Source of the DNA: a virus | IMG/VR virus record: IMGVR_UViG_3300025072_000006 | Coordinates: 1-53,396 of that record | Length of the DNA: 53,396 bases | Strand: one strand, 5' to 3' | Shown: one piece after another, positions 1 to 53,396 of the stretch | Position numbering within the stretch: the first letter of the stretch is position 1 | Layout of the letters: every line of letters begins with the position of its first letter | Notes under the pieces: generated by a model | What the model was told of the DNA's origin: nothing | Database searches by the model: none | The model's input: the letters and a program-made list of their open reading frames with translations, nothing else | Made by a program: the position numbers and the translations under genes

Positions 1-600
1 ATCTCCTATATCAGCTGTTGTTGTTTCTGTATATGAGACACTTCCCCCATTCCATATTGACATTATGTTACCTGATCTGGCATTGGATGCTGATACTGCG
101 GTGTAATCAAAGAATGCGCCGTCATATGAACTAGTACTCATAGAATATATGGATTCCGTTTTAGATGCAGAGGTAGCGCTTATAACCGCAGTTGTGTAAA
201 GTGATTGAGGTGATTTTCCTATATAAGTTTCTCCGGAAGCTGATACCTCTAGTACTGGAAGGCCTGAAATATCATTAACTGTAAATAGTGTTCCTGATAA
301 ATCATCGTCTACTGTAAATAGTGTTCCTACACTTCCTATAACGTCAAATACTGTTGAGCCACTTCCTATAACTGAAAGTGATTGTGAAGTTGCAGAGGCA
401 GATATTATAAGTGAACCTGTTATTTGAGCATCCCCTGTGAATGGGAAAGTTGATGATGCCGGTAAATTTGTTAATTGTGAACCATCACCTTGGAATGAAC
501 CGGAGAAGGATCCTGATAATCCAGGAGTCATATTAGGAGTACCATAATAGTATTCTGATGTTTGGATTAATCTGTCTGTATATGATGATGTAAATACCAT
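1..600 (-). CDS. Tail fibre-like protein, N-terminal part (cut by window edge)
   Basis: The reading frame opens with ATG at 600-598 and stays open to base 1, so the C-terminus lies outside the window. The 200 visible residues begin with MVFTSSYTDRLIQTSEYYYG, nearly the same N-terminus as the next fibre gene, followed by the module QGDGSQLTNL and the phrase FTGDAQITGSLIIS that recurs in all the fibre proteins here. Residues from about 140 (FDYTAVSASNARSGNIMSIW) resemble a segment I associate with tail fibres of uncultured marine phages. The likely role is a receptor-binding or fibre component. The conserved N-terminus probably attaches to the tail and the missing distal part would set host range. 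An ATATTTAT element sits only five bases upstream of the start codon. Confidence 0.7.
   Translation of the reverse strand, partial: MVFTSSYTDRLIQTSEYYYGTPNMTPGLSGSFSGSFQGDGSQLTNLPASSTFPFTGDAQITGSLIISASATSQSLSVIGSGSTVFDVIGSVGTLFTVDDDLSGTLFTVNDISGLPVLEVSASGETYIGKSPQSLYTTAVISATSASKTESIYSMSTSSYDGAFFDYTAVSASNARSGNIMSIWNGGSVSYTETTTADIGD
479..600. repeat. Direct repeat copy 1, fibre N-terminus
   Basis: These 122 bases match 2178-2299 without indels and with about nine differences by eye. The repeat encodes the shared N-terminal anchor of two neighbouring fibre genes and could serve as a site for homologous exchange of the distal parts. Confidence 0.85.
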
Positions 601-605
601 TTGTT

Positions 606-613
606 ATAAATAT
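606..613 (-). promoter_or_regulatory. ATATTTAT element before partial fibre gene
   Basis: The core ends five bases before the ATG at 600. If it is a -10 element, the transcript would be almost leaderless. Confidence 0.35.
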
Positions 614-615
614 TC

Positions 616-652
616 TTTAATATAATTTATCTGAGTAAAACAATGTTCCTCC
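616..652. repeat. Direct repeat of fibre C-terminal tip, copy 1
   Basis: These 37 bases are identical to 2309-2345. They encode the shared C-terminal tip GGGTLFYSDKLY and its stop codon in two adjacent fibre genes. Confidence 0.85.
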
Positions 653-2299
653 TCCTGGGATTTCGTTTGTAAATGAACCTAGCCCGAATGGTGTTAAGTT
701 TGTAAAGCTATTATTTAAAATAGATCCGGAATGAGCTCCACCATTTAAATCTATACCGTATGCAAATGATCCAGTACCAATTAATTGTACTAGTTCTGCT
801 CCATTTAGTTTTAAATACCCCCCAGTCATATCTACAATTCCTGATCCTGTTGTTGAATAAGCATGGGTTACTTTGTTATTGATTTCTAAAGTTCCTGCTG
901 ATAGTACAAAACAATAAGCATTAATAGGGTAATTATATCCATCATTATCAAAGAATGAATCAATAACAAGATGTCCTCCATCTATTATATTTCCAGTTCC
1001 TCTATTGTTTGTGTGACCTAAAGAACCTTTAAATATTAATTTACCGGTTGTGACTTTACAAAAATTAACATAAGCACTATTGGAATCTGCATTAAAATCT
1101 CCTGTGAATTCAACTTGAGATATATTGGTATCCATTTTAATACCATGGGCGCCATTATCTCTTAAAAATATTTGGTTGTCTATTTTATGTTGACCACCTC
1201 CATCGATATATATAGCACAAGCATCTGGGGTTACTCCTTGTGTTCGTAGTCTTCCACGAAGTATACCTCCGGTATTAGTTACTGACCCACAATTAAGACG
1301 TAAAGCACCATTAATATCGGCATCTATATCATACCATCCATGATATCCATCAGCAAATTCAATTGCATATTTATTATCTGCATCTCCCGTTGAATATGTT
1401 CCTCTTAGTCTTACATCTCCTCTTCCCTTATTAAGAAGTGCTTCTGATCCTGATGCAAACACAGTTGCATTTATATTTGCAGTATAGTAATACTGATCAC
1501 TTTCTATATAAATTGCTGGTCTAGTATCTGTAGGGTGTAGTTGCATTACGGATCCTTCAAATGTTCCTAATGAGTATGCATTAATTCCCAGTCTTCCAAA
1601 CACTAAAGCACCAGCATATGTTCCTAAATTTCCGGTGTTTACAATATCTCCCTTAACATAAAATGGATTTCCTTTTTCGTAATTTGCCCATATAGCCCCA
1701 CCATCTGTATTGGTAGGTTCAAGATCAACCGTTCCTCCTTGGTAGCCGGTGTTAGTGGTGTTGTTTGTAGTTTTAGCAGTATCAAATTCAAAATAACATT
1801 CTTTAGCTTGAATCTTAATAGCACCATAATCTGTATCATCTGAAATGAATGTTCCTGCTCCTCGTACATTTACTGGGTATACAGGATCTATTATATTTAC
1901 AACCCATTCATTTAAACTTGCCGTTGGGTGTACTGTAGCTCCTGGATAAAAATAATAATTTACTCCATCTTTGATTATGTTCGAGCTTTCTGAAGGATAG
2001 GTTCCTGGATATACTATGATTGTATCTCCTACATTTGCTGAACCAGTAGCTCCTAATATTGTTTTAAATGGTAAGTGTAAATCTCCTACTGTGGCTGTTC
2101 TATCATCTCCTGATGGAGAAACAAATAATGATTGTGTTAAATTTGTTGCAGCTGCTGACGGAACTCCTGTTAAAGCTGAACCATCACCTTGGAATGAACC
2201 TGAAAATGATCCTGATAATCCAGGAGTCATATTAGGAGTACCATAATAGTATTCTGATTCTTGTATTAATCCTTCTGTATATGATGATGTAAATGCCAT
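617..2299 (-). CDS. Tail fibre-like protein with beta-helix domain
   Basis: This 560-residue protein is a mosaic. Residues 1-45 repeat the anchor of the next gene downstream (MAFTSSYTEGLIQ, then SGSFSGSFQGDGSALTG). Residues from about 53 (TNLTQSLFVSPSGDD) to 125 match the upstream neighbour closely. The rest is a long run of short Gly/Asn/Thr-rich strands typical of a right-handed parallel beta-helix, as in phage depolymerase or adhesin fibres. The C-terminus SGSFTNEIPGGGTLFYSDKLY-like tip is shared with the upstream gene. I see no catalytic pair that would prove polysaccharide cleavage, so receptor binding is the safer reading. It sits 10 bases after the upstream fibre gene and 16 before the next, in a co-transcribed fibre cassette. 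Confidence 0.75.
   Translation of the reverse strand: MAFTSSYTEGLIQESEYYYGTPNMTPGLSGSFSGSFQGDGSALTGVPSAAATNLTQSLFVSPSGDDRTATVGDLHLPFKTILGATGSANVGDTIIVYPGTYPSESSNIIKDGVNYYFYPGATVHPTASLNEWVVNIIDPVYPVNVRGAGTFISDDTDYGAIKIQAKECYFEFDTAKTTNNTTNTGYQGGTVDLEPTNTDGGAIWANYEKGNPFYVKGDIVNTGNLGTYAGALVFGRLGINAYSLGTFEGSVMQLHPTDTRPAIYIESDQYYYTANINATVFASGSEALLNKGRGDVRLRGTYSTGDADNKYAIEFADGYHGWYDIDADINGALRLNCGSVTNTGGILRGRLRTQGVTPDACAIYIDGGGQHKIDNQIFLRDNGAHGIKMDTNISQVEFTGDFNADSNSAYVNFCKVTTGKLIFKGSLGHTNNRGTGNIIDGGHLVIDSFFDNDGYNYPINAYCFVLSAGTLEINNKVTHAYSTTGSGIVDMTGGYLKLNGAELVQLIGTGSFAYGIDLNGGAHSGSILNNSFTNLTPFGLGSFTNEIPGGGTLFYSDKLY
2002..2148. repeat. Direct repeat of beta-helix entry module, copy 1
   Basis: These 147 bases align without gaps to 3641-3787 with about ten differences by eye. 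They encode the TNLTQSLFVSPSGDD to DTIIVYPGTY segment in two adjacent fibre genes. Confidence 0.85.
2178..2299. repeat. Direct repeat copy 2, fibre N-terminus
   Basis: This is the partner of the copy at 479-600. The two copies are about 1.7 kb apart in the same orientation, so recombination between them would delete exactly one fibre gene. Confidence 0.85.
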
Positions 2300-2308
2300 T
2301 TATTCCTT

Positions 2309-2345
2309 TTTAATATAATTTATCTGAGTAAAACAATGTTCCTCC
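2309..2345. repeat. Direct repeat of fibre C-terminal tip, copy 2
   Basis: Identical over 37 bases to 616-652. It covers the end of the 797-residue fibre gene and its stop codon. Confidence 0.85.
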
Positions 2346-4703
2346 ACCTGTCAATTCATTATGAAATGAACCTGATTGAAATATAGCAGGAATATTTGTC
2401 CAACTATTATTAAATATAGATCCTGAATGTGATGAATTATTTAAATATATTGCATGTTGTGCAGCTCCTGGGGTATCACTAATTAATTGAGCTCCATTTA
2501 ATTTTAAATATCCTCCTGTCATATTGACTATTCCTGATCCTGTTGTATTTTGAAAATGTTTAACTTTATCATTTATTTCTAAAGTACCCCCAGATAAATC
2601 AAACACATCTATACCTATTGGTGAACTACTACCCCAATGTTCTAAATAATTATTAATAATTAATTTCCCCCCAGTAATTGTATTTGAAACAGCTCTTACC
2701 TCAGTATCTGCAGATACTCCATTCCAAATAAAAGTTCCCCCATTAATCTTAAATAAGGCTCCCGAACTCATATTTACATTTTGTGCTTGACCATTAAAAG
2801 AAGTAGTTCCAGTATAACCAGAGTCTGTGTAAAATATATTTTCTGATGTTGTTATTTTGAGGTTTAATAAATTTGTACCACCTAATAACATTTGTATCGC
2901 CCCATTTCCACTTGGTGAATCTGTACAACTTTGCCAACCGTTGATAACTGTACCAGAATTATAATTACCTGCACTTGCTAATTTAATCGCCCCAATGAAC
3001 TCTCCTTCAAATAAATAATGACCCGTGTTCTGGGAACAATTGACAGCATAAAAATTTGATTGGTCTCCTGTTTCAATAGATCCTTTCCAAGAACAATGAT
3101 TTACTCTAGCTGATGTTTGAAAACCATCTCCTGCTTCAGAATAAATATCTCCATACCCTCTAAAATCAGAGGCATCATTAGGAGAATATGCCATATAAAC
3201 ACAAGGCATATCAGATACCAAGCTTGTAATTGTTCCTTCGAAAATAACATTTCCGACCCCTGGGTTAAATACTCCTGAGCTTCCACCATCAGATCCTGAG
3301 TTTATTATATTTCCTTTAACGTTTACTACCCCTGCAGGGTCTGCGATATAATCTTGAGAAACCCATACACAATTAATGTAAGCTGCCCCCCCAGAATCAC
3401 CAATAGCAGTAGCTTTTGCAGTATCAAATTCTATGTGTCCTGATGGAGCTTTAAAGCCAATTGGTCCAAATTTGGGTGTATTACATATAAAAGTTCCAGC
3501 ACCTCTTACATTAACGGGATAAGTATAGGTATCCAGTCCTCCTAGAATAAATGCGGTAGCTAGGGTTGGTTCAACTGTAGCTCCAGGATAGAAACAATAG
3601 TTTACACCATCTTTTAATATATTAGCATTATCAGTGTAAGTTCCTGGATATACTATAATTGTATCTCCTATGTTTGCTGACCCAGTAGCTCCTAATATTG
3701 TTTTAAATGGTAAATGTAAATCTCCTACTACTGCTGTTCCATCATCTCCTGATGGAGAAACAAATAATGATTGTGTTAGATTTGTTGATGAATTTATTCC
3801 TGTTAATTGTGAACCATCACCTAATACATGCTGAAATGATCCAGTAACGCCATATACATCACCACTTGCACTTATGTCTCCGGAGGCTGAAATTGGGGAG
3901 TAGAAGTTAATAGATGTTAAAGTGGCATCCATAGATGCTGAATATGAAGTATAATCTGTGAGACCTAATTCTAATTTATTAGGGCTACTACCTCCACGTA
4001 TATAAGCTCCTTGAGCGTGTTGTCCTAACGAAAACATGCTATTAGAACTACCTCCACCATTAGTATAGAATCTTAATTCACCTTTTGGATCTCCATTGGT
4101 GTTAAACATTCTAAAGGATTGATCATTTGAAGCACCATCAGAAAAGAAATCAAAGAAAGGACCATGACCCGTTACAGCATTTGCTTCAAATACAAATCCA
4201 GTGTCGGAAATGAAATTTAAGGCATCATGGTATCTTCCACCACCACCACCATTATTATAGTATATAGTAGCACCTTCATCAACATGAGTTAGTTTTATTT
4301 TAGCTCCATGAGTGTTTGTACTACTATCAACAGTATTAATAATATCTAAACCAAATAATCCTTGACCATCATTAAATGACATAGAAGGAGAAGATCCAGA
4401 AAATGTGTACTCTGTTCCATCAGATGATGAAATTATTAATGATCCAGTTATTTCAGCATCTCCTGTGAATGGGAATGTTGAACCTCCACCTGCGTTTAGA
4501 GCATGAGATGCTGTTAATGCATATGAGCTACTAATAATAGCATTATATATAGTACCACTAGCATCTTTATATCTAGGTATATTGTCTGAGGTATCATAAA
4601 AATATGTACTTGAACTTACTAGGATATGTCCAGCAGAAGAAGTAACATACTGTTGGTATGGTATTCCTATTGATTGTGTTACTATACTATTATTTAAACT
4701 CAT
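2310..4703 (-). CDS. Tail fibre-like protein with ISASG modules and beta-helix
   Basis: A 797-residue protein. Residues 1-75 (MSLNNSIVTQSIGIPYQQYV, then ALTASHALNAGGG) form its own N-terminus. A globular middle (about 85-270) follows. Then come the modules ISASGDISASGDVYGVTGSF and LGDGSQLTGI near 270-305. From about 308 the sequence matches the downstream fibre gene (TNLTQSLFVSPSGDD through CFYPGATV) and continues as beta-helix-like short strands to the shared tip GGGTLFYSDKLY. It therefore looks like a third arrangement of the same parts. The role is probably receptor recognition at the tail. The start is ATG at 4703, six bases after the stop of the upstream fibre gene, which points to translational coupling. 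Confidence 0.75.
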   Translation of the reverse strand: MSLNNSIVTQSIGIPYQQYVTSSAGHILVSSSTYFYDTSDNIPRYKDASGTIYNAIISSSYALTASHALNAGGGSTFPFTGDAEITGSLIISSSDGTEYTFSGSSPSMSFNDGQGLFGLDIINTVDSSTNTHGAKIKLTHVDEGATIYYNNGGGGGRYHDALNFISDTGFVFEANAVTGHGPFFDFFSDGASNDQSFRMFNTNGDPKGELRFYTNGGGSSNSMFSLGQHAQGAYIRGGSSPNKLELGLTDYTSYSASMDATLTSINFYSPISASGDISASGDVYGVTGSFQHVLGDGSQLTGINSSTNLTQSLFVSPSGDDGTAVVGDLHLPFKTILGATGSANIGDTIIVYPGTYTDNANILKDGVNYCFYPGATVEPTLATAFILGGLDTYTYPVNVRGAGTFICNTPKFGPIGFKAPSGHIEFDTAKATAIGDSGGAAYINCVWVSQDYIADPAGVVNVKGNIINSGSDGGSSGVFNPGVGNVIFEGTITSLVSDMPCVYMAYSPNDASDFRGYGDIYSEAGDGFQTSARVNHCSWKGSIETGDQSNFYAVNCSQNTGHYLFEGEFIGAIKLASAGNYNSGTVINGWQSCTDSPSGNGAIQMLLGGTNLLNLKITTSENIFYTDSGYTGTTSFNGQAQNVNMSSGALFKINGGTFIWNGVSADTEVRAVSNTITGGKLIINNYLEHWGSSSPIGIDVFDLSGGTLEINDKVKHFQNTTGSGIVNMTGGYLKLNGAQLISDTPGAAQHAIYLNNSSHSGSIFNNSWTNIPAIFQSGSFHNELTGGGTLFYSDKLY
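3641..3787. repeat. Direct repeat of beta-helix entry module, copy 2
   Basis: This is the partner of the copy at 2002-2148. It lies inside the 797-residue gene at the junction between the ISASG stalk and the beta-helix domain. Confidence 0.85.
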
Positions 4704-4709
4704 TTATCC

Positions 4710-7700
4710 TTAATTATTAATTACTATATTTCCTTGTGCATCTGGTGTGTTTAATACTGCTTGGGTTACTTTTGTTGGGTTAGTTGGTGTACAATTTTTA
4801 AAAGTGTTATTTGCAAAAAATACTGGAGTATCATCATCATCTGCTGTTATTGCTGTGTTTAACGTAGTGTTATTATAAAAATCAAAGGAACAATTAGTTA
4901 TTGTAGCTGTTGTTGCTCCTGTGTCGATTTTGATTGAATTTTGTCCATTAGTAGGATAATCATCTATAATAGCACAATTTGAAATTTCACCATTTCCTAA
5001 TGTAATACCTGGTCCTAAATATTCAAAATTATAAATTGTTACCCCTAAAACTTCACTACTCCCAGCGGCTACTGATACATCTTGCTCAGTGTATACAGAT
5101 CCTCCTATCATTTCTCCAATCAAAGATACGCCTATTCCTCCTGAATTTCTTATTGTACTATTAACTAATCTTCTTGTACCTGTAATTCCAGCCCCGTCAT
5201 CTGCTATTATAGTACAGTTTATTACATAAAAAGCACTTAATCCCTGTCCTGTTTCAGCATGGAAATAACTATCATAAATGTAACTATTAGAAGCTTCAGC
5301 TCCTGCTTGACCTCCATAAGTATGTACTTTTAGATTATAATGTTTTTTTAGATATCCTTTAAAATAAATTCCCTTTTTAGCATAAACATCTAGATTTTTC
5401 AACACTCCAAAGGTTTCAATCAGGTAAGAAAAAGGACTTCCAAGAAATTTACCCCCATTAAGTGTACCATCGTTTCTAATAGGATAGTATGGGGTATAAT
5501 TACTACCATTTTCCACCTCCCATTCAAATCCTATATTAGTTATTTCTGAAGCTGGATTATCTATATAAAGTAATCTGTTAAATATATTAACACCTTCACC
5601 TTGTGTAAATCTTATTCTACCATTATAGAAAGAACATGATACAGCAATATCATTATCACTAAACATATCTTTAGCATCTAATGTTGCACTAGCACTAATA
5701 AATAATTCATTACCATTAAAATTAAAATCAACTTTATCTTTTAAATGATAGACATGATCTGATGCTTCTGTTACATTTGTAAATAATTGAATAGTATCTC
5801 CCGCAGTTGCTGCTTGTAAGGATGATGATAAATCAGAATAATATGTGTATTCTCCACTAGAATTAGCTATACCAAATTTACCTGAGGTTGTTGGGAGGTT
5901 TGTTAATTGTGAACCATCACCTTGAAATGAACCGGAGAAGGATCCTGAAAATACCCCATTTCCAGATTGAGCAAATGAAGCCGTATCTGCATAACTTGAA
6001 GATATTTCTTTTATGATTTCGTGAGACGCACTTACTGCATAGGATGCTGTTAAAGCATAACTTGATGAAACAATTCCTGTTAATTGAGAACCATCACCTA
6101 CAAAATAAGCTGCTGATGCTGTGCTTGGGAAGATTATATCTCCAGTTGCTAATGAAGCAGAAATAGTGACTAAGGAATTACCATTGCCTATTCGGAGTTG
6201 ATTTGATGGGTTATCTGTTCCTAAACTACCTGATCCTAATATAATATTACCATCTCCACTTGATATGCTTTTTCCTGCTTCAAAGCCTATAGTTGTATTA
6301 CCTTGACCACCGTTAATATAATATAATGAATTCTGTCCAATACCTGTATTATATTTAACTCCATCTGTATTACCAATTACAGCCCCATACCCAGCAGCAA
6401 GACCTATAAGTACATTTCCATCGATAGCATCTGCTGCTACCCCTAAAGTACCTCTTAAATTTCTTCCAGCAGCTCCACCTATGAAGACATTAGAATGAGG
6501 ACCAGATGAATATTGTAAAGATCTACCCGCAGATGATCCAATTAAAACTGCATAGTCTTCATCATCTAATAGCTCACCTGCATTATCACCTATTAAAACA
6601 TTACCTTGCCCAGTACTCATTAAACCAGGTCCTGCATTTTGGCCTATAGAAACATTTGATATATGGCTAACTCCCGGTCCTCTTGGAATAAATGATCCTG
6701 ATATAACTAATGATCCTGTTATTTCTGCATCTCCTGTATATGGGAAAGTTGATGATGTTGGTAAATTGGTTAATTGTGAACCATCACCTAATAAATGTTG
6801 AAATGAACCCGTTACTCCATATACATCTCCACTTGAACTTATGTCTACTGATGCTGTTAAAGGATTAGTGTGAAATTCCCCCTTAACCGATACCCCACTA
6901 TCTGATAAATCTATGTATGTGGCATTATCATTAATACTAAGTTTAACAGAATTATCATCAACAATAAATGTACTATTATCAACACCATCAACGTGGTGTA
7001 ACGATATTGAGCTATCTTTCCCATCTATTTTTATAGGACTATTACCTTGAATATAACTAAATGATCCGGTTATTGCTGACATTGTTCCACTTGCACTAAT
7101 ATCTCCAGAAGCTGTTATATTTCTTACTTCAATATCACCACTACAACTTAAAGGTCCTACTGGTATTTCAATTAATCCACTTGCCGATACTTGAAATAAA
7201 GGCATACCTGATATGTCATTTACTTCCATTAAAGTACCTAGTAAACCATCGGATACTGAGAATAATTGCCCTGCTGATCCTTGTACATCGAATATTGTTG
7301 AACCTGATCCCTCTATTGTAAGTGAACCTGTAATGCCTGCTGATCCTGAATATTGTCCGTCCCATGAACCTGAATCTATTCCTGTTAATTGTGAACCATC
7401 TCCTAAAACATGACTAAATGATCCTGTTACACCATATATATCACCACTTGCACTTACATTTCCTGATGCTGTTAAGTCGGTGTTGACATATAACCCACCA
7501 TCTGGTGAAATTGAAGCAGTTGCTGAACCAGATGCTATTTGAGATAAATTTAAGCCTGTAATGCCTGATGCTGGGATATTAGTTAACCCGGATCCATTGC
7601 CTTCGAAACTACCACTAAAGATACCATCTCCAGATTGGGCAAATGAAGCCGTGTCTGCATAGCTTGAAGATACCTCTTTTATAATTTCATGAGATGCGGA

Positions 7701-8081
7701 TACGGCGTAAGATGCGGATACTGCAAATGTTGCATAGCTTGAACTAATAGCATTTAAGACATAAGATGCGGTTTGGGCTGTTTCTACATAGGAGGCAGTT
7801 GATGCATAACTTGATGAATCAATACCTGTTAATTGTGAACCATCTCCATAATAAGTGCTAGCAGAAACAGCTGATGCTGAAATATCTCCTAATACATTTA
7901 AATTGACTCCAGAACCGGATATTGTTAGTGACCCGGTTATAAATGCATCGCCAAAATGTGAACCGTCCCATTCTGCTGTTATACCAGTTAGATTTGAGCC
8001 ATCACCTTGAAATGATCCTGAGAACGAACCCGATAATGATAAATTGTCTCGTAATTGTCCACTTTTAAATTGTCTTGCCAT
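4710..8081 (-). CDS. Large tail fibre-like protein with YadA-like head repeats
   Basis: A 1123-residue fibre. I take ATG at 8081, which overlaps the preceding stop as TAATG, over a GTG nine bases upstream. The N-terminus (MARQFKSGQLRDNLSLSGSF) leads into many copies of three modules: GDGSQLTGI, ASGDISASG and SSSYA-TASYA-VSASHEI. Around residues 490-660 is a series of degenerate repeats such as GNVLIGDNAG, AVLIGSSAG and GNTTIGFEAG, like the beta-roll head of trimeric adhesins (YadA/Hia type). The last 350 residues look like a parallel beta-helix (NGRIRFTQ, NCTIIADD, NSTIRNSGG). This is probably a trimeric receptor-binding fibre, and the longest of the four here. No S74 chaperone or lysozyme-like domain is visible. 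Confidence 0.75.
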   Translation of the reverse strand: MARQFKSGQLRDNLSLSGSFSGSFQGDGSNLTGITAEWDGSHFGDAFITGSLTISGSGVNLNVLGDISASAVSASTYYGDGSQLTGIDSSSYASTASYVETAQTASYVLNAISSSYATFAVSASYAVSASHEIIKEVSSSYADTASFAQSGDGIFSGSFEGNGSGLTNIPASGITGLNLSQIASGSATASISPDGGLYVNTDLTASGNVSASGDIYGVTGSFSHVLGDGSQLTGIDSGSWDGQYSGSAGITGSLTIEGSGSTIFDVQGSAGQLFSVSDGLLGTLMEVNDISGMPLFQVSASGLIEIPVGPLSCSGDIEVRNITASGDISASGTMSAITGSFSYIQGNSPIKIDGKDSSISLHHVDGVDNSTFIVDDNSVKLSINDNATYIDLSDSGVSVKGEFHTNPLTASVDISSSGDVYGVTGSFQHLLGDGSQLTNLPTSSTFPYTGDAEITGSLVISGSFIPRGPGVSHISNVSIGQNAGPGLMSTGQGNVLIGDNAGELLDDEDYAVLIGSSAGRSLQYSSGPHSNVFIGGAAGRNLRGTLGVAADAIDGNVLIGLAAGYGAVIGNTDGVKYNTGIGQNSLYYINGGQGNTTIGFEAGKSISSGDGNIILGSGSLGTDNPSNQLRIGNGNSLVTISASLATGDIIFPSTASAAYFVGDGSQLTGIVSSSYALTASYAVSASHEIIKEISSSYADTASFAQSGNGVFSGSFSGSFQGDGSQLTNLPTTSGKFGIANSSGEYTYYSDLSSSLQAATAGDTIQLFTNVTEASDHVYHLKDKVDFNFNGNELFISASATLDAKDMFSDNDIAVSCSFYNGRIRFTQGEGVNIFNRLLYIDNPASEITNIGFEWEVENGSNYTPYYPIRNDGTLNGGKFLGSPFSYLIETFGVLKNLDVYAKKGIYFKGYLKKHYNLKVHTYGGQAGAEASNSYIYDSYFHAETGQGLSAFYVINCTIIADDGAGITGTRRLVNSTIRNSGGIGVSLIGEMIGGSVYTEQDVSVAAGSSEVLGVTIYNFEYLGPGITLGNGEISNCAIIDDYPTNGQNSIKIDTGATTATITNCSFDFYNNTTLNTAITADDDDTPVFFANNTFKNCTPTNPTKVTQAVLNTPDAQGNIVINN

Positions 8082-9310
8082 TAAGCCCACCTACCATTAA
8101 TAATTATTACATCTTGTGAATCCAATGTATATCCCATTGTGCTAGTGTCGAAGTCTATAGTTTGTGGAGATGTTTGTAATGGCGTCCATGTATAAAGTAC
8201 TTTATCTATATATTGTCCATTGATATATATATCGAATTCATTCTTGGTTGCAACTGTTAGATTGACTGGATTTATTGCAGGAGCTGCAGGTACTGTAATT
8301 GTATCTGTGTCTACAAATGTTCCTGTCTGATCTGTTAAATTAAGAAGGTATGATAGTGTGTCTGCATCGATTGTCGTTGTCCCACTACCTCCTCCACCTG
8401 ATACAATTACTGAATTTCCGGATATAATACTTTGTTGTGCGTCTATTAATTGTTGTGGAACAATTGTAGTATCAAATATATTTGTGTCTGTGTCGATAAC
8501 TGTTGCCCATGATAATTTTTTTATTGAAAATCTTTTTTGTACTACAGATTGCCTATACTCTTGTTCTGCCATCAGTGTCCCGTTAACTAATAATGGTATT
8601 GTACATCTTACTAGCCTATCTTCTCCTACAGTGTTAATAGTTTCAAAACTCATATCTTGTATAAATGTTCTATATTTATTAAATTCATTGCCCCAAGCAA
8701 ATGTTCCATATGGCATAATTTGTTCTACCAAATCATTCATTTGTGTCGTAAAATCTGTCCAAATCATTATATCATAATTAACATCTATATATTCTGGAAT
8801 ATTTATTGCGTATAATTCTTGTGAACTGATGGGCTCATTTATTGGTAACGGAAATAACTCATCTTGGTATCTATTTCTTTTATTATATTTTTGTTTATAT
8901 ATAATTTGATTTCCTGATACGTGTCTATTAACATCTAATTTTTTTAATTCATCTCTCTCTGTTAATGAATTTCTTTTTAATACAATTATAGGAGATTGTA
9001 ACATTCCTTTTTGATCTCGCAAATATCCCAATCTTCTTACATTATCCCACTTTTCTCCATTTGCAAATATAACAGGAACTTCTATTAATTCTCCATTTGC
9101 CTCAACTTGTGGTTGTATTTGATTTTCTATAAACCACTTAATTGCATAATCAATGTCATACACTGTACGCTTTGGTGTTCGAACTACGTCGTCATCTCTT
9201 CGTACTTGATTTGCTCTATTAAATATAGGATCTGGTCTAACCGATTCACTATTTTTTAATTCAGGTTTATTAGTTTTCCTGTCGATATTTTGTCTTCGCT
9301 CTCTTGGCAT
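8081..9310 (-). CDS. Tail completion / sheath-terminator protein, gp15-like
   Basis: A 409-residue protein. After a charged N-terminus, residues 45-120 (YDIDYAIKWFIENQIQPQVE, then IEVPVIFANGEKWDNVRR and SPIIVLKRN) resemble the N-terminal part of the T4 gp15 family, which caps the tail at the sheath end. Residues 160-250 (YDIMIWTDFTTQMNDLVEQI and ENTVGED-like strands) fit the same small-domain fold. The C-terminal 150 residues, with a GGGGSG linker and a beta-rich segment ending INGRWA, look like an added domain. Its place right after the gp13/gp14 candidates agrees with T4 order 13-14-15. Its start overlaps the gp14 candidate's stop as TAATG. Identification is by motif feel and position, so another tail-end protein is possible. 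Confidence 0.5.
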   Translation of the reverse strand: MPRERRQNIDRKTNKPELKNSESVRPDPIFNRANQVRRDDDVVRTPKRTVYDIDYAIKWFIENQIQPQVEANGELIEVPVIFANGEKWDNVRRLGYLRDQKGMLQSPIIVLKRNSLTERDELKKLDVNRHVSGNQIIYKQKYNKRNRYQDELFPLPINEPISSQELYAINIPEYIDVNYDIMIWTDFTTQMNDLVEQIMPYGTFAWGNEFNKYRTFIQDMSFETINTVGEDRLVRCTIPLLVNGTLMAEQEYRQSVVQKRFSIKKLSWATVIDTDTNIFDTTIVPQQLIDAQQSIISGNSVIVSGGGGSGTTTIDADTLSYLLNLTDQTGTFVDTDTITVPAAPAINPVNLTVATKNEFDIYINGQYIDKVLYTWTPLQTSPQTIDFDTSTMGYTLDSQDVIIINGRWA

Positions 9311-9831
9311 TAAAATCCTTTATATGATTTATCATCTTTTGCATTACCAAATCGCATTTTTCTAATATTTGTCGGAGTTTGTCTAGTTACATGGCTATCA
9401 CACAATACTGATACGCTATAACCAAATTTATCACCATTTGGCCAAGTCTTTGGGTTCTTTCCTACAAAATATTCATTTGCGTCAACATTATCAATTTGAT
9501 AATATTCTGCATCCCATTTAATTACATCTCCTGCTTCTGGATAAAAGTCTGCTCGTTCTAATATGTCTCTAGATATTCCGAATTGTGCAGTTCTGGTATA
9601 ACTATGTCCATAATCATCCATAGTACCTGTTTTGCCTTCTTTAGTAATAAGTGCTGGAATTAATATTGAGTCGTAATATGCCTTGGAGGTAGATTCTCCA
9701 TATATATTTGAGTTAGATTGCTCTATTATTAATTTGTAGAATTCAATTTCAGTATCAACTATCGCATTTAATAGTTCTGCGTTAATCGATGCTAAAAATT
9801 TTGCATCCCGCTGTGTTCCGAATAAAGCCAT
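9310..9831 (-). CDS. Neck protein, gp14-like
   Basis: A 173-residue protein containing EIEFYKLIIEQSNSNIYGES near residues 28-47, a phrase I associate with the T4-type gp14 neck family, where a helix is followed by SxxNxYGE. The central part (FGISRDILERADFYPEAGD, then IKWDAEYYQIDNV) is beta-rich, as expected for a ring protein. Gp14 joins the finished head to the tail together with gp13. T4 gp14 is longer (about 256 residues), so this is a compact version. It starts three bases after the stop of the gp13 candidate and overlaps the next gene by one base, so the three are clearly co-translated. Confidence 0.6.
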   Translation of the reverse strand: MALFGTQRDAKFLASINAELLNAIVDTEIEFYKLIIEQSNSNIYGESTSKAYYDSILIPALITKEGKTGTMDDYGHSYTRTAQFGISRDILERADFYPEAGDVIKWDAEYYQIDNVDANEYFVGKNPKTWPNGDKFGYSVSVLCDSHVTRQTPTNIRKMRFGNAKDDKSYKGF

Positions 9832-9834
9832 TCA

Positions 9835-11058
9835 TTATCCTATATAAATCTTAGTTGGTACTTTTGACAAAATTTCGTTCATTGCCTCATTCTCTGCTTG
9901 TTGTCTTGTCATCATACTTTCTTTTGTCATTTTTTCCAAAAATTCTCTTAATTGAGTTATGAGTGCATCTTTTTCTGATGTTCCTTGTGATATCAATTCT
10001 GGGCCATTTAATGTAACTTCTGCATTTGGGATTGGCACCGTAGAATACTTTCCTCTAACGTAACCTAACATTTCTTTTGTTAATGCCAATGCATATTTTA
10101 TAATCCAAGCACGCCCCATATCATTAATTTTACTATATTTTTGATACGTATATGGTATATTTGATACATCAGATACTACCCCAGTTAACGCCGCAGTATT
10201 TCCAAATAAAATTGCATCGTTTGCTTTTCTTTCTTCAAATATAAATTCAAACCAAACATTATCATAATATGGTGTTGCGGCTGTTCCTTGTGTGCCTGGA
10301 ACTGGATATAATCTTATATCATCGCCATGTAATTCAAATGAAAAATGTGATTTTCGAATTCTATCATTAAATTCGATCGACTGTATTCTCAATAAATCTT
10401 GGTGAATTGGCATCATCATAAAATTAACTGATGGTGAAAATCCGCCAAAATCAAAAGAATCTAATAATTGTTGTGACCCCATGCCCGTACCTACAAATGG
10501 ATCAAAATATCTAACAATCGCTGGTGGAACATTATGTAATACTCTTTTAACTTCAATTGAACTAGTATCTGATAGTGCTATTCCTAATGATTTAGATACT
10601 GCTGCCCTTATACTATACGACTGTACTCCATCTCGTACGTCGATTGATGCAGAAAACCATTTTAAATTCCCTCCAGAGTCTCCTTCGGTCCCATATGTTT
10701 TTGATAGCTTTGTAATATATGATAATGAGCCACCAACTAATGTATCTGAAAAACTGCCTTCTGATAAAAATTGAGATCCTGTATTAATTCCTAATGTATT
10801 TAATAAATTGTTAGCTATATTGACTTGGTTGACTTGATTTGAATATTCTATTACCGCAGATTCAAATGCCGTATAAAAGTTTATATCTATTAATTCGACA
10901 TCCATAATTGGATATCCAACGTTGTTTGCTGCAAATACTGCGAAGCTGTCTGCTTGTTGTTGAAATAGCGCATCACTATCAAAAAAACCAAATGGAGTCT
11001 GTCCAGGGCTAAATGATGAGCTTCCGGGCCAGATTGGTTTATTTTCGCTGTAATCCAT
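9835..11058 (-). CDS. Neck protein, gp13-like
   Basis: A 407-residue protein. The C-terminal third carries INDMGRAWIIKYALALTKEM, then GYVRGKYSTVPIPNAEVTLNG and DALITQLREFLEKM, which I recognise from T4-type neck proteins of marine phages. The N-terminal region is rich in aromatic and Asn residues. T4 gp13 is about 309 residues, so this one carries extra sequence, mainly between residues 100 and 200. Its role would be to bind the portal at the packaged head and accept the tail with gp14. An A-rich leader with GAGGAAACAA precedes the ATG, with an ATATTTAT element 16 bases upstream. Confidence 0.6.
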   Translation of the reverse strand: MDYSENKPIWPGSSSFSPGQTPFGFFDSDALFQQQADSFAVFAANNVGYPIMDVELIDINFYTAFESAVIEYSNQVNQVNIANNLLNTLGINTGSQFLSEGSFSDTLVGGSLSYITKLSKTYGTEGDSGGNLKWFSASIDVRDGVQSYSIRAAVSKSLGIALSDTSSIEVKRVLHNVPPAIVRYFDPFVGTGMGSQQLLDSFDFGGFSPSVNFMMMPIHQDLLRIQSIEFNDRIRKSHFSFELHGDDIRLYPVPGTQGTAATPYYDNVWFEFIFEERKANDAILFGNTAALTGVVSDVSNIPYTYQKYSKINDMGRAWIIKYALALTKEMLGYVRGKYSTVPIPNAEVTLNGPELISQGTSEKDALITQLREFLEKMTKESMMTRQQAENEAMNEILSKVPTKIYIG

Positions 11059-11074
11059 TTGTTTCCTCTTTTAT

Positions 11075-11082
11075 ATAAATAT
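11075..11082 (-). promoter_or_regulatory. ATATTTAT element before gp13-like gene
   Basis: The sense strand reads ATATTTATATAAAAGAGG and ends 16 bases (from the core) before the ATG at 11058. The same 16-base spacing is seen at 19704 and 50157. Confidence 0.45.
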
Positions 11083-11097
11083 GTTTATTATTTTTGA

Positions 11098-11373
11098 TTA
11101 TTGCAATTTAGTTAATGTAGTTTCTAGCAATTGCATTTCTTCTAATGTTTCAATTTTTCCAATACACAATTTTCTAACTGCGTGAAATGATTGTCTAGGT
11201 GGATATGGTGTCATTAGTTTCATTGTAACTAACTCTGCTCCTTTACCTAAATCTTGTTCAATATGAACCATTAATACAAGCCGAATTGCTCGTATACGAT
11301 CTAACACATCTACTAAATTTCCTTTATAACGAATTCGAACTTGCATTGAATATTTTGTTCTAGGTGCTGCCAT
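11098..11373 (-). CDS. Small conserved-looking protein after the capsid gene, unknown
   Basis: A 91-residue basic protein (MAAPRTKYSMQVRIRYKGNL). The first 30 residues look like a beta-strand pair, followed by an amphipathic helix (DVLDRIRAIRLVLMVHIEQD) and a C-terminal helix (ETLEEMQLLETTLTKL). No family is recognised. It lies between the major capsid terminator and the neck genes, with its own ATATTTAT element and a GGAAAC-type ribosome site, so it may be made as a separate late transcript. A minor head or neck factor is the simplest guess from position alone. Confidence 0.6.
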   Translation of the reverse strand: MAAPRTKYSMQVRIRYKGNLVDVLDRIRAIRLVLMVHIEQDLGKGAELVTMKLMTPYPPRQSFHAVRKLCIGKIETLEEMQLLETTLTKLQ

Positions 11374-11399
11374 TACTTTGTTTCCTATAATTCTTTTAT

Positions 11400-11407
11400 A
11401 TAAATAT
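11400..11407 (-). promoter_or_regulatory. ATATTTAT element before the 91-residue gene
   Basis: The sense strand reads ATATTTATATAAAAGAAT, 26 bases before the ATG at 11373. It sits just downstream of the capsid terminator, consistent with a fresh start of transcription. Confidence 0.45.
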
Positions 11408-11420
11408 TAAAACAGTAAGA

Positions 11421-11444
11421 AAGGGATGACCTAAATCATCCCTT
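11421..11444 (-). terminator. Intrinsic terminator after gp23
   Basis: A perfect 9-base inverted repeat (AAGGGATGA / TCATCCCTT) with a 6-base loop lies 51 bases past the major capsid stop codon. On the transcribed sense it is followed by a moderately T-rich tail containing TTACTGTTTT, the same tail seen after the 14319-14350 hairpin. Confidence 0.75.
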
Positions 11445-11494
11445 CCTAATTCAATTGTTAATTCTATAATTAATTAAATTTATTTATCTAACTA

Positions 11495-13144
11495 TTAAAG
11501 AGTATTTAATCCAGCTACATAAACTTTACCATAGAACTCAGGTCTTACGATTTTCTTCGCATAACGAGTCATAACCCCTTTTCTAGGAGTGAAGTTTACA
11601 GGATCGTACACTAATGGAGTCATGATAAGTGGAACGTATGGAGAATAAACTGCTCCAGTTTCAAGGAACTGTGCTCCTCTATATCCCATAAGGATTACGT
11701 TTTCTTTCATGTATGGGTTCTTATAAACTGTGTATCTATTATTCATAGCACCAATTTTTTGAACACCAGCGGCAAATTCCATTTTGTCACCATCTGTGTC
11801 AGCAGCAAATCCAGGAATAGATTCAAGGATAGTTGCAACAGCAGGACTAGTAACTAAGAAATTCGCTCCACCTCTAAGTGTCTTTTGGTGAATTTGATTC
11901 GATACTTTTTGAAGTTTAGTACCAAGTGTCTGGAACCATTCTCCTTGAGTATTATAATATCCACCGCCAGTTCCTACAGGTTTGCCAATAAAGCTATTAC
12001 TTGCAGCATCATAGAATTGATTAGACTCTGCTGACCAGAACTCAGTAGTAACTGCGCCATTGATAAGCATATCTAATATTTCAAGATCGATTTCCATCGA
12101 TACATATTCACTTAACATTGAAGTTAATTCAGCTTCAGCGTCAATTGAGTGATAAGCATTCAAATCTTGAGCAAATTCAGGTGTCCAAACAGCCTTTAAC
12201 TTTCTAGTCTTAGCAACGATTGGATCTGATTGCATTTCAAGATTCACTTCAGGAATATCAATATCTGTTCCTTCATTGATACCAAGATTAGTACCAGAAC
12301 CTTTAAATGGATCTGCATCTTCGAAATCACCTCTGGTTATATCTGATGGTTGTCTATTATATGAACAAGTATATCCGCCTGCAGCTAATACTGCGCCAGA
12401 TCCTGTTACAACAAACTCAATGTTTCCACCATTTAATCTAGTAAATGCTGGGAATTGAGTAAATGTTCCTGCTGATCCCGTAGATAATACAAATGATCTA
12501 ACAGCTGTATCATCAAATCTAGCTAGAGATGTAGTTGGAAATGATATTACTTGATATTTAGTTCCAAAAGCTGCAACATCAGTAAATGTACTGTCATAAT
12601 TAACAGATGCAGATGTTGCACTTGCTATAGTAGCAGTATCGCCTTGTAAATGTTCGTTAATAGAATAAGCAAATCTACCAGCGCCATAAAGACCGCCTGA
12701 TGCTTCGCCTGCATCTGAAGTAACACCGAACATCGAGTTATCGGCATTTGGAGAACCAAATTTGTATGCATTAGATGTTCCACCTGTTGTGTCAAATCCA
12801 GGTTGTGCTGTTCCATATTTAAAGTCTAAGTAAAATACTAGACCTGATGGTAGATTCATTGGTTGTACAGAAACGAATTCTTTAGCAGCAAATTCTGCAA
12901 AAATTCTTCTTACCAATGGAAGAGCTACCCCTGCCCATTCTTCTGATCCCTCTGCGGTGCCAGTTCCTGACGATTCTCTTACCAGCTGTCTAGCTTGGTT
13001 TTCAAGAAGCTGCGCCATTCCTGCTCGCTCGGTTTCATTTTTTAGGCCTTCTAGAAGACCTGTTCTTTCCCATTTTGATACTAGCCCTTTGGCTTTGTTT
13101 CTCTGGGAAGGATTATTGTCTTCTAATAATGATGATATATTCAT
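11495..13144 (-). CDS. 23: Major capsid protein gp23
   Basis: A 549-residue protein matching the T4 gp23 family in length and in position directly after the scaffold gene. The N-terminal 60 residues (MNISSLLEDNNPSQ, then LVSKWERTGLLEGL and LLENQARQLV) form the helical pro-region. It is followed by GVALPLVRRIFAEF and VSVQPMNLPSGLVFYLDFKY, typical of the family core. The C-terminal part (TPLVYDPVNFTPRKGVMTRYAKK) is also characteristic. In T4 the pro-region is removed by gp21 after an (L/I)xE site. Candidate sites here are LLE at residues 6-8 and others within the first 65 residues. The ribosome site is GGAAAG seven or so bases from the ATG. Transcription ends at the hairpin 11421-11444. Confidence 0.92.
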   Translation of the reverse strand: MNISSLLEDNNPSQRNKAKGLVSKWERTGLLEGLKNETERAGMAQLLENQARQLVRESSGTGTAEGSEEWAGVALPLVRRIFAEFAAKEFVSVQPMNLPSGLVFYLDFKYGTAQPGFDTTGGTSNAYKFGSPNADNSMFGVTSDAGEASGGLYGAGRFAYSINEHLQGDTATIASATSASVNYDSTFTDVAAFGTKYQVISFPTTSLARFDDTAVRSFVLSTGSAGTFTQFPAFTRLNGGNIEFVVTGSGAVLAAGGYTCSYNRQPSDITRGDFEDADPFKGSGTNLGINEGTDIDIPEVNLEMQSDPIVAKTRKLKAVWTPEFAQDLNAYHSIDAEAELTSMLSEYVSMEIDLEILDMLINGAVTTEFWSAESNQFYDAASNSFIGKPVGTGGGYYNTQGEWFQTLGTKLQKVSNQIHQKTLRGGANFLVTSPAVATILESIPGFAADTDGDKMEFAAGVQKIGAMNNRYTVYKNPYMKENVILMGYRGAQFLETGAVYSPYVPLIMTPLVYDPVNFTPRKGVMTRYAKKIVRPEFYGKVYVAGLNTL

Positions 13145-13160
13145 TATTTCTTTCCTTTTT

Positions 13161-14189
13161 TTAGTTAGGCAATAAACCAGCTAATTTCTTCCATCGATTA
13201 GCTAATTCATGTCCTTCGTTAATAATTTGTTTCGTTTTCTTACTCGGTGCAGTAGTTCCAGATGGTTTGGAAGCATAGCTTTCTTTTACCATTTTGCGCT
13301 TTTTAACAGGCACATTGAAACTTTCTGCTAATGTACTAAACACTAATTTTACTTCTCTAGTTGTTCCAGCTCTATCAAAATTTTCAATTACTTTCATTTT
13401 TTGATTTTCATTAAGCTCGAAGTTCCTAAATAATTTGTTAGTGTAAAGGAGCTTTGCATTTAAAAGATTGACTTCATTGATTGTGTGTCGAAGTGAATGA
13501 ATCGTGTTATAAGCTTCTTCAAGCTCTTCTTTTGCTGATTCATCTACTGGTTCTTCTTCAATATCTAGTTCAGCAGCTTCAATATCATCATCTTCAGCAA
13601 GAATTGATTCAATGATTTCATCGATGTTAAAGGCTTCTTCTAAATCATTGTCTTCAATTTCAGCTTCTGTATCTTCTACTTGTTCATCACCAGGAACGGT
13701 TACATCTTCATTTAAGTCTTCTTCTAACTCTCTAATAATAGATTCAAGTTCCATATCATCAACAGGTGCTGGTACTTCTTCAGATGGTTCGATAATTTCT
13801 TCACCTGCGTCAAACTCTCCTTCAATTTCATCACCGCCTGCTGGCACTAATTCATATTGTTGTCCGCCTATCGTAATAGATGTATCATCTTCCATGCCTG
13901 CTTCGGCACCTAGATCACCTAATGGATCTTCTATTGGAGCTTCTCCGCCTAATTCGGCTTCTAAGTCCATTTCGCCGGCGCTTTCTAAGTTCGCAGTTGG
14001 TTCGTCGAATTCCATCGGCAGCTCTTCATCAAATTCAGCATATTCGTCTTCAGCTAATTTAGTTGATAACATTGATTGAATCCTTGGAGCAAAAGCTTCT
14101 TCTAATGCAATTTTTGCGTTTGCTAATGCGGTTTCTTTAACGGCCTTAGCGTCCGCAATCGCTTCTTTTAGCAAATCTGATTTTGCCAT
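13161..14189 (-). CDS. 22: Prohead core scaffold protein gp22
   Basis: A 342-residue, extremely acidic, helical protein. I place the start at ATG 14189 (MAKSDLLKEAIADAKAVKET) because AAGGAG lies seven to eight bases upstream. A longer frame to 14336 would run through the leader and encodes implausible sequence. Residues 50-240 are dominated by Glu and Asp. The C-terminal 100 residues (NLLNAKLLYTNKLFRNFELN, then ENFDRAGTTREVKLVF) are the part I recognise from gp22-type scaffolds of marine T4-like phages. The scaffold forms the internal core around which gp23 assembles and is later destroyed by gp21; several LxE/IxE sites are present. It is 16 bases upstream of gp23. Confidence 0.85.
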   Translation of the reverse strand: MAKSDLLKEAIADAKAVKETALANAKIALEEAFAPRIQSMLSTKLAEDEYAEFDEELPMEFDEPTANLESAGEMDLEAELGGEAPIEDPLGDLGAEAGMEDDTSITIGGQQYELVPAGGDEIEGEFDAGEEIIEPSEEVPAPVDDMELESIIRELEEDLNEDVTVPGDEQVEDTEAEIEDNDLEEAFNIDEIIESILAEDDDIEAAELDIEEEPVDESAKEELEEAYNTIHSLRHTINEVNLLNAKLLYTNKLFRNFELNENQKMKVIENFDRAGTTREVKLVFSTLAESFNVPVKKRKMVKESYASKPSGTTAPSKKTKQIINEGHELANRWKKLAGLLPN

Positions 14190-14262
14190 TTTTTTTCTCC
14201 TTAAATTTTTTTTTTTGGAAATAAGATTATTTGGAATCTTAATAGAATAATTAATTTTCGTG

Positions 14263-14284
14263 ACGTTATATAGATTGATAACGT
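14263..14284. repeat. Inverted repeat in the gp22 leader
   Basis: A perfect 7-base inverted repeat (ACGTTAT / ATAACGT) with an 8-base loop lies about 75 bases before the gp22 ATG. It could be an operator or a leader hairpin. It has no T-run and is unlikely to terminate. Confidence 0.5.
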
Positions 14285-14291
14285 ATTTACA

Positions 14292-14299
14292 ATAAATAT
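14292..14299 (-). promoter_or_regulatory. ATATTTAT element before the gp22-gp23 unit
   Basis: The sense strand reads CTATATTTATTG, located just after the lipoprotein terminator and about 100 bases before the gp22 start. This is the longest leader among the elements in the window. Confidence 0.4.
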
Positions 14300-14318
14300 A
14301 GGGTAGTTTGAAAAAACA

Positions 14319-14350
14319 GTAAAAAAGCCCTAACATTTCTGCTAGGACTT
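14319..14350 (-). terminator. Intrinsic terminator after the lipoprotein gene
   Basis: On the transcribed strand an 8-pair stem (AAGTCCTA / TAGGGCTT, one G-U pair in RNA) with a 10-base loop is followed at once by TTTTTTAC. It lies 21 bases past the lipoprotein stop and separates it from the gp22-gp23 unit. Confidence 0.85.
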
Positions 14351-14370
14351 AAATTTAAATTGATTTTGAA

Positions 14371-14592
14371 TTATTCAGCTACAGGTTCTTCTGGTGCAGA
14401 TTCTTCTGCGTCTGGCTCTGTTGCTTCAATTTTTAAAATCAATGTAGAATCCGTTACTTCAATAGATTCAACTTCAACTTCAACTCCTTCATTAAGAGTT
14501 GGTGCATCTGCGTCTGTTACACCCGCGTCTGCTTCTTGTGTATTACAAGCAACCATTGCTCCCAATACAAATAAAAATACTAGTTTTTTCAT
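14371..14592 (-). CDS. Small acidic lipoprotein
   Basis: A 73-residue protein with a classic lipoprotein signal: MKK, hydrophobic LVFLFVLGAM, then the lipobox MVAC with Cys16. The mature 58 residues are strongly acidic (Glu, Asp, Val, Pro) and begin CNTQEADAG. Acidic residues shortly after the Cys resemble the surface-export signal described for Bacteroidetes lipoproteins, which is an inference. The leader carries a 13-base A tract just upstream of the start. Lying in the head cassette but exported to the envelope, it may act in lysis (outer-membrane spanin), superinfection exclusion or receptor masking. Nothing in the sequence decides between these. It ends at a strong terminator and is likely well expressed. 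Confidence 0.75.
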   Translation of the reverse strand: MKKLVFLFVLGAMVACNTQEADAGVTDADAPTLNEGVEVEVESIEVTDSTLILKIEATEPDAEESAPEEPVAE

Positions 14593-14644
14593 AATTTTAC
14601 TTTTTTTTTTTTTGTTATTAATTAAATTTTTATACTATAATATA

Positions 14645-14652
14645 ATAAATAT
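14645..14652 (-). promoter_or_regulatory. ATATTTAT element before the lipoprotein gene
   Basis: The sense strand reads AAATATTTATTATATTATAG in the 76-base gap after bS21, about 50 bases before the lipoprotein ATG. Confidence 0.4.
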
Positions 14653-14668
14653 TTTACACATATCCAAC

Positions 14669-14926
14669 CTAATCGTCTGCGTGTAAGTCTTTTATTTTTT
14701 GGGTATATATTGCATCGATTTTTTGTTTTCTTCTCTTTACACTTGGTTTTAAAAACTCTCTTCCTTCTTTCAAGTTTACTAAAACATCGGAATCTTTTAA
14801 TTTTCTTTTCCAAATCCTTAATGCAAAGTTAATATCTTTTTCTACGACTCTAGCACTGATGCCATGTCCTGGGGCTACTGATAGGTGTTGTTTTTGTTTT
14901 TTACTCATTCTTTGTTTTTTATTCAT
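14669..14926 (-). CDS. rpsU: Ribosomal protein bS21 homologue
   Basis: An 85-residue basic protein. Residues 25-80 align by eye with Bacteroidetes bS21: an N-terminal strand (ISARVVEKDINFAL), the helix RIWKRKLKDSDVLVNLK, the family's REFLKPSVKRRKQK and a C-terminal basic helix (YTQKIKDLHADD). The first 20 residues (MNKKQRMSKKQKQHLSVAPG) are extra compared with host proteins. Met7 is an alternative start. bS21 binds the 30S platform near the 3' end of 16S rRNA and influences start-site selection. Phage-borne bS21 is known in several phage groups and is thought to replace or supplement the host protein. It lies 11 bases after an unknown head-cassette gene, without a clear Shine-Dalgarno. Confidence 0.85.
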   Translation of the reverse strand: MNKKQRMSKKQKQHLSVAPGHGISARVVEKDINFALRIWKRKLKDSDVLVNLKEGREFLKPSVKRRKQKIDAIYTQKIKDLHADD

Positions 14927-14937
14927 TATAACTTATT

Positions 14938-15354
14938 TTATACGATATCGTTTGTGGGTGGGGCAGGTGGTGGTGCTTGTGGTTGTTGTGGTGCTTGTGG
15001 TTGTGTAGGTTGTCCTGTAGTAAATTTAAATCTTGCTACTTCTGGTAGCTGACTTATAAATCCTTGGATTCTTTGTGATTCTTTTCCTGGGTCTTCTCCT
15101 AACCTAAAATGAAAGAATCCTAATCCTTTTGCATCATTAAATTGTGTTCTAATAATATGCATTTTCTTTTTTGCTGCAAATTGTTGTATGTCTTTTCTTA
15201 CATCAATTGCTGTTGCTGGATTATGTAATTGGTAAACTACACCTCCTCTATAATCGGTCATATGATTTAATAAATCTGCTTCTTCTAGTTCTGGCGATTC
15301 ATTTATTTTCTTAAACCCGAAAAATTTTCTATACATATCATTAACATTTGACAT
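14938..15354 (-). CDS. Head-cassette protein with Pro/Gln-rich tail, unknown
   Basis: A 138-residue protein. Residues 1-30 are charged (MYRKFFGFKKINESPELEEA). Residues 30-110 look like a small alpha/beta domain (GGVVYQLHNPATAIDVRKDI, then MHIIRTQFNDAKGLGFFHFR). The final 25 residues are a low-complexity Pro/Gln/Ala segment (QPQAPPPAPP) ending NDIV. I do not recognise a family. The N-terminal LEEA could be a prohead-protease site. The place between gp21 and gp22 is where T4 has small core proteins. A purine-rich leader (AAAAGGTAAGAAG) precedes the ATG, with a degenerate A+T-rich element around 15365. Confidence 0.6.
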   Translation of the reverse strand: MSNVNDMYRKFFGFKKINESPELEEADLLNHMTDYRGGVVYQLHNPATAIDVRKDIQQFAAKKKMHIIRTQFNDAKGLGFFHFRLGEDPGKESQRIQGFISQLPEVARFKFTTGQPTQPQAPQQPQAPPPAPPTNDIV

Positions 15355-15398
15355 TCTTCTTACCTTTTATATAATATAATAAATTTTTTTCAACAATC

Positions 15399-15767
15399 CT
15401 AGGAATCCATTTCAAAATATCGATTTAATCCTCTTCCAATATCTTCAAATGCAGCTTCAAATCTTTCTCTTAATACTGACATTTCTTGTGCTGTCTTTTC
15501 GAATACTTTATATGAATTTGCTATTTCTTTCATGTTTCTGTTAACAGTCATTCCATCAAACCAATCTCCTTCTGAAAGTGTTACTTGGTTTGCTGTTTCA
15601 ACCATATATTTTACCTTTTCACACAATTCTTTTAAATTGGTTTTTCCATATACGCCTTCTCCTAATTGAGAAAAGCCTCGAATTGCTTCCATAAAAGCTT
15701 TTTTCTGTTCTTTGGTTACCTGTACAGGTTCGCTTTCTAATGCTTCCATTAACGCTCTAATATTCAT
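15399..15767 (-). CDS. Helical head-cassette protein, unknown
   Basis: A 122-residue, mostly helical protein (MNIRALMEALESEPVQVTKE). The N-terminus carries LME at residues 6-8, which fits the (L/I)xE rule for prohead protease cleavage and resembles T4 capsid-targeting sequences. The remainder (AIRGFSQLGEGVYGKTNLKE, then VFEKTAQEMSVLRERFEAAF) reads as two or three amphipathic helices. No domain is recognised. It starts two bases after the gp21 stop, so it is co-translated with the protease. By position it could be a core protein comparable to T4 gp67 or gp68. Confidence 0.6.
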   Translation of the reverse strand: MNIRALMEALESEPVQVTKEQKKAFMEAIRGFSQLGEGVYGKTNLKELCEKVKYMVETANQVTLSEGDWFDGMTVNRNMKEIANSYKVFEKTAQEMSVLRERFEAAFEDIGRGLNRYFEMDS

Positions 15768-15769
15768 AA

Positions 15770-16393
15770 TTATATCCTACATTTTCCATCATCACAAAGT
15801 ATTGAAGTTATAATTTCATGTACTCTGTCATATTTGTTTATTACATTCATTTTATTTGCCGACTCAAACATTGGTTGCATAAATGCTCCTGTAGTCGACG
15901 GATTAGATACAAAGTCCCAACATATTAATTCAAAGTCTTCTTGAACTTCAACTGCTGATTCTTTATATAATTCTTTTACACTTCCTAAACCTCTACTAGA
16001 TATTCCTAATGTTATCCCTGATTTAAATAGTGATTTTAATATATTTCCTGCGGGAGTATCTAATACTTGTACTGCTCCTTTAAGACTATCGCCATCCCAC
16101 CATATTTTTAAAACATTGTGAGATACATTATTTAAATTAACAATTGATGATTCAGGATGATCTAATTCTCCTAATGCTCTATTTTGATCAATATATTCTT
16201 TTTGATATCTTACGCACTCTCTAGCTAAAATATTTTTTGGGTATATTCTTCCATTCTGGTTTTTTGCTCCAGCTCTTTGTAATACCCCTTGAACTACCAT
16301 TCCACCAGGTATGCCGAATTTTGCTCCGTCTGCCTCGGTTAGTGGCGAAAGTGGTTTAAATGGCATATATTCTACTAACAATGATTTAGACAT
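15770..16393 (-). CDS. 21: Prohead core protein protease gp21
   Basis: A 207-residue protein of the T4 gp21 serine protease family. The expected blocks are visible: GVLQRAGAKNQNGRIYPKNI (36-55), ALGELDHPESS with the likely catalytic His79, and LGISSRGLGSV with the likely nucleophile Ser132 or Ser133. WDFVSNPSTTGAFM follows near 173-186. The length matches the family (T4 gp21 about 212 residues). It matures the prohead by cutting scaffold, capsid and internal proteins after (L/I)xE. Its own N-terminus has LVE at 6-8 and LTE at 18-20, possible self-cleavage sites. It lies one base after the preceding gene. Confidence 0.92.
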   Translation of the reverse strand: MSKSLLVEYMPFKPLSPLTEADGAKFGIPGGMVVQGVLQRAGAKNQNGRIYPKNILARECVRYQKEYIDQNRALGELDHPESSIVNLNNVSHNVLKIWWDGDSLKGAVQVLDTPAGNILKSLFKSGITLGISSRGLGSVKELYKESAVEVQEDFELICWDFVSNPSTTGAFMQPMFESANKMNVINKYDRVHEIITSILCDDGKCRI

Positions 16394-16394
16394 C

Positions 16395-16976
16395 TTATTC
16401 TCCTAATCTTCTAACACGTTCAGAAATCTTTAATAATCGTTCTGAAATCTTATTTAATGCTGTGTGAGTAGACTTTCCATATTCGGCCCTTGTCATTCCT
16501 GATTCGTTTTTTAATCTACCTGTATAATTTATTAATTGTTCAATTTCTTGTAATTTTTTAGCTACTTCCCTGATAGTAGTATTTACTGTTCTGGATGGCG
16601 ATGCTTTTGAGCCATTACCCATTGCAAATTTAGAATATGATTCAATTAGCTTCTCATATTTCTTATCCATTGCTTCGGAAACAGATGCCCATTTATAATC
16701 TCGTTTCTTCTTCCCAAATGCCTTTGGGGTCATATATGAACCTGCCCCTCCGGATGTTGATGCTTCTTCTATATCTTCTTCTGTTATATTAATTTTTTGA
16801 GTTGGGTCTTTTTTTTCTAAATCACTTACTGTTTCTTCCCAATCAGGATCTCCTCCCTTTGATACAGTAATTACTTCATCTATACATATACATTCATGCA
16901 TACCACATTCTTCACACAGTTCTGCTTCATTAACAGTTTTAAATTTTTTTTCTATTTCAGTTAAAAAGGATTTCAT
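16395..16976 (-). CDS. Head-cassette protein with Cys knuckle, unknown
   Basis: A 193-residue protein. The N-terminus MKSFLTEIEKKFK contains LTE, a candidate prohead-protease site. A compact cysteine cluster follows (ELCEECGMHECICIDE, residues 19-34), which could bind zinc. The middle has STSGGAGSYMTPKAFGKKKR, a phrase I associate with a conserved protein next to the portal and protease genes of marine T4-like phages. The C-terminal 80 residues are helical (REVAKKLQEIEQLIN, then ALNKISERLLKISERVRRL). The function is unknown; a core component is plausible. The start ATG overlaps the stop of the gene upstream by four bases (ATGA). Confidence 0.65.
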   Translation of the reverse strand: MKSFLTEIEKKFKTVNEAELCEECGMHECICIDEVITVSKGGDPDWEETVSDLEKKDPTQKINITEEDIEEASTSGGAGSYMTPKAFGKKKRDYKWASVSEAMDKKYEKLIESYSKFAMGNGSKASPSRTVNTTIREVAKKLQEIEQLINYTGRLKNESGMTRAEYGKSTHTALNKISERLLKISERVRRLGE

Positions 16977-17827
16977 TTTATATTTGCCTCTTTTAATTCT
17001 TTAATTAAATCAAAATATCTTAATAATGATAATACATGAGATTCTTTAATAGTTTTAATTGTCTTAACATTACAAAGCATTTCTGATAATTTGTCTACTT
17101 TAATTTTTGTTACTTTGTCATCTATTAATTTAATATGTTCTTTTAATTGTTTTTTAATAACTGGAATAACTTTATTGATATATTCCTTTAAAGACTCAGT
17201 ATCATTAACGTGTGTAATATAATGATTAAGCAAATTCTTTTGAGATTCATTTAACCCAGAATATTTTTGATTAAATTTATCAACTAATAATTTATATGTT
17301 AATAATCGAACATCTTTGTGTTGATTTTTAAATGTTTCTAATACAGTATCTTTTTTCGGAGTATTTACATTTCCAATTAAAATATGTTCTATAATTACAT
17401 CTTTACATTCTAATATTTGTTTAGGATTACGTGATTCATCATATTCAAATAATTTATATATCGAAGCAATTTGTTTATAATTATTAATCCTAATTTTTGA
17501 CATTTTATCAAAAATAAAATTGTTTGATATTTCTTTTACTAAATTATACCGTTGTCTTTTAATTAAAGATTTATTTAATTTATTGTGTGTATCTTTACAA
17601 GACCTAATAAAATCTAATGCTCTTGCTTCTGACTTAAATTGTTCTTTTATTAATGAATTATATAATTGTAGTTCTTTTGACATCTCTGTATTTTTTCCGA
17701 AATACTTTTTAATTATATCAATTGTCACCGACTTATCTGAAGTCAATGATTCGGATGTTAATTTCCTTACTAAAATTTCGAATAATATTGCCGTATTCTT
17801 ATATTTAGAATGTTTTAGTTTTTTCAT
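16973..17827 (-). CDS. Helical protein downstream of the portal, unknown
   Basis: A 284-residue, Lys/Ile/Asn-rich and almost entirely helical protein (MKKLKHSKYKNTAILFEILV). No motif or membrane segment is visible. Repeated short helices such as LLTYKLLVDKFNQKYSGLNE and VIPVIKKQLKEHIKLIDDKV suggest a helical bundle. It lies 39 bases downstream of the portal gene, with its own ATATTTAT element and a good AAAGGA ribosome site, and overlaps the next gene by four bases. Position between gp20 and gp21 suggests a prohead core or assembly role. I do not recognise a family. Confidence 0.65.
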   Translation of the reverse strand: MKKLKHSKYKNTAILFEILVRKLTSESLTSDKSVTIDIIKKYFGKNTEMSKELQLYNSLIKEQFKSEARALDFIRSCKDTHNKLNKSLIKRQRYNLVKEISNNFIFDKMSKIRINNYKQIASIYKLFEYDESRNPKQILECKDVIIEHILIGNVNTPKKDTVLETFKNQHKDVRLLTYKLLVDKFNQKYSGLNESQKNLLNHYITHVNDTESLKEYINKVIPVIKKQLKEHIKLIDDKVTKIKVDKLSEMLCNVKTIKTIKESHVLSLLRYFDLIKELKEANIK

Positions 17828-17850
17828 ATCGAAACAAAGTTCCTTTACAT

Positions 17851-17858
17851 ATAAATAT
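17851..17858 (-). promoter_or_regulatory. ATATTTAT element after the portal gene
   Basis: The sense strand reads ATATTTATATGTAAAGGAAC, 23 bases from the ATG at 17827. It could let the gp21-containing unit be transcribed apart from gp17-gp20. Confidence 0.4.
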
Positions 17859-17866
17859 CGTGTTAA

Positions 17867-19687
17867 TTATAAAATATTGTCTTCATCTAACATTGTGCCG
17901 GAATCTACATCTTTATTTTGGTTTTCTGTTATAATCTTTGAACTTCTGGGTCTTAAATGGTTTAAAATATCAGCATTTTCTGTTGCTACAGTTGTTCGTG
18001 TATTTCTAAATCTAGGATCAGGCTGGAATGTGGTTGAAAAGTTTTTAGGATTGGTGCCTTGCTTAATTGTTTTAGCACCAGTCGGATCCCAGCCAAATTC
18101 ATTTTTATGCTGTCCATATTTAATTCCCTCGGGCGGTCTTCCACCTTGATCTTTTTCTTCTACATCGTCAGAACTCATATGAATTGATGCTAAATCGTGT
18201 GGGGTTCCAAATGATGTTCCTGTTAATGTTGGGTCGTTGCCTTCTTGTTCAATTTGGTTTTGTCTGAATCTTAATTTAAGATCTTCAATTACATTATTAC
18301 GTTCTTCAAGCCATTCATCTTCAGACATATTAAAAATATATTCATATATGTATTTATCAGAAACTAATTTAGAATCTTTCATCGATGTTGCTAATGTCAT
18401 TTTTTCAGTCATTAATGCGACTTTTTGTTGATCATAGATAATTGATGGAGGAGTTAAGTCTAATTCAAATCCTATTAAATCATCTCCTTCAAATCCTTGA
18501 GAATATAAATGTACAATTCCAATTTTAACTAATTCTGAAACTACTATTTTTTGAATTCTTTCAATTGTTCTTGCAAATCTAATATCCATTGATGCCAATG
18601 TAGTTTTGCCTTCAACTCCCTCATCATATCCCAGGAATGGTTTAGGAATTTTTAATGCTGCCATCATTTTGTGTTTTACGTATTCAATGTCATCGATGCC
18701 GGTGAACTCCATTCCTGGTAGTGTATCTATTGTTGTTTGACTATTGCCTCCCCGCACAGGTAAGTAGTAATCTTCTAACATGTTATTTAAATTAAATTTA
18801 AGATTATAGTTACCGGTTTGTTTATCAACATATGGAATTTTTTTCATTTTATTAATAATTGTTTCCATAAATGAATCAACTTCATTTGGTGGAATATTGC
18901 CAATATCAATTTTAAAAATACGTTTTTCTGGTGCTCTCATTATTCTGTGAATAAGCATTGCATCTTCTAACATCATTAATTTTTGAAATTCTTGTCTCGC
19001 GCCTTCTAACATAGACCTGCCGTACGGGAGAAAGTTTGAATCTGATAATAGCCTGAAATGTGCTATCTCAAATACATCATATTCTATATGCTCAGTTGCT
19101 GCGTGCCTAAATTTAATATCATATTCGCCCAACGTTTCATCATATTGCTCCAATCTTTCAATTTCATAAGTAGAAAGTGGGCGTGCATTTAAAATTCCTA
19201 TTTCTTCGGCAACATCTAATTTTAAAAAGAAATCTCCATACTTACACATATTACGAATCCATGGCCACATATTGAATTCAATGTTTAATATGTCATAATA
19301 TAAATTGTATAATATTTTTTGTATATGAGTTTTATTTGTTTTAATAGTTAATATATCACCAAATTGATCTGCTAAAGTTGATTCATCGGAGTATATGTCT
19401 AATGCAGATGATATTATTGGATCTTTATCCATCATCTCATAATCGGTATACAATTGCATCCGATTCTGTTGCATGTAGTAATTCGAATCATATCCGCCAT
19501 AACCACCCATATTATGTTTAGTTGTGCCGTGTAATCGATTGTATCTATCCGTTAATTTGCTTTGTGATAAATTCCCCAATGACTGTAATCTGTTAGTATC
19601 GACTACTTTTAGTCGATCCTTTCCATACTTACGTACTACTACATTGGTAGAAAATAAATTCTTTAAACGTTTTCTTAATGATGCCAT
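17867..19687 (-). CDS. 20: Portal vertex protein gp20
   Basis: A 606-residue protein with clear T4 portal-family sequence: DYEMMDKDPIISSALDIYSDE (about 88-108), YGRSMLEGARQEFQKLMMLE (about 222-242), HRIMRAPEKRIFKIDIGNIP (about 247-267), YLPVRGGNSQTTIDTLPG (about 313-330) and KIPKPFLGYDEG followed by KTTLASMDIRFARTIERIQ. It forms the twelve-fold ring through which DNA enters and leaves and nucleates head assembly. T4 gp20 is about 524 residues; the extra length here is mainly a low-complexity, probably flexible C-terminal tail of about 100 residues from GNDPTLTG onward. It lies 30 bases downstream of the terminase gene. Confidence 0.93.
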   Translation of the reverse strand: MASLRKRLKNLFSTNVVVRKYGKDRLKVVDTNRLQSLGNLSQSKLTDRYNRLHGTTKHNMGGYGGYDSNYYMQQNRMQLYTDYEMMDKDPIISSALDIYSDESTLADQFGDILTIKTNKTHIQKILYNLYYDILNIEFNMWPWIRNMCKYGDFFLKLDVAEEIGILNARPLSTYEIERLEQYDETLGEYDIKFRHAATEHIEYDVFEIAHFRLLSDSNFLPYGRSMLEGARQEFQKLMMLEDAMLIHRIMRAPEKRIFKIDIGNIPPNEVDSFMETIINKMKKIPYVDKQTGNYNLKFNLNNMLEDYYLPVRGGNSQTTIDTLPGMEFTGIDDIEYVKHKMMAALKIPKPFLGYDEGVEGKTTLASMDIRFARTIERIQKIVVSELVKIGIVHLYSQGFEGDDLIGFELDLTPPSIIYDQQKVALMTEKMTLATSMKDSKLVSDKYIYEYIFNMSEDEWLEERNNVIEDLKLRFRQNQIEQEGNDPTLTGTSFGTPHDLASIHMSSDDVEEKDQGGRPPEGIKYGQHKNEFGWDPTGAKTIKQGTNPKNFSTTFQPDPRFRNTRTTVATENADILNHLRPRSSKIITENQNKDVDSGTMLDEDNIL

Positions 19688-19703
19688 TGTTTTCTTTTTT
19701 TAT

Positions 19704-19711
19704 ATAAATAT
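19704..19711 (-). promoter_or_regulatory. ATATTTAT element before the portal gene
   Basis: The sense strand reads ATATTTATATAAAAAAAG with 16 bases to the ATG at 19687. Confidence 0.45.
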
Positions 19712-19717
19712 ATCTTA

Positions 19718-21295
19718 TTACAGAAGCCAGGTTAAATCTTCGTCTTCTGAACCATTATTCCACTTCCAACTATCGTTTTCATTAGAATTATTATTTGTGT
19801 AAATTGTATTATCTGTTTTTCTAAATTGTGATAAAGCTCTTTTATTCAACTCAATTCCGTGTTGTCTTAATTTTAAACTTGTATCTCGTAACCACAAACC
19901 TATTGCATAACTCATTACTAAATCGTCATTGTAGCCAATTTGTGCTTGTGCTTTACCATTAAGCCAAACAAATACAAATAATTCCTGAATGAGTCGTTTT
20001 GATTTAATAATCGGTGTTCCTTCTCTCATATACATTTCTAATGCAGATATCATTAATGGCCTGGTTCTACTTGTGGTTGACACTCCAGGAACCATTTTTG
20101 TTTTATCTTTTATGTCATATCCTTTTTGTAATTGAACTTCTAAATCTACATATCCTTCTGTTTTATATGTGTAAAATAAATTTTCATAGTTTCTATCTAA
20201 TGCTGGTTGTACTGCTGCCCAACCTATATTTGCATTTTCAATTGCTAATAATGCATTATTCCATTCAGTTGCAACTGATACTAACATGTTACCAAAATCC
20301 TTAGGTGGTAGCTTTCCTTTATACTCTGCTACCTGTGTTATAGTTTGAACATCTATTACATGAAATGCAGACCAATCTGATGCATCACCCCGTGCTACAT
20401 CAGCTACGACTATATAATTTTTTGTATAATCTGGGTAGTCCCAGATCCAATATCCATTATCGTACCCTCGTTTTTCAACTGGGTCTTCGCATTTTAATTC
20501 GTATTGTTGCAATATTAATCCATCTACTACAGTGTGTCCTGATGATATAAAATCGCAATCACACTCTTGTGCTGCTCCTCTTTCGCCTAATAGTTTTGTT
20601 TGCTCGAGTCTCCATTCTTGGTCTCGGTCTGGGTGTAAGTCCCAATGAAGTTTTATTGTTTTAAACCCATTTACTCCAGATTCGGCATCACTCCATATTT
20701 GATGAAACCAATTTCCTAATCCATTTGGAGTAGATAATACAATTGCACCACCACCTGTTGATAGTGTAGCCTGGGATGCTATCCATATTTCTTCAATGTT
20801 TCTAATAAATGCGGCTTCATCAACTATTAATAAAGATAACGCTTCTGATCGTGCTCCTGTAGATGCACTTGATATTGCTTTTATTTCCGAACCATTTTTG
20901 AATTTTAATGATAATTTATTGTTTGTAGTTATGACAACTTTTAGCCAACTAGGCAAATTTTCATTCATTATTTGAACTTTGCTTACTAAGTTTTTTGCTA
21001 CATCTTGTGTTGTTGCTATAACTAAAACATTGAATTCTTCATTAAATAACATACACCAAAGTGCATATCCGGCTGTTAATGTTGAAATTCCTAGCTGTCT
21101 AGATTTGAGTATTACATTGTATCGACTGTCTCTTAAATCTGATAGTGTTTCTTCTTGAAAGTCATATAAATCAAATTTGATTTTTCCTTTTAAAGGATGT
21201 TGGATATAACAAAATTGCCTCATAAAGTATACCGGGTCGGTAGCACACTTTACATACTGTTCTTGAATTATTTCTTTTATATTTTTCTGAGCCAT
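19718..21295 (-). CDS. 17: Terminase large subunit gp17
   Basis: A 525-residue DNA-packaging motor. The ATPase half has the Walker A variant KSRQLGIST (64-72), an adenine/coupling region (STGARSEALS) and Walker B LLIVDEAAF with Asp159 and Glu160, then the coupling motif VLSTPNG (187-191). The nuclease half has VVADVARGDASDWSAF (Asp299, Asp304 region), AIENANIG with Glu353, and GYNDDLVMSYAIGLW with Asp457/458, the three acidic positions of the RNase H-like fold. T4 gp17 is 610 residues, so this version is shorter at the N-terminus. It pumps DNA through the portal and cuts concatemers. It starts one base after the upstream stop. Confidence 0.95.
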   Translation of the reverse strand: MAQKNIKEIIQEQYVKCATDPVYFMRQFCYIQHPLKGKIKFDLYDFQEETLSDLRDSRYNVILKSRQLGISTLTAGYALWCMLFNEEFNVLVIATTQDVAKNLVSKVQIMNENLPSWLKVVITTNNKLSLKFKNGSEIKAISSASTGARSEALSLLIVDEAAFIRNIEEIWIASQATLSTGGGAIVLSTPNGLGNWFHQIWSDAESGVNGFKTIKLHWDLHPDRDQEWRLEQTKLLGERGAAQECDCDFISSGHTVVDGLILQQYELKCEDPVEKRGYDNGYWIWDYPDYTKNYIVVADVARGDASDWSAFHVIDVQTITQVAEYKGKLPPKDFGNMLVSVATEWNNALLAIENANIGWAAVQPALDRNYENLFYTYKTEGYVDLEVQLQKGYDIKDKTKMVPGVSTTSRTRPLMISALEMYMREGTPIIKSKRLIQELFVFVWLNGKAQAQIGYNDDLVMSYAIGLWLRDTSLKLRQHGIELNKRALSQFRKTDNTIYTNNNSNENDSWKWNNGSEDEDLTWLL

Positions 21296-21296
21296 A

Positions 21297-21677
21297 TTAT
21301 TGAACCACTTCTACAATTAACTTTCCGGTCAATACCGTAGTTAATATACCAGCGCCAAACCAAATGATTTTGCTATCATACCATTTTGGTTTTATAAGTT
21401 CTTCTCGTTCAATATATAAATCAATGTTACTGTTTAGTAAATCAATTTGTTGTTGATAATATAATTTTTGTAATGAATCTAATTTATTTAAATGTTCTAA
21501 ACTATATATTAAATTATCTTGTTTTATTATAATATCATTGTTAACAGAATCTAAATAATATAATGAATCTAATGTTTCAGATATATCATGTATTTGTTCT
21601 TCTGTAAAACAAGTATCAACAGTTTGTGTAAACGAAAAAACTGGTAATAATAATAATATAATAAAAATTTTTTTCAT
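21297..21677 (-). CDS. Secreted or membrane-anchored small protein, possible lysis role
   Basis: A 126-residue protein with an N-terminal signal peptide (MKKIFIILLLLPVFSFTQ; cleavage likely after FSF). This shape is common in Flavobacteria. The mature part is a helical, acidic stretch (DISETLDSLYYLDSVNND, then LYYQQQIDLLNSNIDLYIER), then KPKWYDSKIIWFGAGILTT, which begins a C-terminal hydrophobic segment ending IVEVVQ. It thus has a periplasmic coiled-coil between a signal and a C-terminal anchor. It overlaps the upstream small membrane gene by four bases and lies directly before the terminase. A lysis accessory (spanin or holin regulator) is possible but not proved. Confidence 0.65.
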   Translation of the reverse strand: MKKIFIILLLLPVFSFTQTVDTCFTEEQIHDISETLDSLYYLDSVNNDIIIKQDNLIYSLEHLNKLDSLQKLYYQQQIDLLNSNIDLYIEREELIKPKWYDSKIIWFGAGILTTVLTGKLIVEVVQ

Positions 21678-21994
21678 TTCCGAGTTTTTTTGATTATATT
21701 TTCCTTAGCACCTATAGTTGTTCTTTTTGGTACAATAATATCATCTTTATTCTTTTTTGTTTCTGTTAAGTCTTCTTTTTGTTCTTTAATATCAGCTTTA
21801 ACTTCAGCTTCTTCTTTTTTAATTCGTTCTAATTTTCCTGCTAATTTATCAATTTTTGAATTATTTTTATCAATCTCTTCATCTGTTTTATCTAATTTAT
21901 TTGCAGTTATTTTTCTAGAAATTAGAAATATTACTCCAAATAGTGCAACAATTGCTCCTACAATTATTTTCCAATATTTTTTAATCGTCTTCAT
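21674..21994 (-). CDS. Small membrane protein with coiled coil, possible inner spanin
   Basis: A 106-residue protein. Residues 5-27 form one membrane helix (KYWKIIVGAIVALFGVIFLI), followed by a highly charged heptad-like stretch (DEEIDKNNSKIDKLAGKLER, then KEEAEVKADIKEQKEDLTET) and a basic tail. An N-terminal anchor with a periplasmic coiled coil is the usual layout of an inner-membrane spanin. However, many phage membrane proteins share it. It overlaps both neighbours (14 bases upstream, four downstream), so the three small genes are translated together. Confidence 0.65.
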   Translation of the reverse strand: MKTIKKYWKIIVGAIVALFGVIFLISRKITANKLDKTDEEIDKNNSKIDKLAGKLERIKKEEAEVKADIKEQKEDLTETKKNKDDIIVPKRTTIGAKENIIKKTRK

Positions 21995-22622
21995 TTTCTT
22001 CTTTATTTAAATTTTCTAAAAATTCTTTTTTGAATTCATTAAATTGTTCTTGTACCTTTTCTTCAAACTCGTCTGGAGTCATTTTTGCTGCCCATGTCTC
22101 TGTTAAGCCATCTGCATTAGTAACCAATGTACTAGCTTCAGTATACGCTTTTTTTAACATATTAACATCATCTTCTGCTTTTTTTATCCAAGCAACTGCA
22201 TTATTTTTTATTCTATTTTTTTCATACTCATCATATTTTCCTTCAATGCGCAACTGATGTTCCATTTCGATGACACAGTCAAAACATTTTCCATGATATA
22301 CACGCATCTTGTTGTCTAATCGATTTGGAGTTTTACATGTACATGTATCTTTAGGACAATTTGGAAATGAATTTAAATATTTTTTAATGTCAGCTGAAAT
22401 TGAATTTTTTGGTTTTTTTACACGAAATCCATTTTTTTGTTCAATAACATAAATAGTACCGTTTGCATTTGTTTCTTCCCAAATATCACCAACTTCGTGT
22501 TTTTTATTTAATTCTGCTTTTTGTTTTGCGTCTGTAAATCCATGGGTTTTTTTTGTTTGAAATGCATGATTGCCTTCAAGCATTTGTTTCACTGCTTTTA
22601 TATTTTGTAACTTTTTTGACAT
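21981..22622 (-). CDS. Cysteine-cluster protein upstream of terminase, unknown
   Basis: A 213-residue protein. Residues 40-70 look like a small beta domain (VGDIWEETNANGTIYVIEQ). A five-cysteine cluster follows (Cys89, Cys94, Cys96, then Cys113 and Cys116 in GKCFDCVIEME), consistent with a zinc ribbon. The C-terminal 90 residues are helical and charged (NAVAWIKKAEDDVNMLKKAY, then EEKVQEQFNEFKKEFLENLN). I do not recognise the family. The position immediately before the membrane pair and the terminase suggests a packaging-related or small-terminase-like role, but no helix-turn-helix is seen. The gene starts 10 bases after the previous stop. Confidence 0.6.
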   Translation of the reverse strand: MSKKLQNIKAVKQMLEGNHAFQTKKTHGFTDAKQKAELNKKHEVGDIWEETNANGTIYVIEQKNGFRVKKPKNSISADIKKYLNSFPNCPKDTCTCKTPNRLDNKMRVYHGKCFDCVIEMEHQLRIEGKYDEYEKNRIKNNAVAWIKKAEDDVNMLKKAYTEASTLVTNADGLTETWAAKMTPDEFEEKVQEQFNEFKKEFLENLNKEENEDD

Positions 22623-22632
22623 ATAATCCTTT

Positions 22633-23523
22633 TTATAATTTTGATAGAGCTCGGTCTACTACTCTTTTTAATAAACCAATTTTTCCAATTTTTTGTTTTC
22701 TGTCATCTTCTGCTGTAATTTTTTGTACTACATTCATAATCATTTTTACTTGTTGTACTATATTTGGTTTTTGTTGTACTGCCAATACGAAATTGTTAAT
22801 ACGAGAGTCTCCCTGTTGTCCGTCTCCGTCTGGATCATTTGGGTCTCCCTGTGTTTCTTCACCTTCGGGTGGAGCTTCGGGTGCTGGAGCTTCGGGTGCA
22901 GGAGCTTCGGGTGGAGCTTCGGGTGCTGGAGCTTCGGGTGCAGGTGCTTCGGGTGGAGCTTCGGGTGCAGGTGCTTCGGGTGGAGCTTCGGGTGCAGGTG
23001 CGTCTGCAGGTATTGCTGGTGCTTCTGGTGCAGGGGGTGGTTCGGGTGTATCCGCTAGCGGTTCTTCTTCTGTAGGCTGTTCTACTACTTTTGACAATTC
23101 CGATTCCATTATAAATGATTGAATTTTTTTACGTACTATTTCCCTAACTAATTTTTCTTTTTGTTCTTTAGTTAATTTTTTTATTTTTGACATATAGCCA
23201 CCATCTATTTTTGACATTGTTTCAATATAATCCTTTGCATCTGCTTCTACATTTTTATCAAATGTTTTTAATGCGTGTTTAGCCATCTTAGGATCTCCGT
23301 CTTGCATATCTTTTATTGGATATGCTCTATCAGAATCTTTTACATCATAAACCATATTTTCAGAATCGCCTATATCTGAATATTTAATTTTTCTAGGAAC
23401 ATCTGGTTGTGGTTCGCCTGATGCGTCTAATACCATATTTTCGGTCTCTTTTCCCTCATAATCTTTTAGATCTTTTCTGGGTTTATGTTTTTTATTTTCT
23501 GGTTTTTTATACTTTTTAGCCAT
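22633..23523 (-). CDS. Protein with Pro-Glu-Ala repeat stalk, unknown
   Basis: A 296-residue protein in three parts. Residues 1-150 are charged and lysine-rich (MAKKYKKPENKKHKPRKDLK, then KLTKEQKEKLVREIVRKKIQ) and contain ENMVLD / ENMVYD twice. Residues 150-225 are a repetitive Pro/Ala/Glu linker made of PEAPAPEAP and PPEAPAPEAP units. The last 70 residues (RINNFVLAVQQKPNIVQQVK, then KIGLLKRVVDRALSKL) are helical. IMES near residue 138 fits the (L/I)xE protease rule. The linker resembles periplasm-spanning or extended spacers (TonB-like), but there is no membrane anchor. The function is unknown. Confidence 0.6.
   Translation of the reverse strand: MAKKYKKPENKKHKPRKDLKDYEGKETENMVLDASGEPQPDVPRKIKYSDIGDSENMVYDVKDSDRAYPIKDMQDGDPKMAKHALKTFDKNVEADAKDYIETMSKIDGGYMSKIKKLTKEQKEKLVREIVRKKIQSFIMESELSKVVEQPTEEEPLADTPEPPPAPEAPAIPADAPAPEAPPEAPAPEAPPEAPAPEAPAPEAPPEAPAPEAPAPEAPPEGEETQGDPNDPDGDGQQGDSRINNFVLAVQQKPNIVQQVKMIMNVVQKITAEDDRKQKIGKIGLLKRVVDRALSKL
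22863..23003. repeat. Tandem repeat coding the Pro-Glu-Ala linker
   Basis: Short units built on GGAGCTTCGGGTG and GGTGCAGG variants are repeated in tandem in register with codons. The units are slightly divergent. They are prone to slippage in multiples of three, so linker length may vary between related phages. Confidence 0.8.
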
Positions 23524-23544
23524 AGCTATTGCCTTATTTTTAAT

Positions 23545-23552
23545 ATAAATAT
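23545..23552 (-). promoter_or_regulatory. ATATTTAT element before the repeat-stalk gene
   Basis: The sense strand reads ATATTTATATTAAAAATAAGG, 21 bases before the ATG at 23523, touching the stop codon of the three-domain gene. Confidence 0.4.
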
Positions 23553-26389
23553 TATCTAGAATACTTTACAATGTTTAATATCTGATTTATTGGGGCAAAT
23601 GAGCCTGTTAGCTTATAAGTATTGCCTCCATATGTGAATACTAATCCTTCTATAGGAACAATTTTTTCAAATCCTCCAAGTCGTTGAATTTTTTGTAAAT
23701 GAGTTTTCATTAACTCTAATTTTCTTAAATCATTTGTCGATCGTAACTCTCGAATTACAGATGCTAAATCACTTCGTATTTGTTGTGCAGATTCTTTTGG
23801 ATTTGCAGCTAACATACTAGATACGCCTTTTAATACCTCTGCACCTAATTTTAAAAATATAGATTCAAATGGTTCCATATTTTGTTTTTGGTATTGTTTA
23901 AAATCTTTTTGATCAAAATTTACTACCCATTCTGAAAATTCTGGGCTATCGATTTGTTTTATTACATTTGTAATTCGTGGATTTTTAATATTAAATGCCC
24001 ACCTATTTACTAATATGTCTAATACATCATCTGTAATTTCATATCCTAATTCGATTGCTTTATCTCGTATTACATCTCTCCACCATCCTTTATGATATTC
24101 AGCTACTGTGTCTCTATCTTTTAATTCATATTGATTTTTTAATTGATCTACCTCGTTAAATAATGCATCTTGATAATCTTCAAAATCTTCTAATTGTCCA
24201 ACTTTAATTTTATTTGGTGGAATTAAATTAAACGTTTTTTGCATATGAGCATTTGCAGATTCGACTGCTTTTTGTATCACATTTGCGCCTGTCATATCAG
24301 TTTGGATTACATTTCCTTTGTCGTCAAATTCTTGTAAATTATGAAATTGTAATGCTGCAATGTCATATGAAATAACATTTTTAGTATCTGGATATATTAT
24401 TTCCATATTTGCGAATACACGACCGTTTTGGAATATACTTTGTATTGTTTCTGAATTAACTTGTGAAAATGCAGATGATAGGTCATTCCCTGCTTCTTTG
24501 AATGCAGTTGTTAATTCTCCACGACCAGAAAATTTCGTAGCTAATTCTTCAGCAGTTAATGGATTGACCCTTTCTCCTTTATTTCTAGCAAATTTAACTT
24601 GGCCATCTTTAACTGTTACAAATATATTTAGCCCGTCAGTCTTTTCTGTTACAGAAGATTCTATATCTAATCTTCCTTGTAATGCTCTTGCAATCATTTC
24701 TTTCATATCAGCAAATGATAAATCGTGGCGATCATATGGATGGTCCATATGACCTGCGAGGCCACCTTCCGTTAAATGTTTAGTTCCAAATACTGTTTTA
24801 GGAAATTTATTAAAATCATAAACAAATCCTTTATTATCATCTTTATCTAAATATTTTCTTAATTTGCTTATTTTTTGAATGTGTGCTTTAGCTCCTTTTG
24901 GAGTTTCATATCCTTCTGCTAGTTCAACATCAATTTTTATATCTGGATATTTTAATTCTAGGCCATTTACTGCTGCTACATTTTTTGCCGAATCATCTAT
25001 AAAATAAATGTCGTCATACCCTTTTTTTATTTGATCTTCTATCCACCTAGCCTTGTCCATTGGATCAGCTGACCCTAATGCTACGACATAAACATTTTTT
25101 ATTCCATGTTCTTTTTCCAACCAACGCTTAACTGGGTATCCGATTGATCTGGCAGTTAATATAGTTGTCTTTGCTCCCCTATCAGCTTGTGCTTTTTTAA
25201 ATGCTTCAACATTTTGTGTTATTGGAGTTGCTTGTTTTATAATTTTATCAAAATCTCTGAAATCAAAGTCATCTCCTGGCAATGGTTCATATACTGCAAA
25301 ATCTGCAGGCGATAATTCTGAATTTGTTCCGTCACTATGTTTTACATATATAGTAGCATTCATTTTGCCTAATGTATCATCAAAATCAAATACTCTTAAT
25401 CTTTTGCCTGTTCTTAATTCTGTAAACATTTGTTTTGCATCTTCAAGTAATTCATTTACCCACCATTCTTTTGTAAGAACAGGCTCGTGTTTAGCCTCTA
25501 CCCATAACGTAGCTGTTTGAGGAGAACCAATTACTTTTCTAATTTCTTCATTTGAGTCTGATTGAATTACATTGTCTAAGTCGTCATATTTCCAATGGGC
25601 TTGGTTGTCGCCTTTTCTATATCCATATGTGTAATTATCTGGACCATCTTCGACTATATTGTCTGGATGTAAATTTTTATAATTTTCAACAAATTTATTA
25701 TATTCTTGACCTATTAATGGCATCTGTGTAGAAAAATTTTCTTTTGGTTTTATACCTGCACTTTTTTGTACTCTGGCTTCTGCTTCATCGCCAAATTCAT
25801 CTCCAAATGTAGATTCGCCACCCAATAGTTGCCATACATTTTTTACTATGGCATCTGAGTAATTTGGATAGCTGGCTTTAAATTTTGCTAACTCTCCGGA
25901 ATTTATTGTAGATATAGTTGAGTCTGCAGATATAGGTTCTCCGTTTGGATATGTTAATGGATCTACATTTACCATTAATTCTATAGCATCAACTCCTTGT
26001 GGAACTTTATTTCCTTTTTTGTCTGGATTAATTTTATATTTATCAACTGATCCAATAAAGTGTTTTATTCGTACATAGTCTTTATCTTTATTAGCAGCGG
26101 CTAGTGCAAATTTTCCGACAGTGTCTTTTGGCATTGTAAGTAAATAATCAAATGCTGACGATAATGGAGAATTTAATCTAGAATATATTAATTCTATTTT
26201 TTTATTTCTATTTAATAAATTGAATATTTGTTTGGATTGCTCTCTTGTTACTCCGTGTCTTGCTTTTGGTCCAATAAACATTAAAACTTTGTCGACATTA
26301 GGGTTTTGTGCATATCGTTGGGCAAGAGCCATATGAGCTCCTGTGATTGGCTTAAATCCTCCTGGAAATAATACTGTTACTTTATCCAT
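23552..26389 (-). CDS. Three-domain protein: adenylyltransferase-like, HAD phosphatase, ligase-like
   Basis: A 945-residue fusion. Residues 1-190: a nucleotidyltransferase of the NMN/pantetheine-phosphate adenylyltransferase type, with VLFPGGFKPITGAHM (7-20, TGAH in place of HxGH), VDKVLMFIG and an ISADSTISTINSGEL stretch in the place of the family's ISSTxIR motif. Residues 330-490: a HAD phosphatase with RVFDFDDTL (Asp335, Asp337, Thr339), TILTARS (Thr412) and IYFIDDSAKN (Asp465, Asp466), closest in feel to the 3'-phosphatase part of polynucleotide kinase. Residues 540-945: polynucleotide ligase-type motifs, TEKTDGLN (Lys583 as candidate AMP-bearing lysine), FANMEIIYP (Glu663), PIEGLVF (Glu914) and YKLTG (Lys926), with about 250 residues inserted between motifs III and IV. 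A nucleic-acid end-repair or RNA-repair enzyme is likely; the exact substrate is unknown. Confidence 0.75.
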   Translation of the reverse strand: MDKVTVLFPGGFKPITGAHMALAQRYAQNPNVDKVLMFIGPKARHGVTREQSKQIFNLLNRNKKIELIYSRLNSPLSSAFDYLLTMPKDTVGKFALAAANKDKDYVRIKHFIGSVDKYKINPDKKGNKVPQGVDAIELMVNVDPLTYPNGEPISADSTISTINSGELAKFKASYPNYSDAIVKNVWQLLGGESTFGDEFGDEAEARVQKSAGIKPKENFSTQMPLIGQEYNKFVENYKNLHPDNIVEDGPDNYTYGYRKGDNQAHWKYDDLDNVIQSDSNEEIRKVIGSPQTATLWVEAKHEPVLTKEWWVNELLEDAKQMFTELRTGKRLRVFDFDDTLGKMNATIYVKHSDGTNSELSPADFAVYEPLPGDDFDFRDFDKIIKQATPITQNVEAFKKAQADRGAKTTILTARSIGYPVKRWLEKEHGIKNVYVVALGSADPMDKARWIEDQIKKGYDDIYFIDDSAKNVAAVNGLELKYPDIKIDVELAEGYETPKGAKAHIQKISKLRKYLDKDDNKGFVYDFNKFPKTVFGTKHLTEGGLAGHMDHPYDRHDLSFADMKEMIARALQGRLDIESSVTEKTDGLNIFVTVKDGQVKFARNKGERVNPLTAEELATKFSGRGELTTAFKEAGNDLSSAFSQVNSETIQSIFQNGRVFANMEIIYPDTKNVISYDIAALQFHNLQEFDDKGNVIQTDMTGANVIQKAVESANAHMQKTFNLIPPNKIKVGQLEDFEDYQDALFNEVDQLKNQYELKDRDTVAEYHKGWWRDVIRDKAIELGYEITDDVLDILVNRWAFNIKNPRITNVIKQIDSPEFSEWVVNFDQKDFKQYQKQNMEPFESIFLKLGAEVLKGVSSMLAANPKESAQQIRSDLASVIRELRSTNDLRKLELMKTHLQKIQRLGGFEKIVPIEGLVFTYGGNTYKLTGSFAPINQILNIVKYSR

Positions 26390-26403
26390 TTTTATTCTTT
26401 ATT

Positions 26404-26411
26404 ATAAATAT
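26404..26411 (-). promoter_or_regulatory. ATATTTAT element before the three-domain gene
   Basis: The sense strand reads ATATTTATAATAAAG, 14 bases before the ATG at 26389. Confidence 0.4.
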
Positions 26412-26435
26412 TACGTTAAATATTATACCAATTGT

Positions 26436-29144
26436 TTATGGGGGTGCTGGTAAGTCTGGTATGTCATCGGCTGGTGCCAGTATAGCCCCACCTACAGATC
26501 TGCTAGTTCTATATACAAAGCTTTTAAATGTGATAGTACCTGGCCGAGAAGGGCTAATGAATATAACTGAATATATTCGTACGTATTTTCCTTGCCGCTT
26601 TTCTATTGTAATATTACCATTATTTATAAGTTCCCATGTGTGTGTAAGTGATCTGGTGGCGGAGGGCATGGTACCACCGCCAACAAATTTTTTCTGGCTG
26701 AACATCTGGTGATCTGACCAAGTGTCATACGTATCCGCTGAACTAGTAGCAATATAATGGTTCATCCATATAGTTCCAGTTCCTAGCCCGGTGTTGTGGT
26801 GTTTTGCGGTATATGATACTTGCATTCTACTCTCACCTGGTAATATAAATGTTTCAAATACAGATGCAGTGTGTGCATTTACCTCTCCAAATATTGTCGA
26901 AGTGTCAACCGTTTGTTCTACTCCACCATCGTAATAAACAACTCGTCCTAAATTTTTTCCATCTAAAAATGCGTTATTAGAATCAAATAAAACATTGCTT
27001 CCGCTTATTGCTAAAAACCCAGACGCTGTTATATTTCCAGCTGGGGTGATATGGTATCCAGATGATGATATTTCTAATTGACCATTTGATCCACTAATAA
27101 ATTGTGCTGCTGGATTACCAAGAAAAAATGTTTCTGTATGTACATCTAATATACTAGGATTTGTTCTAAATCTAAAATAGTTATTTGCATCAGATACTAA
27201 TTCTAAACCAACTCCTTGATATGTTGTTTCTGATTGATTTGGCAACGCAGATCCAGAAAACAATAAAAATCCTGGTGCACCTGATCCTGTTGCTTGATTA
27301 AATCCTCCATATGGTAGTGAACGAATAAATCCTGTATCTTTTAATCCGGAAATATCTATGCCTGATTCTAATGTATCAGCTACATATAATGAACCAGTAA
27401 GCATTGAAAATGCTCCGTCAATATATCTATTTCCGCCTTCCCAGGTTTTATTGTTAACATAACTAATTGTTTTACTTCTATCTCCAATTATATTATAATA
27501 TTCTACTTTGAATGATAATTGATTATCGCTTTTATGTTTAGTTGGTATTTCAGATCTAATTCTTGTGTAATTTGGGCTATATCCTATCTCTGCACTTGTT
27601 AATGTTCTTATATCAGCAATTTGCCAGACTCCTGATTCTATTACAAATAATAAAGAACCATTCCCGGATTGATCTGATTTAAATTCAAATTCAATGTCAT
27701 CATATCTTTGCGATGTTTTTGCTGTGCTTTCTATTTCTCCAATTTTTTTGCCTACTGTTATTGGCAACGATTGATTTAGAACATCTGTTGTATTATAATT
27801 AAATGCTGATCCAGATGCGTATATCGATAGTTTAGGATTGTTATTTCCACTAACAGAACTTCTTAATGCTTGTGCATCAATTGTAACTTTATATTGAGAT
27901 TGGCTTACAAAAAATCCAGCATATATATCTTTTACTTGTGCAACCAAAACATTGTTATTTGAAGTAATATCAGTTGAACTATCAATTAACATTCCATTAT
28001 TAATAGAAGATGTTGTCCAAGTTAATGTTGGTGCAGTTGATTCAGAATTACCTAAATATGTATGTCCTTCCCAATATGTATCAATTATACTTTGTGTTGT
28101 AAATATTCCTATAGACTGATCTGGTGTTAATGATGCTGTGGAATCTACAAATATTTCTGTGCCTTCTAATAATACATCATTTACTTGTTCCCAGGTTCCA
28201 ACAGTGCCATTTGAATTGGTATAAACTTTTATTCTTGAAATATCCCCAGTTGCTGGATCTAAATCGTTTATTTGTAATAATGCAAATGATTCTGAATTTT
28301 GTGTAGGTATAAATGTTGGGTCTGCTTCATATGATAAACTAAATGATGATGGATCAAAATGATTATATGTATGAGATGATATTGTTTTGTTGCTTAAAAC
28401 AGTAAATGGTGTTTCTAAAGTTACTGAATCTTTATTTAATACTTTTTTAATTTTTGATGTAAATTGTGTACTAGATGGAGTATAATTTGGAGTCGGTGCT
28501 GGATTTGTTGGACTAGCAACTGTAATTGTTCCTCCTACCATATCCCCTTGAAAAACGCCTCCTGCTATTTGTAAGATTGGTTGGAAATTTCTATAAAAAT
28601 ATTCGACAGTGCCGGTAGTATATGTTGGAAATTGAGTTGTCGTATATGTTCTATCTAGTTGTACGCCGACATTTTCTTCGATTGTCATTGTGGGTTCGAT
28701 TGTAAATATTATTTCCGTTTCATTAGGATCAGTTGGATTAACAGGAAATTTCCGTATCCATTTTACATTTGGTTTGTCTCTCCACTCTGCTGGGACTGAC
28801 TGACCATTATATTTAGCTAACGTTCCTGTTATAGTGACTGTACAGTCGCCGGGGGGCGTATCTTCATATATATAAATTGATATAACTCTAGATTTGTCTT
28901 CATCTAGATAATTAATAAATTCAGCATATATTGGATTTCCATTATAGTCTAAAACTTCGACATCAACAAGTGTTCCTATTTTTAAATTATTAGTATTACC
29001 TTGTAATTTAATTAAATTTTTGCCTGCGGTAAACCGTAATGGAAGTTTAGTAATTTTGAATACATCTGGAGATGATACAGATGTGTCTGTAACATAAGTT
29101 ATTGCGGTATCAAACCCTTTTTTTACTGCCCGATATTTTGCCAT
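26436..29144 (-). CDS. Large tail/fibre structural protein
   Basis: A 902-residue beta-rich protein (MAKYRAVKKGFDTAITYVTD). The N-terminal 350 residues are a chain of immunoglobulin-like strands (KLPLRFTAGKNLIKLQG, GDCTVTITGTLAKYNG). Near residue 700 it carries the fibre modules ITPAGNITASGFLAISGSN that also occur in the fibre cassette. The C-terminal 180 residues (TFILPGESRMQVSYTAKHHN, then GKYVRIYSVIFISPSRPGTI) look like a terminal beta-sandwich. This suggests a virion surface or fibre protein. It stands between the recombination fusion and the three-domain enzyme, away from the other fibre genes, and is preceded by an ATATTTAT element. Confidence 0.65.
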   Translation of the reverse strand: MAKYRAVKKGFDTAITYVTDTSVSSPDVFKITKLPLRFTAGKNLIKLQGNTNNLKIGTLVDVEVLDYNGNPIYAEFINYLDEDKSRVISIYIYEDTPPGDCTVTITGTLAKYNGQSVPAEWRDKPNVKWIRKFPVNPTDPNETEIIFTIEPTMTIEENVGVQLDRTYTTTQFPTYTTGTVEYFYRNFQPILQIAGGVFQGDMVGGTITVASPTNPAPTPNYTPSSTQFTSKIKKVLNKDSVTLETPFTVLSNKTISSHTYNHFDPSSFSLSYEADPTFIPTQNSESFALLQINDLDPATGDISRIKVYTNSNGTVGTWEQVNDVLLEGTEIFVDSTASLTPDQSIGIFTTQSIIDTYWEGHTYLGNSESTAPTLTWTTSSINNGMLIDSSTDITSNNNVLVAQVKDIYAGFFVSQSQYKVTIDAQALRSSVSGNNNPKLSIYASGSAFNYNTTDVLNQSLPITVGKKIGEIESTAKTSQRYDDIEFEFKSDQSGNGSLLFVIESGVWQIADIRTLTSAEIGYSPNYTRIRSEIPTKHKSDNQLSFKVEYYNIIGDRSKTISYVNNKTWEGGNRYIDGAFSMLTGSLYVADTLESGIDISGLKDTGFIRSLPYGGFNQATGSGAPGFLLFSGSALPNQSETTYQGVGLELVSDANNYFRFRTNPSILDVHTETFFLGNPAAQFISGSNGQLEISSSGYHITPAGNITASGFLAISGSNVLFDSNNAFLDGKNLGRVVYYDGGVEQTVDTSTIFGEVNAHTASVFETFILPGESRMQVSYTAKHHNTGLGTGTIWMNHYIATSSADTYDTWSDHQMFSQKKFVGGGTMPSATRSLTHTWELINNGNITIEKRQGKYVRIYSVIFISPSRPGTITFKSFVYRTSRSVGGAILAPADDIPDLPAPP

Positions 29145-29162
29145 TTAACATTACCCTTTTGT

Positions 29163-29170
29163 ATAAATAT
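29163..29170 (-). promoter_or_regulatory. ATATTTAT element before the 902-residue gene
   Basis: The sense strand reads ATATTTATACAAAAGGG, 18 bases before the ATG at 29144, directly after the gp47-gp46 stop. Confidence 0.4.
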
Positions 29171-32100
29171 TAAGTATGTACAATCTGGCTGAAATTGTTT
29201 ATCTTATTTACTTCGATTAAATTGTCTACCATATCTCTCATTGTATCAACGTGTGATATGATAATAGAAAATTCAAATTTGGTTCTAAAATATTCAAATA
29301 AGTTTGAAACTGATGACATATGGTTTTGATCTAGACTGCCCCATCCTTCATCTATTGCAATGAAATTTGGTCTTGGTAATGCTGATACATTTATTAACGC
29401 TACTCGAATTGCCAATGAAGAAATAAATCTTTCCATTCCTGATGTTAATTCTAACGGCCAGAAATTATCCTCATCATAAATAATATATCCATTAATATTT
29501 TTACCATCTGTCTGTAAAACCATATTAAATTCTACTACTTGGTTTAATACATTATTTATTTCATTTTCAATTTTAGGTAATGCAATTTTAACTAATTCAT
29601 ATGAAACCCCGTTTCTTCCAACCGCACCCAAATAATATTCATATGCTTTATATTCTGTCTCTAATTGTTTATATTTTTCAATTTGTTCAATTGCATTTTT
29701 CTTTTTAGTTTTTGCTACTTCAATATCTCCATGTTTAGATTTAATTGAATCTGTTATACCTTTTAGTGTAGCTGTAATTTCTTTTGTTAATGATTTGTTA
29801 TTTTCAATTTTCTCATTGATCTCCAAATTGTGTTTAATTGCAGATTCATTTTTTCTATAATTGTCTTGTTGCTTTTTATTTGTTTTTAATTCATTCTCTT
29901 TTGTTTGTAAATCACTTTGCATTACTTGTAATTGCAATTTTTGGGTTTCTATTTTATTTTTTAAGTCTAATCTAGATTGATATGTTGATATTATATTTTT
30001 TATACCATCATATTTGTTTTGTATATTATTTAATGCATTTTGTTTACTTTGCAATCGAATTTCATTTTCAGGCAATTCTTGTTTTGCTTGCTCTGCTTCT
30101 TTAATAAAAACATTTGAAGTACAATATTTACAATTTGGATCATATTCGTGTGTCTTTAAATGATCAATTTTTTTCTTTTGTATTTTTACTAATTGTTTTA
30201 ATTCTGTTTCTTCTCTTGTTAGTTTTTTTATTGCTTTATCTGATGATTGTAAACTAAGTGTAAGTGTTTCTATTCGTTGTTCTAAACGCCCTGGTTCAGC
30301 ATCTTCTTCTACTGCTCTGTGAAGATTTATATCAAATTCCTTATATTCGACATCTGCTTTTGCTACAGCATCTTCTTGGTCTTGTATATCACCGTCTAAA
30401 TCATAAATTGCTAAATCTAAATCTTCTTGGTCATCTTCCAATTGTTCTATATCAGGTCCGTCATATGATGTTGGCTGTTTTTTATCAATTAACTCAAGAA
30501 TATTGTCTTGTAAGTCATTTCTAGACTCTTGTAAATCATGTTCAGATTTTTCTAATTCTGTAATTTCTTGTTGCTCAATTGATATGATTTCTCCAGATTG
30601 TTTTATAATTTCTCCAAAATCCGTCTTTTTATATTCTTTTAACTTTCCAGCTGTCTCTTTTACTTCTTGTGATGCAATATGATATAATTGTTCAAATACT
30701 GTTGTATCTAAAAATTGTGATAATAAATCTTTTCTTTCTCGTTGGGACTTTTCTATAAAATTATTATTATCTGCTTGTAATGAAAATGCAGTTAATATGA
30801 AATCATCATACGTACCAAGATACTTTCTAATCATTTTATTTGTATCACTTCTTTCTTCTCCATTGAAATTTTCAGTTTCATTATAAAAATCAACATTTAC
30901 TTTAACATGACCATGTTTTAATGTTATTCCTTCACGCTCAATAGTATATAATTCATTGTTTAACATGAATTTAAATACTCCTTTAAATGTAGACTTTTTA
31001 TTATTTAAAACTTCTTTTGATTTACTTGTCTTGCTACATTTATCAAATATAGTATATGTTATTGCATCTAATAAAGATGATTTTCCGGAAGTATTTGCGG
31101 CAAACAATCCTACTACATCCTTTAATTTAGAAAAGTCAATTATATTTTTTTTGCCATATGAAAACATATTTTCAAATTCAAATGATATAGGATACCAAGT
31201 TACATTCCTAACACAATCAAGTGCTGGTAATTTAGAATTCATTGTTCTATTAATATGTCTTACTGCATCTACTTCTGAATCTAATGCATCTGGAAATGTG
31301 TTTTCTACATATTCCGTTATCATTGTATTTTGATATTCAACATCTCTTACATTTCCAATTGTATTTACTTCTAATTCCTGTTGTTCTAATTCGTCAGTAT
31401 TACGTTGAATTGAAATATCTTGAACGTCATATTTGTTTCGAATTGTTGCAATTAATTTTTTAATATCAGCTGCGTCTGTTCCGTTAAATTTTATTCTTAC
31501 TCTAGGTTTTTCTGGAACTCGGTGTGGTGCACTTACAATAGTTGATTTATTAACTTCGAATGTAACATATCCATATTCATTATGTACTTGTATAAATTCA
31601 GATGTTTTGCTTGGTAGGTCCCATACTAACATCCCATGGTCTAATGCTTCTCCATGGTTTTGTTGAATTAAACTTCCTGGATATCCAATTGTTTTTTCTG
31701 CATTTAAAAATTGTGCTGGTTTGTGAATATCTCCTAATAATGTTAAATCGTGTCCTTCGAATAAATCTGCTTTTACATGATCGTTTGAAATTTCAAATCC
31801 AACATCAGTTAATGCCGTATCAACAGCTCCATGGTGTAATGCAATCTTATAATGAGCATCAAATTCTTTTGCTCGTATATAATTTTCGGGTTGTACATCT
31901 ACTGCCATATGATTAAAGACAACATTTCCTAATTTAAACAATCCATTATCTTTTATAAAATGTATATTTGGATTATTAATTACATTTAATATAGGTGACA
32001 GTGCATCTATTCGATTTAAATTATTTAAATTCATATCGTGGTTTCCTAACATAACAATTGTTGGGATTGTAAAGCCACGAAAAAATTTAGTTAACATGTT

Positions 32101-32316
32101 TATTAGTTCTGGAGACATTTCTAATTTAGAATGTACTATATCGCCTGTTACAACACAAATACTAGAATCTGTTGCGTGTTGCGCAATGTGTAAAAACATA
32201 TTGTCAAAAACTTTATTAAATTCATCATGTCGTTTTAGTGTTCTAATGTGTATATCAGATATATGAAATATCTTATCGATATATTTTACATTAGTTTCTA
32301 ATTTTTTTATTTCCAT
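29170..32316 (-). CDS. Fused recombination nuclease gp47-gp46 (Mre11-Rad50 / SbcD-SbcC)
   Basis: One 1048-residue polypeptide contains both subunits. Residues 15-240 are the metallophosphoesterase nuclease: ISDIH (Asp21, His23), VVTGDI (Asp59), MLGNHD (91-94), ALHHG (His161, His162) and LLGDIH (195-198). Residues 375-1048 are the SMC-type ATPase: Walker A GLFAANTSGKSS (403-414), Q-loop FSLQADNN (Gln514), a long coiled coil, the zinc hook DPNCKYC (Cys729, Cys732), a second coiled coil, signature LELTSGMERF (955-964), Walker B FIAIDEGWGSLD (Asp989, Glu990) and the H-loop ISHVD. In T4 the two are separate genes and process DNA ends for recombination-driven replication. No stop or frameshift is seen at the join (240-375). 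It overlaps the primase gene by 10 bases. Confidence 0.93.
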   Translation of the reverse strand: MEIKKLETNVKYIDKIFHISDIHIRTLKRHDEFNKVFDNMFLHIAQHATDSSICVVTGDIVHSKLEMSPELINMLTKFFRGFTIPTIVMLGNHDMNLNNLNRIDALSPILNVINNPNIHFIKDNGLFKLGNVVFNHMAVDVQPENYIRAKEFDAHYKIALHHGAVDTALTDVGFEISNDHVKADLFEGHDLTLLGDIHKPAQFLNAEKTIGYPGSLIQQNHGEALDHGMLVWDLPSKTSEFIQVHNEYGYVTFEVNKSTIVSAPHRVPEKPRVRIKFNGTDAADIKKLIATIRNKYDVQDISIQRNTDELEQQELEVNTIGNVRDVEYQNTMITEYVENTFPDALDSEVDAVRHINRTMNSKLPALDCVRNVTWYPISFEFENMFSYGKKNIIDFSKLKDVVGLFAANTSGKSSLLDAITYTIFDKCSKTSKSKEVLNNKKSTFKGVFKFMLNNELYTIEREGITLKHGHVKVNVDFYNETENFNGEERSDTNKMIRKYLGTYDDFILTAFSLQADNNNFIEKSQRERKDLLSQFLDTTVFEQLYHIASQEVKETAGKLKEYKKTDFGEIIKQSGEIISIEQQEITELEKSEHDLQESRNDLQDNILELIDKKQPTSYDGPDIEQLEDDQEDLDLAIYDLDGDIQDQEDAVAKADVEYKEFDINLHRAVEEDAEPGRLEQRIETLTLSLQSSDKAIKKLTREETELKQLVKIQKKKIDHLKTHEYDPNCKYCTSNVFIKEAEQAKQELPENEIRLQSKQNALNNIQNKYDGIKNIISTYQSRLDLKNKIETQKLQLQVMQSDLQTKENELKTNKKQQDNYRKNESAIKHNLEINEKIENNKSLTKEITATLKGITDSIKSKHGDIEVAKTKKKNAIEQIEKYKQLETEYKAYEYYLGAVGRNGVSYELVKIALPKIENEINNVLNQVVEFNMVLQTDGKNINGYIIYDEDNFWPLELTSGMERFISSLAIRVALINVSALPRPNFIAIDEGWGSLDQNHMSSVSNLFEYFRTKFEFSIIISHVDTMRDMVDNLIEVNKINNFSQIVHT

Positions 32317-33248
32317 ATTATATTCATTCTTAACTGCATTAACCTTTCAAAAGAAAATGTAGTTGTTTGTGTAATCATTTTGTTTATTGTTTCAAATCCT
32401 AACTCACTTGGGTCTTTATCTGGTAATTCTACGAAATATACATTTAATCCTTCTGCCATAAATTTCTCTGCGATAGACAATGCTTTTTTAATTGCATCTT
32501 GATCTAAACATAAGTATATATCTTTTACCCGTTCTTCTATAATTTTTTTCTGTAGTGCCGGTTGTATTATTTTTCCAAATAATGGTATCGCATTTCTTTT
32601 TATTGCTATTGCATCAAATGCTCCTTCACATAATACAATTGGCTCTGCCCAATTAATTAACATTTCAAATCCTATTATATCTTTAGATACTTTTGGATTT
32701 TTGTGTTTATAAGAATCACTTGAATAATATGCTCTAGATACAAAATAATTTATAAGTCCTTCTTTATTATAACTTGGTATAATTATTTTTCCAGAATATT
32801 CGCCAGCTTCAGCATACCCAATTCTGTATCTGATAATATCAAATATAGTAACTCCTCTTGTTTTTAAATAATGCATTGCATTACGATAATCAGGTGTTTT
32901 CTTTGGAATCCAGAGTGGTATATATTCTTCTGGCAATCTTAATATTTCTTCTGTTTTTATTGTTTCATTATTACGATATTTTGCAGTTTGAATTATTCGA
33001 CTTAATTGCTCAAATTTTTCTTTAGGAAGTTTTAGTTGTTTAAATAGCGAAACGATCGTTCGCCCTTTTCTATCAGATATCCAACAGTGCCATGGGTTCT
33101 GGCCTTCTATTGATGTGTTAAGATTTATTTCTAATTTAGGTTTATAATGTGAAGTAAATGGAGAGAAAAATGCTATATTATCTCCTGAGGTTTTCTTACC
33201 TTTACCTAATACAGACTCTAATAATTGAAGTAATTTAAGATTCTTCAT
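32307..33248 (-). CDS. 61: DNA primase, gp61-like, with degenerate zinc finger
   Basis: A 313-residue primase. The TOPRIM domain shows PIVLCEGAFDAIA with Glu208 and IYLCLDQDA with Asp249 and Asp251, the metal-binding set. The N-terminal region keeps the shape of a CHC2-type zinc finger (FFSPFTSHYKPKLEINL, then NPWHCWISD). However, the expected cysteines at 29, 32 and 58 are Ser, Thr and Ser; only Cys55 remains. So zinc is probably not bound. T4 gp61 (342 residues) makes pentaribonucleotide primers with helicase gp41. No helicase gene is visible in this window. It is followed at once by gp47-gp46 (10-base overlap), linking priming and recombination. Confidence 0.85.
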   Translation of the reverse strand: MKNLKLLQLLESVLGKGKKTSGDNIAFFSPFTSHYKPKLEINLNTSIEGQNPWHCWISDRKGRTIVSLFKQLKLPKEKFEQLSRIIQTAKYRNNETIKTEEILRLPEEYIPLWIPKKTPDYRNAMHYLKTRGVTIFDIIRYRIGYAEAGEYSGKIIIPSYNKEGLINYFVSRAYYSSDSYKHKNPKVSKDIIGFEMLINWAEPIVLCEGAFDAIAIKRNAIPLFGKIIQPALQKKIIEERVKDIYLCLDQDAIKKALSIAEKFMAEGLNVYFVELPDKDPSELGFETINKMITQTTTFSFERLMQLRMNIIWK

Positions 33249-33437
33249 ATTAATATTATAATGAAAATACTGAAGAATTCAAAGTATATGGCTTTTATAT
33301 TATGGTTAAATACATTTATTAATTACATCAATAAACGATCTAACGATCATCATTTATTAAACATTTCATTTAATAATAAATAATAATCATTTTATTAATA
33401 CATTTAGAAAATAATTAAAAAATTTCACAAATCCAAC

Positions 33438-33926
33438 CTAATACGTTAAAAATTGTTTTTGTGGTTTAGGAACTTCTCCAACTTTCAAACATTCTTTAAA
33501 CCATTCATCTGGGATATCTTTCTTTGCAACATGGGTTATCCCTAACTTATTTGCATACATTTCATATGTGGTTTTACTTCCCTTTGTTATTTTTTGGTTT
33601 GGATTTTGAAATACTATTCTTAAGTCAACTCCTGGATTAGAAGCTAATATATTTTTCATTTTTCTTCTATCAATAGTAGTCCATCTGCCTTTTGTTTCAA
33701 CATACATAGTTTCTCCATTTTTCTTTTGAAATATAAAGTCTGGTGTATATTTGTGATTTGTTGCTGGCACTACGTAATCTAATTTTTCAGTTTCGTAATT
33801 TACTGGATATTTTGCTTCTTTAATTTGATTAGCAACTGTTAATTCTAATCCAGATTTATAACCGTATTTATATGCCGCTTGTCGTTTTTTGCTTCCGGCA
33901 GTATGCCAATGATTTTTTTTCTTCAT
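33438..33926 (-). CDS. Holliday-junction endonuclease, T7 endonuclease I family
   Basis: I choose the ATG at 33926 (162 residues), which overlaps the upstream stop as TGATG; an ATG at 33944 would add six residues. The core matches T7 endonuclease I: YGYKSGLELTVANQI with Glu28, DYVVPATNHKYTPDF with Asp63, and MYVETKGRW with Glu77 and Lys79. In T7 the set is Glu20, Asp55, Glu65 and Lys67, so the first spacing is the same and the second is four longer. DLRIVFQNPNQKITKGSKTTY and the GITHVAKKDIPDEWF region also fit. It resolves branched DNA before packaging, a job done in T4 by the unrelated gp49. Past its stop it shares a sequence with bS21 (see findings). Confidence 0.9.
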   Translation of the reverse strand: MKKKNHWHTAGSKKRQAAYKYGYKSGLELTVANQIKEAKYPVNYETEKLDYVVPATNHKYTPDFIFQKKNGETMYVETKGRWTTIDRRKMKNILASNPGVDLRIVFQNPNQKITKGSKTTYEMYANKLGITHVAKKDIPDEWFKECLKVGEVPKPQKQFLTY

Positions 33927-34612
33927 CACTCTGCAGATCCCCATGGGAGTTCTGGGTCAACAGAATAATAATACTTGGTCCCATCTGGTCCAGGTAGTAT
34001 TAAATGAACAGGATCTTGTCCTCCAAAAAATGCCCACCCATCATCAATTTCAGCTGCTATACTATATGGATTTCCTATTACATCGCCAGTTTTTATATCT
34101 AATTCAACATCAATAGCCTCTGATCCGGCTAATTCATCTCCCTTTCCCCGATACCATTGTTTGTATGAATATTCCTGTCCAATAACTTGATTTTTCCCAA
34201 TTAACCATGCTTTCATTATTTTAAAATATGGATCTGTATCCCTTAACCCAGTTTTTTTTAGCCAGCCTTGAGCTAGCAAATTAAATTGTCTAGCAAACCA
34301 AACTTCATCATCTCCCCCACTTGTTCTTGCATCAGCCATTTGTTTTAACTTCATCGAGCCACCAGTTTCTTTCCACCAGTTTTCTGTCTTTATTGCTAAA
34401 GTCTTGGCTTTGTTAAAAGAATCCATATTCAAACCAACAGAAGATGAGTTGTTATTAGAATCACTAGAAGAGTTGTTATTGTTGTTATTGTTGTTATTGT
34501 TGTTATTAGAAGATTCTCCGTTATCATCATATTCTCCATCTCCTATTATTTGTTCCTTAAGATTCTTGGTTCTGAATCTTCTCATATTTTCTGCTAGTAT
34601 ATTTTTTTTCAT
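33926..34612 (-). CDS. Unknown protein with Asn run and capsid-targeting-like N-terminus
   Basis: A 228-residue protein. It opens MKKNILAENMRRFRTKNLKE; LAE at residues 6-8 followed by a basic helix resembles T4 internal-protein targeting sequences. Residues 35-55 are a low-complexity Asn/Ser stretch with twelve Asn in a row. From residue 60 a globular domain follows (ENWWKETGGSMKLKQMADAR, DDEVWFARQFNLLAQGWLKK, then QEYSYKQWYRGKGDELAGSE). I do not recognise it. The C-terminal part (DIKTGDVIGNPYSIAAEIDD) is beta-rich. It may be a structural or injected protein, judged only from the N-terminus and neighbours. It starts nine bases after the upstream stop. Confidence 0.6.
   Translation of the reverse strand: MKKNILAENMRRFRTKNLKEQIIGDGEYDDNGESSNNNNNNNNNNNNSSSDSNNNSSSVGLNMDSFNKAKTLAIKTENWWKETGGSMKLKQMADARTSGGDDEVWFARQFNLLAQGWLKKTGLRDTDPYFKIMKAWLIGKNQVIGQEYSYKQWYRGKGDELAGSEAIDVELDIKTGDVIGNPYSIAAEIDDGWAFFGGQDPVHLILPGPDGTKYYYSVDPELPWGSAE
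34472..34507. repeat. Microsatellite coding twelve Asn
   Basis: Four perfect copies of the 9-base unit GTTGTTATT lie in frame. Slippage would change the Asn linker in steps of three residues without breaking the frame. Confidence 0.9.
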
Positions 34613-34621
34613 TAGTATTCC

Positions 34622-35488
34622 TTAATTTAATTTTTTAATAGATTTTGCTAATGGTTTATCACGTTTCATCCACTTCTTTTTCTTCCTATTGAGGTGTTTA
34701 TAAGGAGCACTGTTATTTTTAGGATGTTCACCTAAATAAAACTTAATAGTATCTGGAGTAAGTCTATTCGAAGAATCTAGAACGAAATAACTTCCAATAG
34801 TACCCGTTGATTGAGGATCATTATTGTAGGATTCTAATTCACCAGATGTTTTCTTTTCACTTTTAGTTACCCAATTCCCACCATCTTTATAATTCCATTC
34901 AATCTTGTATAACCACCCTTTTGAATCTTTTAAATCATTATATAGTTTTATCGCAACATCTCTTTGTGCATCATCTTTTGCTCGTTCTTCAGCAGCAACT
35001 TTATTATAAGCTATTTGCACTTTTAATTTCTCCATCTCTTGTTTAATTTTTTCATCTGCTTTATCTTTAAAGCGAGAATGAATATCACTAATTTTATCAC
35101 TACGGATCAGAGTAGCCTTATTTACTTTTTCACCCTCCCAATATGAGTCTTTATCAGTAATCTCAAACATGTATATGGTAAACAATTGTTTACCAACAAA
35201 AGAAGTTTTACCTTCTTCTTTCCAAACATATAAAATTTTACTATTTTTATTCCAATTAGTTAAATTAGGCGAATTAGATAATATTGTTTTTATATCAGTT
35301 TCATCTAATTGCTTAATAAGTTTATTCTTAATAAAAAGAACATTCAGAAGCATAATATGAGAAGCAACAGCTTTAAAATCTTGTTTTGCTTTTTTCTTTT
35401 TATTAGGATTGTCGATAGTTTTTAACACATACTCATCATTTGGTTCACGAAAAGTATTCTCTAGTAATATTTCTTTAAGTTTAATCAT
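34622..35488 (-). CDS. Unknown protein with capsid-targeting-like N-terminus
   Basis: A 288-residue lysine-rich protein. I place the start at ATG 35488 (MIKLKEILLENTFREPND). An upstream in-frame ATG at 35506 overlaps the previous stop, but its six extra residues are encoded by the ATATTTATATAAA element itself. LLE at residues 8-10 with a preceding short helix resembles T4 capsid-targeting sequences (MKTYQEFIxE type). The middle has a charged helix (DKADEKIKQEMEKLKVQIAY); the C-terminus is very basic (YKHLNRKKKKWMKRDKPLAK), as expected for a DNA-associated protein. No family is recognised. A DNA-bound internal virion protein is a reasonable hypothesis. Confidence 0.6.
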   Translation of the reverse strand: MIKLKEILLENTFREPNDEYVLKTIDNPNKKKKAKQDFKAVASHIMLLNVLFIKNKLIKQLDETDIKTILSNSPNLTNWNKNSKILYVWKEEGKTSFVGKQLFTIYMFEITDKDSYWEGEKVNKATLIRSDKISDIHSRFKDKADEKIKQEMEKLKVQIAYNKVAAEERAKDDAQRDVAIKLYNDLKDSKGWLYKIEWNYKDGGNWVTKSEKKTSGELESYNNDPQSTGTIGSYFVLDSSNRLTPDTIKFYLGEHPKNNSAPYKHLNRKKKKWMKRDKPLAKSIKKLN

Positions 35489-35493
35489 TTTAT

Positions 35494-35501
35494 ATAAATA
35501 T
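35494..35501 (-). promoter_or_regulatory. ATATTTAT element touching the start at 35488
   Basis: Only five bases separate the core from the ATG. If this is a promoter, the mRNA would be nearly leaderless; otherwise translation couples to the upstream gene. Confidence 0.35.
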
Positions 35502-35505
35502 ACCA

Positions 35506-37050
35506 TTACATATCAATATCGATATTAATTAAAAAATTCATATCAACATCATCTCTTTTCTTAATTGCAGCACCCAATTTTCCTATTGCTAATAATTGTC
35601 CTGCATCATTATATAATCCAATTTCTGTTATATATGGATTAAAATTACTACCTGTTGCCCAATTTTGAATAGTCATATCATCATCTTTCAATGTGGTAGG
35701 ATTTTGAGATACATTAAAATCTCCTGCAGCTAATCTAGTTAAAACAGAATGCTCATATAATGTAATTGTACTCTGATAACTTGCAGTATAATTTGCTGTT
35801 AAAATATCATTATACCTATAATCAGGACTAGATATTACTACTAATCCTTGTTTATTAAATACATTCCCAACTCTATTAGTTTGCAACATCCCACCACCCT
35901 CCGTACGGTCCGATAACGACGTTATTTGAGCTTGGGTGAGCGCCTTATTAAAGATTCTAATTTCATCTAGATCTGCGTGTATGTTACCGTTATTGGGGCT
36001 ATAACCACCTATTTTCAAGGGGTCTTGATTGTCGATCCTAGCAGACGCAGTAAATGGAGTATTAAATTCAGATAACAGTAAATTTGACCCAATAGATGCG
36101 TGTAATGTTGCATCAATATACATATGCAATTCGCTTCCTGTCTTTTGGCATAATACGTGTGTCCAGCTACTGCTAACAAACGCAGATGAGGATATTTGGG
36201 CTATATAAGTATTAGACCCAGCTGCAGAAAATAATAATTGATTGCTACCACTTAATTCGATATTGAATGGGTATTGTGGTGTATTTGAAGCAGATATTTT
36301 TCCTAATAATAATTCATTAGTTGTTGCAGACCCACTTGATATAAAGAAAGAAATTGCATAATTATGGTCTCTATCATAATATCCTGGAATAGTAGTTTCT
36401 ATATAACCAGATCCAGAAAAGCTAGCTGCCAATCCGATTGGTAATTGGCTACCATTACTTGTTGTTACTCCATCTATATAAGTAACACCAGAAGCTGTAA
36501 TATATGGAACCCTAGTCAAATCAAAATATTCATTAAATCCTTCATTGAATACCTCGCCTCCAGGAAATGAACCAGTTGAAATAACAATATCGTATATATT
36601 TCCATATCTATCTGATTTTAGATCAACAGTGCCGTCATATATAAACGACTTTGGTTTAATTGCTTCTCCAAATTGTGTTTGTGGTATTGCAAATACAGAT
36701 GCAGATTCATATAAAAACTTCGAAGTGTAATTTAAATTTGTCTGACCATGTGTTTTGCTAGGCTCCGATTTTCTTTTATAAAATAATTGGTCGATAGAAT
36801 AATATGTTGAAAATTGATATGTTCCGTCTACATTAGTAGCAGAATTAAATGTATTGCTACTAGATATTTGGGGCAACGAAGAAACATAAATACCTTGTAA
36901 TGGATTATAACCATCAGCTACAGAACTACCAGAAGTAAATATAAATTGTTTATATGCTTGAAATTTATTAACTTGAAAGTCACCTGGCTCAACTTTTTTG
37001 AATACCTCCGGTGATATTCCTTTATATTCGTCTATGATATTGTTTGACAT
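35506..37050 (-). CDS. Tail structural protein with laminin G-like domain
   Basis: A 514-residue protein. Residues 205-380 form a laminin G / concanavalin-like sandwich: ASFSGSGYIETTIPGYYDRD, YAISFFISSGS, SWTHVLCQKTGSELHMYID and the closing LDEIRIFNKALTQAQITSL, the usual end of this fold. The C-terminal 90 residues (GDFNVSQNPTTL, then PYITEIGLYNDAGQLLAIGKL) match the end of the gene upstream. LamG-like domains commonly bind glycans, so a host-surface contact role is plausible. It belongs to the run of baseplate and fibre genes downstream of gp6. A leader of about 60 bases holds an ATATTTAT element. Confidence 0.7.
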   Translation of the reverse strand: MSNNIIDEYKGISPEVFKKVEPGDFQVNKFQAYKQFIFTSGSSVADGYNPLQGIYVSSLPQISSSNTFNSATNVDGTYQFSTYYSIDQLFYKRKSEPSKTHGQTNLNYTSKFLYESASVFAIPQTQFGEAIKPKSFIYDGTVDLKSDRYGNIYDIVISTGSFPGGEVFNEGFNEYFDLTRVPYITASGVTYIDGVTTSNGSQLPIGLAASFSGSGYIETTIPGYYDRDHNYAISFFISSGSATTNELLLGKISASNTPQYPFNIELSGSNQLLFSAAGSNTYIAQISSSAFVSSSWTHVLCQKTGSELHMYIDATLHASIGSNLLLSEFNTPFTASARIDNQDPLKIGGYSPNNGNIHADLDEIRIFNKALTQAQITSLSDRTEGGGMLQTNRVGNVFNKQGLVVISSPDYRYNDILTANYTASYQSTITLYEHSVLTRLAAGDFNVSQNPTTLKDDDMTIQNWATGSNFNPYITEIGLYNDAGQLLAIGKLGAAIKKRDDVDMNFLINIDIDM

Positions 37051-37078
37051 ATTAGTAGAAACCCATTATACATTTATA

Positions 37079-37086
37079 ATAAATAT
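37079..37086 (-). promoter_or_regulatory. ATATTTAT element before the LamG-like gene
   Basis: The sense strand reads TTATATTTATTATAAATG in the 62-base gap, about 28 bases before the ATG at 37050. Confidence 0.4.
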
Positions 37087-37112
37087 AACAGGCCTAAAAT
37101 CAATGATTTATT

Positions 37113-38351
37113 TTAAAAGTCTAATTTGACTTTAACTAACGCTTCCCTAGAGAATGATTTAAGTAATGGTTTACTTAATTTCGCAACTGCCAACAATTCT
37201 TGTTTATTATTATATAAACCAACTGTTGTTATATATGATATAGGCGCACCTACAAAAGTACTTTGTGCAAATTGTCCAACACTACCAGTTGTATATGACG
37301 GATTATTTGAGAAATTAAACATTCCATTTTTAATTCTTACAAAATAATTTGTACTAGTTACTGTTTCTTGGTTTCTAGCATCAAATCCGAAGGCACCAGA
37401 TCCGGATATAGAGTGGAATAAAGCATAATGATTATTTCCTTCAGAATCAGAACTTGTATTAGTATCAAATGCTAATTGTTGGTCTAACATCTTTCCATCT
37501 AATACCAATGCCCCATGTAGTGGATAAAACAATCCATAATATACAGGATCTGCAGTATTATAAATACCATCATCAATACTACCAGACACTATATTATATA
37601 CAATACCCGATTCTCCATTTGTGCCAACATTAACACTTGAGTCATCAATTAAAGTATAAGTTCCTGCCGTAAGTGTTACACTTCCAGTAGCATTACTCGC
37701 CCTAGAACCTATAGTTGTCAGCGGCAATTCCCAATTGCCTGCATCTAATTGCTCTTTCATTCTATTACGCTGTATATTAACAACATAAATCGAGTCAGTA
37801 CTCCCAGAACCAGCAGTAACAAATCTTGTTGCTGTTTTTTCTAATAATAATTGTTTATATTGACCATATGTAGCTTTTGATGCTGGGTTCGCTAAAGAGC
37901 CTAACTCAGATGATCCACTTCCCAATGCATTACCATAAGCTAAAGCATATTGTACTGCAGATCCTGTAGCACTAGGGTCTTTTTGGTATACATCTACATA
38001 ATGTCGTATTTGGTCTAGAGTTTCAGTTGAAGATGAAAAGTGTGTTGTTAATGTTCCTTGGTTATCACTCCACAATCCAGCAGTAACTAATTCTGTTTGG
38101 TTTTTAACTATATCTTCTGCTTGATTAAATACAGAAAATGTTTTACCCATATTTGATATTGTAGTTGCAGCTGTTTGTTGTGCTACCATTTGTTCTGCCA
38201 TTTGTTCAGCCAACGCTTGAATTTGTGAATTCACAGCTCCACCTATTCCTTCTTGACCAAGTTCTTTGAGTCTTTCTATAGCAGACCCCCTTGCTTTACC
38301 AATCCCATGTTTAGGATATTTTTTTAATTTATATATAAAATTTCTTTTCAT
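37113..38351 (-). CDS. Tail structural protein, relative of the next gene by its C-terminus
   Basis: A 412-residue protein. The N-terminus is basic (MKRNFIYKLKKYPKHGIGKA), then a helical stretch (SQIQALAEQMAEQMVAQQ). The middle is Ser/Gly/Thr-rich and beta-like. The last 90 residues (RIKNGMFNFSNNPSYTTGS, then PISYITTVGLYNNKQELLAV) share spacing and key residues with the C-terminus of the 514-residue neighbour. This points to a common module, perhaps for baseplate attachment. No enzyme motif is visible. It starts 21 bases after the previous gene without a clear ATATTTAT element. Confidence 0.65.
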   Translation of the reverse strand: MKRNFIYKLKKYPKHGIGKARGSAIERLKELGQEGIGGAVNSQIQALAEQMAEQMVAQQTAATTISNMGKTFSVFNQAEDIVKNQTELVTAGLWSDNQGTLTTHFSSSTETLDQIRHYVDVYQKDPSATGSAVQYALAYGNALGSGSSELGSLANPASKATYGQYKQLLLEKTATRFVTAGSGSTDSIYVVNIQRNRMKEQLDAGNWELPLTTIGSRASNATGSVTLTAGTYTLIDDSSVNVGTNGESGIVYNIVSGSIDDGIYNTADPVYYGLFYPLHGALVLDGKMLDQQLAFDTNTSSDSEGNNHYALFHSISGSGAFGFDARNQETVTSTNYFVRIKNGMFNFSNNPSYTTGSVGQFAQSTFVGAPISYITTVGLYNNKQELLAVAKLSKPLLKSFSREALVKVKLDF

Positions 38352-38372
38352 TCGGTTTATGCCTTATTATTG

Positions 38373-39041
38373 TTAACTAGTACTATCATTCATTGCTGTA
38401 TTAATTGTTAATTTATTTACAGTTAAATTAACAGTAGTACTACCACCAGTTTCATTTCCTATTATTGTTATAGTACTTGTTTTATTTGCTAATACCTGCT
38501 TTTTTGCAGATATTTGGAACGCAAACCCAGCAACAGCAACACTTTGATTATCTTCATTACTACCAACATATCCTGTACTAGTAGGAAGTACTGAATTTTG
38601 TAATGGTTGTGTTACCGATATATCTGCAGCATCGCTATCTGCTAATATTGCTGTATATCCATAAGTCGAATTCCCCCCTTGTAAATTACTAGTATTTGGA
38701 GATATAATTGCAGTATCTCCAGGCCCAACTAATACAATGCTAGAATTCCCAACTGTTACTACCGGTATTTGTGTTGTTGATTTGGGTAGTGTAACTAATT
38801 TATATCTTAATGCTTGAGTTCCATCTGCAATAGCTTCTGTTACAGGCATACTTTCAATAAGTATACCATAATAATCAGTACCTTCTTGGTGTCCTATATT
38901 CCATAAATTATAATCTATTTCATCATCACCTAACGCAAATTGTGTAATATTAAACGCATTTCCGCCTTTTGCTAGCAATTCTCTTCCCTTTAGAGTCAAT
39001 ATAGCATCGACTGTTACTGAACTGTTATTTAAATATCCCAT
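38373..39041 (-). CDS. Tail or baseplate structural protein, unknown
   Basis: A 222-residue protein. The N-terminal 100 residues (MGYLNNSSVTVDAILTLKGR, NITQFALGDDEIDYNLWN, then LIESMPVTEAIADGTQALRY and LVTLPKS) resemble a segment I have met in structural proteins of uncultured marine phages, where an 'FALGDDE-DY' phrase is frequent. The C-terminal half is Thr/Ser/Val-rich and beta-like (TSTITIIGNETGGSTTVNLT). The exact position in the virion is unknown. It has AAAGG before the start and an upstream ATATTTAT element. Confidence 0.6.
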   Translation of the reverse strand: MGYLNNSSVTVDAILTLKGRELLAKGGNAFNITQFALGDDEIDYNLWNIGHQEGTDYYGILIESMPVTEAIADGTQALRYKLVTLPKSTTQIPVVTVGNSSIVLVGPGDTAIISPNTSNLQGGNSTYGYTAILADSDAADISVTQPLQNSVLPTSTGYVGSNEDNQSVAVAGFAFQISAKKQVLANKTSTITIIGNETGGSTTVNLTVNKLTINTAMNDSTS

Positions 39042-39063
39042 TTTCTTTAACCTTTAATTTTAT

Positions 39064-39071
39064 ATAAATAT
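39064..39071 (-). promoter_or_regulatory. ATATTTAT element before the 222-residue gene
   Basis: The sense strand reads ATATTTATATAAAATTAAAGG, 22 bases before the ATG at 39041, touching the stop of the 1204-residue gene. Confidence 0.45.
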
Positions 39072-42000
39072 TACATTATATTATTTGTTGAATTAATATC
39101 CAACCCACCTTGTTGGCCTGGAGATTGTGTAATTATCTGATTTGGATTTGCTTCCATAAATTCTACTACAGGACCACCATCAATTGTGTCTGTTGAATCG
39201 ATATTAAAATCGGGGCTTGTCATCTTACATCCTATATATTCATGTCGTGCTTTTCCAATTGGCATATAATCCTGCACTTCAGCTGGGCGCATAACACTAC
39301 CAGAATATATATATTCATAAAATTCTGACAATCTACTACCAGTAATAGTTGGCATCACTCCTTCGCATAACCAATATGGAGTCGATGATTTTATCCACCC
39401 ACTTGAAGATCTAATTAAATAAGGATAACAATATGTAGTTCCATCATAATTATTTTGGCTACTAGTTAAATACGCTTCCATTTGGTCATCATCAAATGCT
39501 ATTATAGTAGCAACAGGTACAGAAGTAGATCCACTATACACAAGATACTGTGCATCCATATTTTGGTTTTCATATGCAACTAACTCTCCTTCATGTGATT
39601 CATCAAATCGATTAACATTTGGCAACGCTGTATCTTTACTTCGTTCTAATAAATTTGGTTGTATTAATAATCCAAGTATTTTATCCGCCCTAGCAGGCAA
39701 TAATTGTTCTAATTGTTTAAAGAATGATAAATCAAATAATGAAAAGATTTTAATATACGCATTAATATCATTTTTAGTATTATATTTTTTCCAATATTCA
39801 GATGCTACACGAATTAAATCAGGATACGATCTACTATTTTGGTCTCCCGGGTCTCCTATATAATCATCTAGACTCTGAAATCCTAATTGTGCAATGATAT
39901 CTTTATTAATCATTGTTTGTGGAGAATAATATACTCCTAATTTTTTGCTATCTAATGGAGCAGTATCAAATTGACTCCTTTCTGCTCTTGTTATAACATC
40001 TAATGCACCAACTATATTATTTGATTCCAATCTTATTTTATTATCATCAAATGTTCCTACCCCCAATGATATACCATCATAATAATATGTTTCTTCAATT
40101 GAATCATATGGTATATCATTAGTCCAACTTGCAAAAGAAGCAGATATTCCAGAAGGATTTGGTTCTACACCATTTAAACTTGAAGTCAATGAATGATTAA
40201 TTTTCTGTGTTAGTGGAACTCTAAATACTAATTCATCATATGCATCTATATTACCATCATATGCAGCAGGAGCTCTTGTGTGGTTAGAAAAAGGATCATC
40301 GAGATCACCAATTCCTGGTTCAACATTTAAACTTCCTGTCCACAATCTTAATTCTTGCAATTCTCCTTCTAATCGAGTTGCTCCAGTACTGGTACTTCCT
40401 AATGTAATAGTTCCAGTTGATGGTAAACTTGCAATGGCAGATGCCGAAACAGTAGATACAATTTTTCCGTATTTAGCTTTTCTAGCAACAATTTCCAGAC
40501 CCCCGGAAGTTCCAGACCCATAAGTCCCAGACCCATATCCTCCAGAACCATATACCATACCTATGCCGGAAACATAGCTTCCTGTACGTAATATAGTATT
40601 GACCCAATCTCCATTAAAACATTCAATTTCTGCAGACGCAGTTCCATTAATATTAATAGTACCCAATGTACCAGAAGAAAAATCAACAGTTACTGAATTG
40701 CCACCCACATTATATAAATTCATTGTGCTTGACATCGTAGGATTAGTTAATATGTTCTCTGTGCGGAATCTTAATTCTACACTGCCAATTGGCTGATCAT
40801 AATTGATTATAACAGTACCAGCTGGATTTCTAATTAGATCTAGTGCATAATCAAAATTCAATTGTTCATATATTGGAATACGGTCTAATCTAGGCCCACC
40901 ATATTCTTTAATAGTAATTAATGATTGTGGTACTCCATAACAAGCTAATAATGCTTGAATACTTCTTTTTGTGCCTTTAGATTTTAATAACCCAGGAATA
41001 TTATTAACTATTCTCCTCCATATATTATAAGTCACATCTCGCGCGGATACTGCAGGCTCACCAACAGAATTAGATCCGGTTAATGGAGTCCCATATTCAT
41101 TTGTTCCTAATGTATATTCCCATAAATTTTTATGTTGGTTGCCATCTTGTAAATTCCATCCAAATTGTTTTGCCACAGAATATAATAATTTATTTGGCAT
41201 TCCTAAATTAGGATGTTCATCTCTTTTATTAATTCGAGTCATTGCGTTAATATACGTATAAAGTATATCATAATGTTGACCTAACATATTAACAAACGTT
41301 GATAATTGTACATTGCTTTCATCTAATAATATAAATTCAGGCACAGATTTGGTTAATATATTAAGATTTCTGTTATCATATATCGATGCACTGTCATATA
41401 ATCCATCATACCAATTTTCAAATTGACTACTCGTAATAGAGTATTGTATATATGGATAAGTAGAATTTGATTTTGGATTTGGATTTATATAACTACCAGT
41501 CATAAATTCAACTGTTGGATTTTCTAACGGAATTTCATGAGTAAACATTCCAGATGAAGATTCGTAATACAAAAATTGTTCAAAATTATCAAATCCACCA
41601 ATTAATCTAGATTTTAACGTATCATAATCTGCTGCATTAGTTATAGAAACAGATCCAGATAGTTGTGATGCCGAAGAAGACTGTTCTGTATAATATTCTA
41701 ACAAATTTAATTTATATCTGTAATTAACAAGTCGCTCTGTAGCAGAACTATAAAATACAAAATTATTAAAATCAGTATAATCTATACTTAATCCAACTCC
41801 TGACAAACTGCCCGAAAAATATGCATCGACAATCTCTTGTGATGTTTGTGTTGATGATCCTAATAGATCATTCCATGTTTTTAAATCAGTCTCCGCAGAA
41901 ACATCAAATGGTTGATTATTTGCTTGCCAATTTGGCCCAGATAATGTATTAAATGTTTTTATCGTATCTTTTGAGTATATAACTACATTATCAATATATG

Positions 42001-42685
42001 GATATTTATTTTCTTCTACAACCCAACACTTAAATTGTTCTTCAATTGTATCAGGCAGTGGGGCTAATAATTTTACATATAAAAATCCTCCGATTACAAC
42101 ACTATTAACATATTGAAACGTTTGGTTTCTGCTAAAATTTAAAAGATATGTTTTTGCAAATCCACCTGGAATAGCAGTTTGATTAACTGTATTAATATAA
42201 TTATTAATTTGAGTTAAAAATTCTGTACTACTTTTGCTAATTGCTTTTAATCTTACCTCTGTTCGATCTGGAGATATTTCGTCAACTTTTAAATGCTGTC
42301 GCGCATAACTACCAATTAAATTTTCAAAGAAATTGATTACAAATCTATAATTTCCTGCTGTTAAGTTTAAATTATCAAATTGTGAAAACAAATCAATATT
42401 GATTGGGACACCATTTAATGGTATATCTTGATTTGTATCTGTATTAGTAAATGTAGCAGATTCATTAGTTACTGGTAAAGTATGTTCTCCTGTTATCCAC
42501 GTATCATTTGCATATACATGAAATTCTAATAAACTATCTACTGATGGAGCAACTGTACTATCAAAATCAATTCTTCTGTTTAATGGAAATGATAGTAAAT
42601 CAGACGACTTTTTAGGAAGCCTAATTCCAGATAATGATTTATCTGCATTTAATATTTCGTCGATATTTGAGTATTGTTTTAACAT
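39071..42685 (-). CDS. Large baseplate/tail protein, possible gp7 counterpart
   Basis: A 1204-residue protein, the longest here. Residues 1-380 are mixed alpha/beta with no recognised fold. Around 460-610 it has ILLDESNVQLSTFVNMLGQH, LLYSVAKQFGWNLQDGN and IPGLLKSKGTKRSIQALLAC, the last a phrase found in tail proteins that fold back on themselves near the baseplate. Residues 630-800 look like a LamG-type sandwich (SVELRFRTENILT, then ELQELRLWTGSL). The C-terminal 300 residues are mixed. T4 places its large wedge protein gp7 (about 1030 residues) soon after gp6, so gp7 is a guess by size and order. It starts six bases after the neighbouring gene. Confidence 0.6.
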   Translation of the reverse strand: MLKQYSNIDEILNADKSLSGIRLPKKSSDLLSFPLNRRIDFDSTVAPSVDSLLEFHVYANDTWITGEHTLPVTNESATFTNTDTNQDIPLNGVPINIDLFSQFDNLNLTAGNYRFVINFFENLIGSYARQHLKVDEISPDRTEVRLKAISKSSTEFLTQINNYINTVNQTAIPGGFAKTYLLNFSRNQTFQYVNSVVIGGFLYVKLLAPLPDTIEEQFKCWVVEENKYPYIDNVVIYSKDTIKTFNTLSGPNWQANNQPFDVSAETDLKTWNDLLGSSTQTSQEIVDAYFSGSLSGVGLSIDYTDFNNFVFYSSATERLVNYRYKLNLLEYYTEQSSSASQLSGSVSITNAADYDTLKSRLIGGFDNFEQFLYYESSSGMFTHEIPLENPTVEFMTGSYINPNPKSNSTYPYIQYSITSSQFENWYDGLYDSASIYDNRNLNILTKSVPEFILLDESNVQLSTFVNMLGQHYDILYTYINAMTRINKRDEHPNLGMPNKLLYSVAKQFGWNLQDGNQHKNLWEYTLGTNEYGTPLTGSNSVGEPAVSARDVTYNIWRRIVNNIPGLLKSKGTKRSIQALLACYGVPQSLITIKEYGGPRLDRIPIYEQLNFDYALDLIRNPAGTVIINYDQPIGSVELRFRTENILTNPTMSSTMNLYNVGGNSVTVDFSSGTLGTININGTASAEIECFNGDWVNTILRTGSYVSGIGMVYGSGGYGSGTYGSGTSGGLEIVARKAKYGKIVSTVSASAIASLPSTGTITLGSTSTGATRLEGELQELRLWTGSLNVEPGIGDLDDPFSNHTRAPAAYDGNIDAYDELVFRVPLTQKINHSLTSSLNGVEPNPSGISASFASWTNDIPYDSIEETYYYDGISLGVGTFDDNKIRLESNNIVGALDVITRAERSQFDTAPLDSKKLGVYYSPQTMINKDIIAQLGFQSLDDYIGDPGDQNSRSYPDLIRVASEYWKKYNTKNDINAYIKIFSLFDLSFFKQLEQLLPARADKILGLLIQPNLLERSKDTALPNVNRFDESHEGELVAYENQNMDAQYLVYSGSTSVPVATIIAFDDDQMEAYLTSSQNNYDGTTYCYPYLIRSSSGWIKSSTPYWLCEGVMPTITGSRLSEFYEYIYSGSVMRPAEVQDYMPIGKARHEYIGCKMTSPDFNIDSTDTIDGGPVVEFMEANPNQIITQSPGQQGGLDINSTNNIM

Positions 42686-42691
42686 ATTAAA

Positions 42692-44263
42692 TTATAAAGA
42701 ATACGATTCCAAGTTCGCATTGATTGGCTCAATGATTTTAGACCACCCCCATCCGCCTGCGTTATTATCGCTATTCCAATTTGCATCTATATCAGAATAT
42801 GTTCTGTTACTATCTCCATCATACCAAGAAGTATGAAAATCTCCAACTACTTCTTTAACACGATTGTTCTGGTCTTTTTTTATTCTGTATTCAAAATAAA
42901 CTGTCCTGGTTTGTGGTGCATTAGGTAGGCCAGATTCAGGAAATTGTAGATTAAATCTTATACCAACATTTCCTTTTATTTGTTCATTACCATTTGATAA
43001 TGTAACTATTTTATTAGGATTTTTTGTTTTTAATCTCTCTATTAATTCCGGAATACGTAAAACCCATCCGCCATAATCTCCGCCGCCCGGTGCAGGGAAT
43101 GTTACAACAGGCGTTCCACTTTTAATTCCATCTCCATCCACTAAAAATGGAGTCATATTAAGATCAACGCCATCTCCATCCACGTTTAGTGTCATATGTG
43201 TCCCCCCAACTCTTATTACATGAATTGTGGTGGAAACGACATAATAATTCCAATTGGAATCAGTTGTAGAATCCTGTTTGTATATATGAATATCTTGAGG
43301 ATCTTTTAGTCCCCAACTATCAATCCAACCACTCGGAGTTTGTACATTAAATCCAAGATAACTGTCTTTTGTATCATCTGTATTAAATTCTGAAAATCTC
43401 GTCTGTGGTTGTTGGTTACCCAAAGCGGCCTGGCTAAATTCAGCAGGAGAAAAATCACGTCCATTTATATAAATATTAGTACCTCCTAAGCTATCAAAAT
43501 TAGTCACACTATAATGAAATTTACTATATCGGTCTTCTCCATCTGGAAATGCGTCTAACCATGTATATGCTGGGCCTTCTTTATAGCTAGCAATTACAGA
43601 AGGAGCTGTAATAGTATATGTCTTATTATCATATCCAGTTTCAATGCCATCGGTTGTAGAAAACCAATTATCTTCACCTTTTTCTTTACCGCCAATATCA
43701 CCGGCAATATTAGCAAATGGCGGTAATCTGTTTTTAATAGCCCAAGTACTGTCTGCTTTGATGTAAAAAAGTCGTTTCAAATTATCTTTGATAATCCATA
43801 AAGTATCTCCATCTTTTAATAATCTTCCTTCGTATACATCATACCTGAAATTAGGAAGATCGATATCTAATCCTTCTGTACCGGTTGAAGTTACTCTTAC
43901 TGGGAATTTAAAATATTTAAATTGTGTATCTACTACTTCTACAAATGATTGATTGGTAATATTTTCAATTGATGGTTCTATTATTAGTCGCTGATTAGAA
44001 GCAGATTCTTGTAATTTAATATTACCAGCTCCATCCCTATCTATTATATAAGGATTATTAGATTTGTATGTCAATCCATTTAGTATATATGGTTGTTGTA
44101 TTTCTTGTGCTATAGGCTCTGGTACCAGATCCGTAGCTAGCAGTAATTGTGCTGGAGCTTCTGTGATATTACTAAATCCACTCGTTCCTGGCGTATTATT
44201 ACTAGCCCCGCCTTCACTTATTCCGATGCTATTAATTCCGCTGCTATTAATTCCTCCTGGCAT
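42692..44263 (-). CDS. Tail structural protein, unknown
   Basis: A 523-residue protein. The N-terminus is Gly/Ser/Asn-rich (MPGGINSSGINSIGISEGGA). The rest is a beta-rich sequence with many aromatic residues, including PYILNGLTYKSNNPYIIDRD, DTLWIIKDNLKRLFYIKAD and a long stretch with HMTLNVDGDGVDLNMTPFLV near residue 360. DGDG and DGDGIK resemble calcium-binding loops. No known domain is assigned. It sits between a fibre-like protein and the 1204-residue protein, so a baseplate or peripheral tail part is most likely. Confidence 0.6.
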   Translation of the reverse strand: MPGGINSSGINSIGISEGGASNNTPGTSGFSNITEAPAQLLLATDLVPEPIAQEIQQPYILNGLTYKSNNPYIIDRDGAGNIKLQESASNQRLIIEPSIENITNQSFVEVVDTQFKYFKFPVRVTSTGTEGLDIDLPNFRYDVYEGRLLKDGDTLWIIKDNLKRLFYIKADSTWAIKNRLPPFANIAGDIGGKEKGEDNWFSTTDGIETGYDNKTYTITAPSVIASYKEGPAYTWLDAFPDGEDRYSKFHYSVTNFDSLGGTNIYINGRDFSPAEFSQAALGNQQPQTRFSEFNTDDTKDSYLGFNVQTPSGWIDSWGLKDPQDIHIYKQDSTTDSNWNYYVVSTTIHVIRVGGTHMTLNVDGDGVDLNMTPFLVDGDGIKSGTPVVTFPAPGGGDYGGWVLRIPELIERLKTKNPNKIVTLSNGNEQIKGNVGIRFNLQFPESGLPNAPQTRTVYFEYRIKKDQNNRVKEVVGDFHTSWYDGDSNRTYSDIDANWNSDNNAGGWGWSKIIEPINANLESYSL

Positions 44264-44268
44264 ATTAC

Positions 44269-45444
44269 TTACCTAACTACTTTAAAATAGAAATCATCTT
44301 CTATATATTCTTCTACAAAGCCATCTGTGACTTTAAACTCTAAACGATAATAACGTGTCGGCATTAATCCGGTCATGTCCATATAAACAAAATTACTTGT
44401 ACTATCGCAACTCACTTTAGTATAAATATTATCATATGGAATTATCGTTTCGTCTGTAGCCGCATCTTTCAATGTATATAAAGTATTGCTAGGCAAATAT
44501 TTTACGGTTGTCATTGGAAATAAATTAGTTGGTGATTTTTGAGGATATTTATCACGAGCATAAATTCTAAGTTTAGTTACCGCTGAATCCTTATATTCTT
44601 TTTTAAGTTTCGTATATACTGTATATGAATTTAAATCCATTGCAGCCAAAGATCCTGTATTAAAACTAGATTTATCAAAATACATTGTTAATCTAGGAAC
44701 ATATACAGTGTGGGTTTCTCTACTAAAGAATCTTACATATCCAGTTTTTGAAACATCTGCCTCATCTGCATCAGAAAATTGTAATAAAAAGCCATAATTT
44801 GGAATAGTAAATCCTCCCGAACCACTTATCCATGTTTTCACTGCTCCAGTAACATCAATATTTAAATCAGTAGGTCTATAACTAAAATCTTCGGATAAAT
44901 CTAATCCTGGTTGTGTATAAAATGATTGTGAATAAAATGTTAAACTACCACTATATATTCCAGACCCAGATTGATATAGCCAACTGCCACCTTCTCCTGA
45001 TCCACTTATATAAATGCTACTTGCACTCCCGGAAGGTACTGCTATTTGTTGGCTTCCTGATGTCCAATAGAAAGACCCAGATTTTGGATTGTCCCAAGTT
45101 ATTCCATTATCAACTGCAGTTGTTAAACTTACTAAGCCTGTACCATTAGTCCAATCATCTCCGACTAATTTAGCATCAATTGTATAATCAGCGGGTAAGT
45201 TTTTTGCATGGGTAGTATATAATTGTAACATGAATTTACAATCAGTTAAGTTTACATTATATTTTGTTAATGCACTTGAAACATCGTTCATATCAAATTT
45301 AATAACAGATCTAGACTTTAAATAACTACTCCCAGCAGTTGATAGTCGCTTTCCAACTTCTAATATCTCATCTAAGCCAGTATTGGTTGTTGGCAATGAC
45401 TCATATAATGTTGCGTCTTTTTCTGGATATATTATTTTAAACAT
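44269..45444 (-). CDS. Tail protein with DNRLRE-like domain
   Basis: A 391-residue protein. Residues 1-250 (MFKIIYPEKDATLYESLPTT, SRSVIKFDMNDVSSALTKYN, then LNIDVTGAVKTWISGSGGFT and NYGFLLQFSDADE) follow the pattern of the DNRLRE / disaggregatase-type beta-sandwich, in which 'DATLYE', 'IKFD' and 'DVTGAVKTW' are repeated landmarks. That fold often binds carbohydrate or decorates cell-surface proteins. The C-terminal 140 residues (KLRIYARDKYPQKSPTNLFP, then RYYRLEFKVTDGFVEEYIED) look like two more sandwich domains. This suits a tail spike or fibre adaptor. The 71-base gap upstream has no ATATTTAT but includes GATAAATA. Confidence 0.65.
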   Translation of the reverse strand: MFKIIYPEKDATLYESLPTTNTGLDEILEVGKRLSTAGSSYLKSRSVIKFDMNDVSSALTKYNVNLTDCKFMLQLYTTHAKNLPADYTIDAKLVGDDWTNGTGLVSLTTAVDNGITWDNPKSGSFYWTSGSQQIAVPSGSASSIYISGSGEGGSWLYQSGSGIYSGSLTFYSQSFYTQPGLDLSEDFSYRPTDLNIDVTGAVKTWISGSGGFTIPNYGFLLQFSDADEADVSKTGYVRFFSRETHTVYVPRLTMYFDKSSFNTGSLAAMDLNSYTVYTKLKKEYKDSAVTKLRIYARDKYPQKSPTNLFPMTTVKYLPSNTLYTLKDAATDETIIPYDNIYTKVSCDSTSNFVYMDMTGLMPTRYYRLEFKVTDGFVEEYIEDDFYFKVVR

Positions 45445-45515
45445 TTTTTTTCTTCTTCAATAATTAATTTTTTTATTTATCAATATCGCACCAATTCATA
45501 AAATGATTTTTAAGG

Positions 45516-47327
45516 TTAGGTTATAACTGCCCCATATGAGCCTATAATTACCCAACCTATATTACCATCATATATTAAATCAGCTGAATCTCCTTCTTCA
45601 GTAAAAGAAATACTTGTATAGTTACTAGGAGTAGTTAGTGGTTGAACATCATCTCCCCCAGTTAAAGAATCATCATCACAATAAATAGTTAATCTTTGCC
45701 CAGGTGTACCATTCCCTAGAGTAGTAAGTACACTAGCTCCTGATAATGTTATCTTCCATACAGAGATTCCAGCAATGTTTGGTGATGTATTTGAAGTAGA
45801 AACAAAACCTGTTTGGATTAATTCTCCTCCAATATCTACATTTCCAGAGGCTGTTATATTTCCTCCTGTTCCAATTATAACTTCACTATTATTACCGTCT
45901 GTCCCAAACCTAATTGTTCCTGTTCCTGCGGTGGTTAGAAAGAACATATGTTTATCAGCAGTTTGATTAATCATATTAAAATGACTGCCTTGTGTAGTGA
46001 ATTCAGTATGGGTATCAGATTCTACATGAAACGCATGACTAGCAGAAATATCATATGCTGTAATGTTTCCACTTGCACTTATATCACTTGAGGCTATTAC
46101 TTTATTACCACTTAATGTTATATCACCAGAATCTGAGTTGATTAAGATACTTGAGGGATTTCTTAATAGGGGAGTATTAACCCTGTTATCAAAATATGCA
46201 GAAGAACCAGTAAAGTAACCATTTGCACTTATATTACTAGAGGCTGTTATGTTACCTAAAACATTTAAATCTATATTACTCCCACTTAAAATTAATGAAC
46301 CTGTTATTTCTGCATCTCCATTTAAAGTACCATCCCATTCACTAGTTACCCCAGTTAATTGTGATCCATCTCCTATGTAAGTTCCAAAGGATGCTGTTGA
46401 AGCTGCTGAACCTGATATTATTTCATCATGAGTGAGGATTATTCCTTCGTTACCTGAAGAAACATTACGAATTTGTAAATAACGGTTATAGAGGATTTGA
46501 TTATTTCTAGCATCCCCATCTGTACTACTACCTGATATTTTTACTCCATCAGGATTACCTGGGGGTGAAGTTGCACAAGTTAAATTACCACCAAAAATTC
46601 CCTTATCACCATATACATCCCCACTTGCGCTTATATCGCTTGATGCAGTTAAGGCACCTCCTACATATGAAGAAGACTCCACCCAACAGTATCTATTTAC
46701 TAATATTGATTCTGAAGAAGATATATAAGTCCCCCCATCATACCATAAACCAGCCCCCCCTGCAGGCCAAGAGGTTTTTCTTACTCCTCCTAATACTATA
46801 CCTGCACTAGCGCTAATATCTCCGGATGCTGTTATGTCTGTAGCTACTATAAGGTTATCACCATATACATCCCCACTTGCACTTATATTTCCTGAGGCTA
46901 TTATATGAGAATCTACTATAATAGCAACAGATGAAGATAAATAAGTTGTACCATCATACCATAAACTAGATCCACCGCCTCCGTTTTCAGCATATGATGC
47001 TGTTACTGCATAACTAGAACTTAATACGGACATTGAAGAAGTTTGGTTTTGCCAAGAACCACTAATACCAGCAGCTGTAAAATTACTGTCAGCTGCATTT
47101 AATGCGTGGGACGCTGTTACTGCATAAGAGGAAGATATTACTCCTGTTAAATTTGTACCGTCTCCAGAAAAACTACCGGTGACTGCACTACCGGTTAAAT
47201 TTAATGAACCTGATATTGTAATATTATATGCATCAACGCCTGTTAATGCATCAACTGACTGTGTCACGTGCCATGCTTCTGCAGTTGCACTAGTAGTTAT
47301 TCCTGATTTAGATAAATTCTTTGCCAT
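45516..47327 (-). CDS. Tail fibre-like protein with ISASG modules
   Basis: A 603-residue protein built from the same parts as the fibre cassette at 1-8081: SFSGDGTNLTGV, SSSYAVTASHALNAAD, ASGNISASGDVYGD, ITASGDISAS, YIGDGSQLTGV and NGDAEITGSLILSGS. The C-terminal 150 residues (HMFFLTTAGTGTIRFGTDGN, then IGGELIQTGFVST and DDVQPLTTPSNYTSISFTEE) form a distinct tip ending GNIGWVIIGSYGAVIT. This is probably a trimeric fibre attached near the baseplate, as it follows gp6 directly. Being 37 kb from its relatives, it shows that the modules have spread within the genome. Confidence 0.75.
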   Translation of the reverse strand: MAKNLSKSGITTSATAEAWHVTQSVDALTGVDAYNITISGSLNLTGSAVTGSFSGDGTNLTGVISSSYAVTASHALNAADSNFTAAGISGSWQNQTSSMSVLSSSYAVTASYAENGGGGSSLWYDGTTYLSSSVAIIVDSHIIASGNISASGDVYGDNLIVATDITASGDISASAGIVLGGVRKTSWPAGGAGLWYDGGTYISSSESILVNRYCWVESSSYVGGALTASSDISASGDVYGDKGIFGGNLTCATSPPGNPDGVKISGSSTDGDARNNQILYNRYLQIRNVSSGNEGIILTHDEIISGSAASTASFGTYIGDGSQLTGVTSEWDGTLNGDAEITGSLILSGSNIDLNVLGNITASSNISANGYFTGSSAYFDNRVNTPLLRNPSSILINSDSGDITLSGNKVIASSDISASGNITAYDISASHAFHVESDTHTEFTTQGSHFNMINQTADKHMFFLTTAGTGTIRFGTDGNNSEVIIGTGGNITASGNVDIGGELIQTGFVSTSNTSPNIAGISVWKITLSGASVLTTLGNGTPGQRLTIYCDDDSLTGGDDVQPLTTPSNYTSISFTEEGDSADLIYDGNIGWVIIGSYGAVIT

Positions 47328-47343
47328 GATTTACTTCTTCTTA

Positions 47344-49224
47344 TTAATGTGATATTACTCTTCCTTTAATATCTTTATTTGGAAATTTAACTTCAAATAT
47401 ACTTGGGTCTAGAGATGGATACACAATTCCTGTTCTTGTTGCTGAGTCTAAATCATAAACATTTCCAGAATAATTTTGATCTGTATCATATAAATTATTA
47501 AATGTAGCTCCTACCACACTTTGTACTCCATTTACATTTGCAATTAAATTTAAAACTTCTGATTTAACAATCGGCTGATTTATTTGCCATTTATCAACAT
47601 TAAAATAATCTCGTACGGAATCAATACAATTTAATAAAACTTCGTTTGAATTAAAATTAGATAAAACTGATATTTCGAAATCAATTCCAATATTGATTAT
47701 AAATGCGTCTTTAATATTTACTGCATCTGTTAATATTCTATAATATCCTAGATAATTTTTTAAATTGGTTTTTATTGCATCATTTAATGCTGTTAATTGT
47801 TTAGATGAATTAAATCCTAATGTATATAAATTCATTGCTAACTGATTTTCAACCCTAGTTTCTTCTAGATCTCCTTGTGATATTTGGTCATCTGGTACTA
47901 TATATGCTTTTGATATGCTTCCAAATTTGGGAGACATTGAATAACATCGTATGATGTAATCATCTCTCGTTACTAGTCTGTTTTGAGTAGCAAAATTACC
48001 AAGTGCATTATTTTTAATATCTTGTAATGTATCTGCAGTTTTGCCTCCAGTTGCTGGTATAGGGTTGTTTACTGCTATACTAGATTTTACAAACCTAACA
48101 ATTCCACCATTGGTTGTAGAATTTGGATCATCATTATAATTAACAAAATTAATATTAGACACAGTCCCCGCAGAAACATTGTCAGTAATACCTCCACCAA
48201 CTGTATATGTAACAGTTAATGTCGTATTAGATGGGGCTTGTCCATAAGCTCTTGTATATAAAAAGTTAGATGGGTCAATATCAACATCAATAGGCCTTCT
48301 AAACCCAGCTAATCCATTTCCTACATTATCTGGATTTGGTATAATTTCTTCGTCATTGTTATCTGAAATTCCTGCTCCAAATTGTATTTCTAATTTATTA
48401 TCGCTTCTTAATCTAGTTATAAATCGTTTTGCTGTTTTTTTCAATTTTAATAGACTAGGACATGAATCTCGATATTGTACAAAATCAGGATCATTTTCTA
48501 ATAAATTTGGTACAGACTCAAAAATCGTGTCTTGTGCTAGATATGGAACATTATACCAATTATCTCCATCTGATTCTTTTACTGAAATAATATCAATAAT
48601 ATTTGTATCAGCTAAAACAACTTTATCATATTGTTTTGGTGATGTAAATGTAAACGTAGCTGTATTAACTTTTCCTGATACTGCTTTAACTGATTTTTTT
48701 AATAAATAATATGTTGGTAATGCTGTTGTATCATCACTTTCATATACCGTAATTTCCGTTGGGCTAACAGAAGATGAAAATTCAAAGTCTACTGCATCTA
48801 ATGTTCTAAATTCTGCCGGCCCGCTACTTTGTCCAACTCGCATTCCTGGCTTAATTGACAATGCATAATTAAAGTCGGGACGAACATTGTCGCCAGTTCC
48901 GATAGCCGGAACTAATTGAAATACATCTAATGTAGTATATGAAGGAATTGCATTTTTAGCAGAATATCCCAATGTTCTAGCAATATCATATATATTTTTA
49001 CGTTCAGTTGCATGTTCTAATAATGACTCCTTTAAATTGTTATCTGCATAGTAACTCAATACATCTCCGACATATGAAGCCATTTCCATAAATAACATGC
49101 CCGGAGATGTTTCATTAAAATCATTATAATCATTTGGAAAATATTGTTTAGTAAAATCAATTAAATTTTTACGAAACTGTCCAAAGTCTTTTCCTAAATA
49201 TGATATGCTTTTTTGTACTTCCAT
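47344..49224 (-). CDS. 6: Baseplate wedge protein gp6
   Basis: A 626-residue protein, close to T4 gp6 (660). The N-terminus has the family pattern: YLGKDFGQFRKNLIDFTKQY, then NDFNETSPGMLFMEMASYVG and LSYYADNNLKESLLEHATER with DIARTLGYSAKNAIPS. The baseplate-J-like core follows (VTRDDYIIRCYSMSPKFGSI near 430). The C-terminal part (IKDAFIINIGIDFEISVLSN, then NQPIVKSEVLNLIANVNGVQ) also fits. Gp6 forms the inner ring linking the six wedges of the baseplate and interacts with gp25. Its start is 11 bases downstream of gp25. Confidence 0.93.
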   Translation of the reverse strand: MEVQKSISYLGKDFGQFRKNLIDFTKQYFPNDYNDFNETSPGMLFMEMASYVGDVLSYYADNNLKESLLEHATERKNIYDIARTLGYSAKNAIPSYTTLDVFQLVPAIGTGDNVRPDFNYALSIKPGMRVGQSSGPAEFRTLDAVDFEFSSSVSPTEITVYESDDTTALPTYYLLKKSVKAVSGKVNTATFTFTSPKQYDKVVLADTNIIDIISVKESDGDNWYNVPYLAQDTIFESVPNLLENDPDFVQYRDSCPSLLKLKKTAKRFITRLRSDNKLEIQFGAGISDNNDEEIIPNPDNVGNGLAGFRRPIDVDIDPSNFLYTRAYGQAPSNTTLTVTYTVGGGITDNVSAGTVSNINFVNYNDDPNSTTNGGIVRFVKSSIAVNNPIPATGGKTADTLQDIKNNALGNFATQNRLVTRDDYIIRCYSMSPKFGSISKAYIVPDDQISQGDLEETRVENQLAMNLYTLGFNSSKQLTALNDAIKTNLKNYLGYYRILTDAVNIKDAFIINIGIDFEISVLSNFNSNEVLLNCIDSVRDYFNVDKWQINQPIVKSEVLNLIANVNGVQSVVGATFNNLYDTDQNYSGNVYDLDSATRTGIVYPSLDPSIFEVKFPNKDIKGRVISH

Positions 49225-49235
49225 TCGTGTATTCC

Positions 49236-49679
49236 CTATTCGACCAATAATACCCCATTTTCTCCAGCAAATATTGTAATAGTTTCATTAGAAACAATCC
49301 CACTAACTGTAAATTGTATTGTTATTTTTATATCATGTATTAATGTTGAATCATCTTCTTGTGTGATAATACTTAAATCAGTAATATCAATATATGGCAA
49401 CCAATAACTAATAGCGTCGGTTATCGTTGATGAAATAACATCTTTTAGTTCACTAATATTTGGCTGAAATAATAAATTTAATAAACTAGTTCCCAAATTT
49501 GGCTGTGCATACCGTTCACCTTTTCTTGTTAACAACAAACTACGTACATTTGTTTTCGCTTGTTCTAATGTAGTATATGATTTTGTAAAAACACCAGGAA
49601 CGTCAAATGGGAATTTAACTCCAATTGCTTTATTCTGAGTTATACTATCGATATTTACATTAATGATTTGATATCCCAC
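49236..49679 (-). CDS. 25: Baseplate wedge protein gp25
   Basis: A 147-residue protein of the gp25/GPW family. The signature LLLTRKGERYAQPNLGTSLL lies at about 48-67, followed by LFQPNISELKDVISSTITDA and PYIDITDLSIITQED. Length compares with T4 gp25 (132). The start codon is GTG at 49679 because no in-frame ATG occurs before the conserved block; it overlaps the TAG stop of the upstream gene by one base. It joins gp6 in the wedge core and is needed for sheath attachment. Confidence 0.93.
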   Translation of the reverse strand: MGYQIINVNIDSITQNKAIGVKFPFDVPGVFTKSYTTLEQAKTNVRSLLLTRKGERYAQPNLGTSLLNLLFQPNISELKDVISSTITDAISYWLPYIDITDLSIITQEDDSTLIHDIKITIQFTVSGIVSNETITIFAGENGVLLVE

Positions 49680-50140
49680 TATCTGCCTTTTTTCTTATCA
49701 ATTGCTTTCATTAAAGCTGAATAGTCTTTTGTTATAGCAGCTGCTATAGTACTATCTACTTTTAACGTTTTACCAGTCTCTGGATCTTGCATTGTTGTGG
49801 GAGCTGTCCCATTTCTTTGCACTCCAAAACCCATTGCATCTTTTGATGTCATGACAATATCTTCATTCATCATAGACGCATAATCTCCTACACTTATTTG
49901 TTCTCTTAAAGAATTTGTTTCATTTAAAACATCAGAATATTTAGTTTTTTTAAATTTAACTTTATTTTTTACAACTGGCCTTGAAAGTTGTTCTTGCAAC
50001 GGCTTTTTAGTTGGCTGTAACTCTGAAATTGTTGATTGTAACCCTTCTTGTAGTATTTCTGTTAATTCTTGTTTAATAACAGCTCTTACTTCTTCTTGTA
50101 TTACTTTTCTTAATGTTTGAATAAATTTTTTCGATTCCAT
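49679..50140 (-). CDS. Coiled-coil protein before gp25, unknown
   Basis: A 153-residue protein. The N-terminal 45 residues (MESKKFIQTLRKVIQEEVRA, then IKQELTEILQEGLQSTISEL) form a long amphipathic helix, probably a coiled coil. Then come a basic stretch (KNKVKFKKTKYSDVLNETNS) and a region rich in Met and Gly (MNEDIVMTSKDAMGFGVQRN). The C-terminus ends AAAITKDYSALMKAIDKKKG. No domain is recognised. A baseplate or tail component is likely from context, since it overlaps gp25. Confidence 0.6.
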   Translation of the reverse strand: MESKKFIQTLRKVIQEEVRAVIKQELTEILQEGLQSTISELQPTKKPLQEQLSRPVVKNKVKFKKTKYSDVLNETNSLREQISVGDYASMMNEDIVMTSKDAMGFGVQRNGTAPTTMQDPETGKTLKVDSTIAAAITKDYSALMKAIDKKKGR

Positions 50141-50156
50141 AATTTTCTTCTTTTAT

Positions 50157-50164
50157 ATAAATAT
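50157..50164 (-). promoter_or_regulatory. ATATTTAT element before the coiled-coil/gp25/gp6 unit
   Basis: The sense strand reads AATATTTATATAAAAGAAG, with the core 16 bases before the ATG at 50140. Confidence 0.45.
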
Positions 50165-50191
50165 TACTATATATAATATATACCTATACAT

Positions 50192-51238
50192 TTAAAATGC
50201 CTCATTGTATTTATAATAATTTACGGGCGCTGGCCAGCCCTTAGATGTTTTCGGCCCATACATTTTTTGAGCAGCAGTATCAATATAATAATCGCCTGAT
50301 TTGCCTAAGTTAGAATTTGGTGGTTTAGTACCATTATATGATTGTGCTGGAGCTTCATGGAGTGATGTTAATAAATCTTGTTGATTTTTTACTAAATTAT
50401 CTATCATTTTAGAATATTTATTCAAATCTTCATCTGATACATTAATATCACTATATACTTCTGTACCCATTGTTGAATCATCGAGTCTGCTTTGTTGTGT
50501 ACCCCAACCAATGCCATCCGGGTTGTAATATCCACTACCAAACCAAACCCACATTCCGCCACATGAATCAGTATAAGGACTTTTTGGAGAAGGCGGCACT
50601 CCAAGAGGCTTCCCACAATCTCCACTACCAGATACCAATCTCCAATCTCCACCACTACCACCAGCACCGCCATCTCCGCCATCTCCGCCAGCGCCGCTAT
50701 TCAAAGATTTAGCTACATCTGCAGAAACATCAAATGTTTCATTATTACATATACCACCCAATTTAGATATAATACTAGCCAATTGGTTATTAATTAAAGA
50801 CATTCCTGCTTCCATTGTTGGTGGTATAAAATCTATTTGTTTTATTGCTTGTACTGCATTTGCAATAGTCATATTTTGTACCATCATTAATTCTGCTTGT
50901 AATGCAGCAACTCCTACAGCAGGGACCATAAATATTGCTGATTTTATTCCATTTGCAATTGTCATAGCAGTCTGCAATCCATTATATACCTTTTTAATAG
51001 TAGCTACTATATCTTGCACTTTTGCTATCATTTCTTTAGCATCTTCTATTTTATCTTTTATATCTTGGATTCTTGGATCGTCGCAATTAATATCATCTGG
51101 TAATTGGATAGCGTCTTGCAACGTTTCTCCGATTTTTTCTCCGATTTTTTTTATTAATTTATTAGCTTCGTTTGATAATATACTAACTCCCTTTGCTGGA
51201 AGTCCTGGTATTATATCTAATGGCGGTGTAACTGGCAT
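50192..51238 (-). CDS. Baseplate-associated protein with Gly-rich linker, unknown
   Basis: A 348-residue protein in two parts. Residues 1-170 are helical with a hydrophobic middle (AMTIANGIKSAIFMVPAVGV), suggesting a coiled or membrane-interacting segment. Then comes a Gly/Asp-rich linker (GAGGDGGDGGAGGSGGDW). The C-terminal 150 residues have WVWFGSGYYNPDGIGWGTQQ and a tail-fibre-type ending (NSNLGKSGDYYIDTAAQKMY, then GPKTSKGWPAPV), a motif often following collagen-like repeats in phage fibres. It may be a hub or tape-like protein with a surface module. AAGGAG precedes the start, and the gene lies 13 bases after gp5. Confidence 0.6.
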   Translation of the reverse strand: MPVTPPLDIIPGLPAKGVSILSNEANKLIKKIGEKIGETLQDAIQLPDDINCDDPRIQDIKDKIEDAKEMIAKVQDIVATIKKVYNGLQTAMTIANGIKSAIFMVPAVGVAALQAELMMVQNMTIANAVQAIKQIDFIPPTMEAGMSLINNQLASIISKLGGICNNETFDVSADVAKSLNSGAGGDGGDGGAGGSGGDWRLVSGSGDCGKPLGVPPSPKSPYTDSCGGMWVWFGSGYYNPDGIGWGTQQSRLDDSTMGTEVYSDINVSDEDLNKYSKMIDNLVKNQQDLLTSLHEAPAQSYNGTKPPNSNLGKSGDYYIDTAAQKMYGPKTSKGWPAPVNYYKYNEAF

Positions 51239-51251
51239 ATTGTTCTCCTTT

Positions 51252-52298
51252 TTAACTATCTCTTTTTATAAAATATTTCGAACTATTTAAATATTGTAAT
51301 TGTTTAAATGCATTTGATAATGCACCTTTATCTAATGGCAACGTAGTTATGCCGGCAGTTCCAATACTACCGGCACTAATAACATTAAGAATATCCATTA
51401 ATATGGACATTAATACATCTCCATGAACCATTGCTTCGCACGCAGACTCATCACCAATTTTTAATTCAGGTGTGTTAATTGTTACTCTTGTTTTTGCATC
51501 TAACGCAATGATATCTTTTTTTGCTTGTAATATAATTCTATCCGCACTCCCTATTAATTGTGGAGAATTATATTCACTTTCACTTTTCGATCCATAATTT
51601 CCTAATGGCTTACTTAATGTAAAATTAGGAAAATTTTGTGTTGATGTTAAATATAAACTAGCCCCATCTTTTTTAATATCCTCTATAACAAATTCGTTAT
51701 GTCCTGGCTTATTATTTCTTTTATTAGAAAGTATTATAATCGGGTCTCCACGATTTTCATTAGTCGATTTCCAAGTAGGATTCAATGTATAAAAGTCTTC
51801 GCTGGCGACATCATTAGATATTGAACTTCCCAATCGAATACTGTTACCCCACCGGCCTTCTACTAATACATCTCCTTCAAATGGCTGTAATGGAGAAATT
51901 GTTTTATCTTCAAATGTGTTTCCCATTGGTCTGTCGTTAATAGAATCAGGCACTCCAGAAAAATCATTTATCGAAGTAATAGCCAATCCAGGATGTGAAT
52001 TTTCATGTATAGATGATTCAATACTATATGCTGGAAAATAATACCACTGCTTCGAAGAATTCCTAGATCCAACCTGAGTTTCTTTCCCTCCAGGGAAAAT
52101 TAATAATTGTTCTCCAATTACTGGTATTTGTTTTATATTTGGATTTGCTGGCCTAACGGTAGCAAGCCATGGGGTATCAGAAATAATTTTTACTGTTACA
52201 GAAAATAAATTGTTATCATTTTTATTGTCACCAGACTTATTATATTCATACGTGTTTTCTATACTGACAACTTCCGCTAAATAAAATTCAACTTTCAT
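51252..52298 (-). CDS. 5: Baseplate hub/spike protein, gp5-like without lysozyme
   Basis: A 348-residue protein. Residues 1-95 form an OB-like N-terminal domain (VEFYLAEVVSIENTYEYN, then IPVIGEQLLIFPGGKETQ). EGDVLVEGRWGNSIRLGSSI near residues 140-160 is the phrase typical of gp5-type spike proteins. Residues 250-290 (GSADRIILQAKKDIIALDAK, then TRVTINTPELKIGDES) look like the start of the triangular beta-helix needle. T4 gp5 (575 residues) carries a lysozyme domain between these parts; none is present here, so cell-wall digestion must come from another protein. It overlaps the small gene upstream by 11 bases. Confidence 0.8.
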   Translation of the reverse strand: MKVEFYLAEVVSIENTYEYNKSGDNKNDNNLFSVTVKIISDTPWLATVRPANPNIKQIPVIGEQLLIFPGGKETQVGSRNSSKQWYYFPAYSIESSIHENSHPGLAITSINDFSGVPDSINDRPMGNTFEDKTISPLQPFEGDVLVEGRWGNSIRLGSSISNDVASEDFYTLNPTWKSTNENRGDPIIILSNKRNNKPGHNEFVIEDIKKDGASLYLTSTQNFPNFTLSKPLGNYGSKSESEYNSPQLIGSADRIILQAKKDIIALDAKTRVTINTPELKIGDESACEAMVHGDVLMSILMDILNVISAGSIGTAGITTLPLDKGALSNAFKQLQYLNSSKYFIKRDS

Positions 52299-52722
52299 TT
52301 TTTCTCTCCAACGACTCTTTAACGTTTTTTATTTTTTCTTTTAGCTCTTTATCCTCATCGTCAATTTTTTTGATTTCATCTGACAACTCGTCCTCAAATG
52401 TTTCTTCGGCAACTTTTAATAATTGCAATTTTTCTTCTTCACTTAATAATGAAGTTTCTCCGGAAATTGTCTGTGTAGCGGATATATAACGCTGGACTAT
52501 AGCGGTTAATTTAACCAAATGGTCATCGTTCTTCACTGCAACATCTAGGTATTCTTTAATTAATGGTACTATAATAGTAGCATCAGATGCATTACGTATT
52601 AATGGTTGTAATTGAGATATTAATTGATTTATTTGTCTATCTTTCTTTTTTGAATTGTGATAGACATCGGACATTAGGTCGGCAAAGCTAGTTCCTTTGA
52701 ATAATTCTTCTTTTATGTCCAT
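52288..52722 (-). CDS. Helical acidic protein after gp55, unknown
   Basis: A 144-residue acidic and helical protein (MDIKEELFKGTSFADLMSDV). The C-terminal 50 residues are a strong coiled-coil candidate (ETFEDELSDEIKKIDDEDKE, then LKEKIKNVKESLERKNES). No family is recognised. It lies between the late sigma factor and gp5; T4 late transcription also needs a small co-activator (gp33), which tempts comparison, but there is no sequence support I can see. AAGGA precedes the ATG. A tail-assembly chaperone is an equal possibility. Confidence 0.6.
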   Translation of the reverse strand: MDIKEELFKGTSFADLMSDVYHNSKKKDRQINQLISQLQPLIRNASDATIIVPLIKEYLDVAVKNDDHLVKLTAIVQRYISATQTISGETSLLSEEEKLQLLKVAEETFEDELSDEIKKIDDEDKELKEKIKNVKESLERKNES

Positions 52723-52739
52723 AGTACATCCTTTTAATA

Positions 52740-52747
52740 ATAAATAT
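52740..52747 (-). promoter_or_regulatory. ATATTTAT element after the gp55-like gene
   Basis: The sense strand reads AATATTTATTATTAAAAGG, 17 bases before the ATG at 52722, touching the gp55 stop. It could start the baseplate transcript. Confidence 0.4.
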
Positions 52748-53396
52748 TAAAAAGGTAAATTCACGAACTCAGTTTGTTCGTATTCGAAAAACTTTTCATT
52801 GTAGATGTTTTTTAGAACTTTTATAACTCTTGTTATATTATTTGTTTGTAGTCCTGTTCTCTCACGAATGAAAACATACAATGCTTTTTTATTATATTGT
52901 TCTATATTTTCTCGTTCTGCAAAAATGTGTAATATAGAATCAGCAACATGTATATCAGATTGATTTGTAAATATATAATTTAGATTATCATAACAATGTA
53001 CAATATATGCATCCATAAAATACTTTAAAGTTTCTCGCATTTCATCATTATGCATTTCAATTTGAACATTTCTATTATCATCAATGTCTACAGGCTCTGC
53101 TTTTCTTTTTAATTTTGTATAACCTTTTTGATTTTCCGCAATCAAATAATTAAATGTAGTTCTAGTATAATATGAATACGCTCTCCCGGCTAATGGGTTG
53201 AATTTATCTAGCCGAACTGTAAGATATGTAACTATATCTGTTTGTAGATCTTGAAATGTGGAATCTATATATTCACACTTCATTTTATTAATTAAATTTT
53301 CTGCTAATTTCATAAAGGCAGGAAATATAAATCTTCTATATATTCGCTCCTTTAACACTGGTTCTTCTGCGCATTGATTATACGCAGATATTGAGC
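52747..53396 (-). CDS. 55: Late-transcription sigma factor gp55-like (N-terminus outside window)
   Basis: The frame is open to the window edge; a GTG at 53358 is only an internal possibility, since conserved-looking sequence (SAYNQCAEEPV) continues before it. The visible 215 residues follow the sigma-70 region 2 pattern of T4-like gp55: FMKLAENLINKMKCEYIDST, DLQTDIVTYLTVRLDKFNPL, then GRAYSYYTRTTFNYLIAENQ, the helix expected to bind the promoter -10 DNA. The C-terminal part (FIRERTGLQTNNITRVIKVL) resembles a short helix-turn-helix. It would direct RNA polymerase to late promoters, and the ATATTTAT element is the obvious candidate site. T4 gp55 is about 185 residues, so this one is longer. Confidence 0.8.
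   Translation of the reverse strand, partial: SISAYNQCAEEPVLKERIYRRFIFPAFMKLAENLINKMKCEYIDSTFQDLQTDIVTYLTVRLDKFNPLAGRAYSYYTRTTFNYLIAENQKGYTKLKRKAEPVDIDDNRNVQIEMHNDEMRETLKYFMDAYIVHCYDNLNYIFTNQSDIHVADSILHIFAERENIEQYNKKALYVFIRERTGLQTNNITRVIKVLKNIYNEKFFEYEQTEFVNLPF

Follow-up and report, generated by a model that had tools for sequence, protein, structure and literature searches.

The window analyzed here, the whole 53,396-nucleotide stretch of the viral record IMGVR_UViG_3300025072_000006, carries on its minus strand a gene for an 85-residue ribosomal protein bS21 (14669..14926, read from 14926 to 14669). The protein matches the Pfam family Ribosomal_S21 (PF01165; E 2e-8, score 34.1 bits, family cut-off 27) and, marginally, NCBIfam TIGR00030 (29.2 bits against 28.95), and its closest solved structure by sequence is the bS21 of Flavobacterium johnsoniae (7jil). 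The match to the bS21 core claimed in a sequence-only reading of this DNA is thus borne out, as is the placement of the gene inside the head gene cassette. The cassette is T4-like and lies on the same strand, with the prohead protease (15770..16393; Pfam Peptidase_S77, E 1e-30) on one side of bS21 and, on the other, a gene in the scaffold position (13161-14189, named from its position) and the T4 gp23-like major capsid protein (MCP; 11495..13144; PHROG 138, E 2e-70). The portal protein (17867..19687; Pfam Portal_T4, E 3e-66) and the large terminase subunit TerL (19718..21295; Pfam Terminase_6N, PHROG 2) are also encoded on the minus strand. The open reading frame adjoining bS21 (14371-14592, minus strand) encodes a 73-residue lipoprotein-like product (MKKLVFLFVLGAMVAC...) with no Pfam or PHROG family above cut-off. 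Farther along the same strand (23552-26389), a 945-residue protein contains a polynucleotide-kinase-like region (phrog_415); a similarly sized protein in the Flavobacterium phage immuto is annotated as NadR.

A location between the protease and capsid genes might point to a bS21 that is packaged in the capsid or used in head assembly, rather than one serving translation late in infection, and Chen et al. (2022, PMC9723584), who studied phages of freshwater Bacteroidetes, raise packaging as a possibility. We regard such a role as very improbable, given the conservation of the bS21 core and the association with Shine-Dalgarno (SD) leaders described below, which it leaves unexplained.

In the alignment with 7jil, Tyr74 of the window protein (codon 14705..14707, minus strand) lines up with F. 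johnsoniae Tyr54, a residue reported to stack on nucleotide A1534 in the 3' tail of 16S rRNA (McNutt et al. 2023, PMC9976891). The sequence-only reading had proposed to look in an alignment for the residues that contact the 30S subunit, and the aromatic residue stacking on the anti-SD is present; with it, the window protein belongs to the Bacteroidia type, defined by an aromatic residue at position 54. The AlphaFold2 model (mean pLDDT 83) has core helices at residues 32-45, 48-54, and 61-83, and a short helix at residues 9-16 (pLDDT about 73-85), within the N-terminal extension. A Foldseek search of this model against the PDB gave nothing significant, the top matches (E 0.7) being mitoribosomal small-subunit chains.

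In the same alignment, window residue 31 corresponds to host residue 11 and window residue 21 to host residue 1, which sets the N-terminal extension, MNKKQRMSKKQKQHLSVAPG (14867..14926, minus strand), at 20 residues, the length previously claimed from the sequence. The extension is basic, with six Lys or Arg among its 20 residues, and contains no Phe, Trp, or Tyr. Its first six residues, MNKKQR, are limited to the window and its nearest relatives. Residues 7-20 are widely conserved, and their consensus, M[SN]KKxKxHxxIVPG, is kept with small variation in relatives found with the bS21 core as query. The octamer MSKKQKQH, shared by the relatives found first, was dropped as evidence of conservation because it had served as the search seed; conservation was judged again from a second scan, with the bS21 core without its N terminus as query, and the relatives inspected from that scan have M[SN]KKxKxHxx(I/V)xxG or a near variant ahead of the core. 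One sequence in the extension alignment, the RpsU of phage Mel-JY01 (L083), was added by hand, and its N terminus differs. A profile search of bacterial genome contigs with the phage bS21 alignment yielded no cellular relative.

For the analysis of leaders, starts were called uniformly as the longest ATG open reading frame, blind to SD sequences, and positions -20 to -4 were scanned for AAGG, AGGA, GGAG, GAGG, and AGGT, with the same bases shuffled as a control. SD-like motifs precede 24 of 40 genes in the window (about 58-60%), whereas 1000 shuffles gave 20% on average and never more than 37.5%. In the window and four relatives the motif is concentrated between -14 and -8. The four long relatives with an extended bS21 have SD motifs at 34-49% of genes. 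The corresponding value is 5% in phage immuto, a bS21-less relative that shares head genes with the window and has a 57% identical capsid protein, and 6% in a stretch of a Flavobacterium genome. On the minus strand of the window, AAGGAG precedes the scaffold-position gene (14197..14202) and the gene at 50192-51238 (51245..51250), AAAGGA precedes the MCP gene (13153..13158), AGGAG the prohead protease gene (16400..16404), and AAGGA the gene at 52288-52722 (52729..52733), while the AAAGGA upstream of the gene at 16973-17827 (17841..17846) stands 13 nt from the start, a long spacing. The leaders listed in the sequence-only reading (at the starts 14189, 51238, 52722, and 17827) are therefore all found, the last one rather far from its gene.

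The bS21 gene itself has an SD-less leader, ATCGTATAAAATAAGTTATA (14927..14946, minus strand). The same holds for every one of the 92 loci encoding an extended bS21 with an aromatic residue at position 54 (0/92 with an SD), though about 60% of the neighboring genes have one. The rpsU gene of F. johnsoniae is autoregulated through an extended SD (PMC9976891), the Flavobacterium rpsU leader being GAGAGGAGGTGT, and many, not all, host orders have this arrangement, which is absent from the window gene. Thus the host gene combines a very strong autoregulatory SD with an unextended protein, whereas the phage gene combines an extension with no SD, the reverse wiring of host rpsU. With its SD-less mRNA, the phage bS21 would be within reach of unmodified host ribosomes. 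Where residue 54 is non-aromatic, 11 of 40 bS21 genes have their own SD. A 735 kb phage with an unextended bS21, LR756501 (L719), has a host-like strong SD (AAAGGAGGATAA) before its bS21 gene.

We compared 232 dereplicated loci collected by five capsid-gene scans and a bS21 core scan. Pooled SD frequency was 0.60 (shuffled 0.20) in the 136 capsid loci with bS21, all of which have bS21 on the same strand as the head genes, and 0.19 (shuffled 0.09) in the 96 capsid loci without it; in 22 records (11-183 kb) behind bS21-less loci, no bS21 gene was found elsewhere. Among loci with bS21, SD frequency is lowest in L374 and L648, which belong to the three with little or no extension, and the extension, not bS21 as such, was therefore proposed as the correlate of SD use. 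This trait was chosen post hoc, and the huge phages and unextended IMG/VR loci were examined afterwards. When a locus is called SD-rich at an SD fraction of at least 0.3, the aromatic-54 phages with an extended bS21 (Tyr in 69, Phe in 23) are SD-rich in 91 of 92 cases, and those with an unextended bS21 in none of 36, comprising 34 IMG/VR loci and two huge phages not already among them. A Fisher test of this contrast counted 39 unextended cases and takes no account of kinship, and its value is not relied on here.

The unextended proteins come from two sources. In four phages of 634-735 kb with an unextended Tyr54-type bS21, SD frequency was 0.04-0.13 (shuffled 0.05-0.14). In 35 distinct IMG/VR loci the pooled value was 0.079 against 0.063 in shuffled leaders, and none reached 0.3; by eye, residue 54 is Tyr or His in 34 of them and Arg in L849. 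The bS21 proteins of L790 and L791 are identical to those of two huge phages, and in several of the 35 loci the capsid gene lies on the opposite strand. The supposition that any phage bS21 goes with SD use was accordingly rejected, phages with an unextended bS21 being at background. The comparison was repeated on the MCP leader alone, because a single orthologous gene lessens doubts about start calling: an SD is found in 84 of 89 loci with an extended aromatic bS21, in 37 of 37 with an extended non-aromatic one, in 19 of 96 without bS21, and in 1 of 3 with an unextended bS21.

A joint capsid tree including the unextended-bS21 phages provides six independent pairs on supported branches, and SD use tracks the extension in 5.6 of the six on average and never opposes it (median p 0.031). 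Sign tests of bS21 presence on capsid trees of 93 and 232 loci, and of the extension trait on the 232-locus tree, point in the same direction without reaching 0.05. Independent evolutionary contrasts are thus few, which counts against the explanation we favor. The comparative genomic data show that extended bS21 co-occurs with SD leaders across related phages.

The main rival explanation attributes this correlation to host range: phages with an extended bS21 would infect SD-using bacteria and keep bS21 for another reason. We examined 60 genomes drawn from the Bacteroidota phylum (L868-L927), with only about 15 genes scored per genome. Residue 54 of bS21 sorts these genomes by SD use. Those with an aromatic residue (n=24) are at background (pooled SD 0.070 against 0.082 shuffled, maximum 0.24, none SD-rich), and those with a non-aromatic residue, nearly always arginine (n=36), are often SD-rich, with a pooled value of 0.34 against 0.19 shuffled, some reaching 0.6-0.7 and up to 0.71. 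The latter genomes lend support to the host-range explanation, as do the 37 extended phage loci that are non-aromatic at position 54; in phages with Arg or Lys at this position, SD use could merely follow the habit of the host. Further support comes from bS21-less loci, of which 13 of 96 are SD-rich; SD use therefore needs no bS21 in some lineages. SD-rich bS21-less relatives (L650, L652, L653, L656, L657, L660, L662, and L664; SD 0.45-0.82) have either SD-using hosts or another route to SD use. A search of 395 Bacteroidota genomes for capsid homologs that might fix the host found none. What makes host range a less likely explanation for the window type is the absence of SD-rich genomes among the aromatic-54 bacteria, the low SD frequency in the 36 unextended phages of the same aromatic type, and the nearest named isolate, immuto, which lacks bS21 and infects Flavobacterium. 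The window virus itself probably infects a member of the Bacteroidota. Six unrelated bS21-less Bacteroidota phages have SD frequencies at or near background. The Bacteroidota promoter motif TAnnTTTG, tried as a host marker, was uninformative for the window clade and is absent from the Flavobacterium phage immuto too.

SD leaders are also distributed unevenly between gene types. Structural genes are SD-led in 50 of 86 cases and replication-type genes in 18 of 47 (38%; p 0.03), so that the bias toward late genes is real but not absolute, and SD leaders confined to late genes, as a strict rule, had to be rejected in favor of an enrichment. An AATATTTATATAAAA-like repeat occurs just upstream of many window starts on the minus strand, for example those of the genes at 9835-11058, 11098-11373, 17867-19687, and 49679-50140. 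In the intergenic regions of these phages, whether bS21 is present or absent, ATTTATA is over-represented about 2-10 times, and this motif is probably a late promoter. In phages with an extended bS21 of the window type, an SD is found at 56 of 97 genes with ATTTATA in the upstream spacer and at 39 of 164 other genes with an upstream spacer; in two bS21-less relatives, none of 42 late-motif genes has an SD. A wider set of head loci showed no SD contrast between genes with and without the motif, which would follow if almost all of those genes are late. In G003 and G005, a TATAAT-like sequence lies within about 5-15 nt of the start in several dnaB, primase, and DNA polymerase leaders, which suggests very short or leaderless early mRNAs.

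The sequence-only reading had proposed that the phage protein could change which starts are used late in infection. The finding that SD leaders track extended bS21 strengthens the idea of altered start choice; SD leaders also stand at replication-type genes and so are not limited to late ones. Comparative genomics supports the identification of the protein and an involvement in start selection, with the phage bS21 as a candidate cause of altered start choice, and the proposal as a whole is supported in part.

Several elements of this picture are already known, namely phage bS21 genes close to the head genes and their expression late in infection, the idea of ribosome substitution or takeover, and N-terminal extensions (PMC9723584, PMC7162821, PMC9976891). 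Among the ribosomal proteins encoded by viruses, Mizuno et al. (2019, PMC6375957) found bS21 to be the most frequent. The freshwater Bacteroidetes phages resemble the window in having a Bacteroidia-type bS21 with an aromatic residue at position 54, encoded inside the head region near TerL, portal, protease, and MCP genes and expressed late, for which a late role in ribosome takeover was proposed (PMC9723584). As described there, their bS21 and head genes are on opposite strands, whereas in the window both share one strand; the loci with the opposite-strand layout in our search lack both an N-terminal extension and any SD enrichment. The accessible part of that study makes no mention of SD leaders of phage genes. 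In huge phages, rpS21 has N-terminal extensions rich in basic and aromatic residues, for which competitive binding or preferential initiation was proposed (Al-Shayeb et al. 2020, PMC7162821). The window extension is likewise rich in basic residues but, unlike those, lacks aromatic ones; the same study links SD sequences to rpS1, not rpS21, and the huge phages with a Bacteroidia-type bS21 tested here show neither extension nor SD enrichment. An association of extended bS21 with SD leaders was not found in the literature searched, which included few subscription journals and preprints.

Under the view of Chen et al., the phage bS21 would simply replace that of the host and keep ribosomes replete as host synthesis falls, the anti-SD staying hidden through the residue at position 54 and the extension only aiding competition for ribosomes. 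The Tyr or Phe at this position in all 92 loci of the extended aromatic type agrees with such mimicry, as do the aromatic residue reported for every phage in PMC9723584 and the suggested role of extensions in competitive ribosome binding (PMC7162821). This view does not predict why SD leaders accompany extended and not unextended bS21, and we hold it to be rather improbable.

In F. johnsoniae ribosomes the anti-SD is hidden by bS21, bS18, and bS6, and loss of bS21 or mutation of Tyr54 causes the ribosomes to use SD sequences (PMC9976891). The host protein and that of the window share the same core, the tyrosine, and the same mRNA-selection site on the 30S platform. The gain of SD use in bS21-less ribosomes could also mean that an extended bS21 evicts the host protein or is itself weakly bound, so that ribosomes behave as if they had no bS21, and hence acts as a dominant negative and not as a new specificity factor; E. 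coli ribosomes with a pelagiphage bS21 were about 5% active (PMC6375957). The well-conserved core and Tyr74 are as expected of a protein that stays bound, and such displacement seems to us quite improbable.

We know of no hidden anti-SD in alphaproteobacterial hosts. The phage protein for which incorporation into E. coli ribosomes was demonstrated, that of Pelagibacter phage HTVC008M, is a phage bS21 like that of the window, but its host is an alphaproteobacterium (PMC6375957). The related Microcystis phage Mel-JY01 (PP395634) resembles the window in having RpsU in the same syntenic slot and SD-led genes, but differs in the Lys that replaces Tyr at position 54, in the N terminus, and in an SD in the leader of rpsU itself. 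This phage (PP395634.1; L083, L280-L287), deposited as infecting Microcystis, contains 14 intergenic copies of the Bacteroidota-type promoter TTG-N18-22-TAnnTTTG against 0.3 expected, and from these sequences the phage may really infect a member of the Bacteroidota present in that culture.

The explanation we favor, at a probability of roughly one half, is that the extended bS21, encoded by an SD-less gene, replaces the host bS21 and frees or stabilizes the pairing of SD and anti-SD, favoring SD-led phage genes. The SD-less bS21 mRNA would be translated by unaltered Bacteroidota ribosomes, in which host bS21, bS18, and bS6 hide the anti-SD, and during infection the product would substitute for host bS21 on the 30S subunit. 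The conserved basic extension of the phage protein would then either compete for the platform pocket with the 3' tail of 16S rRNA or steady the SD-anti-SD helix, and ribosomes with the phage protein would initiate efficiently on SD-led phage messages, chiefly those for the capsid and other late proteins. In this explanation we infer the Bacteroidota host, the entry of the protein into ribosomes, and any influence that the extension has on SD use. The main mechanistic difficulty is Tyr74, which argues that the phage bS21 can still touch the 16S 3' tail; as the corresponding F. johnsoniae residue contributes to hiding the anti-SD, its effect would need to be overcome by the extension. The lack of a clean division between early and late genes also speaks against the favored explanation.

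More tentatively, and with somewhat less confidence, we suggest that the extended bS21, itself translated by SD-blind host ribosomes, turns these into SD-reading ones with a preference for SD-led phage genes, a switch of the start rule that would mirror host rpsU autoregulation. Phage bS21 of the aromatic type splits in two, extended with SD leaders and unextended without. If the extended protein does unhide the anti-SD, it would clearly exemplify the installation of specialized ribosomes by a virus, with a built-in order in which the SD-less bS21 comes first and the SD-led genes next, and sequence alone would predict which phages do so.

What the first reader, a model, noticed from the sequence alone, without database searches (positions are those of the whole stretch)
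23552..26389. Three enzymes in one chain: adenylyltransferase-like, HAD phosphatase and ligase-like
Motifs of three separate families occur in order: PGGFKPITGAH, DFDDT with TAR and IDDS, and TEKTDG with EGLVF and YKLTG. Known T4 RNA repair uses separate Pnkp and Rnl1 enzymes against host anticodon nucleases. Phages also carry NMN adenylyltransferases to rebuild NAD after defence systems destroy it. A single protein with end-healing phosphatase, sealing ligase and a dinucleotide-forming domain could join both jobs, or make its own ligase cofactor. The 250-residue insertion between ligase motifs III and IV is also unusual. The combination may be an undescribed repair or anti-defence enzyme.
Basis: partly seen in the sequence, partly recalled or inferred. 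Interest (0 to 1): 0.82.

Follow-up and report, generated by a model that had tools for sequence, protein, structure and literature searches.

The report
Phage RNA-repair polyprotein, probably virion-packaged
A T4-like marine phage encodes three enzyme modules in one chain (a nucleotide-transfer fold, a phosphatase and an RNA-ligase-like enzyme), and cut-site patterns in over 50 relatives suggest the chain is packed into the virus head, cut apart there and injected, so RNA repair could start before the phage makes any protein.

Summary
Observation confirmed: one 945-aa ORF holds a HIGH-superfamily nucleotidyltransferase fold (1-192), a Pnkp-like HAD phosphatase (321-492) and a KxDG ligase-like domain (542-945) with a conserved helical insertion between motifs III and IV. 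AlphaFold2 plus fold searches support each; the ligase domain's best matches are RNA ligases. No Pfam, PHROG or NCBIfam model covers it.

The gene sits in a T4-type head-assembly cluster, and the ligase is preceded by [LI]-x-E|GG in 53 of 57 non-redundant relatives, although the flanking linker is unconserved. That is the cleavage motif of T4's prohead protease. Such sites are four-fold enriched in linkers over shuffles and rare inside domains. Members lacking the site carry instead an in-frame ATG with a Shine-Dalgarno at the same residue (6/6). Stand-alone relatives carry T4-like capsid-targeting leaders; a cyanophage nucleotidyltransferase with such a leader was found in virions.

Best reading: a polyprotein packaged in the head, cut by the prohead protease and injected to repair RNA. 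Packaging, cleavage and activity are inferred, not measured. The nucleotidyltransferase has lost two catalytic residues, so making its own cofactor or NAD is not supported.

The parts
23552..26389 (-). Polyprotein gene, 945 aa: nucleotidyltransferase - linker/MID - HAD phosphatase - linker - ligase-like
25814..26389 (-). HIGH-superfamily nucleotidyltransferase fold, residues 1-192; TGAH replaces HxGH and the ISSTxxR arginine is Ser in this clade
   Evidence: VIA-align Z 12.7 to PPAT, about 11 to NadD, 10.8-10.9 to NadM-type; profile hits to adenylyltransferases; alignment A2
25430..25813 (-). Variable linker and MID segment, residues 193-320, with KEWW linker motif (307-310) and candidate sites IVE|D (245-247), LLE|D (314-316); FTE|L (322-324) lies just inside the HAD module
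   Evidence: pLDDT <50 for most of it; absent or replaced in relatives; KEWW recurs at two different junctions; site list
24914..25429 (-). HAD phosphatase module, residues 321-492 (D335, D337, T412, D465, D466)
   Evidence: phrog_415 polynucleotide kinase E 6.4e-9; Z 11.0 to T4 Pnkp 3'-phosphatase 5uj0; invariant motifs
24914..24922 (-). Predicted prohead-protease site LAE|G, residues 490-492
   Evidence: post-HAD site in 3 of 3 dereplicated HAD-bearing members
24767..24913 (-). Linker, residues 493-541, ending in the predicted site LTE|G (539-541)
   Evidence: pLDDT <50 at 493-500 and 519-546
24767..24775 (-). Predicted prohead-protease site LTE|GG directly before the ligase
   Evidence: [LI]xE in 53/57 dereplicated relatives, upstream columns unconserved; 31/31 complete NTase+ligase members
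23555..24766 (-). Ligase-like nucleotidyltransferase domain, residues 542-945 (K583, R602, E663, E914, K926)
   Evidence: AF2 pLDDT 92.8; RNA ligases fill the top of the structure hits; invariant motifs
23663..24181 (-). Helical insertion between ligase motifs III and IV, about residues 737-909
   Evidence: secondary structure of the model; alignment A5
21981..22622 (-). Conserved neighbour (213 aa, unknown), downstream of the polyprotein in most loci
   Evidence: synteny
22633..23523 (-). 296-aa proline-rich neighbour, conserved in the nearer relatives
   Evidence: synteny
19718..21295 (-). Terminase large subunit (gp17-like)
   Evidence: Pfam Terminase_6N 2.2e-14
17867..19687 (-). Portal protein (gp20-like)
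   Evidence: Pfam Portal_T4 2.7e-66
15770..16393 (-). Prohead protease (gp21-like), the proposed processing enzyme; its own N-terminus reads PLTE|AD
   Evidence: Pfam Peptidase_S77 1.2e-30; relatives keep [LIVM]xE there
11495..13144 (-). Major capsid protein (gp23-like), putative site LVRE|SS
   Evidence: Pfam Gp23 2.6e-75; 57% identity to Flavobacterium phage immuto

Best explanation
The gene makes a polyprotein of the phage head. It is translated late with the head genes, enters the prohead as cargo, and is cut by the phage's gp21-type prohead protease after [LI]-x-E at the module boundaries, freeing the nucleotidyltransferase, the HAD phosphatase and the ligase. The freed enzymes are injected with the DNA. 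There the phosphatase heals 3' ends and the ligase seals RNA (most plausibly tRNA cut by host anticodon nucleases), before any phage protein has been made. Shown here: the three folds, the invariant ligase and phosphatase motifs, the head-gene synteny, the conservation and enrichment of the protease motif, its replacement by an internal start in one clade, and T4-like leaders on stand-alone relatives. Inferred: packaging, cleavage, injection, RNA as substrate, defence as purpose. The role of the nucleotidyltransferase fold is open; in this clade it may be catalytically weak.
For: Ligase fold: top PDB matches are RNA ligases (Trl1, archaeal Rnl, T4 Rnl1, Rnl2), Z up to 9.9 to Naegleria RNA ligase spanning model residues 3-398. 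HAD: T4 Pnkp phosphatase Z 11.0, phrog_415. Synteny with gp17-gp20-gp21 on the same strand in most loci long enough. Cleavage motif: position -3 is L/I in 57/57 and -1 is E in 53/57, while -25 to -5 are unconserved; linker sites 119 against 29.7 from shuffled linkers, 2.23% of linker positions against 0.32% in domains. The unrelated HAD module shows it too: 22/29 forms with upstream sequence against 7.6 expected. Cognate protease and capsid N-termini carry the same kind of motif; T4 specificity L/I-x-E is from PMC9026906. Members without the site have ATG plus Shine-Dalgarno at the same residue, 6/6 against 7/88. T4-IPIII-like leaders: MITFSQFLLE|GG, MKSLIQYISE on a stand-alone ligase among 11 such leaders in one 13-kb locus; T4 IPIII is MKTYQEFIAE|A. 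Cyanophage S-SM1 nucleotidyltransferase starts MKKFSAFLNE|A and its cluster T4-GC190 was found in virions (PMC3037559). Partner modules elsewhere include a P-loop kinase with weak polynucleotide-kinase similarity and a Pol-beta-palm domain.
Against: No proteomics for this phage or any close relative. The window protein itself has no N-terminal targeting leader (it starts MDKVTVLFPGG), so how it would enter the prohead is unknown. The pre-HAD site here is FTE|L, not a strict match. Some matches to the motif also lie inside domains. The ligase family has K-x-T, not K-x-K, in motif V, so sealing activity is not assured. The cyanophage virion protein is related only at the superfamily level: profile comparison was not significant. 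Sequences are related to each other, so counts are not independent events.
Confidence: 0.57

Rival explanations
1. It is one uncut multifunctional RNA-repair enzyme that works in the cytoplasm late in infection.
For: Single open frame in all HAD-bearing ligase members; T4 repair enzymes are made after infection (established knowledge).
Against: Late head operon; HAD cassette absent from most relatives; protease motif at boundaries and low-confidence linkers; members without the motif have an internal start instead.
Confidence: 0.17
2. The chain is packaged and cut as proposed, but the ligase-like domain is not a nucleic-acid ligase; it transfers AMP to another acceptor (protein or small molecule) to reprogramme the host, like other injected modifying enzymes.
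For: Motif V is KLTG, not KxK, and the 170-residue helical insertion is unlike known ligases; sister polyproteins carry unrelated cargo such as a Zn_protease-family domain.
Against: Closest folds are RNA ligases as a group; co-encoded phosphatase and, elsewhere, P-loop kinase fit end healing.
Confidence: 0.15
3. [LI]xE|GG is a structural element at the start of the ligase fold and not a protease site; the protein is an ordinary late-gene enzyme.
For: GG..GHM.HP just after it is invariant and belongs to the domain.
Against: The site is outside the confident fold (pLDDT <50 at residues 1-4 of the domain model and 519-546 of the full model); only P3 and P1 are conserved upstream; the same motif precedes the unrelated HAD domain and follows the nucleotidyltransferase.
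Confidence: 0.11

Closest known systems
T4 RNA repair pair Pnkp and Rnl1 (and Rnl2)
   Same: HAD 3'-phosphatase fold close to T4 Pnkp; ligase core aligns with Rnl1 and Rnl2
   Different: No kinase domain here; one chain with variable cassettes; motif III-IV helical insertion; motif V KxT; encoded in the head operon, apparently packaged, whereas T4 makes its pair after infection
T4 internal proteins IPI-III and Alt (capsid-targeted, gp21-cut, injected)
   Same: Same cleavage motif, head-gene context, leader resemblance in relatives
   Different: Multi-enzyme chain cut at several sites; RNA-repair-like cargo; the window protein has no N-terminal leader
Polyvalent proteins of phages (PMC5512222)
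   Same: Multi-domain, swappable, near virion genes, proposed injected
   Different: That survey proposes release by embedded metallopeptidases; here the separate prohead protease is the likely cutter. The survey says its 2H domains were never seen associating with RNA ligases, and in the passages read I found no RNA-ligase module reported
Cyanophage core cytidylyltransferase T4-GC190 beside T4-GC71
   Same: Nucleotidyltransferase next to a KxDG ligase-like protein; the former has a leader and is found in virions; fused in S-PM2 (591 aa)
   Different: Very divergent (12% identity by fold match), no HAD module, located outside the gp17-gp23 cluster in S-SM1
Clostridial Pnkp (kinase-phosphatase-ligase)
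   Same: End-healing and ligase modules in one chain
   Different: Phosphatase there is of the metallophosphoesterase type (from memory); ligase fold match is weak (Z 5.7)

Membership tests
ATP-dependent RNA ligase superfamily | Motif I K-x-D-G lysine, motif Ia arginine, III Glu, IV Glu, first lysine of motif V | tested here: met
   K583, D585, G586, R602, E663, E914, K926 invariant in 49 sequences
ATP-dependent RNA ligase superfamily | Second basic residue of motif V (KxK) | tested here: not met
   Family reads K-x-T-G, invariant
ATP-dependent RNA ligase superfamily | Nucleotidyltransferase fold of RNA ligases | tested here: met
   Z 9.9 to NgrRnl, 8.9 to T4 Rnl1, 8.3 to Rnl2; cellular DNA ligases lower at 5.7-6.0
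ATP-dependent RNA ligase superfamily | RNA sealing activity | not testable with these tools
   needs enzyme assay
Pnkp-type HAD 3'-phosphatase | DxD(x)T nucleophile motif, motif II Thr, Lys, acidic motif IV | tested here: met
   invariant in alignment A3
Pnkp-type HAD 3'-phosphatase | Nearest fold is Pnkp rather than another HAD | tested here: inconclusive
   Z 11.0 to T4 Pnkp phosphatase and 11.2 to another HAD-containing protein; MDP-1 and Lem4 also near
Pnkp-type HAD 3'-phosphatase | Attached 5'-kinase domain | tested here: not met
   no P-loop kinase match in this ORF
NMN adenylyltransferase (HIGH superfamily) | Fold | tested here: met
   PPAT, NadD and NadM all at Z 10.8-12.7, so substrate class is not resolved
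NMN adenylyltransferase (HIGH superfamily) | HxGH and ISSTxxR catalytic motifs | tested here: not met
   TGAH and ISADSTIS in the window
T4-type prohead-protease substrate / capsid cargo | L/I-x-E cleavage motif at domain boundaries | tested here: met
T4-type prohead-protease substrate / capsid cargo | N-terminal capsid-targeting leader | tested here: not met
   absent from the window protein; leader-like N-termini in divergent relatives
T4-type prohead-protease substrate / capsid cargo | Presence in the virion in cleaved form | not testable with these tools
   no proteome of this phage; superfamily relative found in virions
Phage polyvalent protein | Several unrelated domains, shuffled, near virion genes | tested here: met
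Phage polyvalent protein | Embedded processing peptidase | tested here: not met
   none in the window ORF by Pfam or PHROG; other members have peptidase-like modules

The most novel reading that the evidence does not exclude
A large, undescribed family of phage proteins is a ready-made RNA-repair kit carried inside the head: a polyprotein cut by the prohead protease into phosphatase, ligase and nucleotidyltransferase, injected with the genome so that tRNAs cut by host anticodon nucleases are mended before phage translation starts. One clade replaced the cleavage site by an internal ribosome start at the same residue.
Probability: 0.42. Interest if true: 0.86.

Novelty: new variant of a known kind. 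Interest (0 to 1): 0.74.

Why it matters
Known phage RNA-repair enzymes are made after infection, which is a weakness if the host cuts tRNAs first. A pre-packaged kit would solve this and predicts that repair precedes translation. It would also show that the T4-type prohead protease releases injected enzymes from polyproteins, beyond trimming propeptides, with a simple sequence rule that lets cargo be read straight from genomes.

Tried and rejected
Pfam, PHROG and NCBIfam scans give no ligase hit for the window protein; Pfam's DUF4309 hit (E 0.047) is chance. A sequence search of the PDB with the ligase profile found only chance-level hits, including P1 DarA at E 0.017, which the fold search did not list. 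A PDB sequence search with the HAD profile gave only chance hits. I considered a cofactor-making role for the nucleotidyltransferase and set it aside because catalytic residues are lost in this clade. Profile comparison failed to link the ligase to the S-PM2 protein or the nucleotidyltransferase to the S-SM1 protein; the S-PM2 link rests on a fold match. tblastn of two HAD proteins with leader sequence found no isolate phage. The larger set of ATG-type members (38) was found with a pattern containing the Shine-Dalgarno, so only the 6/6 is used as evidence. The active-site distances asked for could not be measured, as model coordinates are not returned. A first attempt at the HAD alignment failed on coordinates.

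Full report
The observation. The window is a 53-kb virus record. The phage is a T4-like myovirus: terminase, portal, Peptidase_S77 prohead protease and Gp23 are recognised by Pfam, and its capsid protein is closest to Flavobacterium phage immuto, 57% identical.

The three folds. A PHROG polynucleotide-kinase profile matches residues 320-477 (E 6.4e-9). Otherwise standard libraries see little of this protein. AlphaFold2 on a 67-row alignment gave confident domains separated by low-confidence stretches. With this model, residues 1-194 match phosphopantetheine, nicotinate and NMN adenylyltransferases (Z 10.8-12.7), and residues 327-494 match the T4 Pnkp 3'-phosphatase (Z 11.0) and other HAD proteins. 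The ligase domain modelled alone (pLDDT 92.8) matches tRNA ligase Trl1, archaeal RNA ligase, T4 Rnl1 and Rnl2 by Foldseek and Naegleria RNA ligase at Z 9.9 by VIA-align, with cellular DNA ligases lower. The residues of motifs I, Ia, III, IV and V are invariant in 49 dereplicated sequences, save that motif V reads K-x-T and not K-x-K. The long spacing between motifs III and IV is a helical insertion shared by the family.

Family and modularity. Most near relatives are nucleotidyltransferase plus ligase without the HAD module; others have the HAD, and the segment between varies in length and content. More distant members carry other cargo: a P-loop kinase with Zeta-toxin and weak polynucleotide-kinase similarity (L099), a Zn_protease domain (L079), and in HAD-bearing sister proteins a DNA polymerase beta palm (L023). 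The ligase is usually last in the chain. Database annotation calls such proteins cytidylyltransferase-like.

Place in the genome. In most loci long enough to tell, the polyprotein is followed on the same strand by a conserved 213-aa protein, gp17, gp20 and gp21. This is the head-assembly cluster, including the prohead protease.

The protease signature. T4's prohead protease cuts after L/I-x-E and removes capsid-targeting propeptides from internal proteins (PMC9026906). In 57 dereplicated ligases the residue at -3 is L or I in all and the residue at -1 is E in 53, while columns -25 to -5 are unconserved; the background rate of the motif is 1.7%. In 31 complete nucleotidyltransferase-ligase members, all have a site before the ligase and 22 have one just after the nucleotidyltransferase; linkers hold 119 sites against 29.7 expected from shuffled linkers, and domains hold few. 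The unrelated HAD domain shows the same arrangement: 22 of 29 forms with upstream sequence have a site within 14 residues, against 7.6 expected, and 10 forms have no upstream sequence at all. The gp21 homologues and capsid proteins of these phages carry the same kind of motif near their N-termini. In the model the two strict sites, E492 and E541, lie in or at the edge of low-confidence stretches.

A natural replacement. Six distinct members lack the glutamate and have methionine at that position. All six have an AGGAG or GGGAG 9-10 nt upstream, against 7 of 88 with a similar element among those with glutamate (Fisher p 2e-6, not corrected for relatedness). The Shine-Dalgarno falls in a different reading frame in L088 than in the others. 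So the N-terminus at GG seems to be freed either by a protease or by internal translation. The clade is common: 91 stretches in IMG/VR carry one exact form of the sequence.

Leaders. T4 IPIII begins MKTYQEFIAE|A. Stand-alone or divergent relatives begin MITFSQFLLE|GG and MKFLKSYEEFLNENLILE|GG (ligase) and MKSLVQYILE (HAD). One rumen contig has 11 genes with such leaders, the ligase among them, just before a protease-like gene and a capsid-like gene; in all other loci except that one, its sister L190 and T4 itself, the pattern occurs once in 3477 ORFs. The window protein lacks such a leader, and how it would be targeted is open.

Experimental link in the literature. Cyanophage S-SM1 has a KxDG protein (T4-GC71) beside a nucleotidyltransferase (T4-GC190) that begins MKKFSAFLNE|A. 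T4-GC190 was detected in purified S-SM1 virions (PMC3037559), and similar proteins were found in the virions of S-CREM2 and S-SCSM1, whose authors suggest that they are carried by the virion, while noting that contamination is possible (PMC10665884, PMC9602691). In S-PM2 the two are fused, and the fused protein matches the ligase model by fold (E 2.9e-6, 12% identity). Sequence profiles do not confirm the relation, so this is support by analogy and superfamily, not by orthology.

Interpretation. I think it most likely that this is a packaged polyprotein cut in the prohead and injected, and that the phosphatase and ligase repair RNA. Host anticodon nucleases stop translation; an enzyme made after infection may come too late, so carrying it in the head would make sense. 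That last step is inference. The main rivals are an uncut cytoplasmic enzyme and a packaged but non-ligase adenylyltransferase.

Novelty. Each element has a precedent: injected internal proteins, polyvalent proteins, T4 RNA repair, virion cytidylyltransferases. I found no report, in the papers that could be searched, of an RNA-ligase module in an injected phage polyprotein or of the prohead protease as its separator. The open library is incomplete, so this is not proof of priority.

Noticed in passing
L191 (ONIZ01000001.1 74502-87683), 143-7571: Rumen contig labelled Firmicutes but phage-like: 11 genes share a T4-IPIII-like leader (MKSIREYINE, MKDIKQYITE and so on), suggesting a large set of packaged proteins readable by a simple N-terminal pattern.
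   Followed up: partly
L088, L095, L098, L101, L186, L189 and 91 IMG/VR stretches: In-frame ATG with Shine-Dalgarno replaces the protease site at the ligase boundary inside one open reading frame.
   Followed up: partly
L184 2132-4855 (Flavobacterium phage immuto gp088, annotated NadR): A sister polyprotein at the equivalent place: it resembles L023 with a polymerase-beta-like segment, HIGH nucleotidyltransferase and a peptidase-like segment (HEMIHH), no ligase; boundaries again read xE|G (VKE|GSS, MAE|GRYD).
   Followed up: partly
Linkers of many members, e.g. window residues 305-324: A recurring linker motif [LF][ST]KEWW...L.ED precedes different modules, directly before the ligase in L085 and L089; possibly an internal targeting element.
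   Followed up: partly
window 34622-35506: Unknown protein with a leader-like internal start MIKLKEILLE|NTF, a candidate further packaged protein.
   Followed up: no
window 21981-22622: Conserved 213-aa protein next to the polyprotein in most loci; no family match of note.
   Followed up: no
L079 residues 554-780: Segment matching phrog_36119 (unknown function, E 1e-43) with a TGS..SDVDLH nucleotidyltransferase-like motif, inside a ligase polyprotein.
   Followed up: no
L194 23486-25261 (S-PM2d138) and cyanophage neighbours: The cyanophage T4-GC71/T4-GC190 pair may be a divergent ligase-like plus nucleotidyltransferase system; annotated hypothetical and cytitidyltransferase in hundreds of records.
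   Followed up: partly
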